Below are positions 1 through 64,000 of a stretch of 64,000 bases of DNA, one piece after another. The position numbers and the translations under genes were made by a program. Under the pieces are notes generated by a model, which worked only from the letters and a program-made list of their open reading frames with translations, was not told where the DNA came from and searched no databases. The stretch covers positions 62,001-126,000 of the forward strand of contig JACZWU010000006.1 of the NCBI GenBank assembly GCA_022571985.1, written 5' to 3'. Positions within the stretch are counted from its first letter, which is position 1. Every line of letters starts with the position of its first letter. Source of the stretch: Candidatus Zixiibacteriota bacterium. GTDB taxonomy: Bacteria; Zixibacteria; MSB-5A5; GN15; FEB-12.

Positions 1-3
1 GCA

Positions 4-1047
4 ATGCATTTCTTGAGCGACTTAATTCGTGAAAAAAGTGGGTTAGAGGGCGATGGTGTAGCACTAATAGGTAACGCCTTTGGAGGCAAATCGCCAAAGC
101 TTAAGGTAAACAAGATGCAAACTGAATCAGAGCAAAATGTTCAAAAAGGCATTGAACAGCTATTGAGAGGACTCTATCAAGCGATTAGAAACCCTAGAAG
201 CCACGGGAAAACGAAAGACCCCAAGTCAGATGCTGATGCTATTATCCTATTTATCAACTACTTAATTACTATAATAGGAGCATCAAGGGGGGTATTCTCT
301 CCCGAAGACTTTCTTCTGCGCGTTTTTGACCCTGACTTCTACGCAAATAAAAAATATGGTCAGTTACTGACAAAAGAAATTCCGACCAAAAAGAGATTCG
401 ATATTTTTGTAACGGCACTTAGAAAAAAATCTGATGGTGATCCAGCGAAATTATATTATTTTTTCAGTACCCTCTATGCCAAATTGTCTGACGACGAACA
501 AAATGAAATTCGTCAAATAATTTCCGACGATCTAAAAATCGCAACATCTGATGAAGAGATAATAGCAATGATAAGAATTCTGCCAGTATCATGTTGGCAA
601 TTGTACGACGAAGTAGCTAGATTAAGGATTGAAAATAAACTGTTAATGTCCATAAAGGAAGGCAAATACCATCCAAGTTATGATTCTTGCTACGGCGGTC
701 TTTTGGGCACCTGCACAGTTCATATTTTGAGCTCTTTTTCTATGATGAGTGAACTTGAATTAATGATTTTGGAAAAGCTGTATTCATCAAACGAGAGTGA
801 AGAGGAATACATTCTTCGATATTTTTTTGATTATATGCCAGAAATTATTTCAGAACCTTCAGGCTCATTTGAAGTGTTTGTTAATCAAAGACTTGAGGAT
901 GGAGACGTACGATATCGAGATGCATTATTTAGGTTGCAAGATAAAGGATTCATGAAATGGGTAGACGTTTTTGGTCCCACTTTGGCAGTTTTTAAGGAAC
1001 TATTACCAGGCACCCCAAGTCAAGATAGTGACGACTTGCCTTTTTAG
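4..1047 (+). CDS. Hypoth_Ymh (TIGR02391)-like protein, possible HEPN-type RNase; 5' end may lie outside the window
   Basis: The first ~75 residues resemble the conserved core of the Hypoth_Ymh/TIGR02391 family: GNAFGG, then a KMQTESEQNVQKG stretch, then RNPRSH at residues 62-67 (window numbering). R-x4-H fits the HEPN ribonuclease motif, so an RNA-cleaving or abortive-infection role is possible but inferred. Residues ~80-347 form a long, mostly helical extension I do not recognise. The frame is open to the window edge and the first ATG has no visible ribosome site, so the true start may be upstream. The neighbours are repeats and a broken gene, which fits an accessory locus. Family assignment is moderate; function is unproven. 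Confidence 0.6.
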   Translation: MHFLSDLIREKSGLEGDGVALIGNAFGGKSPKLKVNKMQTESEQNVQKGIEQLLRGLYQAIRNPRSHGKTKDPKSDADAIILFINYLITIIGASRGVFSPEDFLLRVFDPDFYANKKYGQLLTKEIPTKKRFDIFVTALRKKSDGDPAKLYYFFSTLYAKLSDDEQNEIRQIISDDLKIATSDEEIIAMIRILPVSCWQLYDEVARLRIENKLLMSIKEGKYHPSYDSCYGGLLGTCTVHILSSFSMMSELELMILEKLYSSNESEEEYILRYFFDYMPEIISEPSGSFEVFVNQRLEDGDVRYRDALFRLQDKGFMKWVDVFGPTLAVFKELLPGTPSQDSDDLPF

Positions 1048-1183
1048 AATCTCAGTTGGATGGCTCACCCCTCGACTCCCACGGGACTTCGTACGCTCGG
1101 GACGATGCCATTCATGGTGGGTTCCAGTCTAGTCCCATCTAACTAATCTCCCATTAAACAAAACCTCTGCCTCAATCGTCTTC
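1048..1183. repeat. Intergenic repeat fragment with GCCATTCATGGTGGGTTCC copy
   Basis: This gap holds the first of three copies of a 19-bp sequence, GCCATTCATGGTGGGTTCC, at 1107-1125. The other copies are at 1574-1592 and 3112-3130. The latter two are preceded by GGGTGGCCC, and their core CCCGCCAT-tc-ATGGTGGG can fold into a tight hairpin. The first copy is degenerate on its left side. No gene is seen here. Confidence 0.6.
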
Positions 1184-1511
1184 TTGTTGCAGGAAGAAAC
1201 GAGCAATTATTTTGTAGTCCATAAAAAACCTATAGAACTCTTATTCAAATTTGAACCGATCTCAATTAAGAGAACACCACTGCCAACTACCGCTGTTAAA
1301 CCACCTGAGAGACCAAATATAGAAGTCGGAATTCTGGTGCCGGTGCCGGACGAAGAATACTTCGAAGATGAAATCGAAATGGAAACAACCGATTCGTTTT
1401 ACTCCGATAACGAAATCGAGTCTGGCCCGTTCGATAACGGCACTGGTTTCGGAGATGGTTTAGAAGGGAACTACAATGGCCAAGGCGATATGCCCGGGGT
1501 CAATAAGTTCG
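1184..1511 (+). pseudogene. Remnant of a TonB-like periplasmic linker
   Basis: An open stretch encodes a proline-rich then strongly acidic sequence, including PPERPNIEVGILVPVPDEE (about residues 40-58), followed by E/D-rich and Gly/Asn-rich parts. This composition resembles the periplasmic linker of TonB-type energy transducers in FCB bacteria. No N-terminal membrane helix and no C-terminal TonB domain are present. After about residue 109 the frame runs straight into the palindromic repeat at 1523, so the original 3' end is gone. The only start is a TTG with no clear ribosome site. I read it as a truncated gene; the TonB assignment rests on composition only. Confidence 0.4.
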
Positions 1512-1514
1512 TTC

Positions 1515-1700
1515 TTGTGGGCGGCAGACGCCCTCGTCTGCCCCTCTTGCCTATGACTACGGCCGGGTGGCCCGCCATTCATGGTGGGTTCCTGTGTGAC
1601 CGAATTAACCACCCTTCGACTCCCTCGAGTACACGGGACCTTGTCCGCTCAGAGTGACTTTGTTTTCGTGGGCGGCAGATGTCCCCATCTGCCCCATAAT
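1515..1700. repeat. Repeat block: two GGCAGAYG palindromes and one CCATTCATGG palindrome
   Basis: Two copies of a palindrome lie here: GGCAGACG-ccct-CGTCTGCC at 1523-1542 and GGCAGATG-tccc-CATCTGCC at 1674-1693. The copies differ at one stem pair (C-G versus T-A) and pairing is preserved. Between them lies GCCGGGTGGCCCGCCATTCA with its hairpin (1562-1592). Degenerate relatives of the first palindrome occur at 3141-3172 and 3481-3514. The rest of the gap up to 1810 shows no gene. Confidence 0.7.
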
Positions 1701-1810
1701 CGATTTTGTATATGGTTGATGTCTAGCCCTTTATTTACCCACCCACTTGATTCCTTTCAGCAATTCTGCCATATTCTCACATTCAGTTTTTTTAAAGGGT
1801 TGCATACGTT

Positions 1811-2359
1811 ATGAAATCGAGACTACTAACAACTTGCTTGCTAATAATTGTCTGTCTGATAATGGCATCATGCGGTTCATTGGATCCGAATCCTACATCG
1901 AATTCAATAGCCTTTTTCCCCCCGAGGGTAACGGGCATGTGGAAAACAAGTGAAACTGGCCCCACTCCGCTCGGCTCCTGGGGTAAACCAAAAAGTGACC
2001 TTGCGCCTTACCCCAACCCGACAATTTTAAACCTTGAAGTTTCATTTCTGGTACCATTCGGACCCACTCGTGTTTCGATGTGGTTCGTGAAAGCGCTGGG
2101 GCCCAATGATGATGAAAGTAGTTTTAGCTCAACTGGAGGAGCAACCGTTTCTGTCTCAGGCGCTTCATCCATAACAACTGTAATTGAGAACACACTGGAT
2201 TATGGAAATCATACAGTATCCATAAGTTTTGCAGAGCTACCCGGCGGATTCTACACAGTCTATTTATCAATAGGGGACACTCTTCAGCAAGCCGATATCC
2301 TCGTTATTCATACAGTTCAAGATATTCCTTTTTACTTAAGAGATTTTGTAGGAGATTAG
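1811..2359 (+). CDS. Putative lipoprotein, 182 aa
   Basis: The N-terminus has a hydrophobic signal and a lipobox, M-A-S-C with the lipidation cysteine at residue 21, so the product should be anchored to a membrane by acyl groups. The mature part is rich in beta-prone, Ser/Thr/Gly segments and I recognise no family. It is followed after 27 nt by the small barrel-like gene at 2387 on the same strand, so the two may be co-transcribed and both act at the cell envelope. The ATG at 1811 is preferred because it begins the signal sequence. Function unknown. Confidence 0.7.
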   Translation: MKSRLLTTCLLIIVCLIMASCGSLDPNPTSNSIAFFPPRVTGMWKTSETGPTPLGSWGKPKSDLAPYPNPTILNLEVSFLVPFGPTRVSMWFVKALGPNDDESSFSSTGGATVSVSGASSITTVIENTLDYGNHTVSISFAELPGGFYTVYLSIGDTLQQADILVIHTVQDIPFYLRDFVGD

Positions 2360-2386
2360 TAATTATATTTTCAATTGGAGATTGCT

Positions 2387-2914
2387 ATGAATCGAATGAC
2401 AATTTGTAAAGTCTTAGTCTTTTTAACTATTATGATGACTTTTGCAGTACCAGCAATAACAGCACAAGAAACCGATACAACTACAAATAACGGTAAAAAG
2501 TTCGGCATATCCGTTGCACTTCAGACCGAACAGCTTGACATTACTTTTCCCATCTGGCCCGGCAGCAGTATTGTGATTATTCCATCGATAAGTGTGGTAA
2601 GTGTGAACGATGTTGCTACAGATTTTGGCTTTGGCCTGGGCTTAAGATACAACCTTAATACAACCGAAGCTGTACCGTACATCGGAATACGGTTTGTAGC
2701 TTTGAATCTGCTACCCAAAAACGGTGATGCGATGACTGATCTGGTGTTTGGCCTGTTTGCAGGGGGTGAATATTTTTTCAGCGATCATTTTAGCCTAAGC
2801 GTTGAGGCCCAGTTAAATTATGCCAAGTCAGATGAATTCTCTTTCAGATTTAACAATCCCGATGGGACTAATGTAAATACGGCCACTGTGGCTTTGGCGA
2901 CGTTTTATTTCTAA
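2387..2914 (+). CDS. Secreted outer-membrane beta-barrel-like protein
   Basis: I start at the ATG at 2387 because GGAG at 2377-2380 sits 6 nt upstream; an earlier in-frame TTG would overlap that site. The protein begins with a signal peptide (hydrophobic residues ~8-22, cleavage near AITA-Q). The mature part has alternating hydrophobic strands, phrases such as FGFGLGLRYNL and LFAGGEYFFSDHFSLSVEAQ, and ends in an aromatic residue (ATFYF). These are marks of a small outer-membrane barrel. No specific substrate can be named. It probably forms a unit with the lipoprotein just upstream. Confidence 0.65.
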   Translation: MNRMTICKVLVFLTIMMTFAVPAITAQETDTTTNNGKKFGISVALQTEQLDITFPIWPGSSIVIIPSISVVSVNDVATDFGFGLGLRYNLNTTEAVPYIGIRFVALNLLPKNGDAMTDLVFGLFAGGEYFFSDHFSLSVEAQLNYAKSDEFSFRFNNPDGTNVNTATVALATFYF

Positions 2915-2923
2915 GCGAACTCC

Positions 2924-2964
2924 GTCATTGCGAACCCTGATGAAATCAGGGTGTGGCAATCTCG
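2924..2964. repeat. Dispersed GTCATTGCGA...TGGCAATCTCG palindromic repeat
   Basis: The ends GTCATTGCGA and TGGCAATCTCG flank a perfect 8-bp stem, ACCCTGAT (2934-2941) and ATCAGGGT (2945-2952), with a 3-nt loop. Repeats with these ends are widespread in environmental bacterial genomes. It sits just past the stop of the preceding gene, where it could also act as a 3' RNA hairpin. A smaller stem, CCCGAT/ATCGGG, follows at 2989-3004. Confidence 0.7.
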
Positions 2965-3025
2965 CTTTTCTGTTCTGTTGGGTCTTGTCCCGATTTTAAT
3001 CGGGATGTAACCCGATAGTCTGATT

Positions 3026-3180
3026 AGCCGGGTGCCCCACTGCTTGCGGCGTAGTCCCGAGTATTCGCGGGGTGGGTTCTGCTTCCTTAGATAGGCCGGC
3101 CCGGGTGGCCCGCCATTCATGGTGGGTTCCTGTGTTTTGTGGGCGGCCGCAGAGCGTGTCCTCATCTGCCCCTTAATCGC
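3026..3180. repeat. Repeat block with GGGTGSCCC motifs and a degenerate GGCAGA palindrome
   Basis: This block contains GCCGGGTGCCCCACTGCTTG near 3026, a third CCCGCCATTCATGGTGGG hairpin at 3110-3127, and a degenerate palindrome with GGGCGGCCGC and TCATCTGCCCC arms at 3141-3172. The GGGTGCCCCACTGCTTGCGGC phrase recurs with one change near 22461. No coding signal is seen. Confidence 0.6.
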
Positions 3181-3206
3181 ATCAACATTCCTGCACATAT
3201 CACCGG

Positions 3207-3302
3207 CTGGATTCCACGTCAAGCGTGGAATGACGTCGTTTTAACGACGTTTACCCGAAACGCCTATAAAGGCGTCATTCCCGCCTACGAGCGGGAATCC
3301 AG
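3207..3302. repeat. Compound REP-type element with four consecutive hairpins
   Basis: The element is bounded by inverted CTGGATTCC (3207-3215) and GGAATCCAG (3294-3302). Inside are four perfect stems in a row: ATTCCACG/CGTGGAAT (3211-3231), ACGTCGTT/AACGACGT (3233-3250), ACGCCT/AGGCGT (3260-3275) and ATTCCCGC/GCGGGAAT (3277-3298). The outer two are GTCATTCC...GGAATCC-type repeats in opposite orientation, like a BIME built from two REPs. It is non-coding. Confidence 0.8.
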
Positions 3303-3480
3303 TACTCACATACGTACCCTCCACTATCCCCCCACTTTAAATGCAGAATTCTCCTACGTCCCCTCATATATGAATGTCATAGAACAGATATCCGATTTCG
3401 ACCAATTCCGGCTCGTTTTCACCACTAGTTCTATGAGTCGAAAAGTAAATATAACAAAACGAACCCATTCGTATGTTTGT

Positions 3481-3514
3481 GGGCGGCCGCCAAAGGCGTG
3501 TCCTCATCTGCCCC
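3481..3514. repeat. Degenerate GGCAGA palindrome, fourth copy
   Basis: GGGCGGCCGCCAAAGGCGTG followed by TCCTCATCTGCCCC closely matches the copy at 3141-3172 and is a longer, less perfect relative of the palindromes at 1523 and 1674. It lies upstream of the Lrp-family gene. The stretch 3303-3480 shows nothing else I can name. Confidence 0.6.
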
Positions 3515-3654
3515 ATAATCAAAGATAATCGGAAAATCTCATATAAATCAGAAAAATATGCTCAAGTATGGGAACTTTTCCGCCTTTTATGCGTATAAGT
3601 GTATATATTAGCAAAGGAGATTCTTGGTACAAACCTAAGACCGGATATAATTCT

Positions 3655-4149
3655 ATGAATAACAAAACATTAGATGAAATGGACAAAAAAATCCTGATAG
3701 TCCTTCAGGAAGATGCCCGCATGCCCAACAAGGAGATTTCCAACCGGGTCGGCCTGGTGCCCTCGGCAACCTCCGAGAGACTGCGCAAACTCTTGGAGCG
3801 CGGCTATATCAAGTCATTTGAAACACGCCTGGACACTGAGAAGATTGGCTATGGCCTGGTCGCATTCGTATTTGTCAAAACCAGCGAACTCGCCCACGGC
3901 TCACATATTGGCGAAAAACTGGCCAAAGTGCCCGAAGCTCAGGAAGTTTTCAATGTGGCCGGCGAGGATTGCTATCTGGTCAAGATCCGCACCAAAAACA
4001 CCAGTTCATTGGGCCGAATTTTGAGAGAGAAAATCGGAATTATTCCTGAAGTCCTTTCAACTCGCAGTACTATTGTAATGGAGTCTTATAAAGAAACCTG
4101 CGCTATTCCCATCGACTTAAACGGCGACAGCACTGAGACGGTAGCCTAA
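3655..4149 (+). CDS. Lrp/AsnC-family transcriptional regulator
   Basis: The protein (164 aa, usual family length) opens with the typical TLDEMDKKILIVLQEDAR helix. A helix-turn-helix follows at about residues 20-50 (NKEISNRVGLVPSATSERL), then an AsnC ligand-binding (RAM) domain at about 68-145. I start at the ATG at 3655 because homologues begin here; the frame is open further upstream but that part does not resemble the family. It would sense an amino acid or related effector. The EamA exporter gene begins 4 nt after its stop, which suggests that the regulator controls that exporter. This link is inference from context. Confidence 0.85.
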   Translation: MNNKTLDEMDKKILIVLQEDARMPNKEISNRVGLVPSATSERLRKLLERGYIKSFETRLDTEKIGYGLVAFVFVKTSELAHGSHIGEKLAKVPEAQEVFNVAGEDCYLVKIRTKNTSSLGRILREKIGIIPEVLSTRSTIVMESYKETCAIPIDLNGDSTETVA

Positions 4150-4153
4150 GCCT

Positions 4154-5149
4154 GTGTCCAATGTCTCACGCTTAAACATCGTACTTGGCTTCGCGACCAT
4201 CTATATCATCTGGGGCTCTACTTATCTGGCCATCGGCTGGGGAGTAGAGACTATGCCGCCATTTATAATGGCCGGTGTCAGGTTTTTGATAGGGGGCGGA
4301 ATTTTATATTGGTGGGCCAGAGCCAGAGGCGCCGAAAAGCCTCAGAAAAAGCACTGGCTGACTACCGGCATTATAGGGCTGCTGCTGACTGTCAGCGGTA
4401 TCGGACTGGTGACCTGGGCAGAGAAAACAGTACCCACCGGCATAACAGCTCTTATGATAGCCATGGTACCAATGTGGATTGTCCTGATTGACTGGCTCAG
4501 GCCAAATGGTACCAGACCGGCCGCAATTGCTATTTTTGGAGTGCTGCTGGGCTTTGGCGGTGTGGCTTTCCTGATAAACCCGACCGATATCGGCGGGCTC
4601 TCTGAAATCGACCATCTCGGAGCATTTCTGATTGCCGTAGCCTGTTTTTCCTGGGCGCTCGGCTCGGTTTACTCCAGATATGCCGCTCAGCCAAAATCGC
4701 AGGCGCTCTCAGCCGGCATGCAGATGATAATCGGCGGTGCGGTCCTGATACTATTAGCTGTGCTGACAGGCGAACATACCGAAATTGAACTGGCCGCTAT
4801 ATCAGCCAAATCTCTGTGGTCACTGGTCTATCTGTTTACGATTGGTTCTTTTACCTATGCCGTTTACATCTGGCTGATGAAAGCCTCTACCCCGGCGCGA
4901 GTTTCGACCTACGCTTATGTAAATCCGATAATCGCACTATTCCTGGGCAGCCTCTTAAACGGCGAAGCACTCAGCAACTGGGCGCTGGGCTGTTCGGTTG
5001 TCATAATTCTGGCCGTGGTCTTGATAATATCTACCAAGGCGCGTGCCCAAAAAATTGATATGGGCGACTCCGAAATCAGTACCACCGAGGCGAGCGACTC
5101 AGAGCAGATAGCGGGTGACAACTCTGAGACTGCTGCCGAATGCTGTTAA
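4154..5149 (+). CDS. EamA/DMT-family exporter (YedA-like)
   Basis: The 331-aa protein has about ten hydrophobic segments in two EamA halves. The first opens with YIIWGSTYLAIGWGVETMPP, a signature of YedA/RhaT-like permeases. Family members export amino acids or other small metabolites; the substrate here is unknown. The start is GTG, directly after the Lrp-family stop, so the two are likely translationally linked. The C-terminus (about residues 300-331) is a soluble acidic tail rich in Asp, Glu and Ser. The gene end overlaps the convergent gene at 5146 by 4 nt. Confidence 0.85.
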   Translation: MSNVSRLNIVLGFATIYIIWGSTYLAIGWGVETMPPFIMAGVRFLIGGGILYWWARARGAEKPQKKHWLTTGIIGLLLTVSGIGLVTWAEKTVPTGITALMIAMVPMWIVLIDWLRPNGTRPAAIAIFGVLLGFGGVAFLINPTDIGGLSEIDHLGAFLIAVACFSWALGSVYSRYAAQPKSQALSAGMQMIIGGAVLILLAVLTGEHTEIELAAISAKSLWSLVYLFTIGSFTYAVYIWLMKASTPARVSTYAYVNPIIALFLGSLLNGEALSNWALGCSVVIILAVVLIISTKARAQKIDMGDSEISTTEASDSEQIAGDNSETAAECC

Positions 5150-5523
5150 GCTGACGTGTTGCGGCGGGCATCAATAAACGATTTCACACCAATCAGCAGA
5201 AAAATCAGAGATAAAATAGCCGTCACCGACTTGCCGATGATCGCGCCGGGAAGGGCAACCTCTTCGCCGCCTATCAATGTAATTAAAGACGGCAAAGCAG
5301 TTGCAGTTCCCAGAAATCCTAAAAGACCAAAGACTAAGGCGATGTGCATAAAAAGTTTTCGTCTGCTTTCCTTATTGGCCAAGACCCCACAGACTAAAAT
5401 AATAATGCCCAAAAATGCCGGAATCAGCGCGGTAACACTGACCATACCGCTCATGAAATATCCGGTCACTCCTAGTATTATTAGCAGCGCCCCATATGCA
5501 ATTGTTATTACCGGAAGATTCAC
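5146..5523 (-). CDS. Small integral membrane protein, 125 aa
   Basis: The sequence contains four hydrophobic segments (about residues 3-23, 28-48, 57-80 and 88-112) with short charged loops such as NKESRRK, and ends in a basic tail (KSFIDARRNTSA). It looks like a complete four-helix membrane protein of unknown role. It is convergent with the EamA gene and overlaps its stop. No motif indicates a transported substrate. Confidence 0.65.
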   Translation of the reverse strand: MNLPVITIAYGALLIILGVTGYFMSGMVSVTALIPAFLGIIILVCGVLANKESRRKLFMHIALVFGLLGFLGTATALPSLITLIGGEEVALPGAIIGKSVTAILSLIFLLIGVKSFIDARRNTSA

Positions 5524-5707
5524 CTTTACCCTCTTTCGATTAAGTACATTTGCCGGTAAAGGTAAAGAACTGAATAATTTTCACAAGTTTGAAAAAACAG
5601 AATTATTTTCGCAACCAAAGCTGTTTAGTTGCCAGTTAGTCCTCTTTTGTTTATAAAGATGATGACAAATTATCATGCAATTCAGAAATAATTGAAAGGG
5701 AGCATTA

Positions 5708-6289
5708 ATGTCAAATAAGGCCAGAATAATCGCTTTCGCCGGGAGCACCCGCAAAGAATCTAATAACAAAAAGCTGGTTAAAATCGCAGCCGAAGGGGCC
5801 AAAGAAGCCAATGCCGAAGTTATATATATCGATTTGGAAGATTACCCGCTTCCTCTTTTTGATGAAGACTTAGAGAAAAGGGAGGGACTTCCGGAAAATG
5901 GAAGAAAACTAAAAGATTTATTTCTTGAGAACAACGGCCTGTTGATTTCATCTCCTGAATACAATAGCTCTTTTTCCGGAGTCTTTAAGAACACTATTGA
6001 CTGGCTGTCACGTCCGGTAGACGGCTACCCTCCGCTTGAATGTTTTACTGATAAAGTAGCCGTACTCATGGCGGCTTCGCCCGGTTCACTGGGGGGACTT
6101 CGGGGACTTTTTCAGGTGCGCTGGGTACTGGGTAATATTAAGGTTACAGTTTTGCCTGACCAAATAGCTTTGACTTCAGCCGGCAGCGCTTTTGAAAATG
6201 AGACCACTCTTAAAGACGCCAAAATGCATGACAGAATAAAAAACCTGGGTAAAAAGCTGACTGAAACTATTAACAAGTTAAATTCTTAA
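5708..6289 (+). CDS. NADPH-dependent FMN reductase family protein
   Basis: The 193-aa flavodoxin-like protein has the phosphate-binding loop near its N-terminus (FAGSTRKESNNKKLV, about residues 8-22) and the family signature SSPEYNSSFSGVFKNTIDW (about residues 81-99), which binds the flavin. Members reduce FMN, quinones or azo compounds with NAD(P)H in the cytoplasm. A ribosome site (GGGAG) lies ahead of the ATG. The kynureninase-like gene follows after 10 nt on the same strand, so the two are likely one operon. The physiological substrate is unknown. Confidence 0.88.
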   Translation: MSNKARIIAFAGSTRKESNNKKLVKIAAEGAKEANAEVIYIDLEDYPLPLFDEDLEKREGLPENGRKLKDLFLENNGLLISSPEYNSSFSGVFKNTIDWLSRPVDGYPPLECFTDKVAVLMAASPGSLGGLRGLFQVRWVLGNIKVTVLPDQIALTSAGSAFENETTLKDAKMHDRIKNLGKKLTETINKLNS

Positions 6290-6299
6290 CGACTAACAA

Positions 6300-7442
6300 A
6301 TGACAGATTTTAATAACTACCGCGAGCATTTTGATTCACTAAAGAATTGCCACTATCTAATTTCTAATTCTTTGGGGGCCATGCCCAACAGCGCCAGAGA
6401 GTGGTCTGAAAAATATCTGAATATCTGGCAGAGCCGAGGTGTTCGCTGCTGGGAAGAAGAATGGTGGGAACTGGGTAAAACTGTAGGCAATAAAATCGGC
6501 TCACTCTTAAATACAGAAAGTGACTCGGTCACTATGCAGGCCAATGTTACTTCGGCCCAGGCAGTTGTGCTGTCATCTTTTGATTTTTCACAGAAGAGAA
6601 ACAAGGTTGTCATGGTGGAGCAGGAGTTTCCGTCGCTGTTATATCTTTATCGCACCTGGCTTGAGGATAGCGGCCAACTTGAAATTGTAGCCTGCCCTGA
6701 CGGCATGACAGTCCCCACTGAGAAACTTCTTGACGAAATAGATGAATCGACGAAACTTGTTTCAATTTCTCATGTTCTTTTTCGTTCATCGTATATTGTT
6801 GATGTCGAGGCAATAATTGAAAAGGCGCATGCCGTCGGCGCGTTAGTACTTCTGGACATTTATCAATCGATTGGTACAGTTCCCATAGATTTGAAAAAAT
6901 TGAATGCCGATTTTGCCGTAGGCGGCTGCTTAAAATGGCTCTGCGGTGGACCGGGCGCTTGTTTTCTTTATGTCAGACCGGACATAAGAGAACAACTGAA
7001 ACCGAAACTGACCGGCTGGCTGGCCCACAAAAGCCCTTTTGCCTTTGACAGCTCTCCTATAGAATATGCTACTGATTCATATCGCTTTATGTCCGGCACT
7101 CCAGCCATACCCGCGCTCTACACCTGCCAGTCAGGGTTGGAAATTATAGCAGAAATCGGAATTGAAAATATTCGAAAGCGTTCAATCGAAATGACCGGCA
7201 AATTAATCAGCTTCGCCAATGATAAAGGCTGGCCGCTTAAAACTCCTGAAAAAGAAAGTGAACGCGCCGGTACTGTCAGCTTTAATATTCCGAATGCTCA
7301 AATCGTCGAAAGAGAGCTTCTCAAAAGAAATTTCTTAGTCGACTACCGGCCCAGGGCCGGCCTGCGCGTTTCGCCGCACTTTTATAATACTGACGCAGAA
7401 TTAGATGATCTGCTTTCGGCTATTTCTGAATTTGTTTCTTAA
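6300..7442 (+). CDS. Class V aminotransferase-fold PLP enzyme, kynureninase-like
   Basis: The 380-aa protein is a fold-type I PLP enzyme. D186 (LLDIYQS) and the Schiff-base lysine K212 in GGCLKWLCGGPGACFLYVR are visible; this lysine context is characteristic of kynureninases, which cleave kynurenine to anthranilate and alanine. Overall length and C-terminus (DYRPRAGLRVSPHFYNT) also fit. Other class V enzymes share the fold, so the exact substrate is not certain. A kynurenine formamidase candidate lies far away at 39576. Its stop overlaps the end of the convergent YfhO-like gene by 4 nt. Confidence 0.75.
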   Translation: MTDFNNYREHFDSLKNCHYLISNSLGAMPNSAREWSEKYLNIWQSRGVRCWEEEWWELGKTVGNKIGSLLNTESDSVTMQANVTSAQAVVLSSFDFSQKRNKVVMVEQEFPSLLYLYRTWLEDSGQLEIVACPDGMTVPTEKLLDEIDESTKLVSISHVLFRSSYIVDVEAIIEKAHAVGALVLLDIYQSIGTVPIDLKKLNADFAVGGCLKWLCGGPGACFLYVRPDIREQLKPKLTGWLAHKSPFAFDSSPIEYATDSYRFMSGTPAIPALYTCQSGLEIIAEIGIENIRKRSIEMTGKLISFANDKGWPLKTPEKESERAGTVSFNIPNAQIVERELLKRNFLVDYRPRAGLRVSPHFYNTDAELDDLLSAISEFVS

Positions 7443-9895
7443 CTTTCGCTTTCTTCAGATGGCTCTGCTCTTTTTTCTTTTCTGCCAGTCCAGAAGAAAA
7501 AGCCGAACACAATTAACAGATAGAACGAGGTGCTTAAAGTAATAAGCTTGCCGGTGGCGTAGCGTTCAGATTCAAAGATCATGGTGACTTGTCTGGCTCC
7601 GGCCGGAATCGCGACCGCCCGGAAAGAACCGTCTGCCCGGAGTAATTTTGCCGGTTGATTATCAATAAATACCTGCCAGCTGTCGTAGTAATTTTCGGTC
7701 ATGACCAGAATACGATTGGCTGTGCAGTTAAGGCCGATTACGACTGAATCAAACTGGTGCTCAATTATCCAGACAGAATCGGTTAACATACTGTCTTGAG
7801 ATATTTCAAGCGGCGGTTCTTCTTCGAGATAAACTAACTGACCCAGGTCATAGCCGCCCTGCAATACCTCAGTAACAATCTGCTTGCGTTCGCTTATTAC
7901 CCGGTACTGGTTGACCAGAAAAACGCGCTTGAGCGCATTTTCATTTTTCATAACTTTGACGTTCCCGAAAGAGATTGCATCTGTAACCGGTTTTTCTCCC
8001 AGAAAACCCTGAGGCAGGGCCATATTCGAGGGCAGCAGCAAATACTTGGTACCTATCAGATTCAAAAAACGGGCATTGGTCAGGTTTCTAAGTTGTGGTC
8101 CGCCCAGCAGGTCGTCGTACCAGCGCAACTGATTGCCGTGATAACCGGTGACAACTTCGATGCCGAACTGAGGTAGCATCATTTTGGGGATGCCGCTATT
8201 GAAATTAAGAACACGGAACTTACCCTCTTGCTGTGTGAAGAAATTGGTAACCTGATTGGGCTTGAAATAATTATCAGGGTCGACCACGTCGATAAAGCGG
8301 CCGTTAAAACGGACGCCATCGACTATCGGCAATAGTACCAGTGCTGAAATTATTATCAGCCCGGCCCGACCGGTCAGATAAAGCCAGATAAACAGCGCCG
8401 CTAAAGACGTAAAAAAGAATCCGAACCAGGCTCCGCTCTGTATTGCCGGCAGGTTCCGGTATGCCAGGTCAAGTTTAGTGACACCCTGCCCTACCAGAGT
8501 GGTGGAAGCTTCGCTGTAAAAAATTGATGACCAGATTGAAAGCATGGAGTTACCGGCGGTTCCGAATAGAAAGGCCAGCACAAATAAGAAAGCAGGGAAT
8601 CCGAACAACAGGTAATACAGTTTTTTTCTGAGTTCGGGGTTGTCGGAATTTTTCCATTCGATAATTTTTTGTATGCCCATTCCCGCCAGTAGAGAAACAC
8701 TGAAAGCAAAGAAAAACATAATCATGCTTGGCGCTCTGAGAGAACTTACCTTGGGTATCAGCCAGTAAAATATATTAAAAATCGGAGTTGTCCCACCAAG
8801 CCCGTAGAGCAAGGCGAACAGGGCCAGCCCTCCAAAAAAGAATCGTTCTCTTCTGCGGGCGAAAAACATACCTATCAAAGCCAGAAATAGCGGAACCACC
8901 CCGACTGTCTCGGCATTATCTTTGAAAGCGTTCTTCCCCCAGTAGATAGTTTCTGCAGTTCTTGAAGAAGTGCCGGCAAATTCGGGAATGATTTGTGAGA
9001 AGACTTCTTCTTCATGTAAAGACCACGATGTGGCCCAGTCCCAGCCTCTTTTTGTGTCTGCCCTGGGAGAAAACTCGGTTGTATAAATGTAGCCCGGGTA
9101 AAACTGGATGGCTGACAGGAGTAGTCCGAGTACAACTGCATAAGTAACCAGAATACCCGGTTTTAAAACTTTGCTGAAATTTTTGCTTTTTATAAAGAGC
9201 AGAATCAATTTGTACAGCGAATAAAGGGCCACTGCCCAGAGTGTGAAATATGACATCTGCGGATGAGGCGAAACTATAATGACACCGATTATCAGACCCA
9301 GTATGGTAAAATTGAAAAACGGATTTTTGTCAAACGCACGATCTAAAAATAATATCACCAAAGGGAACAGTGCCGTGACATATATTTTCCCTTCATGCCC
9401 CGGCGCAATCATCGATACCAGATAGTGAGCAAACATATAGCTCGCCGCCGAAAACAGTGCAGCCGTTTTGCCGAGCTTAAACTGTCTGGCAGCCAGATAC
9501 ATAAAGATACCGGCAAAAAAGATGTGTAAAATAAGATTGAAGCCTAAATGAAAATAGAGGGAGACAAAGAATTTCATGACTGAAAACGGGTAAAAAATGT
9601 CGCCATGGAAGGCTTCTACATAAGGCATACCTCCGAATACATGAGGATTCCATTGGGGGACCTTGCCATGCTCAAGAAAGTGATCGACCAGCATCCCCCG
9701 GTGATAAACTCCGGCATTGAGCATATCGGAACCGTAGAGCATTTTGTCGGAAAACAAAAAGTCTCCGAATAGAATGACCAAAGCCAGCAGCATTATTCCA
9801 AATACTACCGGAACATAATAAGGAGAATTCTCAAAATTCATTTCCTGTTTTTTGGGCAGCGGTTGTGAATGTATAGTTTTTTTCTTTTTACCCAT
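7439..9895 (-). CDS. YfhO-family large membrane protein
   Basis: The 818-aa protein has a short basic cytoplasmic N-terminus, then about a dozen hydrophobic helices over residues ~30-525, a soluble extracytoplasmic domain (~540-780), and a final helix near 785-805. The GSDMLNAGVYHRGMLVDHF and WNPHVFGGMPYVEAFHGDIF segments are typical of YfhO-type proteins, which have a GT-C-like topology and are implicated in sugar transfer to envelope polymers. The acceptor and donor are unknown. It stands alone, with the divergent methyltransferase 190 nt away. Confidence 0.85.
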   Translation of the reverse strand: MGKKKKTIHSQPLPKKQEMNFENSPYYVPVVFGIMLLALVILFGDFLFSDKMLYGSDMLNAGVYHRGMLVDHFLEHGKVPQWNPHVFGGMPYVEAFHGDIFYPFSVMKFFVSLYFHLGFNLILHIFFAGIFMYLAARQFKLGKTAALFSAASYMFAHYLVSMIAPGHEGKIYVTALFPLVILFLDRAFDKNPFFNFTILGLIIGVIIVSPHPQMSYFTLWAVALYSLYKLILLFIKSKNFSKVLKPGILVTYAVVLGLLLSAIQFYPGYIYTTEFSPRADTKRGWDWATSWSLHEEEVFSQIIPEFAGTSSRTAETIYWGKNAFKDNAETVGVVPLFLALIGMFFARRRERFFFGGLALFALLYGLGGTTPIFNIFYWLIPKVSSLRAPSMIMFFFAFSVSLLAGMGIQKIIEWKNSDNPELRKKLYYLLFGFPAFLFVLAFLFGTAGNSMLSIWSSIFYSEASTTLVGQGVTKLDLAYRNLPAIQSGAWFGFFFTSLAALFIWLYLTGRAGLIIISALVLLPIVDGVRFNGRFIDVVDPDNYFKPNQVTNFFTQQEGKFRVLNFNSGIPKMMLPQFGIEVVTGYHGNQLRWYDDLLGGPQLRNLTNARFLNLIGTKYLLLPSNMALPQGFLGEKPVTDAISFGNVKVMKNENALKRVFLVNQYRVISERKQIVTEVLQGGYDLGQLVYLEEEPPLEISQDSMLTDSVWIIEHQFDSVVIGLNCTANRILVMTENYYDSWQVFIDNQPAKLLRADGSFRAVAIPAGARQVTMIFESERYATGKLITLSTSFYLLIVFGFFFWTGRKEKRAEPSEESES

Positions 9896-10084
9896 TTTTA
9901 CCCAATGATTTTCCTTTTTGGCAACTGTTGCTTACCAGAGCATAATTGAAGCGAAATTTACTGGCAACTAAAAGTCGGCCTGGCCCGGCTGTTTTCAGGC
10001 TTTAAGATTTATATTTTTCTTGGTCTATTCTCTTTAGCGGCTTATATTTGCCACTAATAAGTTAGGAAATTAAACAAAACTATT

Positions 10085-10900
10085 ATGGCAACAGAGCTAA
10101 GACCCGGCGAAAGACTCATCCCCGAAGATATCCATACGGCTGAAGATTATATTCAGCTAATGAGGCATTATTTTGTTTATGACTGGCTCAATAAACAGAT
10201 TTCTGCGGATGACCGGATAATGGATCTCGGATTTGGCGAGGGCTACGGCACTCGCATGCTCTCAGAACATTGTCAGGAAGTTATCGGAGTAGATGTAATT
10301 CAAAAAGTCGTCGACTACGCAAACGAAAAATATTCAACCACTAACTGCAAGTATATCATTTATGATGGCAAGTCTCTTCCTTTTGAAACTAACTCTCTTG
10401 ATGTCGCGGTTGCTTTTCAGGTAATAGAGCATATTGATGACGACAGCTTGTTTGTAGCGGAACTAGAGAGAGTCTTAAAGAAGGGCGGCAAACTTTTTAT
10501 GACAACTCCCAACCGGGCCACCCGGCTCAAACCGGGACAAAAGCCGTTTAACCGCTTTCACAAAAGAGAATATTATGCCAGAGAGCTTAAAGAACTTCTC
10601 GAAAAACACTTCGCACAGGTAGATATGTTCGGGATAAGCGCTACTGAAGAAATTCACGAGATAGAATTTAAGAGAATCAAGCGAGGCGGGCTGATGTCGC
10701 TGGCATTGAATATGGGGCTTAGAAAACTGCTGCCGGAGGCTCTGGACTACAGGCTTTCCCGGTTTCTTCAGCAAAAGCGCGGCCAGAAAGAAAGCTTGAT
10801 AGACGAGGATATAAAGCTGAAGTATCCGATGTCCGATTTTAGAGTAGAAACAAGCGAAGTTGACAAAAGCCTTGATCTTTTTGGACTGGCAGTAAAATGA
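10085..10900 (+). CDS. Class I SAM-dependent methyltransferase
   Basis: The 271-aa protein carries motif I DLGFGEGYG (residues 47-55) for S-adenosylmethionine, the acidic ribose contact D70 (VIGVD), and motif IV/V around VAVAFQVIEHIDDDS followed by LKKGGKLFMTTPNR. This is the Methyltransf_11 type, often acting on lipids, quinones or sugars. The C-terminal ~80 residues are basic and may contact a membrane or substrate. No substrate can be assigned. A very small membrane ORF follows 9 nt after the stop. Confidence 0.82.
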   Translation: MATELRPGERLIPEDIHTAEDYIQLMRHYFVYDWLNKQISADDRIMDLGFGEGYGTRMLSEHCQEVIGVDVIQKVVDYANEKYSTTNCKYIIYDGKSLPFETNSLDVAVAFQVIEHIDDDSLFVAELERVLKKGGKLFMTTPNRATRLKPGQKPFNRFHKREYYARELKELLEKHFAQVDMFGISATEEIHEIEFKRIKRGGLMSLALNMGLRKLLPEALDYRLSRFLQQKRGQKESLIDEDIKLKYPMSDFRVETSEVDKSLDLFGLAVK

Positions 10901-10909
10901 AAGGAAAAG

Positions 10910-11005
10910 ATGATTAGTGATAAACTGGTAGTTATTACCTTATTTGTGACAGCTTTCGTGGGCTTGATTCTTATTTTTGTTCAGACAAAGAATTTCTGGA
11001 AATAG
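10910..11005 (+). CDS. Possible 31-aa single-pass membrane microprotein
   Basis: An ATG at 10910, preceded by AAAGGAAAAG, opens a 31-codon frame. It encodes a polar N-terminus, one hydrophobic helix (about residues 6-24) and a basic aromatic end (KNFWK). The layout suits a real small membrane protein and it lies just after the methyltransferase stop. There is no homology evidence, and a chance ORF of this size is common. Confidence 0.4.
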   Translation: MISDKLVVITLFVTAFVGLILIFVQTKNFWK

Positions 11006-11159
11006 ACATCTGGGTAGCAACAGTTTCTTCCATTTTTTTCATACAGTTTAATTCTTTATTCAATTGAATATGGAAAGCTTTTAAGCTATTTTCGGGTAAT
11101 GAATTAGACCCGCTCTTAGCCGGCATATATATGTTTAGGAAACTTTTACAGGATCAACT

Positions 11160-14100
11160 ATGACTTTACATGAGCGAATCAGCAAACTTAAAAAAGCTTT
11201 GAGCGAGCGCATATTAGTACTCGACGGAGCAATGGGGACAATGATACAGTCTCATAATCTCAGTGAGGCTGATTTTCGCGGAGAAAGATTCGCCGACCAT
11301 TCTCAGGATTTAAAAGGGAATAACGATTTGCTTTCTTTGACTCAGCCGAAAATTATTGAAAAAATCCACTTAGCCTATCTTGAAGCAGGCGCCGACATAA
11401 TAGAGACCAATACTTTTAACGGTACTATTGTTTCGCAGTCAGACTATAAAACCGAAAATTATGCTTACGAAATAAATCTGGAGTCGGGCAAACTTGCCCG
11501 CCAGGCTGCCGACGAATTCACCGCTCAAAACCCCGACAAACCAAGATTTGTAGCAGGTACATTGGGACCAACCAGCAAGACTTGTTCAATCTCTCCTGAT
11601 GTAAACAACCCCGGCTTTAGAAACGCTACTTTTGAAAGTATGCGCAGCAGTTATTTCGAACAAGCCAGAGGCTTGATTGATGGCGGTTGTGATATTTTGA
11701 TAGTCGAGACAATTTTTGATACGCTTAATGCCAAGGCGGCCCTGTTTGCAATTTCTGAATTTCTTGATGAGCGAAAGCTTGAAATTCCGATTTGGATATC
11801 AGGCACTATCACCGATGCCAGCGGCAGAACTTTATCGGGACAGACGACCGAAGCCTTCTGGATTTCCACCAATCATGCTCAGCCGCTATGCGTCGGCTTA
11901 AATTGCGCTTTGGGAGCGAAGCAACTCAGGCCGTATCTTGAAAATTTGTCAAACATTGCTGACTGTTATGTCTCTGTTCATCCCAATGCCGGACTGCCCA
12001 ATGAATTTGGCGGCTATGATGAAACGCCAGAGCAAATGGCAGAAACAATAAAAGAGTTTGCCCGGAGTGGTTTTGTAAATATCGTAGGCGGCTGCTGCGG
12101 CACTACCCCTGAGTTTATAAAAGCGATTGCTGAGGCTGTGGCCGATATCCCGCCGCGGTCAATTCCGGAGAAAAAGCCGCTCTGCCAGCTAAGCGGACTG
12201 GAGCCTCTTACCTTCCGCTCTGACCTTTTGTTTGTCAATGTCGGCGAACGGACAAACGTGACCGGTTCGGCACGTTTTGCAAAACTTATAAAAGATGACA
12301 GCTATGAAAAAGCGCTGGAAGTTGCCCTGCAGCAGGTAGAAAACGGCGCCCAGGTAATCGACGTCAATATGGATGAAGGCATGCTGGACTCGGTAAAAGC
12401 GATGACGACTTTTTTGAATCTGATCGCATCAGAGCCGGATATCTGCCGCGTGCCAATTATGATTGATTCATCGAGGTGGGAAGTAATTGAAGCCGGACTA
12501 AAATGCGTTCAGGGCAAAGGTGTTGTTAATTCAATCAGTCTAAAAGACGGTGAAGAAGAGTTTATCAGAAAAGCGAAACTGGTCAGACGCTACGGGGCGG
12601 CAACAATCGTGATGGCTTTCGATGAAAAAGGACAGGCCGACTCGTATGAAAAAAAAGTAGCGATTTGCAGCCGGGCTTATAAGATACTGACTGAAACAGT
12701 CGGCCTGCCGCCGCAGGATATTATTTTTGATCCGAATATTTTTGCGGTCGCAACCGGCATTGACGAGCATAACAACTATGCTGTCGACTACATCGAAGCC
12801 TGCCGCACTATCAAAAAGACTCTGCCCCACTGCCTGATTAGCGGCGGAGTCAGCAACCTTTCGTTTTCGTTTCGCGGCAATGATGCTGTCCGTGAAGCAA
12901 TGCACTCAGTATTTTTATATCACGCCATCAAAGCGGGTATGGATATGGGTATTGTCAATGCCGGACAGCTGGCAGTCTATGACGAGATACCTGCCGAACT
13001 GCGCGAGTGTGTCGAAGATGTCATTTTGAATCGTAACTCTGAGGCTACCGCTCGTCTGACCGAAATCGCCACCGGCGTTGAAGAGAAAAAGAAAGACAAA
13101 GCCCAGATAATGGAATGGCGTCAGGGGACAGTCGAAGAAAGACTGTCGCATGCGCTGGTTCATGGTATCGTTGAGTTTATTGAGGACGACACTACTGAAG
13201 CGATGTCAAAATATGATAAAGCCTTGTACGTTATTGATGGTCCACTAATGGACGGCATGAACATAGTTGGCGACTTGTTTGGCTCTGGCAAGATGTTCCT
13301 GCCGCAGGTAGTCAAAAGCGCCCGGGTTATGAAAAAATCTGTGGCTGTCTTAGAGCCTTACATGGAAAAAGAAAAGAAACATGCTGGTGCTTCCATTTCG
13401 AATGGGAAGATTCTTCTGGCTACTGTCAAAGGAGACGTGCATGATATTGGCAAAAATATTGTGGGAGTAGTATTAGGCTGCAACAATTATGAAATTATTG
13501 ATCTTGGCGTGATGGTCCCGGCTGATAAAATTCTTGAGGCGGCGAGTGTAAACGATGTTGATATTATCGGCTTAAGCGGGCTGATTACACCTTCGCTGGA
13601 CGAGATGGTTCAGGTAGCCCAGGAGATGAACCGACGCGGGCTGAAAATTCCGCTTTTGATAGGCGGCGCTACAACTTCAAGGGCGCATACGGCGGTCAAG
13701 ATAGAACCCGCTTACAGTAATGCCACTGTGCACGTCTCAGATGCTTCGAGATCTGTCAGAGTTGTCAGGAATCTGTTAAGCGAAGATAAGCGTGATGCTT
13801 TTTCCAGCCATGTCCGCCAGGAATACGAAAAGCTCCGTCAGGAAAGAGAAAGCCGCAGCTCGACTATGTCATTTGCACCGATAGATAAAGCCCGTATTAG
13901 AAAAGTAAAGATAGACTGGAATTCATACACTCCCCCAATTCCGGCAGCGCCCGGCCTGACACATTTTGAAGACTTTCCGATTGCTGATCTTGTTAGCTAT
14001 ATCGACTGGACACCGTTCTTTCAAGTCTGGCAGATTCCGGGAAGATACCCGCGACTGTTTGAAAATAAACGAGTGGGAAAAGAAGCCCGTGAATTGTTTG

Positions 14101-14876
14101 ACAACGCTAATAATCTATTGGAACAAGTTATCAACCAAAAACAGCTTAAAGCAAAAGCCGTAGTTGGAATTTTTCCTGCAAATGCTGTCGGTGATGATAT
14201 TGAGATATATACTGATGACAGTCGAACTGAAATCATTATGACGACGCATCACCTAAGACAGCAGCGCGACCGAGATAATAAAAAACATCTGGCCTGTCTC
14301 TCAGATTTTGTAGCGCCGAAAGATTCGGGCAAAAGAGATTATATCGGAGCCTTTGCTGTTACAGCGGGAATCGGCATTGAAAAATTAGTCGCTGAATTTG
14401 TAGCCGACAAAGACGATTATAATTCTATAATGATAAAAGCGCTGGCCGACAGACTTGCCGAAGCGATGGCCGAAGCAATGCACGAAAAAGTCAGAAAAGA
14501 ATTATGGGGCTATGCTTTGGATGAATCTTTCGAGAGTGCAGAGCTGATAAAAGAAAGCTACCAGGGAATTCGTCCTGCACCCGGCTACCCGGCCTGCCCC
14601 GACCACACTGAGAAAAGACTTTTGTTTGACTTAGTTGAGGCTGAGAGCAAGACTGGCATAAAGTTAACCGAGAGTTTTGCTATGTGGCCGGCCGCCTCGG
14701 TCAGCGGTTGGTATTTCTCACATCCCGATTCATTTTATTTCGGAGTGGGTAAGATTGGCCGGGATCAAGTTGAGGATTACGCCTCTAGAAAAAACATGAC
14801 AGTGAAGATTGTAGAAAAGTGGCTGGCCACGAATTTGAATTATGAACCAAAAAAAGAAACTATAGTAACCAAGTAA
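11160..14876 (+). CDS. metH: Cobalamin-dependent methionine synthase
   Basis: All modules are present in 1238 aa, the usual length. The homocysteine domain has zinc ligands C249, C312 and C313 (VGGCCGTTP). The pterin-binding domain opens with [18 protein letters not shown] (about residues 360-377). The cobalamin domain has the lower-ligand histidine H761 in [11 protein letters not shown]. The C-terminal activation domain has [15 protein letters not shown] for S-adenosylmethionine. The enzyme moves the methyl group of methyltetrahydrofolate to homocysteine in the cytoplasm. metF starts at the very next base after its stop, so one operon supplies both substrate and product steps. I looked for but could not see a cobalamin or SAM riboswitch in 11006-11159. 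Confidence 0.98.
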
Positions 14877-15818
14877 ATGTTTGTAACAGAGCACTTAGAC
14901 AAGGCCAAAAATCCACTTTTCAGCTACGAGATAGTTCCTCCGCCCCGCGGCAAAAGCGTCGATAACATTCTGCATATAGTTGAACAGATTCTCCCCTTTG
15001 ACCCGCCCTTTATTGATGTCACCGCCCATTCGGCCGAGGCCTATTACGAAGAATTAAGCGACGGTACTATCAAACGCCATATCCGCAAAAAACGACCGGG
15101 AACTATCAGTATCTGCGGAATTATTCAAAACCGCTATAAAATAGACACTGTCCCCCATCTGTTGTGCCGGGGATTCACTCAGGAAGAGACCGAGGATGCC
15201 TGCATTGAACTGAACTTTTTAGGCATTCACAATTTTCTGGCCATTCGCGGTGATGAAACCAACTATATGGTTCCGGCCAAAGGCAGCAACAGCGTTAATG
15301 TATACGCCAGCGAGCTGGTTGAGCAGTTGATTGATTTGAAAAAAGGGACATTCTTAGAAAAGATCGCCAACTCTTCACCGATTGATATGTGCATCGGTGT
15401 AGCAGGTTATCCGGAAAAACATGTCGAATGCCCGAACACAAAGACGGATATCAGCTATTTGAAAAGCAAAGTAGACAAAGGCGCGGACTACATTGTTACC
15501 CAGATGTTCTTTGATAACGGTTCATTTTTTGAGTTTGTCAAACAATGCCGGCAGGCGGGCATAACTGTGCCGATTCTCCCCGGATTAAAAGTACTTAACA
15601 GCGCCAAGCAGCTGACATCGCTGGCCAAGTTCTTTAATATTAGCATTCCTGATGAACTTGTTGATGAAGTGCACTCAAGTGAGAAGCACGCCAAAGAAAT
15701 CGGTATCAACTGGGCTACCAAGCAGTGCCAGGAGCTACTTGACGGCGGAGTCGAGTGTATCCATTTTTATATAATGAACGATGCCAAGTCGGTTACAAAA
15801 GTTATAAAGAACTTGTAG
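14877..15818 (+). CDS. metF: 5,10-methylenetetrahydrofolate reductase
   Basis: The 313-aa TIM-barrel protein has the catalytic glutamate E18 in FSYEIVPPPRGKS, the FLAIRGDE flavin/folate segment (about residues 120-127), and the DYIVTQMFFDNGSFFEFV strand near 205. It makes 5-methyltetrahydrofolate, the methyl donor for MetH. Its ATG abuts the metH stop (TAAATG), which implies translational coupling. The central insertion with CIELNFLGIHN is mildly divergent from enterobacterial MetF but is seen in longer FCB forms. Confidence 0.95.
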   Translation: MFVTEHLDKAKNPLFSYEIVPPPRGKSVDNILHIVEQILPFDPPFIDVTAHSAEAYYEELSDGTIKRHIRKKRPGTISICGIIQNRYKIDTVPHLLCRGFTQEETEDACIELNFLGIHNFLAIRGDETNYMVPAKGSNSVNVYASELVEQLIDLKKGTFLEKIANSSPIDMCIGVAGYPEKHVECPNTKTDISYLKSKVDKGADYIVTQMFFDNGSFFEFVKQCRQAGITVPILPGLKVLNSAKQLTSLAKFFNISIPDELVDEVHSSEKHAKEIGINWATKQCQELLDGGVECIHFYIMNDAKSVTKVIKNL

Positions 15819-15881
15819 GCCCCTGTCTCTTTCATTAAGTTTCTATCGCAAATCAATATCAAATAAGTCGGGGGACAGAAG

Positions 15882-16517
15882 ATGAAACAGACACATTGCC
15901 TTAGTATTTTCCTGGTAATCACCATATTAGCTATTGCTGTGCCTGTAAACGGGCAGAACAGCACTGGGAACGAGGGCTGTAATTTTTGCTTTCGCGGCAA
16001 ACCCAAGGGAAAGTGCTGCTCTTTCTTGATTTTTGAGACTGGCTTTCTTTACTACGGAATTGCAGAAAGCGGAATTCGAAGAGGAACGGATGATTTGCTG
16101 TTTACAGCTGACCTGGGATTAATGTTTAACAACAAAGGATCATCGGCTTTAGGTGGTTCATTTCACATATCTGCCTATAACAATTTCAAAAGCTTCGGTT
16201 TTGGACCTCGCTATCGTAAGTGGTTGGGAAAAGGAGTAGCCTTGGATTTATCTCCTCGTCTGTTAATTGCAGGGACTGGCAATGGCAGTTATCCCGGTTT
16301 TGCCTTTTCTGCCGCATTGGCAGTTAACGAATGGTTCTCCATAGACGCGTATCTTGATATTGTTCCATATGAAAGACAGAACTATTTAGGCCCATCCAAT
16401 TTTGAAACCGTTAAGGAAACTCAAACGGCACTATACCTGGGAGCATCGGGAAGGGGGTGGGTAGCGCTGATAACGTCGACTATCATTATCATGGTTGCCA
16501 TCGAGCTGAGCAACTAG
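15882..16517 (+). CDS. Secreted protein of unknown function, 211 aa
   Basis: The N-terminus is a signal peptide (hydrophobic residues ~7-20, cleavage near VNG-Q). It is followed by a Cys- and Lys-rich part (NEGCNFCFRGKPKGKCCSF) whose four cysteines may form disulfides or bind metal. The rest has short Gly/aromatic strands, as in small outer-membrane barrels, and ends in a hydrophobic helix-like segment (WVALITSTIIIMVAIEL). I do not recognise the family. It is downstream of metF but separated by 63 nt and probably unrelated to methionine synthesis. Confidence 0.55.
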   Translation: MKQTHCLSIFLVITILAIAVPVNGQNSTGNEGCNFCFRGKPKGKCCSFLIFETGFLYYGIAESGIRRGTDDLLFTADLGLMFNNKGSSALGGSFHISAYNNFKSFGFGPRYRKWLGKGVALDLSPRLLIAGTGNGSYPGFAFSAALAVNEWFSIDAYLDIVPYERQNYLGPSNFETVKETQTALYLGASGRGWVALITSTIIIMVAIELSN

Positions 16518-16551
16518 GATGAGGTTCAATGTTCGGAGATCCATAATGAGC

Positions 16552-17763
16552 TTACGCTCCGAACTTCTCTAATCTACCGGCGTTGGCCAAGGCCAGCGGC
16601 ATAATGTCTGTCGCCGGAAAAGACGCGCCAAGTGATCCGTTCATACAGGCGCGCTCGCCGAATTCTTTGACATTGTCAGGACGGCAAAGTTTTGACCACA
16701 AGAGTAGCGGCACCGGATGCCAGCTGTGCTTTTTCATTATGGCCGGTGTGGAGTGATCACCTGTTACTATTACCACATCAGGCTTTAATTTCATGGCGCG
16801 CGGAATCATTCTGTCCATATCTTCTATCAGCGAAACTTTTTTGTCAAAATCGCCGTCTTCGCCGGCGCTGTCGGTTTGTTTCATGTGCAAAAAGAAAAAG
16901 TCGTAATCCGACCAGTGCTGCTCAAGCAGGGCAAACTCTTTATCTAAATCATCATCGACTTGGTATGCTTCCATGCCGACAAGTTTTGCCACTCCGCGAT
17001 ACATTGGATAGGCTGCTATGGCACAGGCATTGAGCCCGAACAGTTCATGAAACAAAGGCCAGTCGGGCAGCTGAGAAAATCCGCGCAAGAGCAGCATATT
17101 GGCCGGGTCTTGGTCTTTTAGGATAACAGCAGCCTGCTCGACGAAATCTGCTATTATAGAAGAAGTTTTGTCAGCTTTGGGTTCAAAGGCCTCCGGAGCC
17201 AATGGCGCTTTGCCTGTTCTTTGCGGGTCGGTATCGGCAACAGCATCACTCAGTCCGTCTGAGCGTAACACTAACAAAAACCTGTGTTCACGAACCGGTT
17301 TTACAAATACTTCTACGCCATCGATTTTAACTTTTTCATTTAGCAACTCAGACAATTTTTGGCAGGTGGGAGTGTCAATGCGACCTGCCCGGCGGTCGCT
17401 GATTTTGCCGCTGTCATCGACTGTGCAAAAATTTCCGCGGGCGGCAACATCCTCTTTTTTCAGATCAAAGCCGATGCCGACAGCTTCCAAGGCGCCGCGT
17501 CCAATTTGAAACTCCAAAGGGTCATAGCCGAAGAGCCCCAGATGGGCCGGGCCGGATCCGGGAGTAAGGCCGGTTCCTACCGGCAGATGCAGGCCGCAGA
17601 TTCCTTCTGCTGCGAGTTTGTCGAGATTTGGAGTGTGGGCGGTCTCAAGCTCTGTTTTCCCGTTCACATTCTGGGACAAACCGCCCAGACCATCCATTAC
17701 CACCATCAGAATTTTGCTCGAATTCTGGGTTACCAGTTTACCAATCTGCTTTAGTTTCGACAT
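16552..17763 (-). CDS. apgM: 2,3-bisphosphoglycerate-independent phosphoglycerate mutase, ApgM type
   Basis: The 403-aa protein belongs to the alkaline-phosphatase superfamily. MVVMDGLGGL near residue 21 gives the first metal ligand, GTGLTPGSGPAHLGLFGYDP near residue 63 gives the nucleophilic serine region, and VTGDHSTP with KHSWHPVPLL near residue 340 gives the second metal cluster. It is the short archaeal-type ApgM, which interconverts 3- and 2-phosphoglycerate in glycolysis. It is convergent with the preceding secreted-protein gene. An 8-bp inverted repeat GTTCGGAG/CTCCGAAC at 16531-16564 straddles the stop, without a T run. Confidence 0.93.
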   Translation of the reverse strand: MSKLKQIGKLVTQNSSKILMVVMDGLGGLSQNVNGKTELETAHTPNLDKLAAEGICGLHLPVGTGLTPGSGPAHLGLFGYDPLEFQIGRGALEAVGIGFDLKKEDVAARGNFCTVDDSGKISDRRAGRIDTPTCQKLSELLNEKVKIDGVEVFVKPVREHRFLLVLRSDGLSDAVADTDPQRTGKAPLAPEAFEPKADKTSSIIADFVEQAAVILKDQDPANMLLLRGFSQLPDWPLFHELFGLNACAIAAYPMYRGVAKLVGMEAYQVDDDLDKEFALLEQHWSDYDFFFLHMKQTDSAGEDGDFDKKVSLIEDMDRMIPRAMKLKPDVVIVTGDHSTPAIMKKHSWHPVPLLLWSKLCRPDNVKEFGERACMNGSLGASFPATDIMPLALANAGRLEKFGA

Positions 17764-17942
17764 TCTGTTCTTTCTGCCGCCAGCAGGGCTGAAATCAAAT
17801 TTTCGGACTAATGTTCAGATACTTACAATAACAATGTTGAAATAAATTGTACAGAATAAAGGCCTTAACAGCTAACGATTTGTCGTGCAGTTTGAGGCAT
17901 TCTTCAGATTCTTTTACTTTTTCTTGCTGAAAAGCACATAAA

Positions 17943-19304
17943 TTAGTTGGCTAAAACTTCAGCCAATTCATCCCAGCAGGTGGTATAGCGGGGGCTGACC
18001 ATCTCCGATTTTGCTTTCCAGGGGTGCATAGCACCCTGGGTTCCATATCTTAAAGCACCTGAACCGAGCTTGTCATTTAATCTGTCAACTGTTTCCATCA
18101 GCCGTGAAGTTTTGTCCGAGTCAGACTGCTCAAAAAGAGAAATCTGTGTCTGCTCCGACGGTACCAACTCATCGAAACGAACACCGGCACGTTTATAACT
18201 TTGGCCGTTCTGATAGATTTTCTCTACTGCTTTCATTGCCTGACGAATGAGTTCTGAACTGAGATTAGTTGCGGTGGGCAGTTTGATTGAAACCGACTGG
18301 TTCTTTTCGACTTGTTTATCTTCGGAAAAACCTGTCAGCATAAAGACAGTCAAATGGCGCGCGGCTGATTTCTGCTTTCTTAAGCGCTCGGCGGCGTTTG
18401 CAACAAATGCTGTAATGGCCTGCTTGAGTTCTGCTATGTCTGTTACCTTTCGCCCGAAAGACTGCGAGCAGAGAATTCCTTTCTTGGGGCGCGGACAATT
18501 ATCGAGCGAATGACAGGATATCCCGCGAAGTTCATAGACAAGTCTCAGACCGTTGATCCCCATAGTGTGGCGAATGCGGCTGTCGCTGGCTTCCTTAAGT
18601 TGCAGAGCGTTGCGAATCCCTTTTTCGATAAGTTTTCGGGCACTTTTTATGCCTACGCCCCAGACATCGACTACGTGAATTTTCTCAAGCGCCTTATCCA
18701 AATAGGGCGAATCAATCAGATTGAGCACTCCCCCTGCTTTTTTGGATTTCTTGGCAAGTTTGCTGGCGATTTTGGTCAGAGTCTTGGTACGAGCCAGGCC
18801 GATTGAAACTGGTATGCCAGTGCATTTCAAAATAGTCTGGCGAATTGTTCGGGCGTACTCTGTTATATCTTTGCCTTTATCAAGATTAGCACAACCGCTG
18901 AAATTAAGGAATGCTTCATCTATTGAATAAATCTCGATATCGCTGATAAACCCGGATAACAGGTCCATCACCCGCCGGGACATATCACCGTAGAGATTGA
19001 AATTCGATGAGCACATCACAATATTATTTTTTTCTATTATCTGGCGCTTTTCAAAGAGCGGCTCGCCGACTTTGATATCGAATTCTTTGGCCTCGTTTGA
19101 TAAAGCTATGATGCAGGCGTCGTTGCTGGAGAGCACTACTATCGGCTGACCGTTGAGCTTTGGATTGAAGACCCGTTCACAGGAAGCGTAGAAGTTGTTG
19201 CAGTCTACTAAAGCTAAAGATTGGCCGAGCGCTTCGGGCGGATAGCTGATTTCTTCGGGTCCGCCTGGCAGGTGGTCTGCTTTTAGCTTCATGGGAATTC
19301 TCAT
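17943..19304 (-). CDS. umuC: Y-family DNA polymerase V catalytic subunit
   Basis: The palm carries the Y-family catalytic sites LALVDCNNFYASCERVF (first Asp) and YSIDEAFLNF (Asp-Glu). Little-finger and C-terminal parts follow, and the DUF4113-like tail is recognisable (DRLNDKLGSGALRYGTQG). It performs translesion synthesis when activated by cleaved UmuD. The protein (453 aa) is about 30 residues longer at the N-terminus than enterobacterial UmuC, so an internal start is possible. umuD ends 21 nt upstream, giving the standard umuDC order. Confidence 0.95.
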   Translation of the reverse strand: MRIPMKLKADHLPGGPEEISYPPEALGQSLALVDCNNFYASCERVFNPKLNGQPIVVLSSNDACIIALSNEAKEFDIKVGEPLFEKRQIIEKNNIVMCSSNFNLYGDMSRRVMDLLSGFISDIEIYSIDEAFLNFSGCANLDKGKDITEYARTIRQTILKCTGIPVSIGLARTKTLTKIASKLAKKSKKAGGVLNLIDSPYLDKALEKIHVVDVWGVGIKSARKLIEKGIRNALQLKEASDSRIRHTMGINGLRLVYELRGISCHSLDNCPRPKKGILCSQSFGRKVTDIAELKQAITAFVANAAERLRKQKSAARHLTVFMLTGFSEDKQVEKNQSVSIKLPTATNLSSELIRQAMKAVEKIYQNGQSYKRAGVRFDELVPSEQTQISLFEQSDSDKTSRLMETVDRLNDKLGSGALRYGTQGAMHPWKAKSEMVSPRYTTCWDELAEVLAN

Positions 19305-19325
19305 TTTAGCCTGGCAGTATAGCAG

Positions 19326-19829
19326 CTATACCGTATGGATGACGCTGGTGACTACTCCCCAGATTTCCAGCTGCATTTCATCTTCGATCAGAATCGGCTG
19401 GTAGCTGTCATTTTCGGGCAGGAGCATAACTTTGCCGCCGTTTTTGTGCAGACGTTTGACAGTCAGCTCACCGTTGACTACCGCTATAACAACTTTGCGG
19501 TGGACAGCTTCCAGCGAGCGGTCGACAATCAGAATATCATCGGGGTAAATGCCGCAGCCGGTCATTGAGTCTCCGCGCACGCGCACAAAAAATGTAGCGG
19601 CCGGATGTTTGACCAGATGCTCATTTAAGTCCAGCTGGGTTTCGGCTTTGAGAAAATCATCAGCCGGCGACGGAAACCCCGCCGACACCTGCTGCTCAAA
19701 CAGCGATACCTTATGATTGGGTGCCCCGGAATGCGTCATGCTGAGCGAACACTGTCCTGAGCCTGCCGAAGGGGTCGAAGCATGTTTCTTACTCAATTGC
19801 GCCACCGGTAATACAGTCACTTTATCCAT
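19326..19829 (-). CDS. umuD: UmuD-like S24 self-cleaving subunit with an in-frame repeat insertion
   Basis: The C-terminal peptidase domain has the nucleophile S88 (GDSMTG) and general base K125 (GELTVKRL). The self-cleavage site is probably A50-G51 (SAGFPSP). Cleaved UmuD' pairs with UmuC. Residues 16-31 are encoded by a 48-nt palindromic repeat (19737-19784), exactly 16 codons, which lengthens the N-terminal arm removed on activation. The ribosome site is AGGCGG a few bases ahead of the ATG. No SOS box of a known consensus is evident upstream. Confidence 0.93.
   Translation of the reverse strand: MDKVTVLPVAQLSKKHASTPSAGSGQCSLSMTHSGAPNHKVSLFEQQVSAGFPSPADDFLKAETQLDLNEHLVKHPAATFFVRVRGDSMTGCGIYPDDILIVDRSLEAVHRKVVIAVVNGELTVKRLHKNGGKVMLLPENDSYQPILIEDEMQLEIWGVVTSVIHTV
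19737..19784. repeat. CATGCTTCGAC...CTCAGCATG-type repeat inside umuD
   Basis: The 48-nt segment has outer inverted ends CATGC/GCATG and TTCGACCCC...CCTGAGC-type inner parts, matching a repeat style common in intergenic DNA of environmental bacteria. Here it is within a coding region and keeps frame, because its length is a multiple of three. It encodes a Ser/Gly/Thr-rich stretch. Confidence 0.75.
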
Positions 19830-19903
19830 CTCTTTTTTTCCGCCTTTCTACAAGATTAATACACGAAAACAATAAAGATGGGAATCACATTTGGGCTAAT
19901 GCA

Positions 19904-19930
19904 CAAAAAAGCTCCACCGGGCCTGGAGCT
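19904..19930 (-). terminator. Rho-independent terminator of the 19939-21015 gene
   Basis: On the minus strand, a perfect 7-bp stem AGCTCCA/TGGAGCT with a GC-rich 7-nt loop (19910-19930) is followed by six T residues. It lies 9 nt beyond the stop of the upstream minus-strand gene and separates it from umuDC. Confidence 0.85.
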
Positions 19931-19938
19931 AAATAGTA

Positions 19939-21015
19939 CTATAATTCAGGCGCTGTTTCATCTGCGATTGTAACTATTCTAAAGTCATTTGGCTTCAGAA
20001 ATATCAATTCTGCAATTCGGTCATCTATTCGCAATACGAAATATTCGTCCTCAATTTTCAAAAGGTGTTTAATCTTATAACAGGGATTTTCATTTCCTAA
20101 ACTCACCCCGAATGATGCTTGCAATTGCCTAATGACCCGATTCCTATAATCCCATAGCATGTCAATTGATATGGGAACTGGACAAGTTGAAGAAATATAT
20201 ACCATATCTAATGCAGGCGTACTAATCACAGTTGTATTTTCCGGATCGTCCAGCAAGTGGCCGAACTTGGTAGAGTCAAATTCTATGAATCTTGGTAGAG
20301 GAATATCGGAATTAACAGGGAAAGCGAACACGACGTCACTTATGGAGTCTTGAAATTCTGCCGTTATTTCATTTGGTCCAAATTCGTAGGTGGAAAATTC
20401 GAGTGCGCTAATTTTTGTTTTCTTTGTTACACTCTTGCTTACGAGATGGAATTCCATCTTTGATATTTTGGGAAAAAATATTTTCAATGAATCACCAGTA
20501 AATCTAATCTTTTTTTCCATATACCAAGGCTCTGAATTGTTGTCTGATTCAAATATTCTATAATAGTCAGAAAGCTCATCGGGTAATTCCACAAACGCCT
20601 GCTCTGTCATTTCTCGAAATGAGACTATAGTTGCTTTTTTTAATCCATTATTAGGTAAGAATACATACACGGGTAACCAGGGAAATTTAGATGGCTCGTA
20701 TTTGATGGGATGCCACTTAATATCGATAAAATAATCTCCCGGAAGCCATTTCGAAATTTTGCATGAATATAGTTTACTAAAATCTTTATCTGCGAGCCTA
20801 TCTTTCACATAGAATAGAGTTTCATTCCAATCAATTGGGTAAACGAGATCTTCAGTAGTTCTATAATAGTTGATGTCTTTTTGAAGGTTTTGAAGAATGC
20901 TGTCAGAATAAGCTCTGCCTTTTTCAAATCTTGAGGAATCTTTAACAGAATTCTGGCATTGAGCGATGGCTGCAAATGCGCTTAGAAAAACTACATATAT
21001 AATTGTTTTGAACAT
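19939..21015 (-). CDS. Secreted protein of unknown function, 358 aa
   Basis: The N-terminus has a signal peptide (FKTIIYVVFLSAFAAIAQC, cleavage near residue 18; AQC could also be a weak lipobox). The mature chain is mixed, with many aromatic residues and beta-prone segments (IKWHPIKYEPSKFPWLPVYV near residue 100, EFHLVSKSVTKKTKISALEF near 185). I do not recognise a family. Local base composition is richer in A and T than in the neighbouring umuDC genes, which may indicate separate ancestry. It has its own terminator at 19904-19930. Confidence 0.6.
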   Translation of the reverse strand: MFKTIIYVVFLSAFAAIAQCQNSVKDSSRFEKGRAYSDSILQNLQKDINYYRTTEDLVYPIDWNETLFYVKDRLADKDFSKLYSCKISKWLPGDYFIDIKWHPIKYEPSKFPWLPVYVFLPNNGLKKATIVSFREMTEQAFVELPDELSDYYRIFESDNNSEPWYMEKKIRFTGDSLKIFFPKISKMEFHLVSKSVTKKTKISALEFSTYEFGPNEITAEFQDSISDVVFAFPVNSDIPLPRFIEFDSTKFGHLLDDPENTTVISTPALDMVYISSTCPVPISIDMLWDYRNRVIRQLQASFGVSLGNENPCYKIKHLLKIEDEYFVLRIDDRIAELIFLKPNDFRIVTIADETAPEL

Positions 21016-21078
21016 TGAATTAAAACAATCTAATATGTAGATTATTCATTGTCAAATATAGTCTCTGTATCAATATCT

Positions 21079-21195
21079 TCAATTACCAGATTTACGGCTC
21101 TTCCGATCGGAATCGTCTGCTGCTAATTGAACATGTATATGATGTTCTTTAATCGCACTACTGATTCTATCGAATTGACTAAAACCAATATTCAT
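21079..21195 (-). CDS. Possible 38-aa ORF downstream of the cupin gene
   Basis: An ATG at 21195, preceded by GAGG on the minus strand, opens a 38-codon frame with a polar, His-rich composition (SAIKEHHIHVQLAADDSDRK). It lies between the cupin gene and the secreted-protein gene. It might be a remnant of a longer gene or a chance frame. Nothing supports a function. Confidence 0.22.
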   Translation of the reverse strand: MNIGFSQFDRISSAIKEHHIHVQLAADDSDRKSRKSGN

Positions 21196-21214
21196 CTGTA
21201 ACCTCATTGTTCAT

Positions 21215-21574
21215 TCAGTCATTCTCAAGGTTTTTGTAGGCTTCTTGTTTAAACCCGGGTGTGCACAAACAAAGAAATATTAAATCCTTATCCCCTGTGT
21301 TGGTTATTCGCTGAGAAATATCGGCCGCGATGTTGACAATATCAAAAGAAGTAACTTTGACCGCCGGACTATCGCCAACTTCTACCTCACCTTCGCCCTC
21401 TAATATGATATATTGCTCAAACGTTTCTCTTAAAGAATGAAGTCCGGTAGTCACTCCCGGTTTTACTCTGGCCCGGGCGATCGAACTGTCGCCATTATTG
21501 TGAAGTTCGGTTATATAACAGCGCTCTTCAGTATAGTATTCTTTCACAATATCGAATTTCTCAATAATTTGCAT
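21215..21574 (-). CDS. Small cupin-domain protein
   Basis: The 119-aa protein is a single cupin barrel. The metal-site region reads VKPGVTTGLHSLRETFEQYIIL (His near residue 46, Glu near 51), followed by LEGEGEVEVGD and the second motif ITNTGDKDLIFLCLCTPGF. One His of the usual first motif (H-x-H) is missing, so metal binding may be altered. Such small cupins bind sugars, act as isomerases or serve as sensors. The ligand is unknown. It is a single-gene unit. Confidence 0.8.
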   Translation of the reverse strand: MQIIEKFDIVKEYYTEERCYITELHNNGDSSIARARVKPGVTTGLHSLRETFEQYIILEGEGEVEVGDSPAVKVTSFDIVNIAADISQRITNTGDKDLIFLCLCTPGFKQEAYKNLEND

Positions 21575-21807
21575 CTATATTTTCTCCGTTTTTAGACGTT
21601 TAACGGCGGCAGCCAACCGCTCACCTGCAAAATAAGACCATTCATGCAATAATTTCAAGAGAATAATTTTCGCTACATATATTCGCATCTGGTTCGCTGA
21701 ATTGAATCAGATTATCATCAAAGAACTAAAAGAAAGAAACTTTTTGACATCCTGGACCTGATGCCTATATTGAATATAATAATAATATTTTATCCGGTGA
21801 GAATTAT

Positions 21808-22320
21808 ATGGGCGAAAAGGCCAATAGGAACAGACCCTGCCCCTGTGGCAGCGGTAAAAAATACAAGAATTGCTGCATCGGCAAGGGACTGCGTTTTGAG
21901 AAAAAAGACCAAAGCAGGATGATCATCTGGATAATTGCCGGGATTGGCATAATAGTTGCCGGTGTTGTAATCTTTAACAAATTCTCGTCATCTTCAAGCC
22001 CGCCCGCTCCCATCATAACTCAACCGTTTAATAGTCAATTCCCAACTTCGCAGTCGGGCTCTGGTTCTCAACCCGGACCGGCTCCGCCGGGAAAAGTCTG
22101 GTCACCCGAACACGGACACTGGCATGACGCACCGGGAACTCCTGCATCTTCGGACTTTGGGAATCAGTTGCTTCAGTCGCCTGCTCAGCTTACTCCCCAA
22201 CCTTTCGGACCTGTACCCGAAGGAAAAGTCTGGTCTCCGGAACACGGACACTGGCACGATATACAAGAAACTCCAACGATTAAAATTATCGAAACTAAAT
22301 CCGCTCCTTCTGATTCTTAA
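21808..22320 (+). CDS. SEC-C zinc-motif protein with membrane helix and two WSPEHGHWHD repeats
   Basis: Residues 9-24 form a SEC-C motif (RPCPCGSGKKYKNCC) with zinc ligands C11, C13, C22 and C23, as at the end of SecA. A membrane helix follows (residues ~38-56). The rest is a Pro/Ser/Gln-rich linker with two near-identical GKVWSPEHGHWHD units at residues 95-107 and 139-151, spaced exactly 44 residues. Each unit offers three His and two acidic residues and could bind metal. The SEC-C end would be cytoplasmic and the repeats extracytoplasmic. SEC-C motifs bind ribosomes or SecB; the whole architecture has no assigned function. Confidence 0.75.
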   Translation: MGEKANRNRPCPCGSGKKYKNCCIGKGLRFEKKDQSRMIIWIIAGIGIIVAGVVIFNKFSSSSSPPAPIITQPFNSQFPTSQSGSGSQPGPAPPGKVWSPEHGHWHDAPGTPASSDFGNQLLQSPAQLTPQPFGPVPEGKVWSPEHGHWHDIQETPTIKIIETKSAPSDS

Positions 22321-22381
22321 GCAGTGGCGCCCCGCCCCTTAGAGCAAAATCCTGAGCATTATCTCGAGCGGAGTTGAGACC

Positions 22382-22500
22382 GGGTGGCCCATCCCTTGGG
22401 GGGATTCCAGTCTGCTTCGTATCTTGTTACAGAATTCATTCGTTAGAAATTACAAAGCCGGGTACCCCACTGCTTGCGGCCATGGTCCTGAACGTACGAT
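22382..22500. repeat. GGGTGGCCCATCCCTTG repeat, first copy, within the 22321-22680 gap
   Basis: Bases 22382-22455 match 34174-34249 over about 75 nt, including GGGTGGCCCATCCCTTG, AGTCTGCTTC and ACAGAATTCATT. A GCCGGGTACCCCACTGCTTG segment follows at about 22458, related to the one near 3026. The rest of the 360-nt gap has no gene. Near the hemY end, a short CTGCA-CGGG-TGCAG stem followed by a weak T run on the minus strand (about 22655-22676) might end the heme operon. Confidence 0.65.
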
Positions 22501-22680
22501 GTTCCGTGGGAGCCGAAGAACGGGTCCGTGACCACCTTAACATTCATAACCGTCAGTCTCAAGAACAATGTTATCGATTGTTTCATACTTACTATAAACC
22601 AAAGAACCTTTAATTCTATTCGATCTTTACTGTCTCACTATTCTCACCCCAAAAGGTGCTGCACCCGTGCAGTTACTATT

Positions 22681-24105
22681 TTATGGCAGTGCGCAGGGCG
22701 TCCGTGAATTATTGATAAGTTTTTGGACCAGGCGTTCCGAATTGATGATACATTCGCTGACTCCTATGCCCTGATAGGCGTTGCCTGTCAAGTGCAGGCC
22801 AGGTATCTCTGAGAGAGTGTCTTCAATATCCCTTAGAATTGTGTCGTGACCGAGCCTGTATTGCGGGATTGCTTTGTTCCAGCGGTAGATACGCACCATC
22901 TCTGGTTCTTCAATGATGCCCATGATATCTCGCATTTCATTTGAGACTGTTTTAATCATTTGTTCGTCGGAAAGTGCGGCCAATTCGGGCGCTCCTGCTC
23001 CCCCCAAAAGAACACGCAGTAGAAATTTTCCATCCGGCGCCTGTCCTGAGAAAATCGATGATTGCCAGATAGCACCAAGAATTGATTTTTTTTCTTTCGG
23101 CGGAACGAGAAAACCGAAACCTTTAAGTGACCGCGGTGAGGCTTTAAGCGGATACCCAAAACAAACAACAGCGATAGGGGCGTAGGGGATTTTCCCTAAA
23201 ATTGCAGTCAGAGGCGCTGAAAACGGTCTGAGGATTTTCTCTGCCTGAAAGGCTGGTAGAGCCAAAATAACTTTGTCTGCCTGCACAATTGTCTGATCGT
23301 CAAAATACAATTCAAACAGCTGCCCATTTCCATCAGCGTCATCTATCCGCTTTAGCGATTGCATCTTCTTATTAGTCTGGATTAAATCGGCATATCGCTT
23401 CGCCAGGGCGTTTATCAGAGCACAGACTCCGCTGGGTTTCAGCGATAGAAGGCGCATTGAACCTTGGCGCTTTGAATCTTTTAGCTGCTGTTTCTTTGCC
23501 TTAAATTTTCTTACGATCATGCCACGGACGAGCGACCCGGATTCACTGTCAAGCTTATGCAGCAGTGGAAAGCAGGACTTGAGCGAAAGTTGTTCGGCTT
23601 CTCCGCCATAAATTCCGGTAACCATCGGCTGAACCAGATAATCAGCAACTTCCTTTCCAAAATGACGCTCAGCAAAGCGATGAATTGATTCATCCTCTTC
23701 ATTTGAAGAGCAAGTAAACGGTTCTCTCAGCAGACGCAACTTTGCCGATGCCGAAAGCAGCTTTGAAGAAATGAAAGAACTCAGAGACATCGGAACCGCC
23801 TGCAATTTACCATCACGCAAAATGAAACGATTTTTGGCATTCTCATCTGCCAGTTCAATTTCATGCTCTATGCCGAGCTGCTGACACATTTCACGGACGG
23901 CGCCATGTCTGTCCAGGATTCCATTGGGCCCCCACTCGCATAAATACCCGTCAACAATATCAGAACCGATGACACCGCCGAGTCTGCTGGCGGCCTCAAA
24001 GAGCCGGACGTCAAGGTCAGGAGCCAATACTTTGAAGTAGTGTAGTACGGAAAGACCGGAGATGCCGCCGCCAACTATGATAAGGCGCTTCTTAATAGGA
24101 GACAT
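22681..24105 (-). CDS. hemY: Protoporphyrinogen oxidase, FAD-dependent HemY type (also called HemG)
   Basis: The 474-aa protein has the FAD-binding IIVGGGISGLSVLHYF at residues 10-25, the family segment FAERHFGKEVADYLVQPMVTG (about residues 146-166), and the C-terminal FAD contact LTGNAYQGIGVSECI (about residues 440-454). It oxidises protoporphyrinogen or coproporphyrinogen with O2. It is the last gene of the heme cluster, 135 nt after hemE, and could have its own promoter there. Together with oxygen-dependent hemF it points to an aerobic late pathway. Confidence 0.93.
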   Translation of the reverse strand: MSPIKKRLIIVGGGISGLSVLHYFKVLAPDLDVRLFEAASRLGGVIGSDIVDGYLCEWGPNGILDRHGAVREMCQQLGIEHEIELADENAKNRFILRDGKLQAVPMSLSSFISSKLLSASAKLRLLREPFTCSSNEEDESIHRFAERHFGKEVADYLVQPMVTGIYGGEAEQLSLKSCFPLLHKLDSESGSLVRGMIVRKFKAKKQQLKDSKRQGSMRLLSLKPSGVCALINALAKRYADLIQTNKKMQSLKRIDDADGNGQLFELYFDDQTIVQADKVILALPAFQAEKILRPFSAPLTAILGKIPYAPIAVVCFGYPLKASPRSLKGFGFLVPPKEKKSILGAIWQSSIFSGQAPDGKFLLRVLLGGAGAPELAALSDEQMIKTVSNEMRDIMGIIEEPEMVRIYRWNKAIPQYRLGHDTILRDIEDTLSEIPGLHLTGNAYQGIGVSECIINSERLVQKLINNSRTPCALP

Positions 24106-24240
24106 ATCAGCTCGTTCTCTAAATAGTGCGAGAAAAGTTAAGCGGTTTTTTAGCGTTCGGCGCTTTGATATGAAGCTGACTTACTGTATTTGGAGGGGCG
24201 AGCGCCGGTTTTTTATGAGACAGCGATAGTGCGCACATAA

Positions 24241-25266
24241 TTACGCTCTAAAATTATGTATAGTTTCCACCAGTGCCTTAACAGATTCCACCGGCGTTTG
24301 CGGCTGAATACCCTGACCGAGGTTGAATATCAACCTATTATGATCGCTGACACTTTCGAGTATCTCATTCGCTCGTTCGGCAACATGCTCGCTGTTACCA
24401 AACAGAACTGAAGGATCGAGGTTACCCTGCACGGATTTCTTCGGAACTTCTCTTAAAACTTTACTGATATCTATGCGATGGTCAACACCTATCACCTCGC
24501 AGTCAATATCGGCAACCACGTCAAGGTAAGGAGCGACATTATTGATGTATAAAATGCGCGGCACGTCATCGGACTTAAGGCTGTTAAAAAGCCTGTTTAT
24601 CGGTCGAACTGACCAGTCAAGATAATCATCTCTTGACATCGTTCCCCCCCAGCTGTCAAACACTTGCACGGCATCGGCGCCGGCATCAATCTGTGCCTGC
24701 AGAAAACGGGTGCATACCGAAGTCAGCAGATCAAACAGCTCTTCGGCTGCTTTTGGGTGCTGATGAATAAAGCGCCGGGCGGCCTCGAAACCCTTGCCCG
24801 ATCTTCCCTCAATGAGATAGCAGGCCAGAGTGAAAGGAGAGCCGACAAAACCGATTAAGGGAGACTCTGGCAGTTTCTTTTTTATCTCACGAATGCCGTC
24901 TAAGACAAAGGAAAGGTCGCCTTCAATATCAATATCTTTTAGCCTGTGAACGTCATCGGGGCCTTTTATCGGCTTCTCAATTCGCGGTGCACCATGCTCA
25001 AAATCTACCATCATTCCCATTGGCTCCAGAATTATTAATATATCTGAAAACAAAATGGCAGCGTCGAATCCGAATCGTTCAATCGGCTGATGAACAACTT
25101 CAGCTATCAGATGCGGCGAACGGCAAAGATCTCGGAAAGAAACTTTTTTTCTTATCTCCTGATATTCGGGCAAATAACGGCCTGCCTGACGCATTATCCA
25201 AAGAGGAATTCGGCCTTCATTCCGCCCGTAACAGGCATCAATAAAATTTTTACCTGTCAGGCACAT
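24241..25266 (-). CDS. hemE: Uroporphyrinogen decarboxylase
   Basis: The N-terminal signature IPLWIMRQAGRYLPEYQEIR carries the substrate-binding arginines R26 and R30. The second signature, GFVGSPFTLACYLIEG (about residues 139-154), and VQVFDSWGG (about residues 206-214) are also present. The 341-aa length is normal. The enzyme removes four carboxylates from uroporphyrinogen III to give coproporphyrinogen III. It overlaps the end of hemL by 10 nt. Confidence 0.97.
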   Translation of the reverse strand: MCLTGKNFIDACYGRNEGRIPLWIMRQAGRYLPEYQEIRKKVSFRDLCRSPHLIAEVVHQPIERFGFDAAILFSDILIILEPMGMMVDFEHGAPRIEKPIKGPDDVHRLKDIDIEGDLSFVLDGIREIKKKLPESPLIGFVGSPFTLACYLIEGRSGKGFEAARRFIHQHPKAAEELFDLLTSVCTRFLQAQIDAGADAVQVFDSWGGTMSRDDYLDWSVRPINRLFNSLKSDDVPRILYINNVAPYLDVVADIDCEVIGVDHRIDISKVLREVPKKSVQGNLDPSVLFGNSEHVAERANEILESVSDHNRLIFNLGQGIQPQTPVESVKALVETIHNFRA

Positions 25267-26564
25267 GCCTGCACCTCCTGTAGAATGTTATCAGCAAGAG
25301 TTTTTGCCGCCTGCAGCAGCACTTGGCGGCTGTGGGCTGCGGAAATAAAACAGACTTCGTAACCAGACGGAGGAAAATAAAGTCCTGCCTCTAACAGTCG
25401 CTGGTGGATGCGATTATATCGAGAAATAGCCTCGGCCTTGATGTCATGAGCCGCCCGGGGCAGGTCGGGCTGGAAAACCAGCCAGAATATCGAAGCTACC
25501 CCCGCCATATTTATCGAGCTGTCATCCAAATTGGAAATAACCTCACTGACAAATAGTCGATTTTTTTCTTCAAGTTCGGCGTGGATACGGCCGTCCTCCA
25601 ATTTTTTTAGAGTTGCAAGACCGGCCACCATCGCAATCGGATTTCCCGATAAAGTGCCCGCCTGGTAGACAGGACCCAATGGCGCCAGCAGCTGCATAAT
25701 ATCTTTGCGGCCGCCAAAAGAACCGACCGGCATGCCGCCGCCAATAATCTTTCCGTATGTCACCAAATCAGGAAGGATACGGTAATACGCCGCCGCTCCT
25801 TTGAGACCAACTCGAAAACCGCTGATCACTTCATCTAAAATAAGTAAGGCACCATGTTTCTCGGTGAGAGTGCGAAGCAACTGCATATATTCATGTCGCT
25901 GAATAAGCAGACCGTTGTTTGCCGGAATTCCTTCGATGATTACGGCAGCAAGGCTGTCACCATGCTGAGCCATGAATTTCTCTAAGGCATCGCCGTCGTC
26001 CAATGGAAGGACGGCAGTCTGACTTGCCACCGCCGCCGGAACGCCATCTGATGATGGCTGTCCAAAGGTGGCTGCTCCGGAGCCGGCGCTGACCAGCATT
26101 GCATCACAGTGCCCATGATAGCAGCCTTCGAATTTCAAAATCAAGTCCCGCCCGGTAAACCCGCGGGCAAGTCTGATGGCTGACATTACAGCTTCTGTTC
26201 CCGAGGAGACAAAACGAATCCTCTCCACGGCATCGACAGCGTTAACAATAAATGAAGCCAGCTGATACTCAAGTTCTGTGCAGGCGCCATAGGTCATGCC
26301 GCGCTCTATTTGATTCTTTACGGCCTCTACCACATCGGGGTCGTTATGTCCCAGAATCAGTGGTCCCCATGAGCAGCAAAAATCAAGATAGCGATTACCA
26401 TCTACATCAATAAGATAGGCACCTTCACCCTTTTCAATGAAGCGCGCAGTACCGTCGACAGATTTAAAAGAACGTACCGGTGAGTTTACCCCGCCCGGCA
26501 TTACCTGGCAGGCCAGGTCCATAAGTCGCCTGGACTTTATCGTATCACGAACAGATCCATTCAT
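25257..26564 (-). CDS. hemL: Glutamate-1-semialdehyde 2,1-aminomutase
   Basis: The 435-aa PLP enzyme has the lysine K272 in LVTYGKIIGGGMPVGSFGG and the HemL-typical N-terminus VMPGGVNSPVRSFKSVDG. ISGFRVGLKGAAAYY and RFVSSGTEAVMSAIRLARG are also diagnostic. It converts glutamate-1-semialdehyde to 5-aminolevulinate, the second step of the C5 route that begins with HemA. It starts inside the 3' end of hemB (20-nt overlap), indicating coupled translation. Confidence 0.97.
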   Translation of the reverse strand: MNGSVRDTIKSRRLMDLACQVMPGGVNSPVRSFKSVDGTARFIEKGEGAYLIDVDGNRYLDFCCSWGPLILGHNDPDVVEAVKNQIERGMTYGACTELEYQLASFIVNAVDAVERIRFVSSGTEAVMSAIRLARGFTGRDLILKFEGCYHGHCDAMLVSAGSGAATFGQPSSDGVPAAVASQTAVLPLDDGDALEKFMAQHGDSLAAVIIEGIPANNGLLIQRHEYMQLLRTLTEKHGALLILDEVISGFRVGLKGAAAYYRILPDLVTYGKIIGGGMPVGSFGGRKDIMQLLAPLGPVYQAGTLSGNPIAMVAGLATLKKLEDGRIHAELEEKNRLFVSEVISNLDDSSINMAGVASIFWLVFQPDLPRAAHDIKAEAISRYNRIHQRLLEAGLYFPPSGYEVCFISAAHSRQVLLQAAKTLADNILQEVQACA

Positions 26565-27525
26565 TTTTCAATATATCCCTCAGGTGATAGGTGATTATTA
26601 TTTTTGCACCGGCTCGGGTGATGGCAGTAAGATTCTCCAGCACCATCTGTTTTTCGTCTGCAAATCCCGCTTGGGCCAGAAACTTTACAGAGGCATATTC
26701 GCCGGAGACGTTGTAGGCCGCCACCGGAAGTTTCGTGTGACGCTTGAAATCCGAAATTATATCCAGATAGGCCAGTGCCGGCTTGACCATAACGATGTCG
26801 GCCCCCTCGCTTTCATCAAGCGCTAGTTCCCGCAACGCCTCAGAGCGATTGCGAAAATCCATCTGATAACCTTTTCGGTCTCCTTTTCCCGGTGCTGAAT
26901 TGGCTGCTTCCCGGAACGGGCCGTAATACGATGAAGCATATTTAGCTGTGTAGGCCATAATGATCGTCTTTGTCAGCTGCTTTGATTCCAGTGCCTTGCG
27001 AATGGCGCCAATGCGGCCATCCATCATATCGGAGGGAGCGACGCAGTCAGACCCTGATTCCGCCAGGGCAACGGCCATGTTCGCAAGAAGTTCGACCGAA
27101 CTGTCGTTGTCGACTTCATCTTCCTTTATGATTCCGCAGTGGCCGCTATCGGTATAGGCGCACAAACAAACATCGCTGCTCACAAATAGCTCATCACCAA
27201 ACTCTTTTTTCAAAAGTCGCGTTGCACGCAGAACCGGATTTTTATCATCCATCGCAGACGCCGCCGCCGGATCTTTCCTGTCGGTTACTCCAAACAACAT
27301 TACCTTTTTAATACCCATCTTCATATCTTCAGCAATCGTTTTTACGAGCGAATCAACCGATTCGCGAAATATCCCGGATAATCCGGGAATTTCGGTACGT
27401 ACCTTGGTTCCGTCAGTAACGAAATAGGGTTGAATAAGATGGTCTATATGTAAAGAGCTTTCAAAAACCAGACCTCTAATTAAGGGAGTTCGCCTGAGTC
27501 GGCGCGGTCGCTCATTAAGATTCAT
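26545..27525 (-). CDS. hemB: Delta-aminolevulinic acid dehydratase (porphobilinogen synthase), zinc type
   Basis: The 326-aa enzyme has the three zinc-binding cysteines C120, C122 and C130 in DVCLCAYTDSGHCG, so it belongs to the Zn-site class and not the Mg-only class. The active-site lysines are in YTAKYASSYYGPFREA and VMVKPALAYLD. It condenses two 5-aminolevulinates to porphobilinogen. It overlaps hemD by 4 nt upstream and hemL by 20 nt downstream. Confidence 0.97.
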   Translation of the reverse strand: MNLNERPRRLRRTPLIRGLVFESSLHIDHLIQPYFVTDGTKVRTEIPGLSGIFRESVDSLVKTIAEDMKMGIKKVMLFGVTDRKDPAAASAMDDKNPVLRATRLLKKEFGDELFVSSDVCLCAYTDSGHCGIIKEDEVDNDSSVELLANMAVALAESGSDCVAPSDMMDGRIGAIRKALESKQLTKTIIMAYTAKYASSYYGPFREAANSAPGKGDRKGYQMDFRNRSEALRELALDESEGADIVMVKPALAYLDIISDFKRHTKLPVAAYNVSGEYASVKFLAQAGFADEKQMVLENLTAITRAGAKIIITYHLRDILKNEWICS

Positions 27526-28223
27526 GACAAATGCTCCATGACGTGGTCAATGTCAGGCTTTTCCATAATTGTGTAGCGCGACCAGCCCAGTGATGCCATC
27601 GTCGAGGCAGTAGCGTGACCGATTGCGATTGGTTTTGCCAGAGGTTTTCCAAATTGGTGTTGATAGGCGGAGATTGTAGATGGAGCGGTAAACAGGATAT
27701 AGTCGTCCGGCGACAGAGCTGTGACTAACTCACTGTCAATTTTCCGTTCCATCGTTTTGTAGCAGATTGCTGCGTAGTAATCGAAATGTTTAGCACTAAA
27801 GACAGTCACCGGGTCATAATTGACCTGCAAGGCCCGTGCGTAGATGATAGTTTCGTCACCATTGGCTATAGTCTGATCGAATTCCTCGAATAGTTTTTTT
27901 CCATAAGATTTCGTGGGCACAAAGTTAGCCGACCGTCCATACAGCTGTAAAGTCAGGTCTGTTTTATTAGCGATGGCACCGATTCGTACTTCATTCGGTA
28001 ATGTCAGCTTTAGTTGAATGAGTCGCTCGAAAAAAGAAACGACGCCGGAGCTGCTGGTAAAAAAGAGCCAGTCTATTTTTTCAGTTGAAAGTTGTGCCGG
28101 CCATTCAAACGCCAGGTGGCAAATCTCGATTACAGGCAGCGGAATTATATCGATGCCGCGAGAAGCAGCCAGCGGCTGAATTGTGTCCAGTTGACTGGCA
28201 CTTCTGGTAATCCCTAAGCGCAT
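27522..28223 (-). CDS. hemD: Uroporphyrinogen-III synthase
   Basis: HemD is poorly conserved in sequence. The 233-aa length, the two-domain alternation, LFFTSSSGVVSFFERL near residue 53, YILFTAPSTISAYQHQFG near 173 and IAIGHATASTMASLGW near 197 all fit the family. It closes and flips ring D of hydroxymethylbilane. Its position between hemC and hemB, overlapping both (10 and 4 nt), strongly supports the call. Confidence 0.9.
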   Translation of the reverse strand: MRLGITRSASQLDTIQPLAASRGIDIIPLPVIEICHLAFEWPAQLSTEKIDWLFFTSSSGVVSFFERLIQLKLTLPNEVRIGAIANKTDLTLQLYGRSANFVPTKSYGKKLFEEFDQTIANGDETIIYARALQVNYDPVTVFSAKHFDYYAAICYKTMERKIDSELVTALSPDDYILFTAPSTISAYQHQFGKPLAKPIAIGHATASTMASLGWSRYTIMEKPDIDHVMEHLS

Positions 28224-29140
28224 GATTTTACCTTTTCATTAAGACCGGCGTAGGCCCGATTTACCAACTGCTGCACATCCGTACCATTGACATCTATCCG
28301 TTTTGGTTCTGCCCATTTATCTCCGTCACGAATCCCGAGTACAGCTTTGAGGCGATGATGTTTTTCATTCGTCTCGGAATAAACTCCCAGCGGAAGTGAG
28401 CAGCCGGCATTGAATAATTTTAGTAGTCCTCGTTCAAGCGCTGACTCCAGTGAAGCGGTCTCCGAATTCAAAGGTGAGATAATTTTTTCGACATCTAAAT
28501 CATTTGATCTTATTTGAATTCCCAGCATTCCCTGAGCAGGCGCCGGTAGAAATTTCTGTGAATCAAGCAGCACGGTAACGAATTCAGAAAGGTCAAGGTC
28601 TAAGCGCTTTACTCCTGCGGCAGCAATCAAAATAGCATCGTAATGACCGTTTCGAAGTTTGGCAATTCTGGTAGGAACATTGCCGCGCAAATCTTTTACA
28701 TTCAAAGTCGGATTGTGATATACTATCTGGAATTTTCGACGGAGAGAGCTGGTACCAATAATGCCTCCCGGTTTTACCGGTAAAAGCCCGTGAGTAATCT
28801 CTGACCCTTTTTTTATCAAAAGTATCTCTCTTCTATCTGTGCGGTAACCCACCGCTCCAAGCTTCAGGCCTCGGGGCTGTGTTGTCATGACGTCCTTTAG
28901 CGAATGTACAGCTGCGTCAATCTCACCTTGGAGCAGAGCCTCCTCCAGTTCCTTAGTGAAATAGCCTGTTCCTTCCATCATCTCAAAGGGCATTTCCTTA
29001 TCAAAATCTCCCCCTGTATTTATTATTTTGATTTTTATGGAACAGTTATGCACTCGTTCCAAAATCTCTTGAATGAAATTTGCCTGATACAGAGCAAGAT
29101 CAGAGCCTCTTGAACCAATGGTCAATTTTGCCCCTCTCAT
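28214..29140 (-). CDS. hemC: Porphobilinogen deaminase (hydroxymethylbilane synthase)
   Basis: The 308-aa protein begins with the family motif LTIGSRGSDLALYQANFI. It has AAVHSLKDV (about residues 77-85), the SSLRRKFQI motif and the LRGNVPTRIAKL motif. The dipyrromethane cofactor is attached at C247 (FNAGCSLPLG). It polymerises four porphobilinogens into hydroxymethylbilane. It overlaps hemA by 4 nt and hemD by 10 nt. Confidence 0.97.
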   Translation of the reverse strand: MRGAKLTIGSRGSDLALYQANFIQEILERVHNCSIKIKIINTGGDFDKEMPFEMMEGTGYFTKELEEALLQGEIDAAVHSLKDVMTTQPRGLKLGAVGYRTDRREILLIKKGSEITHGLLPVKPGGIIGTSSLRRKFQIVYHNPTLNVKDLRGNVPTRIAKLRNGHYDAILIAAAGVKRLDLDLSEFVTVLLDSQKFLPAPAQGMLGIQIRSNDLDVEKIISPLNSETASLESALERGLLKLFNAGCSLPLGVYSETNEKHHRLKAVLGIRDGDKWAEPKRIDVNGTDVQQLVNRAYAGLNEKVKSCA

Positions 29141-30405
29141 TTAGATTTCTCTTTATTAGAACTGTAACGGAATAAATTTATCTCCGGATCTAACTGAACC
29201 AGCCGATTCGAAAGCGTTTTAACCGGCTGGTAAGATGAGAAACCAATTAATTTTGTGACAAGCTGGATTACTTCATGCCGGTCTTCTTCAGGCAGAGATG
29301 TAACTTTTTTAGAGAAAAGGTCGTCGAACGCTTTTCTCGCCAATTTAATTGAGTCGCGGTGACTTTTTTGGAAAATTGGTTTAATAGAAATTTCAATTTG
29401 TTCAGCGAGATACTTGTTGACGGAATCACCTATTATTTCGCTGGCTTGGCCTGCTTCAATAAACTTCTGACGAAGATTGTTTTGCCCGCGAGATTTGAAT
29501 TGGCCTATATCAATCAGCCTGACACAGTTGTCGTTTTTGAAAACCTCGCTAAAATCCGGCGGCATGGCCAGGTCAATACAGAGTGTACAGCTGCCGCTTC
29601 TCTGTAGTCTCTTGAGGAACGAAGAATCAAAGATCGGTTTAGGAGCAGCTGTGGCCGATACTATCGCGCTTACCGGAGGCGGGTTTTTGAGAAACGACTC
29701 CAGTGAAATTGCCTTAGAATCATATCGCGCCGCCAGCTTCTCTGCCTCTGAGAGTGTTCGGTTGACAAATAATATCTTTGCAGTTAAGGATTCGGTGATA
29801 GATCTGGCCAGTTTCTCTGTCATAATCCCGGCACCAACCAGCACGATATTTGAGTTCTTTTTTGTATCGGTCCAGACTTTCAATTCTTCTGCCGCCAAAG
29901 TGGCCATTGAGAGTGTCCCTGTGCCTAAATTCGTTTCTCGCTTGACTGTTCTTGCTGCTGTCAGTGCTTCGCGAGAGATGCTATCAAGCATCTGGTCAGC
30001 CAGCCCGGAGTCCAGAGCCTCCAGGTAAGCCTGTCGGAACTGACCGGTAATCTGAGATTCTCCTATTACCAGTGACTCCAGCGATGAGACCGTTCTAAAA
30101 AGGTGTCTGATAGCATCTCTGCCGGTATATTGATAGAAGTCATTGGGGAAAAAACTGAGCTCACGTCCGTCTTTAAAGAAAAAGTCAATAATATTGTGCA
30201 ATATGCGGGTGCCCGAATTTTTTGGAGAAGCCATATAGATGAACTCTACCCTGTTGCAGGTAGATAAATAAATCAGCTCTTTAGCTCCGAGCCGGGACTT
30301 TAGCAGATGCAATTTTTTAGTCCGGCTTTCCTTATCGAGACTTAGGCGGGCAAGCAAAGGCATGTTCTGCTGCCAGATTGAGGTTCCAACTATACCGAAT
30401 TCCAT
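29137..30405 (-). CDS. hemA: Glutamyl-tRNA reductase
   Basis: With the ATG at 30405 the protein has 422 aa. A TTG 33 nt upstream is in frame but gives an N-terminus that homologues lack. The catalytic cysteine is C50 in YLSTCNRVEFIY. The NADPH domain has IVLVGAGIMTEKLARS near residue 187, and a C-terminal dimerisation helix region is present. It reduces Glu-tRNA to glutamate-1-semialdehyde, so the cell makes heme by the C5 route. hemH lies 75 nt upstream on the same strand. Confidence 0.96.
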   Translation of the reverse strand: MEFGIVGTSIWQQNMPLLARLSLDKESRTKKLHLLKSRLGAKELIYLSTCNRVEFIYMASPKNSGTRILHNIIDFFFKDGRELSFFPNDFYQYTGRDAIRHLFRTVSSLESLVIGESQITGQFRQAYLEALDSGLADQMLDSISREALTAARTVKRETNLGTGTLSMATLAAEELKVWTDTKKNSNIVLVGAGIMTEKLARSITESLTAKILFVNRTLSEAEKLAARYDSKAISLESFLKNPPPVSAIVSATAAPKPIFDSSFLKRLQRSGSCTLCIDLAMPPDFSEVFKNDNCVRLIDIGQFKSRGQNNLRQKFIEAGQASEIIGDSVNKYLAEQIEISIKPIFQKSHRDSIKLARKAFDDLFSKKVTSLPEEDRHEVIQLVTKLIGFSSYQPVKTLSNRLVQLDPEINLFRYSSNKEKSK

Positions 30406-30480
30406 CGTTAAATCTGTTCCTTTTTTCAGTTGCTTCAATTTCTAAATCTCTTATTATCTAATTTCGAATTTCCACCGTCA

Positions 30481-31593
30481 TCAATTCTTCGAAAATCCCG
30501 GTATAAACTCTGCTTCACGGTTATTCTGTAGGGGAAAATCAGAAGAAACAATTAAATCAACTGCCGTCTCAATCCAGGTTGGGTGCAGATTAAGTGAAGG
30601 GACTATAACGCATTTTTCTCCACCTGCCGCTAAAAAATCTTTTGCCCCCCGGATTCCCAATTCCTCGATTGTTTCCAGGCAGTCTGCTACAAAAGCTGGA
30701 GAAAAAATTGCCAGTTTCTTAATGCCTTTTTTCGGCAGGGTATCAAGAAGTACATCGGTGTACGGCTTTAGCCAGGGATCGCGGCCCAGACGGGATTGAA
30801 AAGAAACAGTATAACGACTGCCCGACAGCCCCAGTTCCTGTGAAATTAGTCGGGCTGTTGCATAGCAATGAGCTCGATAACAGAAGAAATTTGTCGCACC
30901 GATTTTGGTGCAGCAATCTTTATCTGCCAGACAATGCTTTCCATGAGACAGGTCAGATTTGATAATGTGTCGCTCTGGTAAACCATGGAAACTAAATAAA
31001 AAATGATCAAATTCTTCAACATCTATATTTTCTCTCGCTACATCTGCAAATGACTTAATAAACCTGGGATTATCATAAAAAAGCGGAAGTGTAGTAATAT
31101 TTGGGACGTTCCAGAATTTTGAAGCAACACGGAACACTTCTTCCATGGTGCTGCCCACTGTGGCTGAAGCGTATTGCGGATATAAGGGGAAAACGCGAAT
31201 ATTTCTAATCCCGGCAGATTGAAATTCGTCCATCGCCTGCTCTATGGAATGGCTCCCATAACGCATTGCAAGCTTAACAACAAATCGATCTGGAAATTTT
31301 CCATCGAGCCGCTTTTGAATCTTCCGTGTAAATTCTTCTCCGCATACAATGATTGGCGAGCCCTTGTCTGTCCAGATTTTGCGGTAGGCACTGGCTGATT
31401 TGGCCGGGCGAAAGGGAAGAATTATCAGGTTCAGCACGAAAGCGCGAACAAATGGGGAAATATTGAGAACTCGCGGGTCCGAGAGAAACTGCCTCAAATA
31501 TTTGCGGACTTCTTTAGTCCGCGGCGCATCAGGGGTGCCTATATTTACGAGCAATACCCCGTAGCGTGAATTCTTATAATGAGACTCAACCAT
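30481..31593 (-). CDS. hemH: Ferrochelatase with internal cysteine cluster
   Basis: The 370-aa enzyme has the catalytic histidine H203 in FSFHGLPERH and the FAPAFVADCLETIEELG-like acidic helix (SPAFVADCLETIEELG, about residues 278-293). Between them is an internal cysteine set, C221, C227, C228, C238 and C243 (HCLADKDCC and CYRAHC), typical of ferrochelatases with an internal 2Fe-2S cluster instead of a C-terminal one. It inserts Fe(II) into porphyrin. It is the first gene of the minus-strand heme unit, divergent from hemF. Confidence 0.95.
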   Translation of the reverse strand: MVESHYKNSRYGVLLVNIGTPDAPRTKEVRKYLRQFLSDPRVLNISPFVRAFVLNLIILPFRPAKSASAYRKIWTDKGSPIIVCGEEFTRKIQKRLDGKFPDRFVVKLAMRYGSHSIEQAMDEFQSAGIRNIRVFPLYPQYASATVGSTMEEVFRVASKFWNVPNITTLPLFYDNPRFIKSFADVARENIDVEEFDHFLFSFHGLPERHIIKSDLSHGKHCLADKDCCTKIGATNFFCYRAHCYATARLISQELGLSGSRYTVSFQSRLGRDPWLKPYTDVLLDTLPKKGIKKLAIFSPAFVADCLETIEELGIRGAKDFLAAGGEKCVIVPSLNLHPTWIETAVDLIVSSDFPLQNNREAEFIPGFSKN

Positions 31594-31704
31594 ACTAAAC
31601 AGACTTCATCATTTAAATAAAACTTATGCTCAAGCTATATTCTTTCGGCGACATTAATATTATCTTACAATATCAAACAGTAAATTCTAGTCTTTTCGGT
31701 TCAA

Positions 31705-31726
31705 AAATTGTCATCAAATTGTCATC
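31705..31726. promoter_or_regulatory. Tandem 11-bp repeat between divergent hemH and hemF, possible operator
   Basis: AAATTGTCATC occurs twice without a gap or mismatch, at 31705-31715 and 31716-31726. The period of about one helical turn would put two regulator contacts on one face of the DNA. It lies in the 284-nt region shared by the divergent heme units. No regulator for it is known; the role is inferred. Confidence 0.4.
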
Positions 31727-31877
31727 GAGTAATAGTATCATCTGTTTTTATAAGCCTAATAAGATTTTTCAGCTGCAACTTCCAAAATTGTGTAAGTCAA
31801 ACATCAAAAGTTTTTTCTCTTTTCGTTAAGTTTTGATTTGCAGATAAGCCAAAGTAACCCCAAATTTGAAGTATAAT

Positions 31878-32762
31878 ATGTTGTTCTCATCGCTTTATTC
31901 AGAAATGGAACTGTATATCGCAGAATTGCAAAAGACAATCTGCGACAGTCTCTTGCAGTTCGACTCAGCAATTACCCGAGATCATTCGTGGGAACGCCAG
32001 GAAGGTGGAGGTGGTCTTACAAGAGCGATAGACGATAGTACCATATTCGAAAAAGGTGGTGTCAATACTTCCAGCGTCTTCGGCAAGTTGCCAGAAGAGA
32101 TTGCCAAACAGCTAAAAGTAGAGTCGATGCAGTTCGCAGCCTGCGGCCTGTCGCTCATTTTGCATCCGCGATCGCCTCGAATTCCCAGCATACACTTGAA
32201 TGTACGCTTTTTTGAAATGGAAAATGGCGACTCCTGGTTCGGCGGTGGAACAGACTTGACCCCTTATTATCCTCATGAGGAAGATTTCGTACTATTTCAC
32301 CGGACTTTAAAACAAGCATGTGAGTCGATAATGCCCGACTCTTATGAGCAGTTTAAACGCCGCTCTGATGAATATTTTTACCTGCCACACCGAGGAGAAA
32401 TGCGGGGTATTGGAGGTATCTTCTTCGATTATCTAAGAGAGGACGACGAGAAACATTTCAAGTTGGTTCAGGAAGTAGGTAACTGTTTCTTACCTTCATA
32501 CCTGCCTATCCTCAAGCGTCGCAAGGACGAGGCTTACTCAGAGAACGACCGAGAGTTTCAGTTGATTCGGCGAGGACGGTACGTTGAATTCAATCTGCTT
32601 TATGACCGCGGGACACTGTTTGGATTGAAGTCCCACGGCCGGGTAGAATCAATTTTCATGTCATTGCCGCCAACTGTCCTTTTCCCATATGATTGGCACC
32701 CTGCCAAGGGAACTCCTCACGAACAGATGATGGAATATTATCAACCCAAAGACTGGGCTTGA
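31878..32762 (+). CDS. hemF: Oxygen-dependent coproporphyrinogen III oxidase
   Basis: The 294-aa protein (ATG at 31878; a later ATG at 31905 is also possible) has the HemF segments WERQEGGGGLTRAIDDSTIF, SIHLNVRFFE, GGGTDLTPYYPHEEDFVLFH and YLPHRGEMRGIGGIFFDYL, and the C-terminal WHPAKGTPHEQM. It decarboxylates coproporphyrinogen III using O2. It is transcribed away from the rest of the heme genes from a shared intergenic region, and so may be controlled separately. Confidence 0.96.
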   Translation: MLFSSLYSEMELYIAELQKTICDSLLQFDSAITRDHSWERQEGGGGLTRAIDDSTIFEKGGVNTSSVFGKLPEEIAKQLKVESMQFAACGLSLILHPRSPRIPSIHLNVRFFEMENGDSWFGGGTDLTPYYPHEEDFVLFHRTLKQACESIMPDSYEQFKRRSDEYFYLPHRGEMRGIGGIFFDYLREDDEKHFKLVQEVGNCFLPSYLPILKRRKDEAYSENDREFQLIRRGRYVEFNLLYDRGTLFGLKSHGRVESIFMSLPPTVLFPYDWHPAKGTPHEQMMEYYQPKDWA

Positions 32763-32959
32763 TAAATTAATTCTTAGGATCTGTCCTCACAAGCTTTTCT
32801 TGACCGATTTAGTCAGCAGCAAAAACATGGCTTTCATCCGGAAGACGTCGGATTTAGTTCAGAATGTGTAATCCAAAGCAATAGCAATCACCGCTATCAT
32901 TATCAATTAGGCAGAGCTCCGACACCTATCATCTGTGGATATTCTAAAAGCAAGAGTCT

Positions 32960-33057
32960 AATGGCGGAGACTTGGGATACATACAGAACTTATTTGAGTT
33001 CAGCACTCTCCAATTTCAACAGGTCGATTAGATATTCGCGAAGCCATTAACAATGGC
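32960..33057. repeat. ~95-bp dispersed repeat, copy 1, next to a tRNA-Ser 3' remnant
   Basis: Bases 32960-33057 match 40290-40384 closely across CTTGGGATACATA, AGAACTTATTTGAGTTCAGC, ACTCTCCAATTT, CAGGTCGATTAGATATTC and GCGAAGCCATTA. A 27-nt part recurs at 39332-39358. An 11-bp direct repeat AATGGCGGAGA brackets this copy (32960-32970 and 33052-33062). It is the main content of the 633-nt gap 32763-33395, together with the two elements listed next. Confidence 0.75.
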
Positions 33058-33073
33058 GGAGAGGCAGGGATTC
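33054..33073 (-). pseudogene. 3' terminal fragment of a tRNA-Ser gene
   Basis: On the minus strand the 20 nt read GAATCCCTGCCTCTCCGCCA. This matches the T-arm/acceptor end plus CCA of a typical bacterial tRNA-Ser at 19 of 20 positions. The rest of a tRNA cannot be formed, because upstream sequence diverges at once. It directly abuts the ~95-bp repeat, as the intact tRNA-Leu does at the second copy. Confidence 0.5.
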
Positions 33074-33144
33074 TCCGTGTGGGTTTTTGGCTAACTTCAT
33101 ACTATGCCGAAATTTAGACATAATTTGTTGCCCTGTCAATGGTT

Positions 33145-33204
33145 AAGTAGATGAAAGTAGGAGTAAGTAGAGCCAAGTAGAAGCAACTTACTCCAAGTAG
33201 ATAG
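33145..33204. repeat. Imperfect 10-bp tandem repeat, AAGTAGNNNN x6
   Basis: Six consecutive 10-nt units begin with AAGTAG (units 1-4 and 6; unit 5 is AACTTACTCC). The region is non-coding. Its period is near one DNA turn. Beyond it, 33205-33395 shows no feature I can name. Confidence 0.65.
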
Positions 33205-33395
33205 TTAGAAAATCGTTAGAAAGGAAATGGAGATTCTTACAAAAAGCTAAGTGTGATAAATAGTATTTGCTCTTCTTATATTTCTTCCTCAATCTAATTG
33301 TGGTTCCGACTGATTCACGTCTTCTAGTCAGTCTCAGTTAGCAATTTTTGTATCCAAACGATGAATAGTAGATCGTTTGTTAGGAGATTAACCCA

Positions 33396-34031
33396 CTATT
33401 CCAAACCTAGGCTCTTCTTAGTGTGTAACGAAGGCAGTTCAGTTCTTTCGCCTGCTAATTTATCAAGTGAAATTATGTTTAATGCAAAGACGCCCGACGT
33501 ATACTTCTTCTTTTTTTTCAATGATTGGTAAAGTGCGAACGGCGTGTATGAAAAAGAAACATAACAACTATCAGTCATCCAGATCAATATAGGTTTTCTA
33601 TCTTCTATCACTCTATACTTGCCTAACCCAGACACCTTAAATTCTTTGCCGAAGTACTGTTTACAAATACTGATTATTTCAAGCGCCAAGCTGTCGATCT
33701 CCGAGTAGTCCCCTCGCGGAGAACCGTACAAATCGACTGAATGCAATTCTCCGGATTCCAGACCCAAAAAATCTTTGATGGATACTTCGATTGAACAGTT
33801 ATATGATGCGATATGGAAATATTTGTTATCAGTTAATTCTTCATGGTAACAGGGCATAGAGTCGTCAGGTTCGAGATTTCTTACTTTCTTTAACACCGAC
33901 ATTGATTGTCCCAGAAACATGTTGTTATCGTCCATAAATTCATATGGAACAGTCACTCCACTATTAGTAACACCGCATGAAGTTAAGGATGTAAGATACA
34001 GGCAACAAAAAATAGAATACACTCTTTTCAT
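33396..34031 (-). CDS. Putative lipoprotein, 211 aa
   Basis: I start at the ATG at 34031 because it begins a signal sequence ending in a lipobox, L-T-S-C with the cysteine at residue 19. A longer in-frame start at 34094 would bury this signal. The mature domain has mixed charge and no family I recognise; it includes a MPCYHEELTDNKYFHIASYN stretch and two more cysteines. Composition is AT-rich compared with the heme genes. Repeats lie on both sides, suggesting accessory DNA. Confidence 0.6.
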   Translation of the reverse strand: MKRVYSIFCCLYLTSLTSCGVTNSGVTVPYEFMDDNNMFLGQSMSVLKKVRNLEPDDSMPCYHEELTDNKYFHIASYNCSIEVSIKDFLGLESGELHSVDLYGSPRGDYSEIDSLALEIISICKQYFGKEFKVSGLGKYRVIEDRKPILIWMTDSCYVSFSYTPFALYQSLKKKKKYTSGVFALNIISLDKLAGERTELPSLHTKKSLGLE

Positions 34032-34147
34032 AAGTTGTTTTTGCTGATCGAAATTTCTTGAATACGTATTGTCTTTAAGCATTAGAGTTGGCACCTAATC
34101 TTGGTTGGGAAGCTTACCACGAGCTCTTTTCGGTGGTGGTTTCTTAG

Positions 34148-34249
34148 GCCGGGTGGCCCAACCTCTTGAGCGTGGGTGGCCCATCCCTTGCGGCGAGTTT
34201 TAGTCTGCTTCATATCTTGCTACAGAATTCATTTCTTATCTAATTACAA
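34148..34249. repeat. GGGTGGCCCATCCCTTG repeat, second copy, within the 34032-34385 gap
   Basis: Bases 34174-34249 are the partner of 22382-22455, about 12 kb away, and keep the same order of blocks. A related GCCGGGTGGCCCAACCTCTTG lies directly before it (34148). The remaining 34250-34385 stretch shows no gene or strong hairpin. Confidence 0.65.
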
Positions 34250-34385
34250 GGCGAATTATTATGGCGGAATAACAGGGTGAGCATGCTGAGTTTGATGTAG
34301 CAGCCAAGTCCAACGCCGATAGGATGCTCTGGCATTTGTATACGCATTAGCTTTCTTCCTGTTCCCTGGTCAGTATCTACTACTA

Positions 34386-35063
34386 TCAGTTAGATCGTTT
34401 CCCAACTTTCTTTTTGATGTCAACACGGATTCGTCGAGCGGCATCCAGGCCAATTGCCAGAGACTGTCGTTCCAGTTTTAGCATAATCGGGCCACCAAAA
34501 GGCGCGTGCTCTTTAACCAGCACTTCACTGCCAATCTTCAGTTTCAGACCAGTCAGATACCGCAGGAATTCCGGATCATGGTCGGATACTTCAACCACAC
34601 ATCCTGTTTCGCCTTCATTCACTTGGTCGAGGGGTATGCCACGGCTTAATGGCATGTTACCGTCCTTGCCCGGTATAGTATGACCGTGAGGGTCGAATTT
34701 CGGCCTTCCCAGAAAATTGAATATGCGTTCAATCAGCTTGTTACTTATGACGTGCTCAAGGACCTCGGCGTCCTCGTGTATTTCGTCCCAGGGAATATCT
34801 AACGTTTTGTTTAGAAACAGCTCTATTAACCTGTGGCGCCTAAGCAAATCTACGGCTATCCGCTGGCCTCGCTTAGTTAGCAGTACACCCTTATAAGGTT
34901 TGTGCGATAAATAGCCTTCAGCGGCAAGATGTTTCACCATGCCGCTAACCGAAGGCATTTTTACGCCCATACTCCTGGCAATATCCTTGGTAAACACCCG
35001 TTGATTCTTGCCCTGGAGCTCATACACCGTCTTTATGTAATCCTCAATGGATCTGCTTGGCAT
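34386..35063 (-). CDS. DtxR/MntR-family metal-dependent repressor
   Basis: The 225-aa protein has an N-terminal winged helix (residues ~5-60; VFTKDIARSMGVKMPSVSGMVKHL), a dimerisation and metal domain (~65-140, with RRHRLIELFL, EDAEVLEHVIS and FDPHGHTIPG giving His/Glu ligands) and a C-terminal SH3-like FeoA domain (~150-215). Members repress uptake genes when Fe(II) or Mn(II) is bound. It is divergent from the multicopper oxidase-ZIP-cupredoxin genes, 299 nt away, so it is their likely regulator (inference). Whether it senses Fe or Mn cannot be told from sequence alone. Confidence 0.93.
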   Translation of the reverse strand: MPSRSIEDYIKTVYELQGKNQRVFTKDIARSMGVKMPSVSGMVKHLAAEGYLSHKPYKGVLLTKRGQRIAVDLLRRHRLIELFLNKTLDIPWDEIHEDAEVLEHVISNKLIERIFNFLGRPKFDPHGHTIPGKDGNMPLSRGIPLDQVNEGETGCVVEVSDHDPEFLRYLTGLKLKIGSEVLVKEHAPFGGPIMLKLERQSLAIGLDAARRIRVDIKKKVGKRSN

Positions 35064-35194
35064 CTAAAATCTCGCTTCCATAGTCGCCTTATTCTATAAG
35101 CATTATACAACGAGTTTGCAGGCAGAAAAACGATTTTTTTGGATTTTATAATATAGAATTTACCGTCAAATCGTGTCGTAAGTCTTTTCAGTAA

Positions 35195-35313
35195 TTAGGG
35201 TTAGGAGTTCTTTCGATAATGATGAAGTGGCGTTCCTGGATTTGGAGAACCTAATAAGGCTTGACTATTAATGAAAATACGTTTAAGCTTCTCTTAAAGT
35301 TTGTCGAACCTAA
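35195..35313. promoter_or_regulatory. Candidate DtxR-type operator half-sites in the shared promoter region
   Basis: TTAGGGTTAGG (35195-35205), AACCTAATAAGGC (35248-35260) and AACCTAA (35307-35313) resemble the TTAGGNTAG.../...AACCTAA half-sites recognised by DtxR/IdeR proteins. They lie between the divergent repressor gene and the multicopper oxidase gene. No full palindrome of the classical operator is seen, so binding is inferred. The rest of the 299-nt region (35064-35362) has no gene. Confidence 0.35.
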
Positions 35314-35362
35314 CTATTGAAAAAGGGAATCAGAACTTTTAAAGTACTTTGCGTATAATACA

Positions 35363-36541
35363 ATGAAATCATTCCTCAAGCCAAATTCACAGATAGACCC
35401 TGTTAAACCAAGCTCAGATGGAAATTCTCGCCGTCATTTTATGCGGATTTTTGGAAGCAGCTTAGTCCTGGGAGTCAGTGGGCTAGCTTTTTCAAATGTC
35501 CATGCGGACCATGGAGCGTCATCGAATAATTCGATACCTAAAAAGTTGATGGGAGCGGTAGGACGCGTTAAGGGTGACTACCCGGAATCCTTTCTTCGCA
35601 GCTTTTATAATGGTCAGCCTGTTCCGGCAGATGCCTTGCGTAAAGCCCAGTCAGAAGGTTGGCCCAAGCCAGACGTATTTTACGAAATCCACGCTCTTGA
35701 TCGCGATATCGAGATCGCTCCCGGAATAACTTTTCCAGGCTGGACATTCGGATTAAAACGAGACGGCGACAGGGAGCTTCCTCTACAGGGTAATATTCCC
35801 GGACCGACTCTGCGTTGCCGCGAGGGGCAAGAAATACTCATCAAGTTTGTAAACCAGGGCTCCCATCCCCACACAATCCATTTCCACGGCGTCCACCGTT
35901 ACGAGTTTGACGGGGCGATGCCGGAACAGTTCGTCTCCCCGGGGCAAGAGTTCTGGTATCGCTTCAGGGCTGAGCCGTACGGTCTTCACCTCTACCATTG
36001 TCATTCGAGTCCACTTAAGCGTCACATTCACAAGGGACTCTATGGAGTTTTCATAGTCGATCCCGATCCCAGATGGGGCACGCGCACCCCGGCTGGTAAA
36101 GATTCTAAGGGCAGAATCCAGGAATACGTGATGATGATGAATGGTTTTGATACTAACTTCGACGGAGATAATGAAGTTTACAGTGTCAACACGGCTGCTT
36201 TCTATTACACCGGAGATCGGGCAATTAAAGTTAAGAAAAACGAACTTGTGCGAATCTATCTGGTTAACATAACCGAATTCGATCCCGTCAATTCGTTCCA
36301 TGTCCATGCAAACTTTTTCTATGCCATCCGCACCGGTACCAGAATTATGACCTGGGGGAATGAAGCGCATATGGAAAAGAACAAGCACCAATTCGAGTTC
36401 ACTGACACGGTTATGCTGTGCCAGGGTGAACGTACTATCATTGAAATGAAGTTTCCTCATGAAGGCATGTATATGTTTCACGCCCACCAGAGTGAGTTTG
36501 CCGAATTGGGCTGGATGGCATTTTTCATGGTCGAGGCTTAA
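35363..36541 (+). CDS. Two-domain multicopper oxidase, Tat-exported
   Basis: The 392-aa protein starts with a Tat-type signal (SRRHFMRIFG, residues 22-31). Copper motifs are HTIHFHGVH (residues 170-178), LHLYHCHSS (208-216, with the only type-1 cysteine C213), NSFHVHANFF (310-319) and MFHAHQSEF (371-379). Domain 1 thus holds a blue-copper centre, and domain 2 has HAH instead of HCH, as in type C two-domain enzymes. Such enzymes oxidise Fe(II), Mn(II), Cu(I) or organic substrates in the periplasm. Linkage to a ZIP transporter and a DtxR repressor favours a metal oxidase; that is inference. Confidence 0.88.
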   Translation: MKSFLKPNSQIDPVKPSSDGNSRRHFMRIFGSSLVLGVSGLAFSNVHADHGASSNNSIPKKLMGAVGRVKGDYPESFLRSFYNGQPVPADALRKAQSEGWPKPDVFYEIHALDRDIEIAPGITFPGWTFGLKRDGDRELPLQGNIPGPTLRCREGQEILIKFVNQGSHPHTIHFHGVHRYEFDGAMPEQFVSPGQEFWYRFRAEPYGLHLYHCHSSPLKRHIHKGLYGVFIVDPDPRWGTRTPAGKDSKGRIQEYVMMMNGFDTNFDGDNEVYSVNTAAFYYTGDRAIKVKKNELVRIYLVNITEFDPVNSFHVHANFFYAIRTGTRIMTWGNEAHMEKNKHQFEFTDTVMLCQGERTIIEMKFPHEGMYMFHAHQSEFAELGWMAFFMVEA

Positions 36542-36605
36542 AAATGAACAATAGTTTTGAAAACAAGCGTGCCAAGGAAAAGGACAACATGGACCAGGGG
36601 GACCT

Positions 36606-37823
36606 ATGAAAAAGTTCGGACTTTCTACTCTTGTCCTGGCAGTAATCCCATTCATTCTTCTTGGTGCCTTTGTGTCTTTTCTTCTCTTTCAAGATCTACG
36701 AAATGTGGCAGGTACTGAGTTCCCACCGGTAGAGGAAATCGTCTTCGAGAGGATTGTCATACAATCGGAATCTGAGACACAACACCACCTTTTTTTGGTA
36801 GATATCCGAAACGACGGTCCTGATCCAGTCACAATCGCCCAGGTGCAGGTCGATGAGGCTTATTGGTATTTTACGATGACACCCGAAGATAAGGTGCTTG
36901 GTCGTCTGCAGTCTGGCACTATAGAAATCCCTTACCACTGGACTGAAGGAGATGCCTACAATATAACTCTCCTTACTGCAAGTGGGGTTACATTTAGTCA
37001 CGAGATTTCTGTAGCTGTCGAAAGCCCTCCTATGTCAGTTCAGTACTTCAGCTTTTTTGCTCTATTAGGTTTCTATGTTGGAATCGTACCGATCATGATC
37101 GGGCTGGCCTGGTATCCATCATTACGGCGTCTTACAGTCAGCTCCTGGAACTTTATTCTCTTTCTCACGGTGGGACTACTTGTGTTCCTTGGCGTCGAAA
37201 CTGTCGTTGAGGGCATTGAGATGTCCGGCGGGGAAATGGTGGCCGAAACGTTTCACCCGGCTGTTTTGTTTTTTATCATACTGGTATCAACTTTTCTTCT
37301 TCTTCAGGTTTTTACTGAGCGTGGTCGCATCAGTTCCGGGGCACGGAGTGAGTCAGGTGGTGGGCTCACGCTCGCCTATATGGTCGCGCTCGGGATTGGA
37401 CTGCACAATTTAGGCGAGGGACTCGCCATCGGCACGGCCTACAATACAGGCGAAATTTCTCTCGGCGCTACCTTAGTAATAGGTTTCGCGCTTCATAACA
37501 CAACCGAAGGACTTGCCATTATTTCACCCCTGGCGAGACAGTCCTTCAATTTTAAACAACTAGTTAAGCATCTGATCCTTCTTGGCGTTGTAGCTGGTGC
37601 CCCAACTATTGTCGGAGCATGGCTTGGTGGTTTTGCCCCATCTTTACTTTGGGGGATTATATTCATGGCCATAGGTGCCGGAGCAATCTTTCAAGTTGTC
37701 TATTCAATAACCGCACAGATTTTTTCCCGCACGGAAAATCCGATTAACCTTTTCAACTTCACCAACTTCGCAGGCTTGATGCTTGGCTTCGGCGTCATGT
37801 TCGGCACGGCGCTGCTGGTATAG
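36606..37823 (+). CDS. ZIP-family metal transporter with an extracytoplasmic N-terminal domain
   Basis: A first membrane helix (residues ~8-30) is followed by a soluble beta-rich domain (~35-140), which is not part of standard ZIP proteins. The ZIP core then has two HNxxEG metal motifs, H267-N-L-G-E-G272 and H297-N-T-T-E-G302, in consecutive helices (GLHNLGEGLAIGT and ALHNTTEGLAI). It would carry Fe(II), Mn(II) or Zn(II) across the inner membrane. It lies 64 nt after the oxidase gene and 8 nt before the cupredoxin gene, so they are an operon. The extra domain could dock the oxidase or cupredoxin; this is a hypothesis. Confidence 0.88.
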   Translation: MKKFGLSTLVLAVIPFILLGAFVSFLLFQDLRNVAGTEFPPVEEIVFERIVIQSESETQHHLFLVDIRNDGPDPVTIAQVQVDEAYWYFTMTPEDKVLGRLQSGTIEIPYHWTEGDAYNITLLTASGVTFSHEISVAVESPPMSVQYFSFFALLGFYVGIVPIMIGLAWYPSLRRLTVSSWNFILFLTVGLLVFLGVETVVEGIEMSGGEMVAETFHPAVLFFIILVSTFLLLQVFTERGRISSGARSESGGGLTLAYMVALGIGLHNLGEGLAIGTAYNTGEISLGATLVIGFALHNTTEGLAIISPLARQSFNFKQLVKHLILLGVVAGAPTIVGAWLGGFAPSLLWGIIFMAIGAGAIFQVVYSITAQIFSRTENPINLFNFTNFAGLMLGFGVMFGTALLV

Positions 37824-37831
37824 AGCTAAAA

Positions 37832-38248
37832 ATGAGTCAAATCCAAATCAAAAGTCTACGGTATCTCATTTTAACCGTGTTAATTGCGCTGCCACTGTTC
37901 CTTGGCAACATTTTCGCTCAGCGTGGCAGTCTGGAATTTGATACCGACGTACGTACAATCATCATAACTGCAAAAGACATGAAGTTCAACCAAACAAATC
38001 CAACTTTTGAGGTGACGTCTGGAGAAGCCGTACGGATCGTATTTCGAAACGAGGATGCCGGCATGAGGCACGATCTTGTGATTGAAGATCTCGGCCTTCG
38101 TACACCTGTACTCCAACCGGGACAGGAAGCAATCATCGAATTCATAGCTCAAACAGAAGGCACATTTGAATACTTTTGTTCTATACACCCCATCTCGATG
38201 CGCGGTACTTTGCTGGTGATTAGTTCACTAATGATTGCTGGAAATTAG
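37832..38248 (+). CDS. Secreted cupredoxin (type I copper protein)
   Basis: The 138-aa protein has an N-terminal signal or anchor helix (residues ~10-28) and one cupredoxin domain. All type-1 copper ligands are visible: H80 (GMRHDL), C116, H119 and M123 (FCSIHPISM). This resembles the plastocyanin/azurin or cytochrome oxidase II-like fold and suggests one-electron transfer in the periplasm. The obvious partner is the multicopper oxidase two genes upstream. The short ending (VISSLMIAGN) follows the last strand. Confidence 0.87.
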   Translation: MSQIQIKSLRYLILTVLIALPLFLGNIFAQRGSLEFDTDVRTIIITAKDMKFNQTNPTFEVTSGEAVRIVFRNEDAGMRHDLVIEDLGLRTPVLQPGQEAIIEFIAQTEGTFEYFCSIHPISMRGTLLVISSLMIAGN

Positions 38249-38357
38249 GCTTCCCTTTTCATTTTCGAGGACAGGTTGCGCGAAACTCTCATCTTTAGCT
38301 GGGCAAGAGACAACAAATAGCGATTGTTCACATATTTAAACGTGGAGAAAACCAACA

Positions 38358-39203
38358 ATGTCCACAATTCCTTTCTTTCGATACGACAAACTTTTTCGAG
38401 TTTCATACCAAGTAATTACTTTTGTGGTAATTCTCACAGTCGGTTTATTAAGTTCTCAAGCCGCCGAGGGCAATGAAATAGTTACTGATCGTCCCGATCA
38501 AACTGAATCGAGTTCAAGTGTGAAGCCGGGGGTAGTTCAACTCGAAGTTGGATGGAGCTACACATTCGACAAATCTGCAACTGGTTTTGTTCGTACAAAC
38601 GAATTTCCACAGACGCTTGTTAGAATCGGGGCGGTTGACGGATTCGAGATTCGCTTGATTTGGAGTGGCCGGATTTGGGAGAATCCGAGCAGGTCAAAAG
38701 ACGATAGTTTTAATGGTATAGGTGACGCCGCTGTCGGTGGAAAACTTGAATTGTGGCCGGAGAAAGGATCGAGACCTGGAGCTGCGCTACTCTTTGGATT
38801 CAGCTTGCCGGTAGGGGACAATCAGTTCACCAGTGGCAAAATAAATCCGTCTGCGCGGATGAGTTTCGCAAATAAATTAACAGATATTTTATCGCTGGGA
38901 TACAATTTCGGGTTCACTTCTGTGTCGATGGAGACACTCCCCGGGCAATCACAGACCGATTATTACGGACAATATACAATAGTCCTGGGAGCCAGTCTGA
39001 GCGATAAGATAGGAGCGTTCGTGGAACTGTTTGGTGACATTCGAATTGACGATAGCGATTTACCACAACATTCCGCTGATGGCGGATTGACGTTCTCGGT
39101 AAAAGAAAATATTCAATTTGATCTTGCTGGCGGCTTTGGAATTTCTAGCTCATCGTCCGATTGGATTCTTCTGAGTGGAATTTCTATAAGGTTCCCTGAT
39201 TAG
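38358..39203 (+). CDS. Outer-membrane transporter-like beta-barrel protein (PF13557 type)
   Basis: After a signal sequence (hydrophobic residues ~16-34, cleavage near SSQA) the protein has the DRPDQTESSSSVKPG start and LEVGWSYTFDK strand typical of the MetA-pathway/transporter barrel family (PF13557). Alternating barrel strands run to the C-terminal WILLSGISIRFPD. It is the fourth gene of the metal locus, 109 nt after the cupredoxin gene, and could be the outer-membrane pore or metal-exposed partner. The family annotation in databases is often vague, so the role is inferred from context. Confidence 0.8.
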   Translation: MSTIPFFRYDKLFRVSYQVITFVVILTVGLLSSQAAEGNEIVTDRPDQTESSSSVKPGVVQLEVGWSYTFDKSATGFVRTNEFPQTLVRIGAVDGFEIRLIWSGRIWENPSRSKDDSFNGIGDAAVGGKLELWPEKGSRPGAALLFGFSLPVGDNQFTSGKINPSARMSFANKLTDILSLGYNFGFTSVSMETLPGQSQTDYYGQYTIVLGASLSDKIGAFVELFGDIRIDDSDLPQHSADGGLTFSVKENIQFDLAGGFGISSSSSDWILLSGISIRFPD

Positions 39204-39575
39204 CGGGGCGCAGCAAGTCTTTCAGTATTATCTTCAGGTCGGGTGGCTCACCTTTCAGATAGTTTCTCATCTGGCTATCCCGTTAAAACAAGATTCAATC
39301 GTTATAAGAAAATCTAACCAATTCAATAAAACGGGGGACTTGGGATACATATAGAACTACATTGTGCGATAATAACTTATGTGGAAAAAAGTGAAATGTA
39401 ACTGACAGCCTCGGAACTTGTTTGGAGTCCGAAACACTAAATTGAATCATAAAATTGATGACTCGCCGAGAACCGGGATTTCAGTTAAGGTTGACATCAT
39501 GAGTAATATAAACCACTCTGGATCAGTTAAGCATTTGGAATTACATTAGGAAGGACCCTTAATGAAAGCGAAAGT
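39204..39575. other. Gap with GGGTGGCTCACC remnant and third copy fragment of the ~95-bp repeat
   Basis: TCGGGTGGCTCACC near 39238 is a degenerate relative of the GGGTGGCCC repeats. Bases 39332-39358 (CGGGGGACTTGGGATACATA onward) match the left part of the ~95-bp repeat. AGGAAGG at about 39549-39555 looks like a ribosome site; it serves a 10-codon frame at 39562 that overlaps the kynB start. Nothing else is recognised. Confidence 0.5.
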
Positions 39576-40205
39576 ATGGCCGTCAATGAATTGATAGATA
39601 TTTCTCCAACATTGCATAAGCATACTAACGTATGGCCGGGTGACACTCAGCTTGAACTATTCTGGACATTTCGAATGGACGAAGGCTTCTCGTGCAACGT
39701 CGGCGGAATTACGATGAGTCTTCATACCGGCTCTCATGTAGATGCGCCTCTTCATTTTCAGGAAGATGGCAAGTCGATCGATGAGCTGCCATTGAGCACT
39801 TTTATCGGGACTGCATTTGTTGTCGAAGTTCGTTCGAGTGAAGCGATCCAGCGAGAAGACTTGAGGAGCCTTCCCAGTCCTATTCCGGAACGGATTTTGA
39901 TAAAGACTGGTTCGTCGCATAGCGGCGCCTTTGATTCACACTTCGCGTATTTGTCGGTTGAAGCGGCTAATCTTATAGCTAAGTCGGGATGCACGCTTCT
40001 CGGCACTGATACTCCTTCTGTCGATAAGAGCGATTCGAAAGAACTTATGGTTCACAACGTTTTAGCGAATAGAGGCGTTGTAATAATGGAAGGGTTGGAG
40101 TTAGAACATGTGAACGAAGGATGGTACGAACTGATAGCGGTACCTCTTAAATTAAAAGGAATGGATGCCTCGCCAGTGCGCGCCATACTGCGAAGAACAC
40201 AGTAA
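39576..40205 (+). CDS. kynB: Cyclase-family hydrolase, kynurenine formamidase-like
   Basis: The 209-aa protein has the family's metal-binding motif HTGSHVDAPLH with H50, H54, D56 and H60, and DISPTLHKHTNVWPGD at the N-terminus. TLLGTDTPSVDKSDSKE (about residues 145-161) is also typical of KynB. It would hydrolyse N-formylkynurenine, although other cyclase-family substrates are possible. A strong AGGAAGG ribosome site lies 20 nt upstream, nearer to an out-of-frame ATG at 39562 that stops after ten codons. Translation of kynB may therefore depend on re-initiation. No other tryptophan-degradation gene is adjacent. Confidence 0.8.
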   Translation: MAVNELIDISPTLHKHTNVWPGDTQLELFWTFRMDEGFSCNVGGITMSLHTGSHVDAPLHFQEDGKSIDELPLSTFIGTAFVVEVRSSEAIQREDLRSLPSPIPERILIKTGSSHSGAFDSHFAYLSVEAANLIAKSGCTLLGTDTPSVDKSDSKELMVHNVLANRGVVIMEGLELEHVNEGWYELIAVPLKLKGMDASPVRAILRRTQ

Positions 40206-40289
40206 TTTCGATCGGCTTCAATTCGCTTTCCATCAGAGGGTCCGGATCTCACCGATAGAACCGCAGCCGGGCGTCCCACTGCTTACATC

Positions 40290-40384
40290 AATGGCGGGGG
40301 ACTTGGGATACATATAGAACTTATTTGAGTTCAGCACTCTCCAATTTAAACAGGTCGATTAGATATTCACGAAGCCATTACCAA
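40290..40384. repeat. ~95-bp dispersed repeat, copy 2, abutting tRNA-Leu
   Basis: This copy matches 32960-33057 and ends exactly at the 3' end of the tRNA-Leu gene on the minus strand. It is preceded by GCCGGGCGTCCCACTGCTTA, a variant of the GGGTGCCCC repeat. In both full copies the right end meets a tRNA 3' end (tRNA-Leu here, a tRNA-Ser fragment at 33054). Confidence 0.75.
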
Positions 40385-40468
40385 TGCCGAAGGGGGGACT
40401 CGAACCCCCACGTCCTTGCGGACACTGCGCCCTGAACGCAGCGCGTATACCAATTTCACCACTTCGGC
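40385..40468 (-). tRNA. tRNA-Leu (anticodon CAG)
   Basis: Read on the minus strand, the gene has a 7-bp acceptor (GCCGAAG/CTTCGGC), a D-arm with GAAATTGGTATAC, an anticodon stem CTGCG/CGCAG around loop TTCAGGG (anticodon CAG), a long variable arm GTCCGCAAGGAC and a GGGGGTTCGAGTCCCCC T-arm. The long variable arm and anticodon make it class II tRNA-Leu. CCA is not encoded. Its 5' half is duplicated at 43841-43876. Confidence 0.97.
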
Positions 40469-40657
40469 ATCTGCTGATACCCGCGCAAACTATCCCCAAA
40501 ACAGCCCGAAAGCAACAAAGTTTATTCTCTGGCGGCCGGTATTTGTAAACTCTGCCACTTACCTCTGAGAGGCTGACCCAATTTGAATTTCTCAAGAAAA
40601 CCCCGCGGAATAATAAAAATTTCTCTTAGCCTTGGGAACAGCCCGCCCACAAACTAA
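40433..40657. repeat. 225-bp direct repeat, copy A, including the tRNA-Leu 5' half
   Basis: Starting in the tRNA anticodon loop and running into the upstream flank, this sequence matches 43841-44067. Long identical blocks include TGAACGCAGCGCGTATACCA, GGCCGGTATTTGTAA, the 40-odd nt around CTGCCACTTACCTCTGAGAG, and GGGAACAGCCCGCCCACAAA. Between the blocks there are substitutions, so the duplication is not recent. It brackets the metal-binding-repeat gene. Confidence 0.85.
40522..40657 (-). pseudogene. 3' remnant of a GT-C-like membrane protein gene
   Basis: On the minus strand the frame ends with KFKLGQPLRGKWQSLQIPAA followed by RE and a stop. It matches the C-terminus of the intact 771-aa protein encoded at 43931-46246 (the same residues, then GE). 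No upstream part exists, so this is a duplicated gene end next to tRNA-Leu. The stretch 40658-40791 has no feature. Confidence 0.75.
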
Positions 40658-40791
40658 TTCATGACTGAAAAAATAAAATTGTGACAATAGTATATTACGG
40701 TTTGCATTTCATAGCAATCTCAATTCATACCGGCCTAGTGGGCACCCTTTGATTTCGTTCAAGATAGCCCTTTCATGTATATTCCTTTGGT

Positions 40792-43311
40792 CTACATTCC
40801 CGAATTTTTGACCATAGGCACATAACAAGGATCAGGCGGCTGTCCACTGCTTCTGAATATGAAATCAACGATGAATGTCAAGTCCAGAATATTAAAAGAA
40901 CTTCCATCTGAGTTCATATCCGCTTCTTCCGGACAAACTGCGTCCGGGCCACTACGGAATATAAAGTCAACTAAGAATGTCAGATCCAAAATATTTGCAT
41001 TAGCGCCATCATTATTAGCATCACCACGATCACCCATACAACAACTGGTTGAATCTGCCCCATCACAATTCTGATCTATACCATCATTTGGAATTTCCGG
41101 AGCGCCGGGATAGATGGTCGCATCGGTATCATCACAATCCGTATTATTTGAAACAAATTCTGGCGGAGCAGTACAAGCTTGGACACTACTTGCAGGATTG
41201 CCAAACCCATCAGAATCTGCATCATCATAGTAAGTGTTTAATACACCCTCATCTATATTGCCATCGCAGTTATCATCTATGCCATTACATACTTCTGCCG
41301 CTCCCGGATTGACATTCATATCGGTATCATCACAATCGGTATTATCTGAAACAAACCCCGAAGGCTGACTGCAAGCTTCAGTAGTCACTGCGATATTACC
41401 GAAACCATCACCATCTGAATCCTGGTAATATGTGTTCAGTACACCCTCATCTATATTGCCGTCGCAGTTATCATCTATGCCATTGCATACTTCTGCCGCT
41501 CCCGGATTGACACTGGAGTCGCCATCATTACAATCCGTACTGTCCGGAACAAAACCTGCTGGCGGACTACAGGCCTGTAGGCTGATTAAGGGGTCCCCGT
41601 ATCCATCACCATCTAAATCTGTATAGTATGTGGTGATTACTCCTTCATCTATATTACCGTCGCAGTTATCATCTATCCCATTGCATACCTCTGTTGCTCC
41701 CGGATTGACACTGGAGTCGCCATCATTACAATCCGTACTGTCCAGAACAAAATCTGGTGGCGGACTACACAGCTCTGCGCCGAGTAAGGGGTCCCCGTAT
41801 CCATCACCATCTAAATCTGCATAGTAAGTGCGAGGAAAGATAGTCGAATCATTGTCATCACAGTCAACGCAGGTAGTCCAGCCATCGTTATCCAAGTCTG
41901 GTTCGTCGAGCGTCGCAGGATTACAGTCATTGTCTACGCTGTCGCAGGTCACTTCTGCTGCTCCCGGATTGACACTGGAGTCGGCATCATTACAATCCGT
42001 ATTGTCCGGAACATAACCTGGTGGCTGACTACAGGACACTATGCTGCTTAAGGGGTCCCCGTATCCATCATTATCTATATCTAAGTAGTATGTGGCGGTG
42101 CTTAGACCTTCATCAATGTTGCCGTCACAGTTATCATCTATGTCATTGCATACTTCTACTGCACCCGGATTGACACTGGAGTCGGCATCATTACAATCCG
42201 TATTATCTGAAACATAGCCTGTCGGTTGACTGCAAGCTTGAGTATTCACTGCGATATTACCGAAACCATCACCGTCTGAATCCTGGTAATATGTGTTCAG
42301 TACGCCCTCATCGATGTTTCCATCACAGTTATCATCTACTCCGTTGCATACTTCTATAGCTCCCGGATTGACACTGGAATCAGCGTCATTACAGTCAAGG
42401 CAGGTTGACCAGCCATCGCTGTCTAAGTCAGGTTCGTCGAGCGTCGCAGGATTACAGTCGTTGTCAACGCTGTCGCAAGTCGCTTCTGCAACTCCCAGAT
42501 TGACGTCGAAATCACTGTCATTACAATCTGTATTGTCAGATACATAACCAGCAGGACAGGAGAGGAATTCAGCATGAGAAAAGAGTTCGCCATAACCATC
42601 GCCGTCAGTGTCGGCGTAGCAAGTTACACTCACCGAAATTGTCACAGTTCCCGGCGCCCCGGCTGAACCATTGAGCCCGTTCTCCCCGCCGTAACTACTT
42701 AACTTGTGATTTTCAGACCCTCCACCGTTGCCGCCAGCGCCGGCTCCTGTGCCGCCGGCCGCGGCGCCGGAAGCCCCAAATTCTTCCTTTTGGGTACTCT
42801 TGTTGACAGAATACTCAGTATCTTTACCGCTCCCACCAAGTCCGCCGGACCCTCCTGATCCTCCAACGGAATGAATCGATCCCAAAGCCAAGAGAGTTTC
42901 ATAGACAACGGTAACATCACCACCGTCGCCGCCGCCACCATGGCCGCCACCGCCGCCGCCGCCGCCTGCATGATCGTAGAAGATACCTGTAAATGATGAT
43001 ACGACCCAGAACTCGTATAAGCCTGTTAATCCATCAGCTCCGCCAAAGCCATTTTGTCCATCGGCGTTGATAGACCCTAAGTTTTGGAAAATTAGCGCAT
43101 AGATATTGAGAGGCAAGGCGCCATTTCCACCATCGCCGCCTATACCGCCATCACCGCCATATGCATCTTTTAAGTAGAGAGTGTCCCAGGCTCCGCCGCC
43201 CCCGCCGCCGTCGCCGCCAGTACCGCCGGCGCCTGCCACTCCAGCTGTTCCGGGTTGTCCATTCGTTGGAGAAGTATGGGAGCTATCACCGGATCCTCCG
43301 TTTCCGCCCAT
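40792..43311 (-). CDS. Secreted metal-binding-repeat protein with dockerin-like tail, main part (frameshifted gene)
   Basis: This is the main part of a gene whose 5' end is the separate frame at 43400-43666. The frame stays open above 43311 to about 43404 (QLFSNGFDVRVNGTLTVNGT). It begins with a very Gly-rich region (to ~residue 225) like that of surface proteins. Nine MopE-type putative metal-binding units follow, each about TDCNDxDSSVNPGAxEVCNG plus DDNCDGNIDEG, with paired cysteines and Ca-loop-like DxDxDGxG segments. The C-terminus (~residues 770-830) has two dockerin-like Ca loops, GDANNDGANANILDLTFLVD and ADMNSDGSSFNILDLTFIVD. It is probably an exported surface or matrix protein. The whole gene lies between the two 225-bp repeats. 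Confidence 0.8.
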   Translation of the reverse strand: MGGNGGSGDSSHTSPTNGQPGTAGVAGAGGTGGDGGGGGGAWDTLYLKDAYGGDGGIGGDGGNGALPLNIYALIFQNLGSINADGQNGFGGADGLTGLYEFWVVSSFTGIFYDHAGGGGGGGGHGGGGDGGDVTVVYETLLALGSIHSVGGSGGSGGLGGSGKDTEYSVNKSTQKEEFGASGAAAGGTGAGAGGNGGGSENHKLSSYGGENGLNGSAGAPGTVTISVSVTCYADTDGDGYGELFSHAEFLSCPAGYVSDNTDCNDSDFDVNLGVAEATCDSVDNDCNPATLDEPDLDSDGWSTCLDCNDADSSVNPGAIEVCNGVDDNCDGNIDEGVLNTYYQDSDGDGFGNIAVNTQACSQPTGYVSDNTDCNDADSSVNPGAVEVCNDIDDNCDGNIDEGLSTATYYLDIDNDGYGDPLSSIVSCSQPPGYVPDNTDCNDADSSVNPGAAEVTCDSVDNDCNPATLDEPDLDNDGWTTCVDCDDNDSTIFPRTYYADLDGDGYGDPLLGAELCSPPPDFVLDSTDCNDGDSSVNPGATEVCNGIDDNCDGNIDEGVITTYYTDLDGDGYGDPLISLQACSPPAGFVPDSTDCNDGDSSVNPGAAEVCNGIDDNCDGNIDEGVLNTYYQDSDGDGFGNIAVTTEACSQPSGFVSDNTDCDDTDMNVNPGAAEVCNGIDDNCDGNIDEGVLNTYYDDADSDGFGNPASSVQACTAPPEFVSNNTDCDDTDATIYPGAPEIPNDGIDQNCDGADSTSCCMGDRGDANNDGANANILDLTFLVDFIFRSGPDAVCPEEADMNSDGSSFNILDLTFIVDFIFRSSGQPPDPCYVPMVKNSGM

Positions 43312-43399
43312 AACGCCTGTTCCGCCGTTACTCGCAAGTCCGCTTCGAATCGTTCCGTTTACAGTTAATGTTCCGTTGACTCGAACGTCAAATCCGTTA

Positions 43400-43666
43400 C
43401 TAAATAACTGCCCCTGACGAAATTTCTAGGTTATTAAAATTCATGTTCGCAGTAAGGGAAACTGAACCAGATATGACGCTATCCCCATCAGAACCGTCAC
43501 CAAAAACCTGTGCTCGTGGTGACTCTACCGCAAAAGCGAAAAATAGAAGAAAGCAAACTAATAGCTGGAGTAGCAATCCCCGCCTCTTTTGGGAATTATG
43601 AAAAATCGCAGTTTTCATACAAGAGCTGGGCGAAATCGTTGAATGTTGCAACTTGATGGAGTTCAT
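43400..43666 (-). CDS. 5' part of the same metal-binding-repeat gene: signal peptide, then frameshift
   Basis: The ATG at 43666 has GAGG 7 nt upstream. The product has a 16-residue extension, then a basic and hydrophobic signal (KRRGLLLQLLVCFLLFFAFA, cleavage near RAQ), then SVSLTANMNFNNLEISSGAVI and a TAG. Removing one T from the TTT run at 43402-43404 joins it smoothly to SNGFDVRVNGTLTVNGT in the main part. So one base insertion separates the signal from the body. This is either a true inactivating mutation or an assembly error. Confidence 0.75.
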   Translation of the reverse strand: MNSIKLQHSTISPSSCMKTAIFHNSQKRRGLLLQLLVCFLLFFAFAVESPRAQVFGDGSDGDSVISGSVSLTANMNFNNLEISSGAVI

Positions 43667-43840
43667 AGGATTACCTCGCCTCTTTAATTTTTAAGACATT
43701 ACAAAAATGGAAATTATCTCATAGAGAAACTATCACCATAAATTTTGTGACTAGCATAATCGTGAAAGAATTAACTAATATCTATATATTAGTCAATTTC
43801 AGGTATTTTGTCAATGTGTAAAAACAGTCTCGTATGACTT

Positions 43841-44067
43841 TGAACGCAGCGCGTATACCAATTTCACCACTTCAGCAGCTGTTAATAAGCCTGCCAACTA
43901 TCGCCTTAACAGCCCCAAAAGCAAGAACGTTTATTCTCCTGCGGCCGGTATTTGTAAGCTCTGCCACTTACCTCTGAGAGGCTGACCCAATTTGAATTTC
44001 TTAACAAATAACCCGGCAGCATATTTAAGATTACCATGAACTTTGGGAACAGCCCGCCCACAAACTA
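43841..44067. repeat. 225-bp direct repeat, copy B, with truncated tRNA-Leu
   Basis: Bases 43841-43876 copy the 5' half of tRNA-Leu from the anticodon loop to the acceptor, with one change (CTTCAGC for CTTCGGC). The following sequence, through the 3' end of the 43931-46246 gene, matches copy A. The half tRNA cannot be functional. The stretch 43667-43840 is AT-rich and has the expected place for the promoter of the metal-binding-repeat gene, but no clear -35/-10 is seen. Confidence 0.85.
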
Positions 44068-46246
44068 TTATGTCCCACTTTTTCCAGCTACTTGTGACAA
44101 CAGGCGGTACAAAATCATAATTATGCATTGTTCCGGTACTATCAAACAGATGAAGATAAATCTTGTAGTCTTTTTTTAAATCCGCCCGGCATAAATAAGA
44201 AAACATGAAATATAAACTATCAGCAGCTTCCACGATATATCCGGATACCAGTGTGACGCTGTCCGAATAGTGATGTCCATTTTCTGGAATTCTCATTTTT
44301 GTCCACTGTGACCAGTCGGCACTCAGACGTTTTTCTGCCAGTCGCTGCCCCTCAATGCTTAAGTTGCCGAACAGTCCTCTTAGAGTCGTTAAAGTTTTCA
44401 GACTATCCAGCCTGCTCTGCATAGAATCAAACATAGCTAGATTATCGAGCTGCTCTCTTGCGTCTTCCACTTTGTAGAGATGCGCACCCTGCTGCTTAGA
44501 GAACAAGTTGGAATCAGCAACAACTGACAGATCGAATTTTAGATTTTTCAAGTAGGACCTATTCGGATAATTACTCAATGAGGCCTGACAGACAAACATA
44601 CCATCGCGTTTAAACGGCATAAAATAATCGACCCTGTCAAATTTATTATAACGTAAAGCTATATTGAACAAGTACGGGTCTTTTATTAACTGTAAATGAT
44701 TAAGAAATAAATATCTGCCGAAATATCTTGAGGCCGGATGAGCATAATGTTCATTCGTATTCAAAAATGAGTAGACGAGATAAAATGAGGGAACTGCCGG
44801 ATCGCCCAGCAAAAACACCTTTCCGCTTCTATCTTTCATCTCTTCTCTATTAGTATTCCAGGCAGGCACCGAACTTCTGGCTCTCTTTGCTCCGTCTGAT
44901 CTTGCAATCCCGTTAACATTATTTAACAGAAGCAACAGAAAAACACACATAGCAGCGAATGAGATGATAGATTTTTTCCTGCCTATTCTGTCGCGTCTGC
45001 AGAATGCGGCTATCATCAATCCGATTATCGGTGCGGCCAGCTGGACAAAAAAGATGTTGGTGGATTTTGTAATGTTGAGAGAAATTCCCATGGCGCCTGA
45101 TACAGAACCGACCAAGTGAAAAATGATGACACTTGCTGCAAATAAGGCCAGGCCGCGATTCAAACGTTTGTTTAAACGCCTGAGCAGATAAATGATTCCT
45201 GCCAGCAAAATAATGCCGGTGAACGAGAACTGCAAAAACTGAAAACTAATACCCGGATAGCCAATATGATACCAGCCCCCGCGACTTCGGTCGGCGCCGT
45301 TTTCTATTATCGAAATAAACAGCGGCAGCCAGTAGACGGCGCTAAATATAGCAGCCAGCCCCAGGACGATGGCCGTATTCTTAATATCCGGCCATTTAAT
45401 CTGACTCTTAGACATAAGCCACTTCTCGGAAATTATCTTAAGCAGGATGTAAAAGAAACCAATGGCAAATACATAGAAGTACGTTAAGAAAATCAGTGCG
45501 CCAATAAGCCCGCCTGTTATGTAATACTTAGCCGTCTTCGGCTGGTCCTTGACCGGGTCAACGTAGATAAACCACCATGGAATAAATAAGGCATAAGCCA
45601 GAAATGTATGAGGCGAGAAAAATTGTGTGGCGTTGCTGTAGTTGCAATACAGAAACGATAGAAAAGTGATAATTACTGCCTGCACAGGTGAAACAATTTT
45701 ACGCCAGAAGTAAAATAGAATCACCGGGAAAAAAGCGAAAATTAGAATCTGTCCGATCTTGGCCATTTTGAAGACTTCGATTGAAAATATCCTGGCAAAT
45801 ATAGCTTGTAGGTAATAGTACAAGGGCGGATAAAAGGCAGGTAAATCTTTGTAGTAGAAATCTGAAAGTGAGAAAGATGTCATAAACTTAAGCACCATCG
45901 CCTGTCTGAACTTCTGATCCCCGCTGTAACCATATAAATAGTAAGCCGTACCGTCTAAGATCAGATTGTTAGCCACTATCAGATACAATGACAAATAGAG
46001 CAGACTAATCAGGGACTTGTTGGAAGTCGAGGAGGAACATTTCCAATATGTTATCAGCGCCAGAAAAAAAGCGAGCGACCAGGCGTCGAGCCACATCAGG
46101 TCGGTAATGAGCAGATCTTCGCTGAATGTTTTTTGGGGATGCGAATATGCTAAGAGAAGAGCGCCAAAAATCAGATAAATTATGCCAAGGACTCTCTCCA
46201 GCGAAATCCCTGATAATATTCTATGAATGAACTTTTTTCTCACCAA
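43931..46246 (-). CDS. Large GT-C-like membrane protein, AftA-like candidate
   Basis: The 771-aa protein has about 11-12 hydrophobic helices (residues ~20-455) followed by a soluble extracytoplasmic part (~470-771). A loop segment reads FYYKDLPAFYPPLYYYLQAI (about residues 132-151). The YPPLYYY phrase occurs in AftA-type arabinofuranosyltransferases and related GT-C enzymes, so transfer of a sugar from a polyprenyl donor outside the membrane is likely. No acidic DxD is certain. It overlaps the upstream gene by 7 nt and its 3' end is part of the 225-bp repeat. Confidence 0.7.
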   Translation of the reverse strand: MVRKKFIHRILSGISLERVLGIIYLIFGALLLAYSHPQKTFSEDLLITDLMWLDAWSLAFFLALITYWKCSSSTSNKSLISLLYLSLYLIVANNLILDGTAYYLYGYSGDQKFRQAMVLKFMTSFSLSDFYYKDLPAFYPPLYYYLQAIFARIFSIEVFKMAKIGQILIFAFFPVILFYFWRKIVSPVQAVIITFLSFLYCNYSNATQFFSPHTFLAYALFIPWWFIYVDPVKDQPKTAKYYITGGLIGALIFLTYFYVFAIGFFYILLKIISEKWLMSKSQIKWPDIKNTAIVLGLAAIFSAVYWLPLFISIIENGADRSRGGWYHIGYPGISFQFLQFSFTGIILLAGIIYLLRRLNKRLNRGLALFAASVIIFHLVGSVSGAMGISLNITKSTNIFFVQLAAPIIGLMIAAFCRRDRIGRKKSIISFAAMCVFLLLLLNNVNGIARSDGAKRARSSVPAWNTNREEMKDRSGKVFLLGDPAVPSFYLVYSFLNTNEHYAHPASRYFGRYLFLNHLQLIKDPYLFNIALRYNKFDRVDYFMPFKRDGMFVCQASLSNYPNRSYLKNLKFDLSVVADSNLFSKQQGAHLYKVEDAREQLDNLAMFDSMQSRLDSLKTLTTLRGLFGNLSIEGQRLAEKRLSADWSQWTKMRIPENGHHYSDSVTLVSGYIVEAADSLYFMFSYLCRADLKKDYKIYLHLFDSTGTMHNYDFVPPVVTSSWKKWDIIVCGRAVPKVHGNLKYAAGLFVKKFKLGQPLRGKWQSLQIPAAGE

Positions 46247-47355
46247 ACACTCCCCACAGCAAAAAACAATGAAATCAAAATGTAAGCAATAGATCTCATG
46301 AATTCAATTATTTGTGCAGCTGTATACATTTGTGGAATAATTAAACTAAACAGGAATACCAGGTAGCCCCAGTTTCGGAAATTATATGGGTTTGTTTTAA
46401 ATAGATGCAATATTGAAATCAGCATCACTGGAAAAGCCAATGTCAACATTCTTGATGAATCCCAGGCAATAAACATCTGCGTCCACACAAAAAAGAGAAT
46501 CAAAAAAATTTCAATCAATGGTCTTATCATGCGCTTATTCCAGAAAGAAAGAACCGCGGCAAATACAAAAATCCACATAGCTTTAAAAACAGTGAAATAG
46601 CCCAGTCCCTGGTAGCCGTAAGACACATTAAAGTACGCCAAAGGATTTTCTAAAAATGGTTCGAAATAGTATTCAAAGTCAAACGTGACTGGCCTGAAAG
46701 ATGACACCCAAGTTCTAAATAAGTAGTAGAGGACAAATACCAGTCCATAGCCCAGAAGCATTTTTGCTCCAGTCCGAATTTTACTGTCGGCTTCTGAAAC
46801 ACCTAAGAAAATAAACCACGGCAGCAGAAAGAGTATTGACTCACGGTTAAGCAGTCCAAGAAACAGCAAAATATAAAAGGCTGTTGAATTTGACCGCAAT
46901 ATCCACATACCCAGCACAATTAGATATGTCGCCGAGTCACAATAGCCGCCATAATAAATCGTTGTCAGAGTTACTAATGAAAATGCGAATACTGAAGTCA
47001 CCAATAGTGCATCAGTCGGGCCGGATAATTTTTTTCTAAAATAAAGATAAACAGCAGCCAGAAATATAAATGCAAAAAGTAAATTGGTAACGATTATCAG
47101 CTGTCCTCTTAAGCCCAGTCCGTAACTAATCAAAGGAGTTAGAATTCTAAAACCGACGGCATTTTTGTTTTCAGAAAAGGGGTCGTTCGCAAGTTCTGCA
47201 TAGGAAGTTCCCAGAACAACCGTCTGAACTGCCGGTCGGACATAGATAGCCGCCAGAATCAAAAGTAAGAAAGCAACAAGTAGAGCCGTCCCGTATATTC
47301 CAATTTTTCTCTCACATCTTAGCAATGTACTGTTAATCTTAGTGGCGTAATACAT
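46240..47355 (-). CDS. Polytopic membrane protein, GT-C-like
   Basis: The 371-aa protein is almost entirely hydrophobic helices (about ten) with short loops. An early extracytoplasmic loop contains YAELANDPFSENKNAVGFRI (about residues 55-74), followed by LTPLISYGLGLRG, a pattern seen in small DUF-type membrane proteins found near glycosyltransferases. No diagnostic motif is visible. It is the middle gene of a three-gene minus-strand set, 17 nt after the 639-aa gene and overlapping the 771-aa gene, and likely acts with both. Confidence 0.6.
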   Translation of the reverse strand: MYYATKINSTLLRCERKIGIYGTALLVAFLLLILAAIYVRPAVQTVVLGTSYAELANDPFSENKNAVGFRILTPLISYGLGLRGQLIIVTNLLFAFIFLAAVYLYFRKKLSGPTDALLVTSVFAFSLVTLTTIYYGGYCDSATYLIVLGMWILRSNSTAFYILLFLGLLNRESILFLLPWFIFLGVSEADSKIRTGAKMLLGYGLVFVLYYLFRTWVSSFRPVTFDFEYYFEPFLENPLAYFNVSYGYQGLGYFTVFKAMWIFVFAAVLSFWNKRMIRPLIEIFLILFFVWTQMFIAWDSSRMLTLAFPVMLISILHLFKTNPYNFRNWGYLVFLFSLIIPQMYTAAQIIEFMRSIAYILISLFFAVGSVW

Positions 47356-47372
47356 CTTTACAATCCATCATT

Positions 47373-49292
47373 TTAATCGATAATTTTGACGTGACCAACG
47401 CTAAACTTGTCATCACCATCACCGGCTTGTATAGCGATGATGTTGTAACCTGCGGAAGCGGCTGAGGAGTTAACTACTATGGTGTCTATGCGTAAGCCTC
47501 CTTCCGGAATTATAATTGCTTCTAACAAACCTTGGAATACTATAATGCTATCGTTGAGTAATTGAATTCGGTATACGTCGTTGTTATCAACGCTTATTTC
47601 TATAAGTTTACTATAACTGAGGCTATCTAAGAAAACCATTAAGCCTTTCGGGCCAAGTACAACATTTGATTTATCGTCCCACGTTGTACCTCTTGCTTTC
47701 GGCACACTTATTTCTCGGTAATCAATTTTTAAAGGATTATTTATGTATCCCTGGATCAGGTGATCATAACGCCCTATATTAAAATTCCAAATCTCTGACA
47801 AGCGATCACCGCTGAAAATGTCTCCAGTGGTCAATTTAATTAATTTGCCATAATATTTTGAAAGTAATTCATCTTGAATGACGTTCTTTGAGCTGAGAAT
47901 CGACTCGGAATAGCCTCTTGGGCTTATTCTCCCGAAGTGACCGATCCGCCATTGTCCTAGAAACTGTGTGGGCAATCGGCTGAGTAGCGGGTCGCACAAA
48001 CCATGGAGATCGATGATATGAACTTGAGGTCCTGCTGCAAAACCAAACAATCCTACCGAATATAACTCCCTTAGTTTTGATCCGCTTTCAGCAAAATTCT
48101 GGCCTGCTTGATACCAACTATGATCTTTGAATCCGTTTCTCAGTCCAACAAGCAATAAACCGGTTTTCCTGTAATAAAAAGCGCGCTCGTCTACAATGCC
48201 CTGAGCGGTTGGTGCTTCCTTTAAGTCAAGTCCATATCTTTTATCGCTAAATAAAGGAGATCTTGGGGCAGAAATTCCGACCAAGAGGAAGATAACCAAG
48301 CAAATGAAAAAATGTCTGTGATGGCGAATGTATCCTGACTCTACAAATAGCATTACAGAACCCAATATTGGAACTGCGAAAAAACGCCCGCTCATAAAGT
48401 CGCCCCCGATTCTGACAATATAAAGCAAATATAGCACTAAGCCAGCCGCCAAAAATATTGCCTTGTTACGACGAGAATATAACGCAGTAACAATTCCGAA
48501 TCCAATCATTAACAAAGTTATTGGATCCAAGTTTAGGGAATCTAAATAGTAAACAATTCCTTGTACGATTAGCTCGCTAGCCGGGACTCCGTTTTGTAAC
48601 TTCGCATAGAACGTGTTTGGCAAGGCAAAGCCGTAATAAATAAGAGCGAAAAGCTCCCAGACAATAAATGGGGAAAAACCAATAAGCGCTGCATAAATTC
48701 CTTTCTTCCAAGGCATCTTCAAAAACGAGTAGGTTAATGCGGGAATGCAAAAAAGAACCGTGTCCATTCGATTCAGACTCATCAGGGAAGCAATGAGGCA
48801 GAGCTTCAAGAAATCTTCAAAGACGTTTCGGGATTTTAAGAATTGCCAGTAAAAGAGCGTTATCAGGAGATAGGTCAGAGGATTTTCCAACCCGGATGTC
48901 GTATAATCAGTAAAGCTTTTAGATAAGGTGAGTACGGTAATAGCCAAAATAACCGCCAAAAGAGAACCTGATATTCTGAATGAAATGATTATTAGCGAAA
49001 TAATAGTTAGCAGAATAGACAGGAAAATGCTGGTAAAGTAAATTTCGCTGGTAAAATAATATAGGAGAGAAATAACCAGTACCCAAAGCGGATTCGTAAA
49101 AACTTGAACTCGTTCACCAATATTCCAAACTAAGCCGTATCCATTTACAAAATTATCCACTACTCGGAAAGAAATGAAAGCATCATCGCAAAGCCAGGCA
49201 GTCCTCAATGCAACTGCTGCAAATAGTAGAATGAGAAAAATAATTGCTATTTTATCTTGTGATGAATACTGCCGACCATCTAGTTCAGACAT
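47373..49292 (-). CDS. GT-C-type glycosyltransferase, AftB-like candidate
   Basis: The 639-aa protein has an N-terminal helix and then the first loop signature CDDAFISFRVVDNFVNGYGL with D36 and D37, followed by WNIGERVQVFTNPLWVL. This DDAFIxFR...GERVxxxTNPLW pattern marks polyprenyl-phosphate-sugar glycosyltransferases such as AftB. About ten helices run to residue ~340, and a periplasmic C-terminal domain (~350-639) ends in a beta-rich part. It is the first gene of the three-gene set, upstream of which lies the rpoD terminator. The sugar and acceptor are unknown. Confidence 0.75.
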   Translation of the reverse strand: MSELDGRQYSSQDKIAIIFLILLFAAVALRTAWLCDDAFISFRVVDNFVNGYGLVWNIGERVQVFTNPLWVLVISLLYYFTSEIYFTSIFLSILLTIISLIIISFRISGSLLAVILAITVLTLSKSFTDYTTSGLENPLTYLLITLFYWQFLKSRNVFEDFLKLCLIASLMSLNRMDTVLFCIPALTYSFLKMPWKKGIYAALIGFSPFIVWELFALIYYGFALPNTFYAKLQNGVPASELIVQGIVYYLDSLNLDPITLLMIGFGIVTALYSRRNKAIFLAAGLVLYLLYIVRIGGDFMSGRFFAVPILGSVMLFVESGYIRHHRHFFICLVIFLLVGISAPRSPLFSDKRYGLDLKEAPTAQGIVDERAFYYRKTGLLLVGLRNGFKDHSWYQAGQNFAESGSKLRELYSVGLFGFAAGPQVHIIDLHGLCDPLLSRLPTQFLGQWRIGHFGRISPRGYSESILSSKNVIQDELLSKYYGKLIKLTTGDIFSGDRLSEIWNFNIGRYDHLIQGYINNPLKIDYREISVPKARGTTWDDKSNVVLGPKGLMVFLDSLSYSKLIEISVDNNDVYRIQLLNDSIIVFQGLLEAIIIPEGGLRIDTIVVNSSAASAGYNIIAIQAGDGDDKFSVGHVKIID

Positions 49293-49332
49293 TGAAGTAA
49301 TTTCGACTATGACAGCAAAGTAAACAAGCTAT

Positions 49333-49366
49333 AAAAAAAGCCGCCCCGTTTTATCGGGACGGCTTT
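49333..49366 (-). terminator. Rho-independent terminator of rpoD
   Basis: The stem AAGCCGCCCCG/CGGGACGGCTT (one G-U pair) with a 6-nt loop is followed on the minus strand by a run of seven T. It lies 24 nt past the rpoD stop and shields the glycosyltransferase genes from read-through. A shorter T run on the other strand may make it partly bidirectional. Confidence 0.9.
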
Positions 49367-49389
49367 TAATTTACTGATTGAAAAACTGC

Positions 49390-50244
49390 TTAGTTCAGAT
49401 ACGCTCTCAGCGAACGACTCCGCGATGCGTGACGCAATCTGCGGATAGCCTTCTCTTTAATCTGGCGGACTCTCTCGCGTGTCAGCGAGAACCTGGCGCC
49501 TATCTCTTCGAGTGTCAGCGCTTTTTCTGAGTTTAAGCCAAAATAAAGATTGATAACTTCGGCCTCACGAGGCGTCAGCGAATCCAGTGCTTTCTCGATT
49601 TCAATCCGCAGCGAATGAGACAACAAAGACTCATCCGGTGACGGCTGAAATTCATCCTCAAGGATATCTATCAGAGAGTTATCCTCCGAGGTAGAGAATG
49701 GCGCATCCAGAGAAAGATGCGAATTTGAGATTTTCAGCGTATCGGAAACTTCACCTTCGCTTAATTCAAGCTCCTTGGCGATTTCATTCGGCGACGGTAC
49801 TCTTCCCAGATATTGCTCCAGCCGGCTTGACATCTTGCCGATTTTGTGAAGTGTACCTACCCGATTCAGCGGCAGACGGACAATACGACTCTGCTCGGCC
49901 AAAGCCTGCAGAATAGCCTGTCTAATCCACCAGACCGCATAACTGATAAATTTGAAGCCGCGGGTTTCGTCAAACCTTTTGGCCGCTTTGATAAGTCCGA
50001 TATTACCTTCATTGATTAAATCGGCCAGGGACAAACCCTGATTCTGATACTGTTTTGCTACCGAGACTACGAAGCGCAGATTGGCCTTGGTTAGATTTTC
50101 CAGAGCTTTTGCATCGCCCTGCTTGATACGTCTGGCCAGACGGACTTCTTCGGCAGCGTTTATTAGAGGTGTTTCCCCTATCTCGCGCAAGTAGAGGTCC
50201 AACGAACGATCTTCATCGCGATATTTTAGGGACTGTTTTGCCAC
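49390..50244 (-). CDS. rpoD: RNA polymerase primary sigma factor, RpoD/SigA type
   Basis: The 284-aa protein lacks a long region 1.1, as in other FCB primary sigma factors. It has region 1.2 ([17 protein letters not shown]), region 2 with the core-binding [19 protein letters not shown] and the -10-binding [13 protein letters not shown] (about residues 100-112), regions 3.0-3.1, and region 4.2 with [20 protein letters not shown] (about residues 243-262) for -35 contact. The start is GTG with GAGGG and GGAAGGAG upstream. The TTGACA/TAATAT promoter at 51896-51924 fits its expected specificity. Confidence 0.95.
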
Positions 50245-50334
50245 TTACCCTCTAACTCCTTCCCATAGATTAAAATGTTTATACCTGCGGTATTCATTAC
50301 CGCTTTTATTATTAGTCATTAACAAAAAACCCGG

Positions 50335-51864
50335 CTATCGCCGAATAACTTTTCTGGCAATTGTTCCATCGGGCTCTTGAACTATCAGACCAATCGCCCG
50401 GGAACTCTTCCTTAATCTCTTTATAGAGTTTTCCATCTCTTTTAGCGTCCTTACTACCACTTCATCCACCTGAAGGATTATAGTCCCTCTTGAAATAGAA
50501 GCTCTATCTGCTGCCGACCCGGGGTATACCCGGCGCACATAAATCCCGTTATCATGCTCAGTCTCAAGTTCAAGAGCTCTTGCTATCTCAGGTGTAAACT
50601 CCATAATTTCCATTCCGTTCCATACCCTGAAATCAAAATCGTCTGCTGCCTGCGTCTGAGCCCGTGTCGCCTGACGAGCATTGGTTAGAAACTTTTCCCG
50701 GTCGGCCATAGTGGTACTCAAAGTCATCTTACGGCGATCCCGGATAATATCAATCGGCACTTCCTGACCCGATTTGGTCGTAGAAACCAATACCGAAAGC
50801 TGACCGGTATTTTCAACCTGATGGTTATTAAAGCCGACTATTACGTCGCCGCCTTCAATACCAGCAACATCAGCAGGAGAGTTTATGAACACCGAATCTA
50901 TTATTACTCCTTTAACCTCATCCAGCCCCTGTCTTTTGGCCTCCCTTTGAGTTAAGGGAGCAAACCATACGCCCAACCAGCCTCTGCTGGCCTTGCCGTT
51001 GGTAATTAAATCCGGTACAATCGCTCTGGCCAGATCAATCGGAATAGCGAAACCTACCCCCACGGAATTCCCTGTGGGACTTGAGATTGCAGCGTTTACT
51101 CCGATGGCCTCTCCCCTTAGATTTAGAAGCGGCCCCCCGGAATTTCCAGGATTTATGGAAGCATCGGTCTGGATATAGTCTTGGTACTCAGGTGTTTCAG
51201 AGCCAAAGCGCAAATTACTGCGACCTTTGGCAGAAATCACGCCTACAGTTACCGTCCTGTCCAGCCCCTGTTGAGGGAAGGGATTGCCGATAGCGATAGC
51301 CCAGTCGCCGACCTTGATCTCATCAGAATTGCCAAAGGGAATAATCACGATTTCTTCCTGGGGGTCTACTTTAAGAACAGCCAGGTCGGTCTGAGGGTCA
51401 GTTCCTACAACTTCGGCATCATAAGTATAGCCGGTCGAAGTACGGACAGTTACCTTATCCGCCCCGGAGACAACATGGTTATTGGTCAATATGTAGCCGT
51501 CTTCTCTGAAGAAAAATCCTGAACCGGAAGAAGTCGAACGCCTGCTCCCTTGCTGCCACCAATGAAAGCGCTGCTGTCCCTTAGAACTGGCCGAAACGTT
51601 GACTACGGCGTTTTTGACGGCTTCTACTACAGCTACAAACGGAGACTCCATTCTGCCGTTATTATCAACTATTGGAAAAAGGCCGGTCTCAGAGATGTTG
51701 GTGGGAGACTGCGCCACTGAGTTCTGAGGAATTTTAAATTCCCCGGAAAGCACCAGCACAAAAACTATAAGCCCCGCTAAGGCTACTAACCAGGCGGTAG
51801 ATTTTAAGCCCTTCTTAGGTTTTTCTATATGTCTGTTTTCGGAAGAGAAATGCGTTTCTGCCAA
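50335..51864 (-). CDS. degP: DegP/HtrA-family periplasmic serine protease
   Basis: The 509-aa protein has an N-terminal membrane anchor (residues ~22-41). The protease domain has the triad H130 (LTNNHVVSG), D160 (TDLAVLKV) and S242 (NPGNSGGPLLN), and two PDZ domains follow (~290-385 and ~410-505). It degrades or refolds damaged periplasmic proteins. The start is TTG; GGAGG lies 10 nt upstream and a sigma-70 promoter at 51896-51924. The stop overlaps a short GC hairpin followed by TTTTTT (minus strand near 50325-50342), a weak terminator before rpoD. Confidence 0.95.
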   Translation of the reverse strand: MAETHFSSENRHIEKPKKGLKSTAWLVALAGLIVFVLVLSGEFKIPQNSVAQSPTNISETGLFPIVDNNGRMESPFVAVVEAVKNAVVNVSASSKGQQRFHWWQQGSRRSTSSGSGFFFREDGYILTNNHVVSGADKVTVRTSTGYTYDAEVVGTDPQTDLAVLKVDPQEEIVIIPFGNSDEIKVGDWAIAIGNPFPQQGLDRTVTVGVISAKGRSNLRFGSETPEYQDYIQTDASINPGNSGGPLLNLRGEAIGVNAAISSPTGNSVGVGFAIPIDLARAIVPDLITNGKASRGWLGVWFAPLTQREAKRQGLDEVKGVIIDSVFINSPADVAGIEGGDVIVGFNNHQVENTGQLSVLVSTTKSGQEVPIDIIRDRRKMTLSTTMADREKFLTNARQATRAQTQAADDFDFRVWNGMEIMEFTPEIARALELETEHDNGIYVRRVYPGSAADRASISRGTIILQVDEVVVRTLKEMENSIKRLRKSSRAIGLIVQEPDGTIARKVIRR

Positions 51865-51895
51865 CTACTTTGGTCCTCCAAGGGTAGAGCCTAGA

Positions 51896-51924
51896 ATATT
51901 ACTATATGTTCTATCTTCTGTCAA
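51896..51924 (-). promoter_or_regulatory. Sigma-70-type promoter of degP
   Basis: On the minus strand TTGACA (51924-51919) is separated by exactly 17 nt from TAATAT (51901-51896), placing transcription start about 7 nt beyond, ahead of GGAGG and the TTG start at 51864. This is near the sigma-70 consensus. No RpoE-like box was noticed. Confidence 0.8.
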
Positions 51925-52081
51925 GCCTTAATTTTTGTACATTCTTGCCACACATATATTTATAACGAGAGTAGAGCCGATTAGATTCAATTAATTCGCT
52001 GCTTTCAGCTGATTTTCCTTACCATAAGCGGAAATCCCCAAGTTGACTTTTGCCTCTGCCGGCTCTAATTTGCTTCTATCT

Positions 52082-52726
52082 ATGGGCCAGGCAAGCGAAC
52101 TCAAAAACGAACTGATTGAAACAGGCCGTCTCCTTTATGAAAAAGGGATGCTGGCCGGCAGCGACGGCAATCTCTCGGCTAAAATTGATGAAAACCGGCT
52201 GCTGATCAGTCGAAGCGGCGTGGCCAAAGGGCGGCTAAAATCAGGCGATTTTGTTGAAATAGACTTTGATGGAAAGCAAATTTCAGAAGGCGGCAAACCT
52301 TCTACCGAGGCTGCCATGCATCTTACCGTCTATAAGAACCGCTCTGATATATGCTGCTGCCTTCATTCTCATCCGCCATATGCTACCAGTTTCGCTGTGG
52401 CAGGAATCGAACTGGATAGAAATATCTTACCCGAAGTTGCCGTTTTTGTCGGAGATATTCCGCTGCTTGAATATTCCCCGCCCGGCACAGGAGCTATATC
52501 TGAAGCTATCGCACCTTTCTTAGATAAGAATGACGCCTTTCTGCTTAAAAACCACGGGCTGCTGACTATAGGTAAATCTATCGAAGAGGCATTTTTTAAG
52601 CATGAGACTGTTGAGCACTTTGCCAAAATTCTCTGGATGGCTAAGCAGTTAGGCACTGTAAACAGAATTCCTGATGATGAACTAAAAAGGCTGGATCAGC
52701 TTCGCCAGAGCCTGACATCGTCTTAA
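52082..52726 (+). CDS. Class II aldolase/adducin-family protein
   Basis: I start at the ATG at 52082 (214 aa); a TTG 39 nt upstream is in frame but adds an unlikely hydrophobic leader. The fold's markers are GSDGNLSAKIDENRLLIS (about residues 26-43), the zinc-binding HSHPPYATSFAV, and FLLKNHGLLTIGKSIEEAFF with the third His. Such enzymes cleave sugar phosphates or act as epimerases or dehydratases. It is the first gene of an operon with an aminotransferase-like protein and folate and pantothenate genes. A link to cofactor synthesis is possible but unproven. Confidence 0.87.
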   Translation: MGQASELKNELIETGRLLYEKGMLAGSDGNLSAKIDENRLLISRSGVAKGRLKSGDFVEIDFDGKQISEGGKPSTEAAMHLTVYKNRSDICCCLHSHPPYATSFAVAGIELDRNILPEVAVFVGDIPLLEYSPPGTGAISEAIAPFLDKNDAFLLKNHGLLTIGKSIEEAFFKHETVEHFAKILWMAKQLGTVNRIPDDELKRLDQLRQSLTSS

Positions 52727-52753
52727 TTATTAGAAAGTAACAGAAGAAGCCTG

Positions 52754-53929
52754 ATGGTGACCAAAAAAATAGTTATTGAGAAAGCAAATCGGATGTTTCA
52801 GCTGCCGCCACCCTTGTTTTCTCTTTTGCACCAGGAAAAGACCAGGACCTCTTTCCTCAGAACCAATATCCTGAACTTCTCAAAATTCAACTGGCCGGTT
52901 GAAACTGACAGCGAACTGACATTTGATTCCGAAAGTCTCTCACCGGCAAGTGACAAAAAGATTCAGCAGCTGAAAGAAGCTGTTTCTGAGTGGTTCTTGA
53001 GTAGGCACAGCGTCTCGCTGATACCTGAAAAGGAAATTTATATAGGCAGCGGTATCCGTAATATTATTCTCAATCTGGGGCTGGCCTTTATTGACAGGGG
53101 AGAGCTGGCCTTTGTACCGGGGCTGGGCTATCCTCATTACAGAAGGACCGTGGCAGCCTGCGGTGGTGAAGCAATTGCCTACGATTTAAACGAAAAAAAC
53201 GGCTGGCTGCCGCAAAAGGAAAGTTTCGAAACTTCAGCCGGAAGGGTTGCCAAACTGATGTTTCTAAACTCCCCTCATAATCCGACCGGGGCAACGCTGA
53301 CCGCCAAAGATATCAGTTTTTTGATTCGGGTGGCTGCCAAAGAAAATATTATGCTCATAAACGATGCTGCTTACCAGTCATTGTCAGAATTAAACCCCTT
53401 ATCCATTCTGTCTGTAACCGGCGGAAAAAACGTCGGCATTGAACTATATTCTTTCTCATTTACTTTTGGACTTCCGGCTTTGCCCTTTGGATTTGTAGTG
53501 GGTAACCGGGAGATAATAAACGGCCTGAAACAGATTGAGCGTCTCTCCCCTCAGCCGGTTTCGAACTTATTCACAGACCTGGCCCTAACCGCCATGAAAC
53601 AATTTCCTAATTCCTCTCTTAAAAGTGTCCGCCGGTTGATTTCTAAAAACTATGGGGAAATAATAAAATTGGCAGAGCTGCTGGGGCTTGAAGAAGTTGG
53701 CCAGAGATCTGTTCCCTTTTTATGGAGTAAAATCAGCGGCAGAAAGAGCTCTCTTAGAGCAGCAAACTTGCTCTACCGGCAGGGCCGGATAATGGCTGTG
53801 CCCGGCAACGAATTTGGTGACAGCGGCGAGGGCTATTTGCGCTTTTCTTTGACAGAGCCAGGCCAGGGTTATGTCGAGGCCGTTAAACGGATAGAAAAAA
53901 AGAAACGGTTTTTTAAGCTCAGCAAATAG
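52754..53929 (+). CDS. Class I/II aminotransferase-fold protein lacking the PLP lysine
   Basis: The 391-aa protein keeps most fold-type I landmarks: NSPHNPTGA with N176, LINDAAYQSL with D204 and Y207, and the carboxylate-binding arginine in GYLRFSLTEP. The Schiff-base position is altered: SFSFTFG (residues 233-239) has F236 where aminotransferases have Lys in SFSKTFG. The usual phosphate-binding arginine of the GWRxG motif is also absent (LPFGFVVG). It cannot form an internal aldimine in the normal way, so it is either a non-PLP enzyme, a regulator, or dead. It sits between the aldolase and folB, 2 nt from folB, under full reading-frame conservation. Confidence 0.85.
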   Translation: MVTKKIVIEKANRMFQLPPPLFSLLHQEKTRTSFLRTNILNFSKFNWPVETDSELTFDSESLSPASDKKIQQLKEAVSEWFLSRHSVSLIPEKEIYIGSGIRNIILNLGLAFIDRGELAFVPGLGYPHYRRTVAACGGEAIAYDLNEKNGWLPQKESFETSAGRVAKLMFLNSPHNPTGATLTAKDISFLIRVAAKENIMLINDAAYQSLSELNPLSILSVTGGKNVGIELYSFSFTFGLPALPFGFVVGNREIINGLKQIERLSPQPVSNLFTDLALTAMKQFPNSSLKSVRRLISKNYGEIIKLAELLGLEEVGQRSVPFLWSKISGRKSSLRAANLLYRQGRIMAVPGNEFGDSGEGYLRFSLTEPGQGYVEAVKRIEKKKRFFKLSK

Positions 53930-53931
53930 TT

Positions 53932-54333
53932 ATGAAAGATATAATTCGCTTAAATAAAATGTCCTTTTATGGCTACCACGGAGTCAGCGCGGCCGAGAAA
54001 GAGACCGGGCGGGAATTTGAAGTAGACTGCGAACTGGCAGTCGACTTAGCCGAATCAGGACAAACCGACCAGCTGACTGATACCATTGACTATACTGAGG
54101 TTCACAGAATTATTAAGGAAACTGTCGAGGGTACGGCCTACTCATTGGTCGAAGCTCTGGCTACCGAACTTGCCAGCAAACTGCTTGACAATTTCCCGGC
54201 TTATCGGGTAACTTTGAGAGTTCGCAAAATGAAGCCCCCTATTGCCGGTCATATTGATAACATTGAAATTGAAATAACCAGAGATCAGAAAAACACCGAC
54301 CAGTTGATAAGAAAAGAGATAGACGAAGACTAA
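53932..54333 (+). CDS. folB: Dihydroneopterin aldolase
   Basis: The 133-aa protein has the N-terminal MSFYGYHGVSAAEKETGREFEVDCEL with the substrate-binding Tyr and Glu, and the catalytic lysine region RVRKMKPPIAG. It converts dihydroneopterin to 6-hydroxymethyl-dihydropterin plus glycolaldehyde in folate synthesis. Start is 2 nt after the preceding stop, and folK follows 3 nt later, so translation is coupled. Confidence 0.93.
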   Translation: MKDIIRLNKMSFYGYHGVSAAEKETGREFEVDCELAVDLAESGQTDQLTDTIDYTEVHRIIKETVEGTAYSLVEALATELASKLLDNFPAYRVTLRVRKMKPPIAGHIDNIEIEITRDQKNTDQLIRKEIDED

Positions 54334-54336
54334 AAA

Positions 54337-54846
54337 ATGACCAGCACAGCCTACATACTACTCGGCTCAAACCTTGGAGACAGAGAAAAATTTCTTAGTT
54401 CGGCCATGGTGATGATTAAAGAAATCCCCGGATTAAAACTTTGCGGCAGCTCCTCTGTCTATTCGTCGAAGGCCGAGCAGATGGCCAGCGGAACCCCTTC
54501 ATTTTTAAACCAGGCCATAAAAGTAGAAACTAAACTCAGACCTCTAGAACTGCTGATGGCTCTGGAAAAAATCGAGCAGGCACTCGGCAGAGACGACAAA
54601 GGGAAAAATCTTTCGCGCAAAATCGACCTTGATATTTTATTGTACGACAGTGAAATAGTGGAAACTGAAAAACTGGTCATTCCCCATCCTGAACTTTTAA
54701 ACAGAGCCTTTGCTCTCGTGCCGGTAATTGAAATTGAGCCAACGCTGGTTCATCCGCTGACTGACAAGCGCTTAAGTGATTATGTAAACGAAGAAGATTG
54801 CGAACTCGTCAGAGAGAAAGAAGAAAATGGCCCGGTTATTTGCTGA
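54337..54846 (+). CDS. folK: Hydroxymethyl-dihydropterin pyrophosphokinase
   Basis: The 169-aa enzyme has LLGSNLGDREKFL near residue 8, the ALEKIEQALGRDDKGK loop, the HPPK signature KIDLDILLYDSEIV (Asp pair for Mg-ATP), and IPHPELLNRAFALVPVIEI. It makes the activated pterin for dihydropteroate synthase. Its 3' end overlaps the next gene by 20 nt. Confidence 0.95.
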   Translation: MTSTAYILLGSNLGDREKFLSSAMVMIKEIPGLKLCGSSSVYSSKAEQMASGTPSFLNQAIKVETKLRPLELLMALEKIEQALGRDDKGKNLSRKIDLDILLYDSEIVETEKLVIPHPELLNRAFALVPVIEIEPTLVHPLTDKRLSDYVNEEDCELVREKEENGPVIC

Positions 54847-55498
54847 ATCTGATTATCTGGCAGTCGAAGGCGTAATCGGAGTAGGTAAAACTTCGTTTGC
54901 CCGAATGCTGGCTGAAGAACTTGGGGCAGAAATGATGGCTGAGGAAGTTTTTGAAAATCCGTTTCTGGTAGATTTTTACAAAAACAAAAAGCGCTATGCC
55001 CTGCAATGCCAGCTGAACTTTCTTATTTCCCGCTACCAGCAGCAGCAGCAGCTGGTTATGCGCGATCTGTTTGCGCAAAAAATTGTCTCGGATTATCTCT
55101 TTGCCAAAGATGCTATTTTTGCCTCGGTTAACTTAGACGAACCCGAACTGTTACTATATGAAAAGATAGCAGCCATTCTTTCCAGCGAAATACCCAAGCC
55201 CGACCTTGTCATTTATCTGCAAGCCTCTACCCCGACTTTGCAGGAGCGTATCCGCAAACGCAATCTCAGTTTTGAAAAACCGATCGACTTTGATTATCTG
55301 GAGCTGCTGAACAAGGCCTACGACTATTTCTTTTTTAATTATATCGATACTCCGCTGCTGGTGGTCAAGACCGATAATATTGATTTTGTCAACAATCCCG
55401 AGCATTTCACAGATTTGGTCAGTCAGATTAAAAAACCAATCATTGGCAAAAAATATTATTCCCCGGCCGGTGACCTGGTAGACAAGCAGTCACTATGA
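54827..55498 (+). CDS. Deoxynucleoside kinase family protein
   Basis: The 223-aa protein has the P-loop GVIGVGKT at residues 15-22, a substrate site with EVFENPFLVDFY, and the LID arginines in QERIRKRN. SDYLFAKDAIFA replaces the usual DRS motif. It would phosphorylate deoxyadenosine, deoxyguanosine or a related nucleoside for salvage. Placement inside the folate-pantothenate operon is seen in several FCB genomes. It overlaps folK by 20 nt and panB by 4 nt. Confidence 0.9.
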   Translation: MARLFAESDYLAVEGVIGVGKTSFARMLAEELGAEMMAEEVFENPFLVDFYKNKKRYALQCQLNFLISRYQQQQQLVMRDLFAQKIVSDYLFAKDAIFASVNLDEPELLLYEKIAAILSSEIPKPDLVIYLQASTPTLQERIRKRNLSFEKPIDFDYLELLNKAYDYFFFNYIDTPLLVVKTDNIDFVNNPEHFTDLVSQIKKPIIGKKYYSPAGDLVDKQSL

Positions 55499-56331
55499 GT
55501 CATAGTAACAGCAGAAAGAAAAACACAGTTCTCTCTTTCTTTGAGAAAAAGGCAGCCGGCGAAAAAATATGCATGCTGACCGCCTACGACCATTTTATTG
55601 CCGGGCTGCTCGACGGCTGCAAAATTGATGCGATCTTAGTCGGCGACTCGGCTGCCAATGTTATTCATGGTTATGACTCGACTCTGCCTATCTCCATGGA
55701 CATAATGATAGCCCATACGGCAGCAGTCTCACGGGGAACCAGCTACGCCCTGGTTATCGGCGACATGCCTTTTCTCTCATTTCAGCCATCAATTGAAACT
55801 GCGATAAATAACGCCGGCCGATTTTTAAAAGAAGGCAATGCCCAGGCAGTTAAGATCGAGGGCGGCCTCGAAATGGTCGAAACTATTAAACGCGTTATCG
55901 AGTGCGGCATCCCGGTCATGGGACATATCGGGATGACCCCGCAATCCATCAACAACCTGGGAGGCCCGAAAATCCAGGGACGAAAAGCTGACTCTCAAAA
56001 CTATCTGCTGGAATCTGCACAGGCGCTCGAAGAAGCCGGATGTTTTGGATGTGTGCTGGAACTTCTGCAAGCCGATATTGCCAAAAAAATTACTTCAGCC
56101 TGTAAAACGATGCCAACTATCGGCATTGGCGCCGGGGTAGACTGCGACGGCCAGGTTTTGGTCACCAACGACATGCTGGGACTGCATGAAGAAGGCTTCA
56201 AACCGAAATTCCTGCGTGAGTACGCCAATCTCACTCCTGTCATAGTCGAAGCTGTAAAAAAATATATATCCGATGTAAATGACGGGCTGTTTCCGGATGA
56301 AAGCGAATCTTACGGGGCTGCTAAGCGTTAG
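55495..56331 (+). CDS. panB: 3-methyl-2-oxobutanoate hydroxymethyltransferase
   Basis: The 278-aa TIM-barrel enzyme has DAILVGDSAANVIHGYDST (Mg-binding Asp), KIEGGLEM, VMGHIGMTPQSIN and GIGAGVDCDGQVLVTNDMLG. It transfers a hydroxymethyl group from methylenetetrahydrofolate to ketoisovalerate in pantothenate synthesis, which explains its coupling to folate genes. It is the last gene of the operon that begins at 52082. Confidence 0.97.
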   Translation: MSHSNSRKKNTVLSFFEKKAAGEKICMLTAYDHFIAGLLDGCKIDAILVGDSAANVIHGYDSTLPISMDIMIAHTAAVSRGTSYALVIGDMPFLSFQPSIETAINNAGRFLKEGNAQAVKIEGGLEMVETIKRVIECGIPVMGHIGMTPQSINNLGGPKIQGRKADSQNYLLESAQALEEAGCFGCVLELLQADIAKKITSACKTMPTIGIGAGVDCDGQVLVTNDMLGLHEEGFKPKFLREYANLTPVIVEAVKKYISDVNDGLFPDESESYGAAKR

Positions 56332-56418
56332 CTGATTAAATTTAATTATTGGCGCTTTTACACACTTAAATATTTCACTAAGACCAAATCACTCTTGGTA
56401 ATGGGAATGGAGAAACAT

Positions 56419-57321
56419 ATGTCTATGTCAAAGAAATGCCGTCTGCTTTTTTTCATTCTGCTGCTTGTTGTCTTCTCTAAAGTAAATGCACAGGATGAGG
56501 AATCTAATAGTTCAAGAAAGTCGCTGATGTTTGATTTGACCTCTACTCAAACATCGTATTCCGACTCCTGGGTTGGCGGTGAAGCCGGATCGGTCAACTG
56601 GGTGGCCAATCTTAATACCACCATCACCCAAAACCTCAGAGACAACCTGGGACTGCGCAGCCGCTTAAAACTCTCATTCGGACAAACCCTGACACAGGAC
56701 GCCACAACCAAAATCTGGAACAGACCAAAAAAGTCCACCGACTTAATAGACTTGGAGAATGTGGTCAGTTTAGCAGTTACCTGGCCGGTAGACCCATATC
56801 TGGCTCAACGAGTGGAAACTCAATTTTACGACGGAAGCAACCCGAATAAGAAATTGATGCTTTCTCCGTTTAAGCTGACAGAATCTATCGGCCTTACCAG
56901 AAAATTCTATGAAAAAGATAAGGACTTGGTTGTCAGCCGGCTTGGTCTTGGAATTCGTCAGATATTGACCAAAAGCATAATCGACACAGTTACTCTGGCA
57001 GTAGAAACATCAACTGCTTATGACGGGGGTATTGAGTCTGTCAGCGAAGTTGATCTGGCAGTACATAAAAATATTCGCTATAACGGCAAGCTCTCTTTGT
57101 TTAAGGCACTGCAAAGCTCTAAAAGTGATGACTTAATCGGAACTGAGTTTGAAAGTGACTGGAAAGCCGTTGACCTCAATTTCGAAAACAGTTTCAGCGG
57201 TTCACTTACAAAACTGATAACGGTAAATCTATATTTTCAATTTTTATATGATAAAGAAATAAGCCGCAAAGTCAGATTCAAACAGACTCTGGCTTTGGGA
57301 TTCGTCTTTAAGCTGAACTGA
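56419..57321 (+). CDS. DUF3078-like outer-membrane beta-barrel protein
   Basis: I start at the ATG at 56419 because GGAG lies 6 nt upstream; earlier in-frame starts lack one. The 300-aa protein has a signal peptide (LLFFILLLVVFSKVNA, cleavage near residue 26). SDSWVGGEAGSVNWVANLNT then leads into alternating strands, matching DUF3078-type barrels, and it ends in FVFKLN. Its function is unknown; homologues are found in Bacteroidetes and related phyla. It is convergent with the kinase gene (5 nt apart). Confidence 0.8.
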   Translation: MSMSKKCRLLFFILLLVVFSKVNAQDEESNSSRKSLMFDLTSTQTSYSDSWVGGEAGSVNWVANLNTTITQNLRDNLGLRSRLKLSFGQTLTQDATTKIWNRPKKSTDLIDLENVVSLAVTWPVDPYLAQRVETQFYDGSNPNKKLMLSPFKLTESIGLTRKFYEKDKDLVVSRLGLGIRQILTKSIIDTVTLAVETSTAYDGGIESVSEVDLAVHKNIRYNGKLSLFKALQSSKSDDLIGTEFESDWKAVDLNFENSFSGSLTKLITVNLYFQFLYDKEISRKVRFKQTLALGFVFKLN

Positions 57322-57326
57322 AAAAT

Positions 57327-59039
57327 CTATTTGAGCATGCCGCCGACATACATGCCGACCATCAGTGCGATAATTATAAGTACACCAAAAACAACATATT
57401 GCCAGGTCGGTGTTTTTGCCACAACCACAGGAGGGGCAGCCGGTATTGCAACCCGCTTTTTGACCTTGACCTTAGTCTGCTCTATGAAATCTTCATACTC
57501 AACTAAGAACTCATCGCAGCTTTGATACCTCTGAGATACACGAATCGCCAATAATTTTGAAAGAATCTTTTCGATTCTTTCCGGCAGCTGCAGGCGCAGC
57601 CCCTTCAGATACAGCTGGCTGCCATTGGTATAAGAAGGCTTTTGCCCCATCAGCAGGTGATGAATTATGACTCCTAATGAATAAATATCTCCCAGCTTGG
57701 AGACTTTTCTCTCAGGAGGTCCAAACCAGTTTTTCCTGGTGCCGTCTTCCATATAGTGTGCCGGCATGCCAAAATCAGCAAGTTTGACCGTCTCATCGCT
57801 GTCAAAAAGAATATTTGAGGGACGAAGGTTGCCGTGAGTGATGTTTTTCTTGTGGGCAAAGTCGAGACCCTCAGCGATCTGCACCCCGATATCAAAGGCA
57901 TCCTGCCAGTCGTATTTCTTGGCCAGCCGGTCAGCCAGCGAGCCGCCTTGCGCGTATTGGCTGATTACGATTGTATTTTTCTTATCACCGCCGGAAGCAT
58001 AGATGTTTATAAGGTTTTTATGACGAAGTGAAGTTAGAAGCTTGGCCTCTTTGCGTCCGGCTTCCCCCCGGCTGTGTTTTTTGATTATGTAGAGTTTGTT
58101 ATTGCTTTGATTTTCGACAAGTATAGTCGAGTTATATCTGGTTTCTTTGATAGTATCCAGATGCTTGCACTTGCCCATAAATGAATCAGAGCCAACGTTT
58201 GCCAAATCTTCGTCTCTGCCGCCGGTTTTTCCGCCATCCATAGCGTTTAAGAGCGCATCTTTAAGAGCGACCGCTGTCTGATATCTATCTTTGCGGTCCT
58301 GCGCCAGACACTTATGAACTATCTGATCGAACTTTTTTGAAATATCCGGATTAATTTCAGAGGGAGCTTTGAAATGCCCCAATGGTTTTTTGCCGCACAA
58401 AATCTCATAGATCATAACGCCGACGGCATAGATATCTGTGGTCTGGTCAACATCCCGGGAACTCACCTTCTGCTCAGGAGACATATAGGCTACCGTACCC
58501 ATTACAATACTGGTGCTGGTTTGCTCGCCTTCGGTGTTACCAACAATCTGAGCTATTCCAAAATCTGTTATAAGTACATTGCCCTGCTTATCGACCAATA
58601 TATTGGCCGGTTTGATATCGCGATGGATGATATCATTTTTGTGGGCGTAGTCTAAGCCTTTGCATATTTCAATAATCGACTCTAATTTTATGCGCAGGGA
58701 AATTTTATCTGAATCGATAACCTGTCTCAGTGACGTTCCGTTGATATATTCCATTACGAAATAGTATCTGCCGCCGGTGGTGCCTCTGTCAATTACGTGT
58801 ACGATATTGGGATGATTGAGCTTGGCAATAACCATCGACTCCCGCTCAAATCTGCGGACAATGTCTTCGTTCTCGGTCAGAGACTTCGAAAGAATTTTGA
58901 TAGCAACTTCTCTGTTGAGAGACGGCTGAACCGCCCGGTAGATTTCGGCAATGCCGCCCTGACCAATCTTGCCGTTGACAATATATTCGCCAATCCTGAC
59001 TTCTTTCTTGTGCGGGCTCTGTGCTGTAGTTTGACTCAT
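57327..59039 (-). CDS. Membrane-anchored kinase-pseudokinase fusion
   Basis: The 570-aa protein (ATG at 59039; a TTG lies 12 nt upstream) has two Hanks-type kinase domains. The first (residues ~17-270) looks active: glycine loop GQGGIAEIYR, K48, HRDIKPAN with D141, and D159-F-G. The second (~300-520) keeps K320 and D422-F-G but has HGNLRPSN with N404 in place of the catalytic Asp, so it is probably a pseudokinase. A linker and a transmembrane helix (~547-567) follow, leaving the kinase cytoplasmic. The pseudokinase may regulate the active domain or recruit targets. The target is unknown. Confidence 0.92.
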   Translation of the reverse strand: MSQTTAQSPHKKEVRIGEYIVNGKIGQGGIAEIYRAVQPSLNREVAIKILSKSLTENEDIVRRFERESMVIAKLNHPNIVHVIDRGTTGGRYYFVMEYINGTSLRQVIDSDKISLRIKLESIIEICKGLDYAHKNDIIHRDIKPANILVDKQGNVLITDFGIAQIVGNTEGEQTSTSIVMGTVAYMSPEQKVSSRDVDQTTDIYAVGVMIYEILCGKKPLGHFKAPSEINPDISKKFDQIVHKCLAQDRKDRYQTAVALKDALLNAMDGGKTGGRDEDLANVGSDSFMGKCKHLDTIKETRYNSTILVENQSNNKLYIIKKHSRGEAGRKEAKLLTSLRHKNLINIYASGGDKKNTIVISQYAQGGSLADRLAKKYDWQDAFDIGVQIAEGLDFAHKKNITHGNLRPSNILFDSDETVKLADFGMPAHYMEDGTRKNWFGPPERKVSKLGDIYSLGVIIHHLLMGQKPSYTNGSQLYLKGLRLQLPERIEKILSKLLAIRVSQRYQSCDEFLVEYEDFIEQTKVKVKKRVAIPAAPPVVVAKTPTWQYVVFGVLIIIALMVGMYVGGMLK

Positions 59040-59052
59040 ATTTTTAACCAAG

Positions 59053-59088
59053 AAAAAACAGGGATATTCCTTAAAGAGTATCCCTGTT
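59053..59088 (-). terminator. Rho-independent terminator of the 59115-59972 gene
   Basis: A perfect 10-bp stem AACAGGGATA/TATCCCTGTT with a 12-nt loop is followed on the minus strand by six T. It ends the T9SS-cargo gene and separates it from the kinase gene. Confidence 0.9.
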
Positions 59089-59114
59089 GTTATCGGCAGA
59101 AATCTGATTTTCGT

Positions 59115-59972
59115 TTATTTGACCAGAAGCATTTTTTTGGTCTCAGAGCCATCCTGATGAGTCAGACGGTAAAAATAAATACCACTTGGCTTAGTTGAGG
59201 CCTGAAATTCGACCCGGTGATTGCCGGCAGTCTGGAAACCTTCGTAAAGAGTGGCTACTTCCTGCCCAATCACGTTAAACACCTTCAGGCTGATATAGCC
59301 TGCTCTGGGAAGCGAATAATCGATAGAGGTAGAAGGATTAAAGGGGTTGGGATAATTTTGAGCCAGTTCAAAAGAAGTGGGCAAAAGATTATCAAGCTCG
59401 TCATTTATATCGGTCGCTATCATGACATTTACAGCGCCCGGCGTAAAACCAGGGTAAATTACGTATGTCCCCGTCTGGTCAGAAAATTCTACTCTGGTCC
59501 AGAAATGAATCTCGCTGCCGTCAAAATAAATTATCGAGTCCCTGTAAATAGAATCTATGGCAATCAGGTCGGGTGAGGCCCCCTGCCCCAGAGTGAAGTG
59601 AAGAGTAGCCAGCAGCCCTTGTGATGTCGTAATGGTTGGCAAGGGAGTGGTAAAATCGCTAATGATATAAGAAATTCTTAAGCTTTGACCTTCCGGATTA
59701 AGATCAATGACTCCGCTAAAGCCGCTGGTCAAAATAGTGCCGGCAAAAGAGACCGAATCCAGAGTCAAATATGGGTTGTTGTATTTGAGAGGAATGGTCA
59801 TGGCTGAGAGTTCGTCAGTATTATCTGCCAACCAGAGACCGACTGAAAAACTTTCACCCGGAGAAGCTTCGACCGAATCAATCCTGACTGTGGCACTTTC
59901 AGCGCTTGCCGGAAAAAAAATCACCAAAGCTAATACTGTTAAAACAAATATGCCTTTAACTATCAAATTCAT
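59115..59972 (-). CDS. Secreted cohesin-like protein with type IX sorting domain
   Basis: I start at the ATG at 59972 (285 aa), where AAAGGCGG lies 8 nt upstream and a signal peptide begins (LIVKGIFVLTVLALVIFF, cleavage near ASA). A longer in-frame GTG start would add a non-signal sequence. Residues ~25-165 look like a cohesin-type beta sandwich (SFSVGLWLADNTDELSAMTI, LLATLHFTLG). The C-terminal ~80 residues are a type A T9SS sorting domain: LAQNYPNPFNPSTSIDYSLP, FNVIGQEVATLYEG, GIYFYRL and KMLLVK. It should be exported and anchored or released at the cell surface. A partner with dockerin repeats is encoded at 40792. Confidence 0.87.
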   Translation of the reverse strand: MNLIVKGIFVLTVLALVIFFPASAESATVRIDSVEASPGESFSVGLWLADNTDELSAMTIPLKYNNPYLTLDSVSFAGTILTSGFSGVIDLNPEGQSLRISYIISDFTTPLPTITTSQGLLATLHFTLGQGASPDLIAIDSIYRDSIIYFDGSEIHFWTRVEFSDQTGTYVIYPGFTPGAVNVMIATDINDELDNLLPTSFELAQNYPNPFNPSTSIDYSLPRAGYISLKVFNVIGQEVATLYEGFQTAGNHRVEFQASTKPSGIYFYRLTHQDGSETKKMLLVK

Positions 59973-60312
59973 CAAATACCGCCTTTCAACTCTCTTAGTA
60001 ATCAAAATTTTCTCCCTCATTTTCCAGGCGTATGTGGCCTGCACGAGGCCTAAATGCAAAGAGTGTGCCCTAACGAGTCGATTAGGAAAGTAGACTGCAG
60101 TAGTCCGCAAGACCACTTATTATACCCGTCAGAGACTCTGCATCAGGCTCTTTGTCTGAATTTCAGAGTATTAAGACGGCTGCAGAAATCAACAGACAGG
60201 CCTGCAAATTGAGTTCAGCACCAAAATAAGATGCCTATGATAGGCAAGCAGTTGCATACATGTTTGATTTGAAGGGGGAATTTTAGTTTTAAAGCGGAAG
60301 TTTTTGAGCCGG
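59973..60312. other. Intergenic stretch without a recognised gene
   Basis: Only one structure stands out: TGCCTA-TGA-TAGGCA at 60232-60246, which on the minus strand is followed by TCTTATTTT and could be a weak terminator for the upstream minus-strand gene ending at 60313. Promoter elements for the T9SS-cargo gene must lie here but I cannot pick them with confidence. Confidence 0.35.
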
Positions 60313-61761
60313 TTAGTTCCAGGTCGGCTTGACATTTACGAACATGGTCTGATTTCGCCGCCAGATAAAGAATATTACTTCTCGCGGCTGTTCGGTTGAG
60401 ATTTCGCCAAGCACTTTTCTGGCATCATCTACCGATTCAATTTCTATAGGGCCAATTCTCTGGATTACATCACCAATCAAAAGCCCGCCAATAGAAGCCG
60501 GACCTCCAAGAGTAAGTCCGGAAACGACGACGCCTTTGAAATCCTCAGAATCAAGATTATAAATCATATAGTCAGCAAAGACCAGGTCACGTACTGTCAG
60601 CTCCAGTTTTTCTTCTTTAAAGTCTGGCGCTTCTGTAGGAGAAATTGGCGCCTTTTCCAAATTTATCAGAATCTTAGTCGAATCAGAAGAGCCCTGGTCA
60701 AGACGCATAACCTCAAGTTCGATAGCGGCGTCAGGGCCAAAGTTGGCAATCATCCTCTGGAAGACAGCGATTTTTTCTTCACGGTCCACCTCAACCGGCT
60801 GGCCGTTTACTTCAAAAATGATGTCCCCAACCTTAAGCCCACCTTTATCTGCCGGTGAATTGCGAATTATTTCATTTACTATGATGCCGCCGGCAAGATC
60901 CAGCTGCCAGAATTCTGCTATATCCTGAGTCAAGGCCTGCAGAGAAATACCCAGCCAGCCTCTTTCTATTTCTCCTTCGGTAGGCGGATCAGCGATTAAC
61001 TCTTCAATGCGCTCTCCAGTTATAACTCCCAGCATGGGCATGCCGCTGCCAAACGATCCCATCAGGGCGCCACCATCGGCAGAACCGGAGGAGGGGTCCA
61101 TCAGTGAGCCAAGAATACCGACAGCTTCCAGCGACTCGTTAAACAGAACCGAGGCCAGCTGCATCGAATTAAAGCCGACAGTAAGTGGAAAAGGCTCAGG
61201 TGCCTCGACCAGATTGGAAACCATACCAATGTCCGCAGCAAGCGGCGGCGTGACAAACTCCGGCATGAGCATAAACAGAGCCAGCCATTCGCCGGTTCTG
61301 AACTCGTGGTGTTTATTGAATTTTACAGGAGAAAATTTTTCGTTTTCTTCAGCAAGAATCTTTATAAAGCCCACTTTGGTAAAGCGGTCATAACCCAGCA
61401 ATTCGCCATCGTAAGAGATTCCATCCAGTGTACTGATTTCGATTTTTGTTGGTGTTGTCTTTACGGTTAGTCCTGAAAAAGAAGAGAACATATTGTCACT
61501 GGCGATATCGGTACCGTCAAAGATAACCAGCCCCTCCTCGGTGACGATCGTCCCCAGATATCTTTCTTCCTGGTCACTGGTATTGATGCCGAATGAAACT
61601 TCAATCTGCATATCAATCACGACCATGTACGCTCTGGAGCGGCTTCCAAGCTTTCCGAAATCAAAGTTCTGGGCGTTTGCTGTCGCTCCGACCAAAGAAA
61701 AGAGTATAAAAAAAACAAAGAGAATATTTGCTCTTAAAACGCTGCCATTACAACTATTCAT
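60313..61761 (-). CDS. HtrA-like protein with inactive protease domain and two PDZ domains
   Basis: The 482-aa protein has a signal peptide (residues ~10-30) and a degenerate HtrA-type N-terminal domain. The positions of the triad are lost: IVTEEGLVIFDGTDI lacks the His, RFTKVGFIKI lacks the Asp, and there is no GNSGGP. Two PDZ domains remain (about 260-360 and 390-480; RGWLGISLQALTQDIAEFW and GGPASIGGLLIGDVIQRIGP). It starts inside the last codons of the active htrA gene (8-nt overlap) behind GAGGAG, so the two proteins are made in step. It likely binds substrates or adjusts the active partner. This is inference. Confidence 0.88.
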   Translation of the reverse strand: MNSCNGSVLRANILFVFFILFSLVGATANAQNFDFGKLGSRSRAYMVVIDMQIEVSFGINTSDQEERYLGTIVTEEGLVIFDGTDIASDNMFSSFSGLTVKTTPTKIEISTLDGISYDGELLGYDRFTKVGFIKILAEENEKFSPVKFNKHHEFRTGEWLALFMLMPEFVTPPLAADIGMVSNLVEAPEPFPLTVGFNSMQLASVLFNESLEAVGILGSLMDPSSGSADGGALMGSFGSGMPMLGVITGERIEELIADPPTEGEIERGWLGISLQALTQDIAEFWQLDLAGGIIVNEIIRNSPADKGGLKVGDIIFEVNGQPVEVDREEKIAVFQRMIANFGPDAAIELEVMRLDQGSSDSTKILINLEKAPISPTEAPDFKEEKLELTVRDLVFADYMIYNLDSEDFKGVVVSGLTLGGPASIGGLLIGDVIQRIGPIEIESVDDARKVLGEISTEQPREVIFFIWRRNQTMFVNVKPTWN

Positions 61762-63133
61762 TCAGCTCCTCTTCTCCGTCTTTATCAACCGTGACAACGA
61801 TGAACCTGGTTCCTCCGCCGCGTTTTATAGTCAGCAGTATTTTTTCTACGCCTTCATCAGTAAGCTGCTTATAGAGATCGGTAAAAGCGCTCAGGCCGGT
61901 TATTTTGGTCTTGTTGACCGCTTTGATAACGTCGCTGCGAAAGAGACCGCCGTCTTCGATAAAGCCAACCCGTTTGACGCCTATTAAATAGACGCCGACT
62001 GTGTCATCCAGCTGGTTTTCGACTTTCATCTGGCGCGTAATTCCTTTGACGCTGAAACCCCAGCCTTTAGCTTCGAAATCCTCGCCCTGCAAATCACCCA
62101 GTGATTTAGTAACAACTCCAAAAGTATAGGTTTCGCTGCCTCTTAAAACTTCAAGATTGATTTTTTCTCCCGGCTTGAAGCGCGATATCAGGTAGTAAAA
62201 TTTGGGGAGTTCTTCAACAAAACGCGCCGATACTTCCTGATCATTAACTTTTAAGATAATATCGCCGGCTTTGAGATAACTCTGGTCGGCCGGTGAGCCC
62301 GGGTCTATTGACGAAATCAAAACCCCGGTGTTTCTCTGAGTACCAAAATAATCTTCTAACTCCATCAGAGCCTGACAATGCAAACCTATCCAGCTTCGCT
62401 CTACTTTGCCGTTTCTGATAATCTCTTCGGTTACTTCGCGAACAACATTTATAGGTATGGCAAAACCGAGATTGTTGGCAAAAATTGTAGCCCGTGAGTT
62501 TATACCTACAATGCGGCCGGACAAATCAACCAGCGGACCTCCCGAATTACCCGGGTTTATAGCTGCGTCAGTTTGAATCCATAAATTGTAGCGGCCGGTT
62601 CTTTCTCCGGTGGGAAGCCGGACATCCGGACTAAAATATCTGTCTCTGGTAGATATAACTCCAGCTGAAACAGAGCGCGATAACGAAAGAGGTGAGCCCA
62701 TAGCCAGAACGTACTGGCCTACCTGGATGCTGTCGGAGTTGCCAAAGTCTGCAACTACGATTGAACCTTTGTGTTCATCAAGATTAAGCTTTATGACGGC
62801 TATATCTGTGGGCGGGTCGCCTCCGATAAATTCTGCCGAGACTATCTCTTTGTCGCCTAAAGTGCACAGAATTCTCTCGGCCTTGCCGGCAACATGATAG
62901 TTGGTAACTACGTAGCCATCGATATGGAAAATCACTCCGGAACCGACTACTGCCTGTTTTTCAAGTTCACCGGTATTATAATTTTTTATAACCGGCTGAA
63001 TATGAACAACTGCCGGCATAACTTTGTCCCGCGCCTTAAATATTTGGTCTTGAATTGGCAGAGGCGCGGCTGCTGCGGCTGTTGCTGCTACAGCAACCGT
63101 TATTATCAAGAATATTTTTAAGCTCTTACTCAT
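61754..63133 (-). CDS. htrA: HtrA-family serine protease with PDZ domains
   Basis: The 459-aa protein has a signal peptide (residues ~4-23) and an intact trypsin-like domain with H80 (TNYHVAG), D110 (TDIAVIKL) and S197 (NPGNSGGPL). A PDZ domain follows (~240-345; RSWIGLHCQALMEL, SPADQSYLKAGDIIL) and a shorter, more divergent second PDZ-like part (~355-450). It acts in periplasmic protein quality control. It is a different type from degP at 50335 and is paired with the inactive HtrA-like gene downstream. Confidence 0.93.
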   Translation of the reverse strand: MSKSLKIFLIITVAVAATAAAAAPLPIQDQIFKARDKVMPAVVHIQPVIKNYNTGELEKQAVVGSGVIFHIDGYVVTNYHVAGKAERILCTLGDKEIVSAEFIGGDPPTDIAVIKLNLDEHKGSIVVADFGNSDSIQVGQYVLAMGSPLSLSRSVSAGVISTRDRYFSPDVRLPTGERTGRYNLWIQTDAAINPGNSGGPLVDLSGRIVGINSRATIFANNLGFAIPINVVREVTEEIIRNGKVERSWIGLHCQALMELEDYFGTQRNTGVLISSIDPGSPADQSYLKAGDIILKVNDQEVSARFVEELPKFYYLISRFKPGEKINLEVLRGSETYTFGVVTKSLGDLQGEDFEAKGWGFSVKGITRQMKVENQLDDTVGVYLIGVKRVGFIEDGGLFRSDVIKAVNKTKITGLSAFTDLYKQLTDEGVEKILLTIKRGGGTRFIVVTVDKDGEEELNE

Positions 63134-63332
63134 ATTCGTTCCAACCAGTATCTATTAGTTCCTACAACTAAAACAGATTTAAGTTTATGTCTGCTACGGA
63201 TATAATGCCTTTTTTAATGAATCGGCAAGAGTATTATATGTATGCACCTAAATCTTAAAAGATTTTGGCGATAGCTGTCAAATATTCAGGGAATACTTCG
63301 AGATTCGGAGCGATTTTATTGACTTAGTTAAA

Positions 63333-64000
63333 CTACCTCTTCCAGTAGATGTCAATTGAGCCAAGGCCGACCTCCAGGCGCAGGACAATTCTGGTCTTGG
63401 CATTTTCAAAATCTTCAGTCTCATAGATGTCATCATCAATTTCAACCAGATCATCATTGTGGAATTCTATAGATGAAAGCCAGTTGTTGCCTTCGGTCTC
63501 AACTCTAACCGGCACATTTCTGGGCAAAATGATTTCACTTGTGCCAAGCCCGATTTCAATATTGATAATCGATTCGCCGCTGTATTTCCCTCTAAAATCA
63601 AAGTCATACGAACCTATTCCACCGGAAAATTCAAAATACTCGAAATTGGCGTTGCCCAGATTATGCATTTCAAGTGATGAGGCACCGGCTTCTATATTAA
63701 TTTCTCTGAGTCTTGATTTGTTAGGCTCAGAAAAGTCTATGACGCCGGAGGCCGCGCCGACATCAATATCTAAGTTTGTCAGACGAATGCCGCCAAAATC
63801 GAAATCTGCTTCGCAGGCGCCGATGTCCAAATTGATGGACGTTTCAAATTTATCGGACAGAACAATGTCCCAGTTATTTTCAAGGTCATGGAAGTCGCTG
63901 AAGGATCTATTTTTTCTATGGTCAATATCTATAAACAGATAGCCCTTTTCGCCTCGCTCGCTATAATCAATCTTATATTCAATTATTCGCTTATCATATT
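63333..64000 (-). CDS. Toast-rack/adhesin-like protein, N-terminus outside the window
   Basis: The frame is open to the window end, so the true start lies beyond base 64000. The visible part has repeated short strands with alternating polar and hydrophobic residues (IDVGAASGVIDF, INIEAGASSLEMHNLGNANF, INIEIGLGTSEIILPRNVPV) and ends in LEVGLGSIDIYWKR. This matches the parallel beta-rack domains of DUF2154/LiaF-like and adhesin_Dom proteins. These are often envelope-stress or membrane-associated proteins. No membrane helix is visible in the part seen. Confidence 0.75.
   Translation of the reverse strand, partial: YDKRIIEYKIDYSERGEKGYLFIDIDHRKNRSFSDFHDLENNWDIVLSDKFETSINLDIGACEADFDFGGIRLTNLDIDVGAASGVIDFSEPNKSRLREINIEAGASSLEMHNLGNANFEYFEFSGGIGSYDFDFRGKYSGESIINIEIGLGTSEIILPRNVPVRVETEGNNWLSSIEFHNDDLVEIDDDIYETEDFENAKTRIVLRLEVGLGSIDIYWKR

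Follow-up and report, generated by a model that had tools for sequence, protein, structure and literature searches.

A multicopper oxidase–ZIP cassette of Candidatus Zixiibacteriota as a candidate divalent-metal acquisition module

The cassette described here lies in a stretch of 64,000 nucleotides of Candidatus Zixiibacteriota DNA (the window), and consists of a regulator gene that faces, in this order, genes for a multicopper oxidase (MCO), a ZIP transporter, a cupredoxin and an outer-membrane barrel, all five present as open reading frames. On balance we read it as a self-contained module for divalent-metal acquisition, most likely of Mn(II) and possibly of Fe(II), that is probably horizontally mobile. 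Its core, the MCO together with a ZIP subtype that carries an extra beta-domain, is a near-obligate pair and probably an uncharacterised manganese (or iron) uptake route. The features are collected in Table 1.

Table 1. Features of the cassette (positions in the window)
Feature	Position	Strand	Basis
Whole cassette	34271..39346	.	blastn of sister-species locus L028 against window 20001-46000
DtxR/MntR-family metal-dependent repressor with FeoA (SH3-like) domain	34386..35063	-	Pfam/NCBIfam, ligand alignment, PDB neighbours
Divergent promoter region	35064..35362	.	Two AACCTAA half-sites, candidate operator
Tat-signal two-domain MCO, type 1 Cu in domain 1, complete type 2/3 cluster	35363..36541	+	Pfam, PDB matches, alignment
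Transporter of the ZIP family; membrane anchor at the N-terminus, then a periplasmic Ig-like beta-sandwich (45-134)	36606..37823	+	Pfam, AlphaFold2, Foldseek, alignment
Exported type-1 cupredoxin (His, Cys, His, Met ligands)	37832..38248	+	Pfam Cupredoxin_1, ligand check
Outer-membrane beta-barrel, Phenol_MetA_deg family	38358..39203	+	Pfam; homologues

The boundaries of the cassette come from a sister species, also of Ca. Zixiibacteriota, in which a block of 5.08 kb is 94% identical by blastn, and no similarity was found on either side of it over the 13.2 kb compared. Because this block is so well conserved and yet sits at a different place in the sister genome, it behaves as one unit. The heme genes upstream of it were rejected as members, since the shared block starts at 34271 and the heme genes of the sister species are on another contig. 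The original prediction named a lack of conserved gene order in other genomes as a ground for refutation, and a genome search did not refute it: the five-gene order is identical in the sister species and recurs in a Thermoanaerobaculia locus (L089), where a divergent regulator is followed by MCO, ZIP, cupredoxin and barrel. This repetition, and the presence of the MCO–ZIP pair in essentially every testable locus, indicate that the grouping is not due to chance.

The MCO gene is directly 5' of the ZIP gene in 83 of 86 loci, and the three non-adjacent cases are technical, being due to a second ZIP in tandem, to the edge of a contig and to an artefact of ORF calling. The pair spans over 20 phyla, bacterial as well as archaeal, and is found in genomes of roughly 1 Mb and on plasmids, some of them conjugative; among plasmid records the MCO occurs in 144 and the ZIP in 150, with matching counts in the leading genera. 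The association is specific to the beta-domain subtype, as in Deinococcota an MCO stands beside 9/9 beta-domain ZIPs versus 0/19 ordinary ZIP loci, and the ordinary ZIPs of the window's own relatives, which lack the beta-domain, have no MCO either (0/18 loci). A natural fusion of an MCO with a related ZIP exists in two Deinococcota genomes; the one in genome G111 shares 66% identity with a copy carried by a Deinococcus plasmid. Pairwise distances correlate between MCO and ZIP (r = 0.74) and between regulator and ZIP (r = 0.71), and no permutation reached values as high. A DtxR-family gene is close by in 34 of 60 full loci, the other 26 having no nearby regulator gene, and Nramp shares the locus in 10 of the 60. 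Of all these genes, MCO and ZIP alone are near-universal. The regulator occurs often, and a locus may or may not have cupredoxin, barrel and Nramp.

The MCO harbors the Pfam domains Cu-oxidase_3 and Cu-oxidase_2 behind a Tat-like N-terminal start (SRRHFM), and has 7rab and 3gdc as its best PDB matches. Its type-1 copper site is formed by H170, C213 (the single type-1 Cys), H221 and an axial L226, of which C213, H170 and H221 are invariant or nearly so among 83 homologues; all eight type-2/3 His are present, and are kept in 81-83 of the 83. A pair of cupredoxin domains, a type 1 Cu confined to the first of them and eight His for the type 2/3 cluster make it a type C two-domain MCO. It belongs neither to the CopA/CueO copper-resistance oxidases (TIGR01480 score 51 against a cut-off of 479, CueO 40 against 525) nor to the NirK copper nitrite reductases (TIGR02376 74 against 296, with the full type 2/3 His set present).

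The ZIP exceeds the cut-off of the Pfam Zip family, and its AlphaFold2 model (mean pLDDT 88.6) predicts an anchor helix (6-28), the beta-sandwich and eight transmembrane helices in a fold that matches BbZIP. The HN..E motifs of TM4 and TM5 read HNLGEG and HNTTEG, with Gly or Thr in place of the usual Pro; H267, N268, E271, N298 and E301 are invariant in the homologue alignment, and H297 is kept in 80/83. The beta-domain has a weak Foldseek similarity to PCuAC chaperones, but the alignment holds no conserved His, Cys or Met in it, so that it was rejected as copper-binding, and archaellin/FlaF/FlaG-type Ig folds match it better. A single-sequence fold of this domain alone gave a pLDDT of 50 and was left unused. 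The cupredoxin has the complete set of type-1 ligands, and homologues of the barrel occupy the equivalent position in three other loci (L089, L033 and L064).

The regulator is the sole DtxR-family gene found in the window's genome, and belongs to the DtxR/MntR family by its winged-helix, dimerisation/metal-binding and FeoA/SH3 domains (Pfam Fe_dep_repress, Fe_dep_repr_C and FeoA) as well as by its metal ligands. These are MntR-type (D8, H77, E100, E103 and H104), with Lys at the position of MntR E11, and such ligands are by themselves no proof of Mn specificity. MntR is the best NCBIfam match, though under the family cut-off, and the PDB neighbours are SloR, ScaR and MntR. At the position of the iron-type DtxR Cys, the regulators linked to MCO–ZIP have E, D or H in all 46 scorable cases, and the unlinked DtxR-family regulators of relatives have Cys in 20 of 28. 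In four relatives the same regulator class (D/N, K, H, E, E, H) is found at the head of operons that encode a ZnuA/MntC-like binding protein, and within the same bacterial family the closest relatives of the linked regulators lead operons for Mn/Zn-type ABC importers. Mn(II) is therefore favoured over Fe, given the MntR-type ligands and the metal type of the importers that the closest genomic analogues control. Of the proposal that Fe or Mn import is coupled to an oxidase, metal uptake is likely to hold, with manganese the better candidate.

The half-site AACCTAA occurs at 35248 and again at 35307; both copies resemble half of the palindrome upstream of a same-genus ABC operon with an MntR-class regulator, and they are suggestive as a candidate operator. 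No convincing palindrome like the perfect one before that operon was found in the window, and the best operator match of the intergenic region (11/16) is no better than matches elsewhere in the window.

The window's genome yielded neither an ABC-3 permease nor Nramp, and it has FeoB outside the cassette. The MCO–ZIP pair may replace such importers in some genomes, such as this one, but not in general: among 32 genomes with the pair, Nramp is also present in 20 and ABC-3 permeases in 21, so that substitution alone does not account for the module. Two genomes of about 1 Mb (L076 and L083) keep both ZIP and Nramp, which suggests that the two do different jobs.

The model proposed here is that, at low cytoplasmic Mn, the MntR-type repressor would leave the shared promoter region, the barrel would convey metal through the outer membrane and ZIP would import M2+ into the cell. 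The Tat-exported MCO would be the dedicated periplasmic partner of ZIP, probably held by its beta-sandwich, and would oxidise periplasmic metal; our best guess is that it uses O2 to clear Fe(II) (or Cu(I)) competing for ZIP. The cupredoxin may give electrons or copper to the MCO. The copper relay that the original prediction put between MCO, cupredoxin and ZIP would have to do without any conserved His, Cys or Met in the beta-domain. A doubtful variant is that the MCO, docked on the beta-domain of ZIP, acts on the very metal that is imported, oxidising Mn(II) or Fe(II) and handing it on, which would be redox selectivity of the Fet3-Ftr1 kind, separately invented, with an unrelated permease and MntR control.

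Iron uptake, in which the MCO is a ferroxidase and ZIP either imports Fe(II) or takes Fe(III) from it in a Fet3-Ftr1-like manner, is unlikely. Control by a DtxR-family protein fits it, MCOs such as Fet3p can be ferroxidases and Fe(II) is also carried by Nramp and ZIP proteins; however, the iron-type Cys never occurs in linked regulators, FeoB is encoded elsewhere in this genome and ZIPs are known for divalent ions. Detoxification is the least probable of the readings: the MCO would keep Fe(II) or Cu(I) from harming the periplasm, ZIP being linked through co-regulation only, which agrees with the frequent plasmid carriage and the metal-resistance genes that adjoin some copies. Yet an MCO without ZIP is hardly ever seen, the oxidase–ZIP fusion exists, and at high metal an MntR-class repressor would shut such a system down rather than activate it.

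It has been proposed for ammonia-oxidising archaea, where an MCO1–ZIP pair was already noted, that the pair serves copper uptake (PMC7785015 and PMC7819960, which cite Kerou 2016 for the pair); the MCO would oxidise Cu(I) to Cu(II) and ZIP would import the latter. For our cassette this is quite improbable. Some plasmid copies do lie near copper-handling genes, and according to PMC7785015, MCO1 and the adjacent ZIP permease of N. viennensis are mildly up under Cu limitation (log2 0.81 and 1.33); but this response is weak, the same source calls the N. maritimus MCO1 patterns conflicting, and the MntR class of the linked regulators, their counterparts at Mn/Zn-type ABC importers in relatives and the Nramp neighbours all speak against copper.

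The archaeal pair is nevertheless the closest known arrangement, with a two-domain MCO, a Leu axial ligand and a ZIP gene behind it, and a Nitrososphaera sp. locus (L102) has the MCO directly upstream of a beta-domain ZIP; in its 9 kb no DtxR-family match, cupredoxin or barrel was found. It differs in its copper reading, and the beta-domain is not discussed in the accessible parts of those papers. Hence the system is not wholly undescribed, as the original prediction had suggested, although for bacterial MCO–ZIP operons the searchable literature gave nothing beyond the archaeal papers, and no account turned up there of how widely the pair occurs in bacteria, of its link to a regulator, of the beta-domain or of the fusion. 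The PDB entry 3gdc, from Arthrobacter sp. FB24, is a type C two-domain MCO and so of the same family as the cassette MCO. Over 288 residues it shows 100% identity with an MCO encoded on a plasmid, at a locus where a divergent regulator accompanies the MCO and ZIP genes; its PDB molecule name carries no function. Fet3-Ftr1, FtrABCD and EfeUOB share the logic of an oxidase (or cupredoxin-like) partner plus a permease, but the cassette has a ZIP permease, an MntR-type regulator and a two-domain oxidase; no Ftr1/EfeU-type Fe(III) permease was found in the five genes and the scanned neighbours, which upholds the predicted difference from Fet3-Ftr1 and FtrABCD. MntH (Nramp) and TroABCD/SloABC under MntR/TroR have the regulator class and the probable metal in common with it, and sometimes the operon, whereas the cassette has a different transporter fold and an obligate oxidase partner.

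A two-gene oxidase–importer core is thus widespread, with no assigned bacterial function in the literature found. If the manganese reading is true, an O2-using system would join manganese homeostasis, the solved protein 3gdc would gain a role, and the copper-uptake reading of MCO1–ZIP in ammonia-oxidising archaea would be revised. The pair occurs in cultivable hosts, among them Deinococcus, Arthrobacter, Rhodococcus and Sinorhizobium.

The five genes of the original prediction were confirmed, with their positions, by checking the ORFs of the window. The minus-strand regulator belongs to the DtxR family and harbors all three of its domains (Pfam/NCBIfam profiles), and profile matches identify the plus-strand products as a two-domain multicopper oxidase (MCO), a ZIP transporter, a cupredoxin and a Phenol_MetA_deg barrel. 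The MCO has a Tat-like motif (SRRHFM) at its start, its type-1 copper ligands (H170, C213 and H221, with axial Leu226) are confined to domain 1, and eight His residues form the type 2/3 cluster. These ligands are kept in 81 to 83 of 83 aligned homologues, the axial position being Leu in 73 and Met in 9. PDB 3gdc is the MCO of an MCO-ZIP locus on plasmid 1 of Arthrobacter sp. FB24; that locus comprises a divergent regulator, MCO and ZIP.

Locations of the cassette and of related features (L-numbers, loci from other genomes or plasmids; G-numbers, other genomes)
Feature	Location	Remarks
DtxR/MntR-type regulator	window 34386-35063 (-)	
MCO	window 35363-36541 (+)	
ZIP	window 36606-37823 (+)	
Cupredoxin	window 37832-38248 (+)	
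Barrel	window 38358-39203 (+)	
Heme biosynthesis genes: amine-oxidase-family protein, HemE, class-III aminotransferase, HemH, HemF	window 22681-32762	just upstream of cassette; unlinked in sister species
839-aa protein, Gly-rich start, many DTDCND...VNPGA repeats (MopE-like)	window 40792-43311	
Exported barrel-like protein, N-terminal CxxCH	L139:5146-6363; L138:3656-4825; L030:4592-5794; L046; L062	no Pfam match
ABC-3 permease with C-terminal DtxR metal-binding/dimerisation domain	L139:8301-9614	similar long frames in G012, G017, G019, G061
ZIP-MCO fusion	L181:563-2527	G111, Deinococcota
ZIP-MCO fusion	L184:3944-5755	Deinococcus sp. KNUC1210 plasmid
Fur-like regulator, long exported protein resembling TonB-dependent receptor, ZIP	L141:4881-8407	G094; three consecutive genes, same strand

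The ZIP was modeled (AlphaFold2, 60-sequence alignment, mean pLDDT 88.6) as an anchor helix, a β-sandwich (residues 45-134) and eight transmembrane helices, with a core that matches BbZIP and bears the motifs HNLGEG and HNTTEG, the usual form being HNxPEG. Since one extra helix precedes the normal ZIP core, the β-sandwich should be periplasmic in the predicted topology. Its fold is similar to the Ig-like one of archaeal pilin/FlaF/FlaG proteins (8fk7, Foldseek E 6.4e-4; profile E 0.007), and Pro, Gln and Trp are conserved in it; because no metal-binding side chains are conserved in the alignment, the domain would appear to serve assembly or docking.

The MCO and the β-domain ZIP are a near-obligate pair. 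The ZIP alignment, run against 84,980 species genomes, retrieved at least 592 stretches, of which at least 585 are relatives; the 80 best represent over 20 bacterial and archaeal phyla. In these 80 and six plasmid loci, an MCO lies directly upstream of the ZIP in 83 of 86, and the exceptions are the second of two tandem ZIPs, the first of which has the MCO (L030), a contig start (L047) and an ORF-calling artefact where the MCO is present (L077). The ZIP occurs in 150 plasmid records and the MCO in 144, and the two counts agree in Pseudosulfitobacter, Rhodococcus, Sinorhizobium, Shinella, Sulfitobacter and Arthrobacter. As a control, 111 Deinococcota genomes show an adjoining MCO at all nine β-domain ZIPs and at none of 19 ordinary ZIP loci, not counting one partial ZIP (L155); none of the 18 ordinary ZIPs in relatives of the window has one either. 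MCO and ZIP pairwise distances are correlated (r = 0.74, n = 83; 0 of 2000 permutations as high), partly from shared organism history.

In the fusion of G111, the related ZIP part lacks the β-domain and the MCO is of another two-domain type, with an HCH motif in domain 2. It is not an assembly error, since a 66% identical copy is found on the Deinococcus plasmid, where cation-efflux and ArsR-type genes adjoin it. The ZIP of L141, 38% identical to that of the window, has neither β-domain nor MCO.

Of 60 loci whose flanks are complete, 34 have a DtxR-family gene near the pair: it is divergent in 12, upstream in the same orientation in 17, downstream in 4 and otherwise placed in 1. As 40 relatives hold 32 such genes, about one per 3-4 Mb, less than 1% would be expected by chance. 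The iron-type ligand set is that of DtxR/IdeR, and the manganese type that of MntR. All 46 scorable linked regulators carry Glu (36), Asp (5) or His (5) at the iron-type Cys position and Asp or Asn at the iron-type Met position, while unlinked DtxR proteins of relatives have the Cys in 20 of 28. The closest structures of the window's regulator are mostly Mn regulators (SloR, ScaR, MntR). Its ligand class (D/N, K, H, E, E, H) also occurs in four unlinked proteins of relatives. The one in G002 is encoded by the first gene of a complete operon, followed by a heme-motif barrel, a ZnuA/MntC-like binding protein, an ATPase and two ABC-3 permeases; in G001, G006 and G020 the regulator is accompanied by the binding protein, these loci being partly truncated where contigs end. 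The ABC operons of G001 and G002 share a promoter palindrome, ATTATTTAGG-N4-CCTAAATAAT, perfect in G002. In Acidobacteria (L059, L061, L073, L075, L080, L104, L045), where regulator and MCO are divergent, a near-perfect palindrome, ATTTTGA-N4-TCAAAAT, lies next to the promoter in the DNA between them and is a candidate operator. The permease of L139 would be a transporter that carries its own metal sensor domain.

Several phyla have loci in which the ZIP is followed by a member of the same cupredoxin family, whose ligands His, Cys, His and Met are conserved. The Phenol_MetA_deg barrel is also present in L033, L064 and L089; L089 (Thermoanaerobaculia) has the exact gene order of the cassette, which is thus conserved elsewhere. 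In Planctomycetota, the CxxCH barrel-like protein comes after the cupredoxin of MCO-ZIP-cupredoxin loci, and its Zixibacteria homologue (43% identical) lies between regulator and importer in Mn/Zn-type ABC operons. As barrels recur in both settings, outer-membrane proteins would be recurrent partners of the regulon.

The sister-species locus (JACZXB010000010, L028; Candidatus Zixiibacteriota, as is the window genome) is similar to the window only within 34271-39346, at 94% identity, non-coding DNA included, and the heme genes are on another contig of the sister genome (85% identity). The cassette is therefore one unit at differing genomic places. It is closer to its sister copy than are these genes and metH (90%), which suggests recent horizontal movement, slower evolution being possible instead. 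Among 98 genomes searched, only the window genome and this sister have a full-length copy of the window ZIP.

The cassette's regulator is the single DtxR-family gene of the window genome (97.6% complete), in which FeoB is present, and ABC-3 permease and Nramp were not found. Nramp lies within 10 of 60 MCO-ZIP loci, some of which belong to genomes near 1 Mb in size. A regulator-MCO-ZIP-Nramp cluster is kept in small genomes (0.9-1.3 Mb) of archaea and Patescibacteria (L066, L076, L083, L092), an O2-dependent oxidase being surprising in such putative symbionts. Taken together, regulator ligands, ABC-operon relatives, importer content, Nramp linkage and closest structures favour Mn(II) as the cargo, Fe(II) being the main alternative. 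Copper has been proposed as well: in two reports (PMC7785015, PMC7819960), an MCO1 gene adjoining a ZIP permease in ammonia-oxidising archaea is tentatively assigned to copper uptake, and locus L102 shows the Nitrososphaera pair to be the same system. The original prediction was right in its observation of the cassette and partly right in its reading of it: metal uptake is the likely role, with Mn now ahead of Fe, and "undescribed" does not hold for the archaeal pair. For the bacterial operon, regulator link, ZIP β-domain and fusion, no description was found in the searchable literature, which covers few subscription papers, and their novelty is provisional.

In the proposed working, low Mn would make the repressor let go, M2+ would enter through barrel and ZIP, and the MCO would act in the periplasm alongside the ZIP. 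As to why an importer of M2+ would need an oxidase, the preferred answer is that the MCO would clear Fe(II) or Cu(I) that compete with the cargo; a bolder one is that it would oxidise the cargo metal itself. Mn-oxidising P. putida, with intracellular Mn above that of non-oxidising mutants, is a related precedent, but its oxidases are different (PMC3798386). The system is best classed with metal-uptake systems that have an oxidase partner, Mn being a likelier cargo than Fe or Cu.
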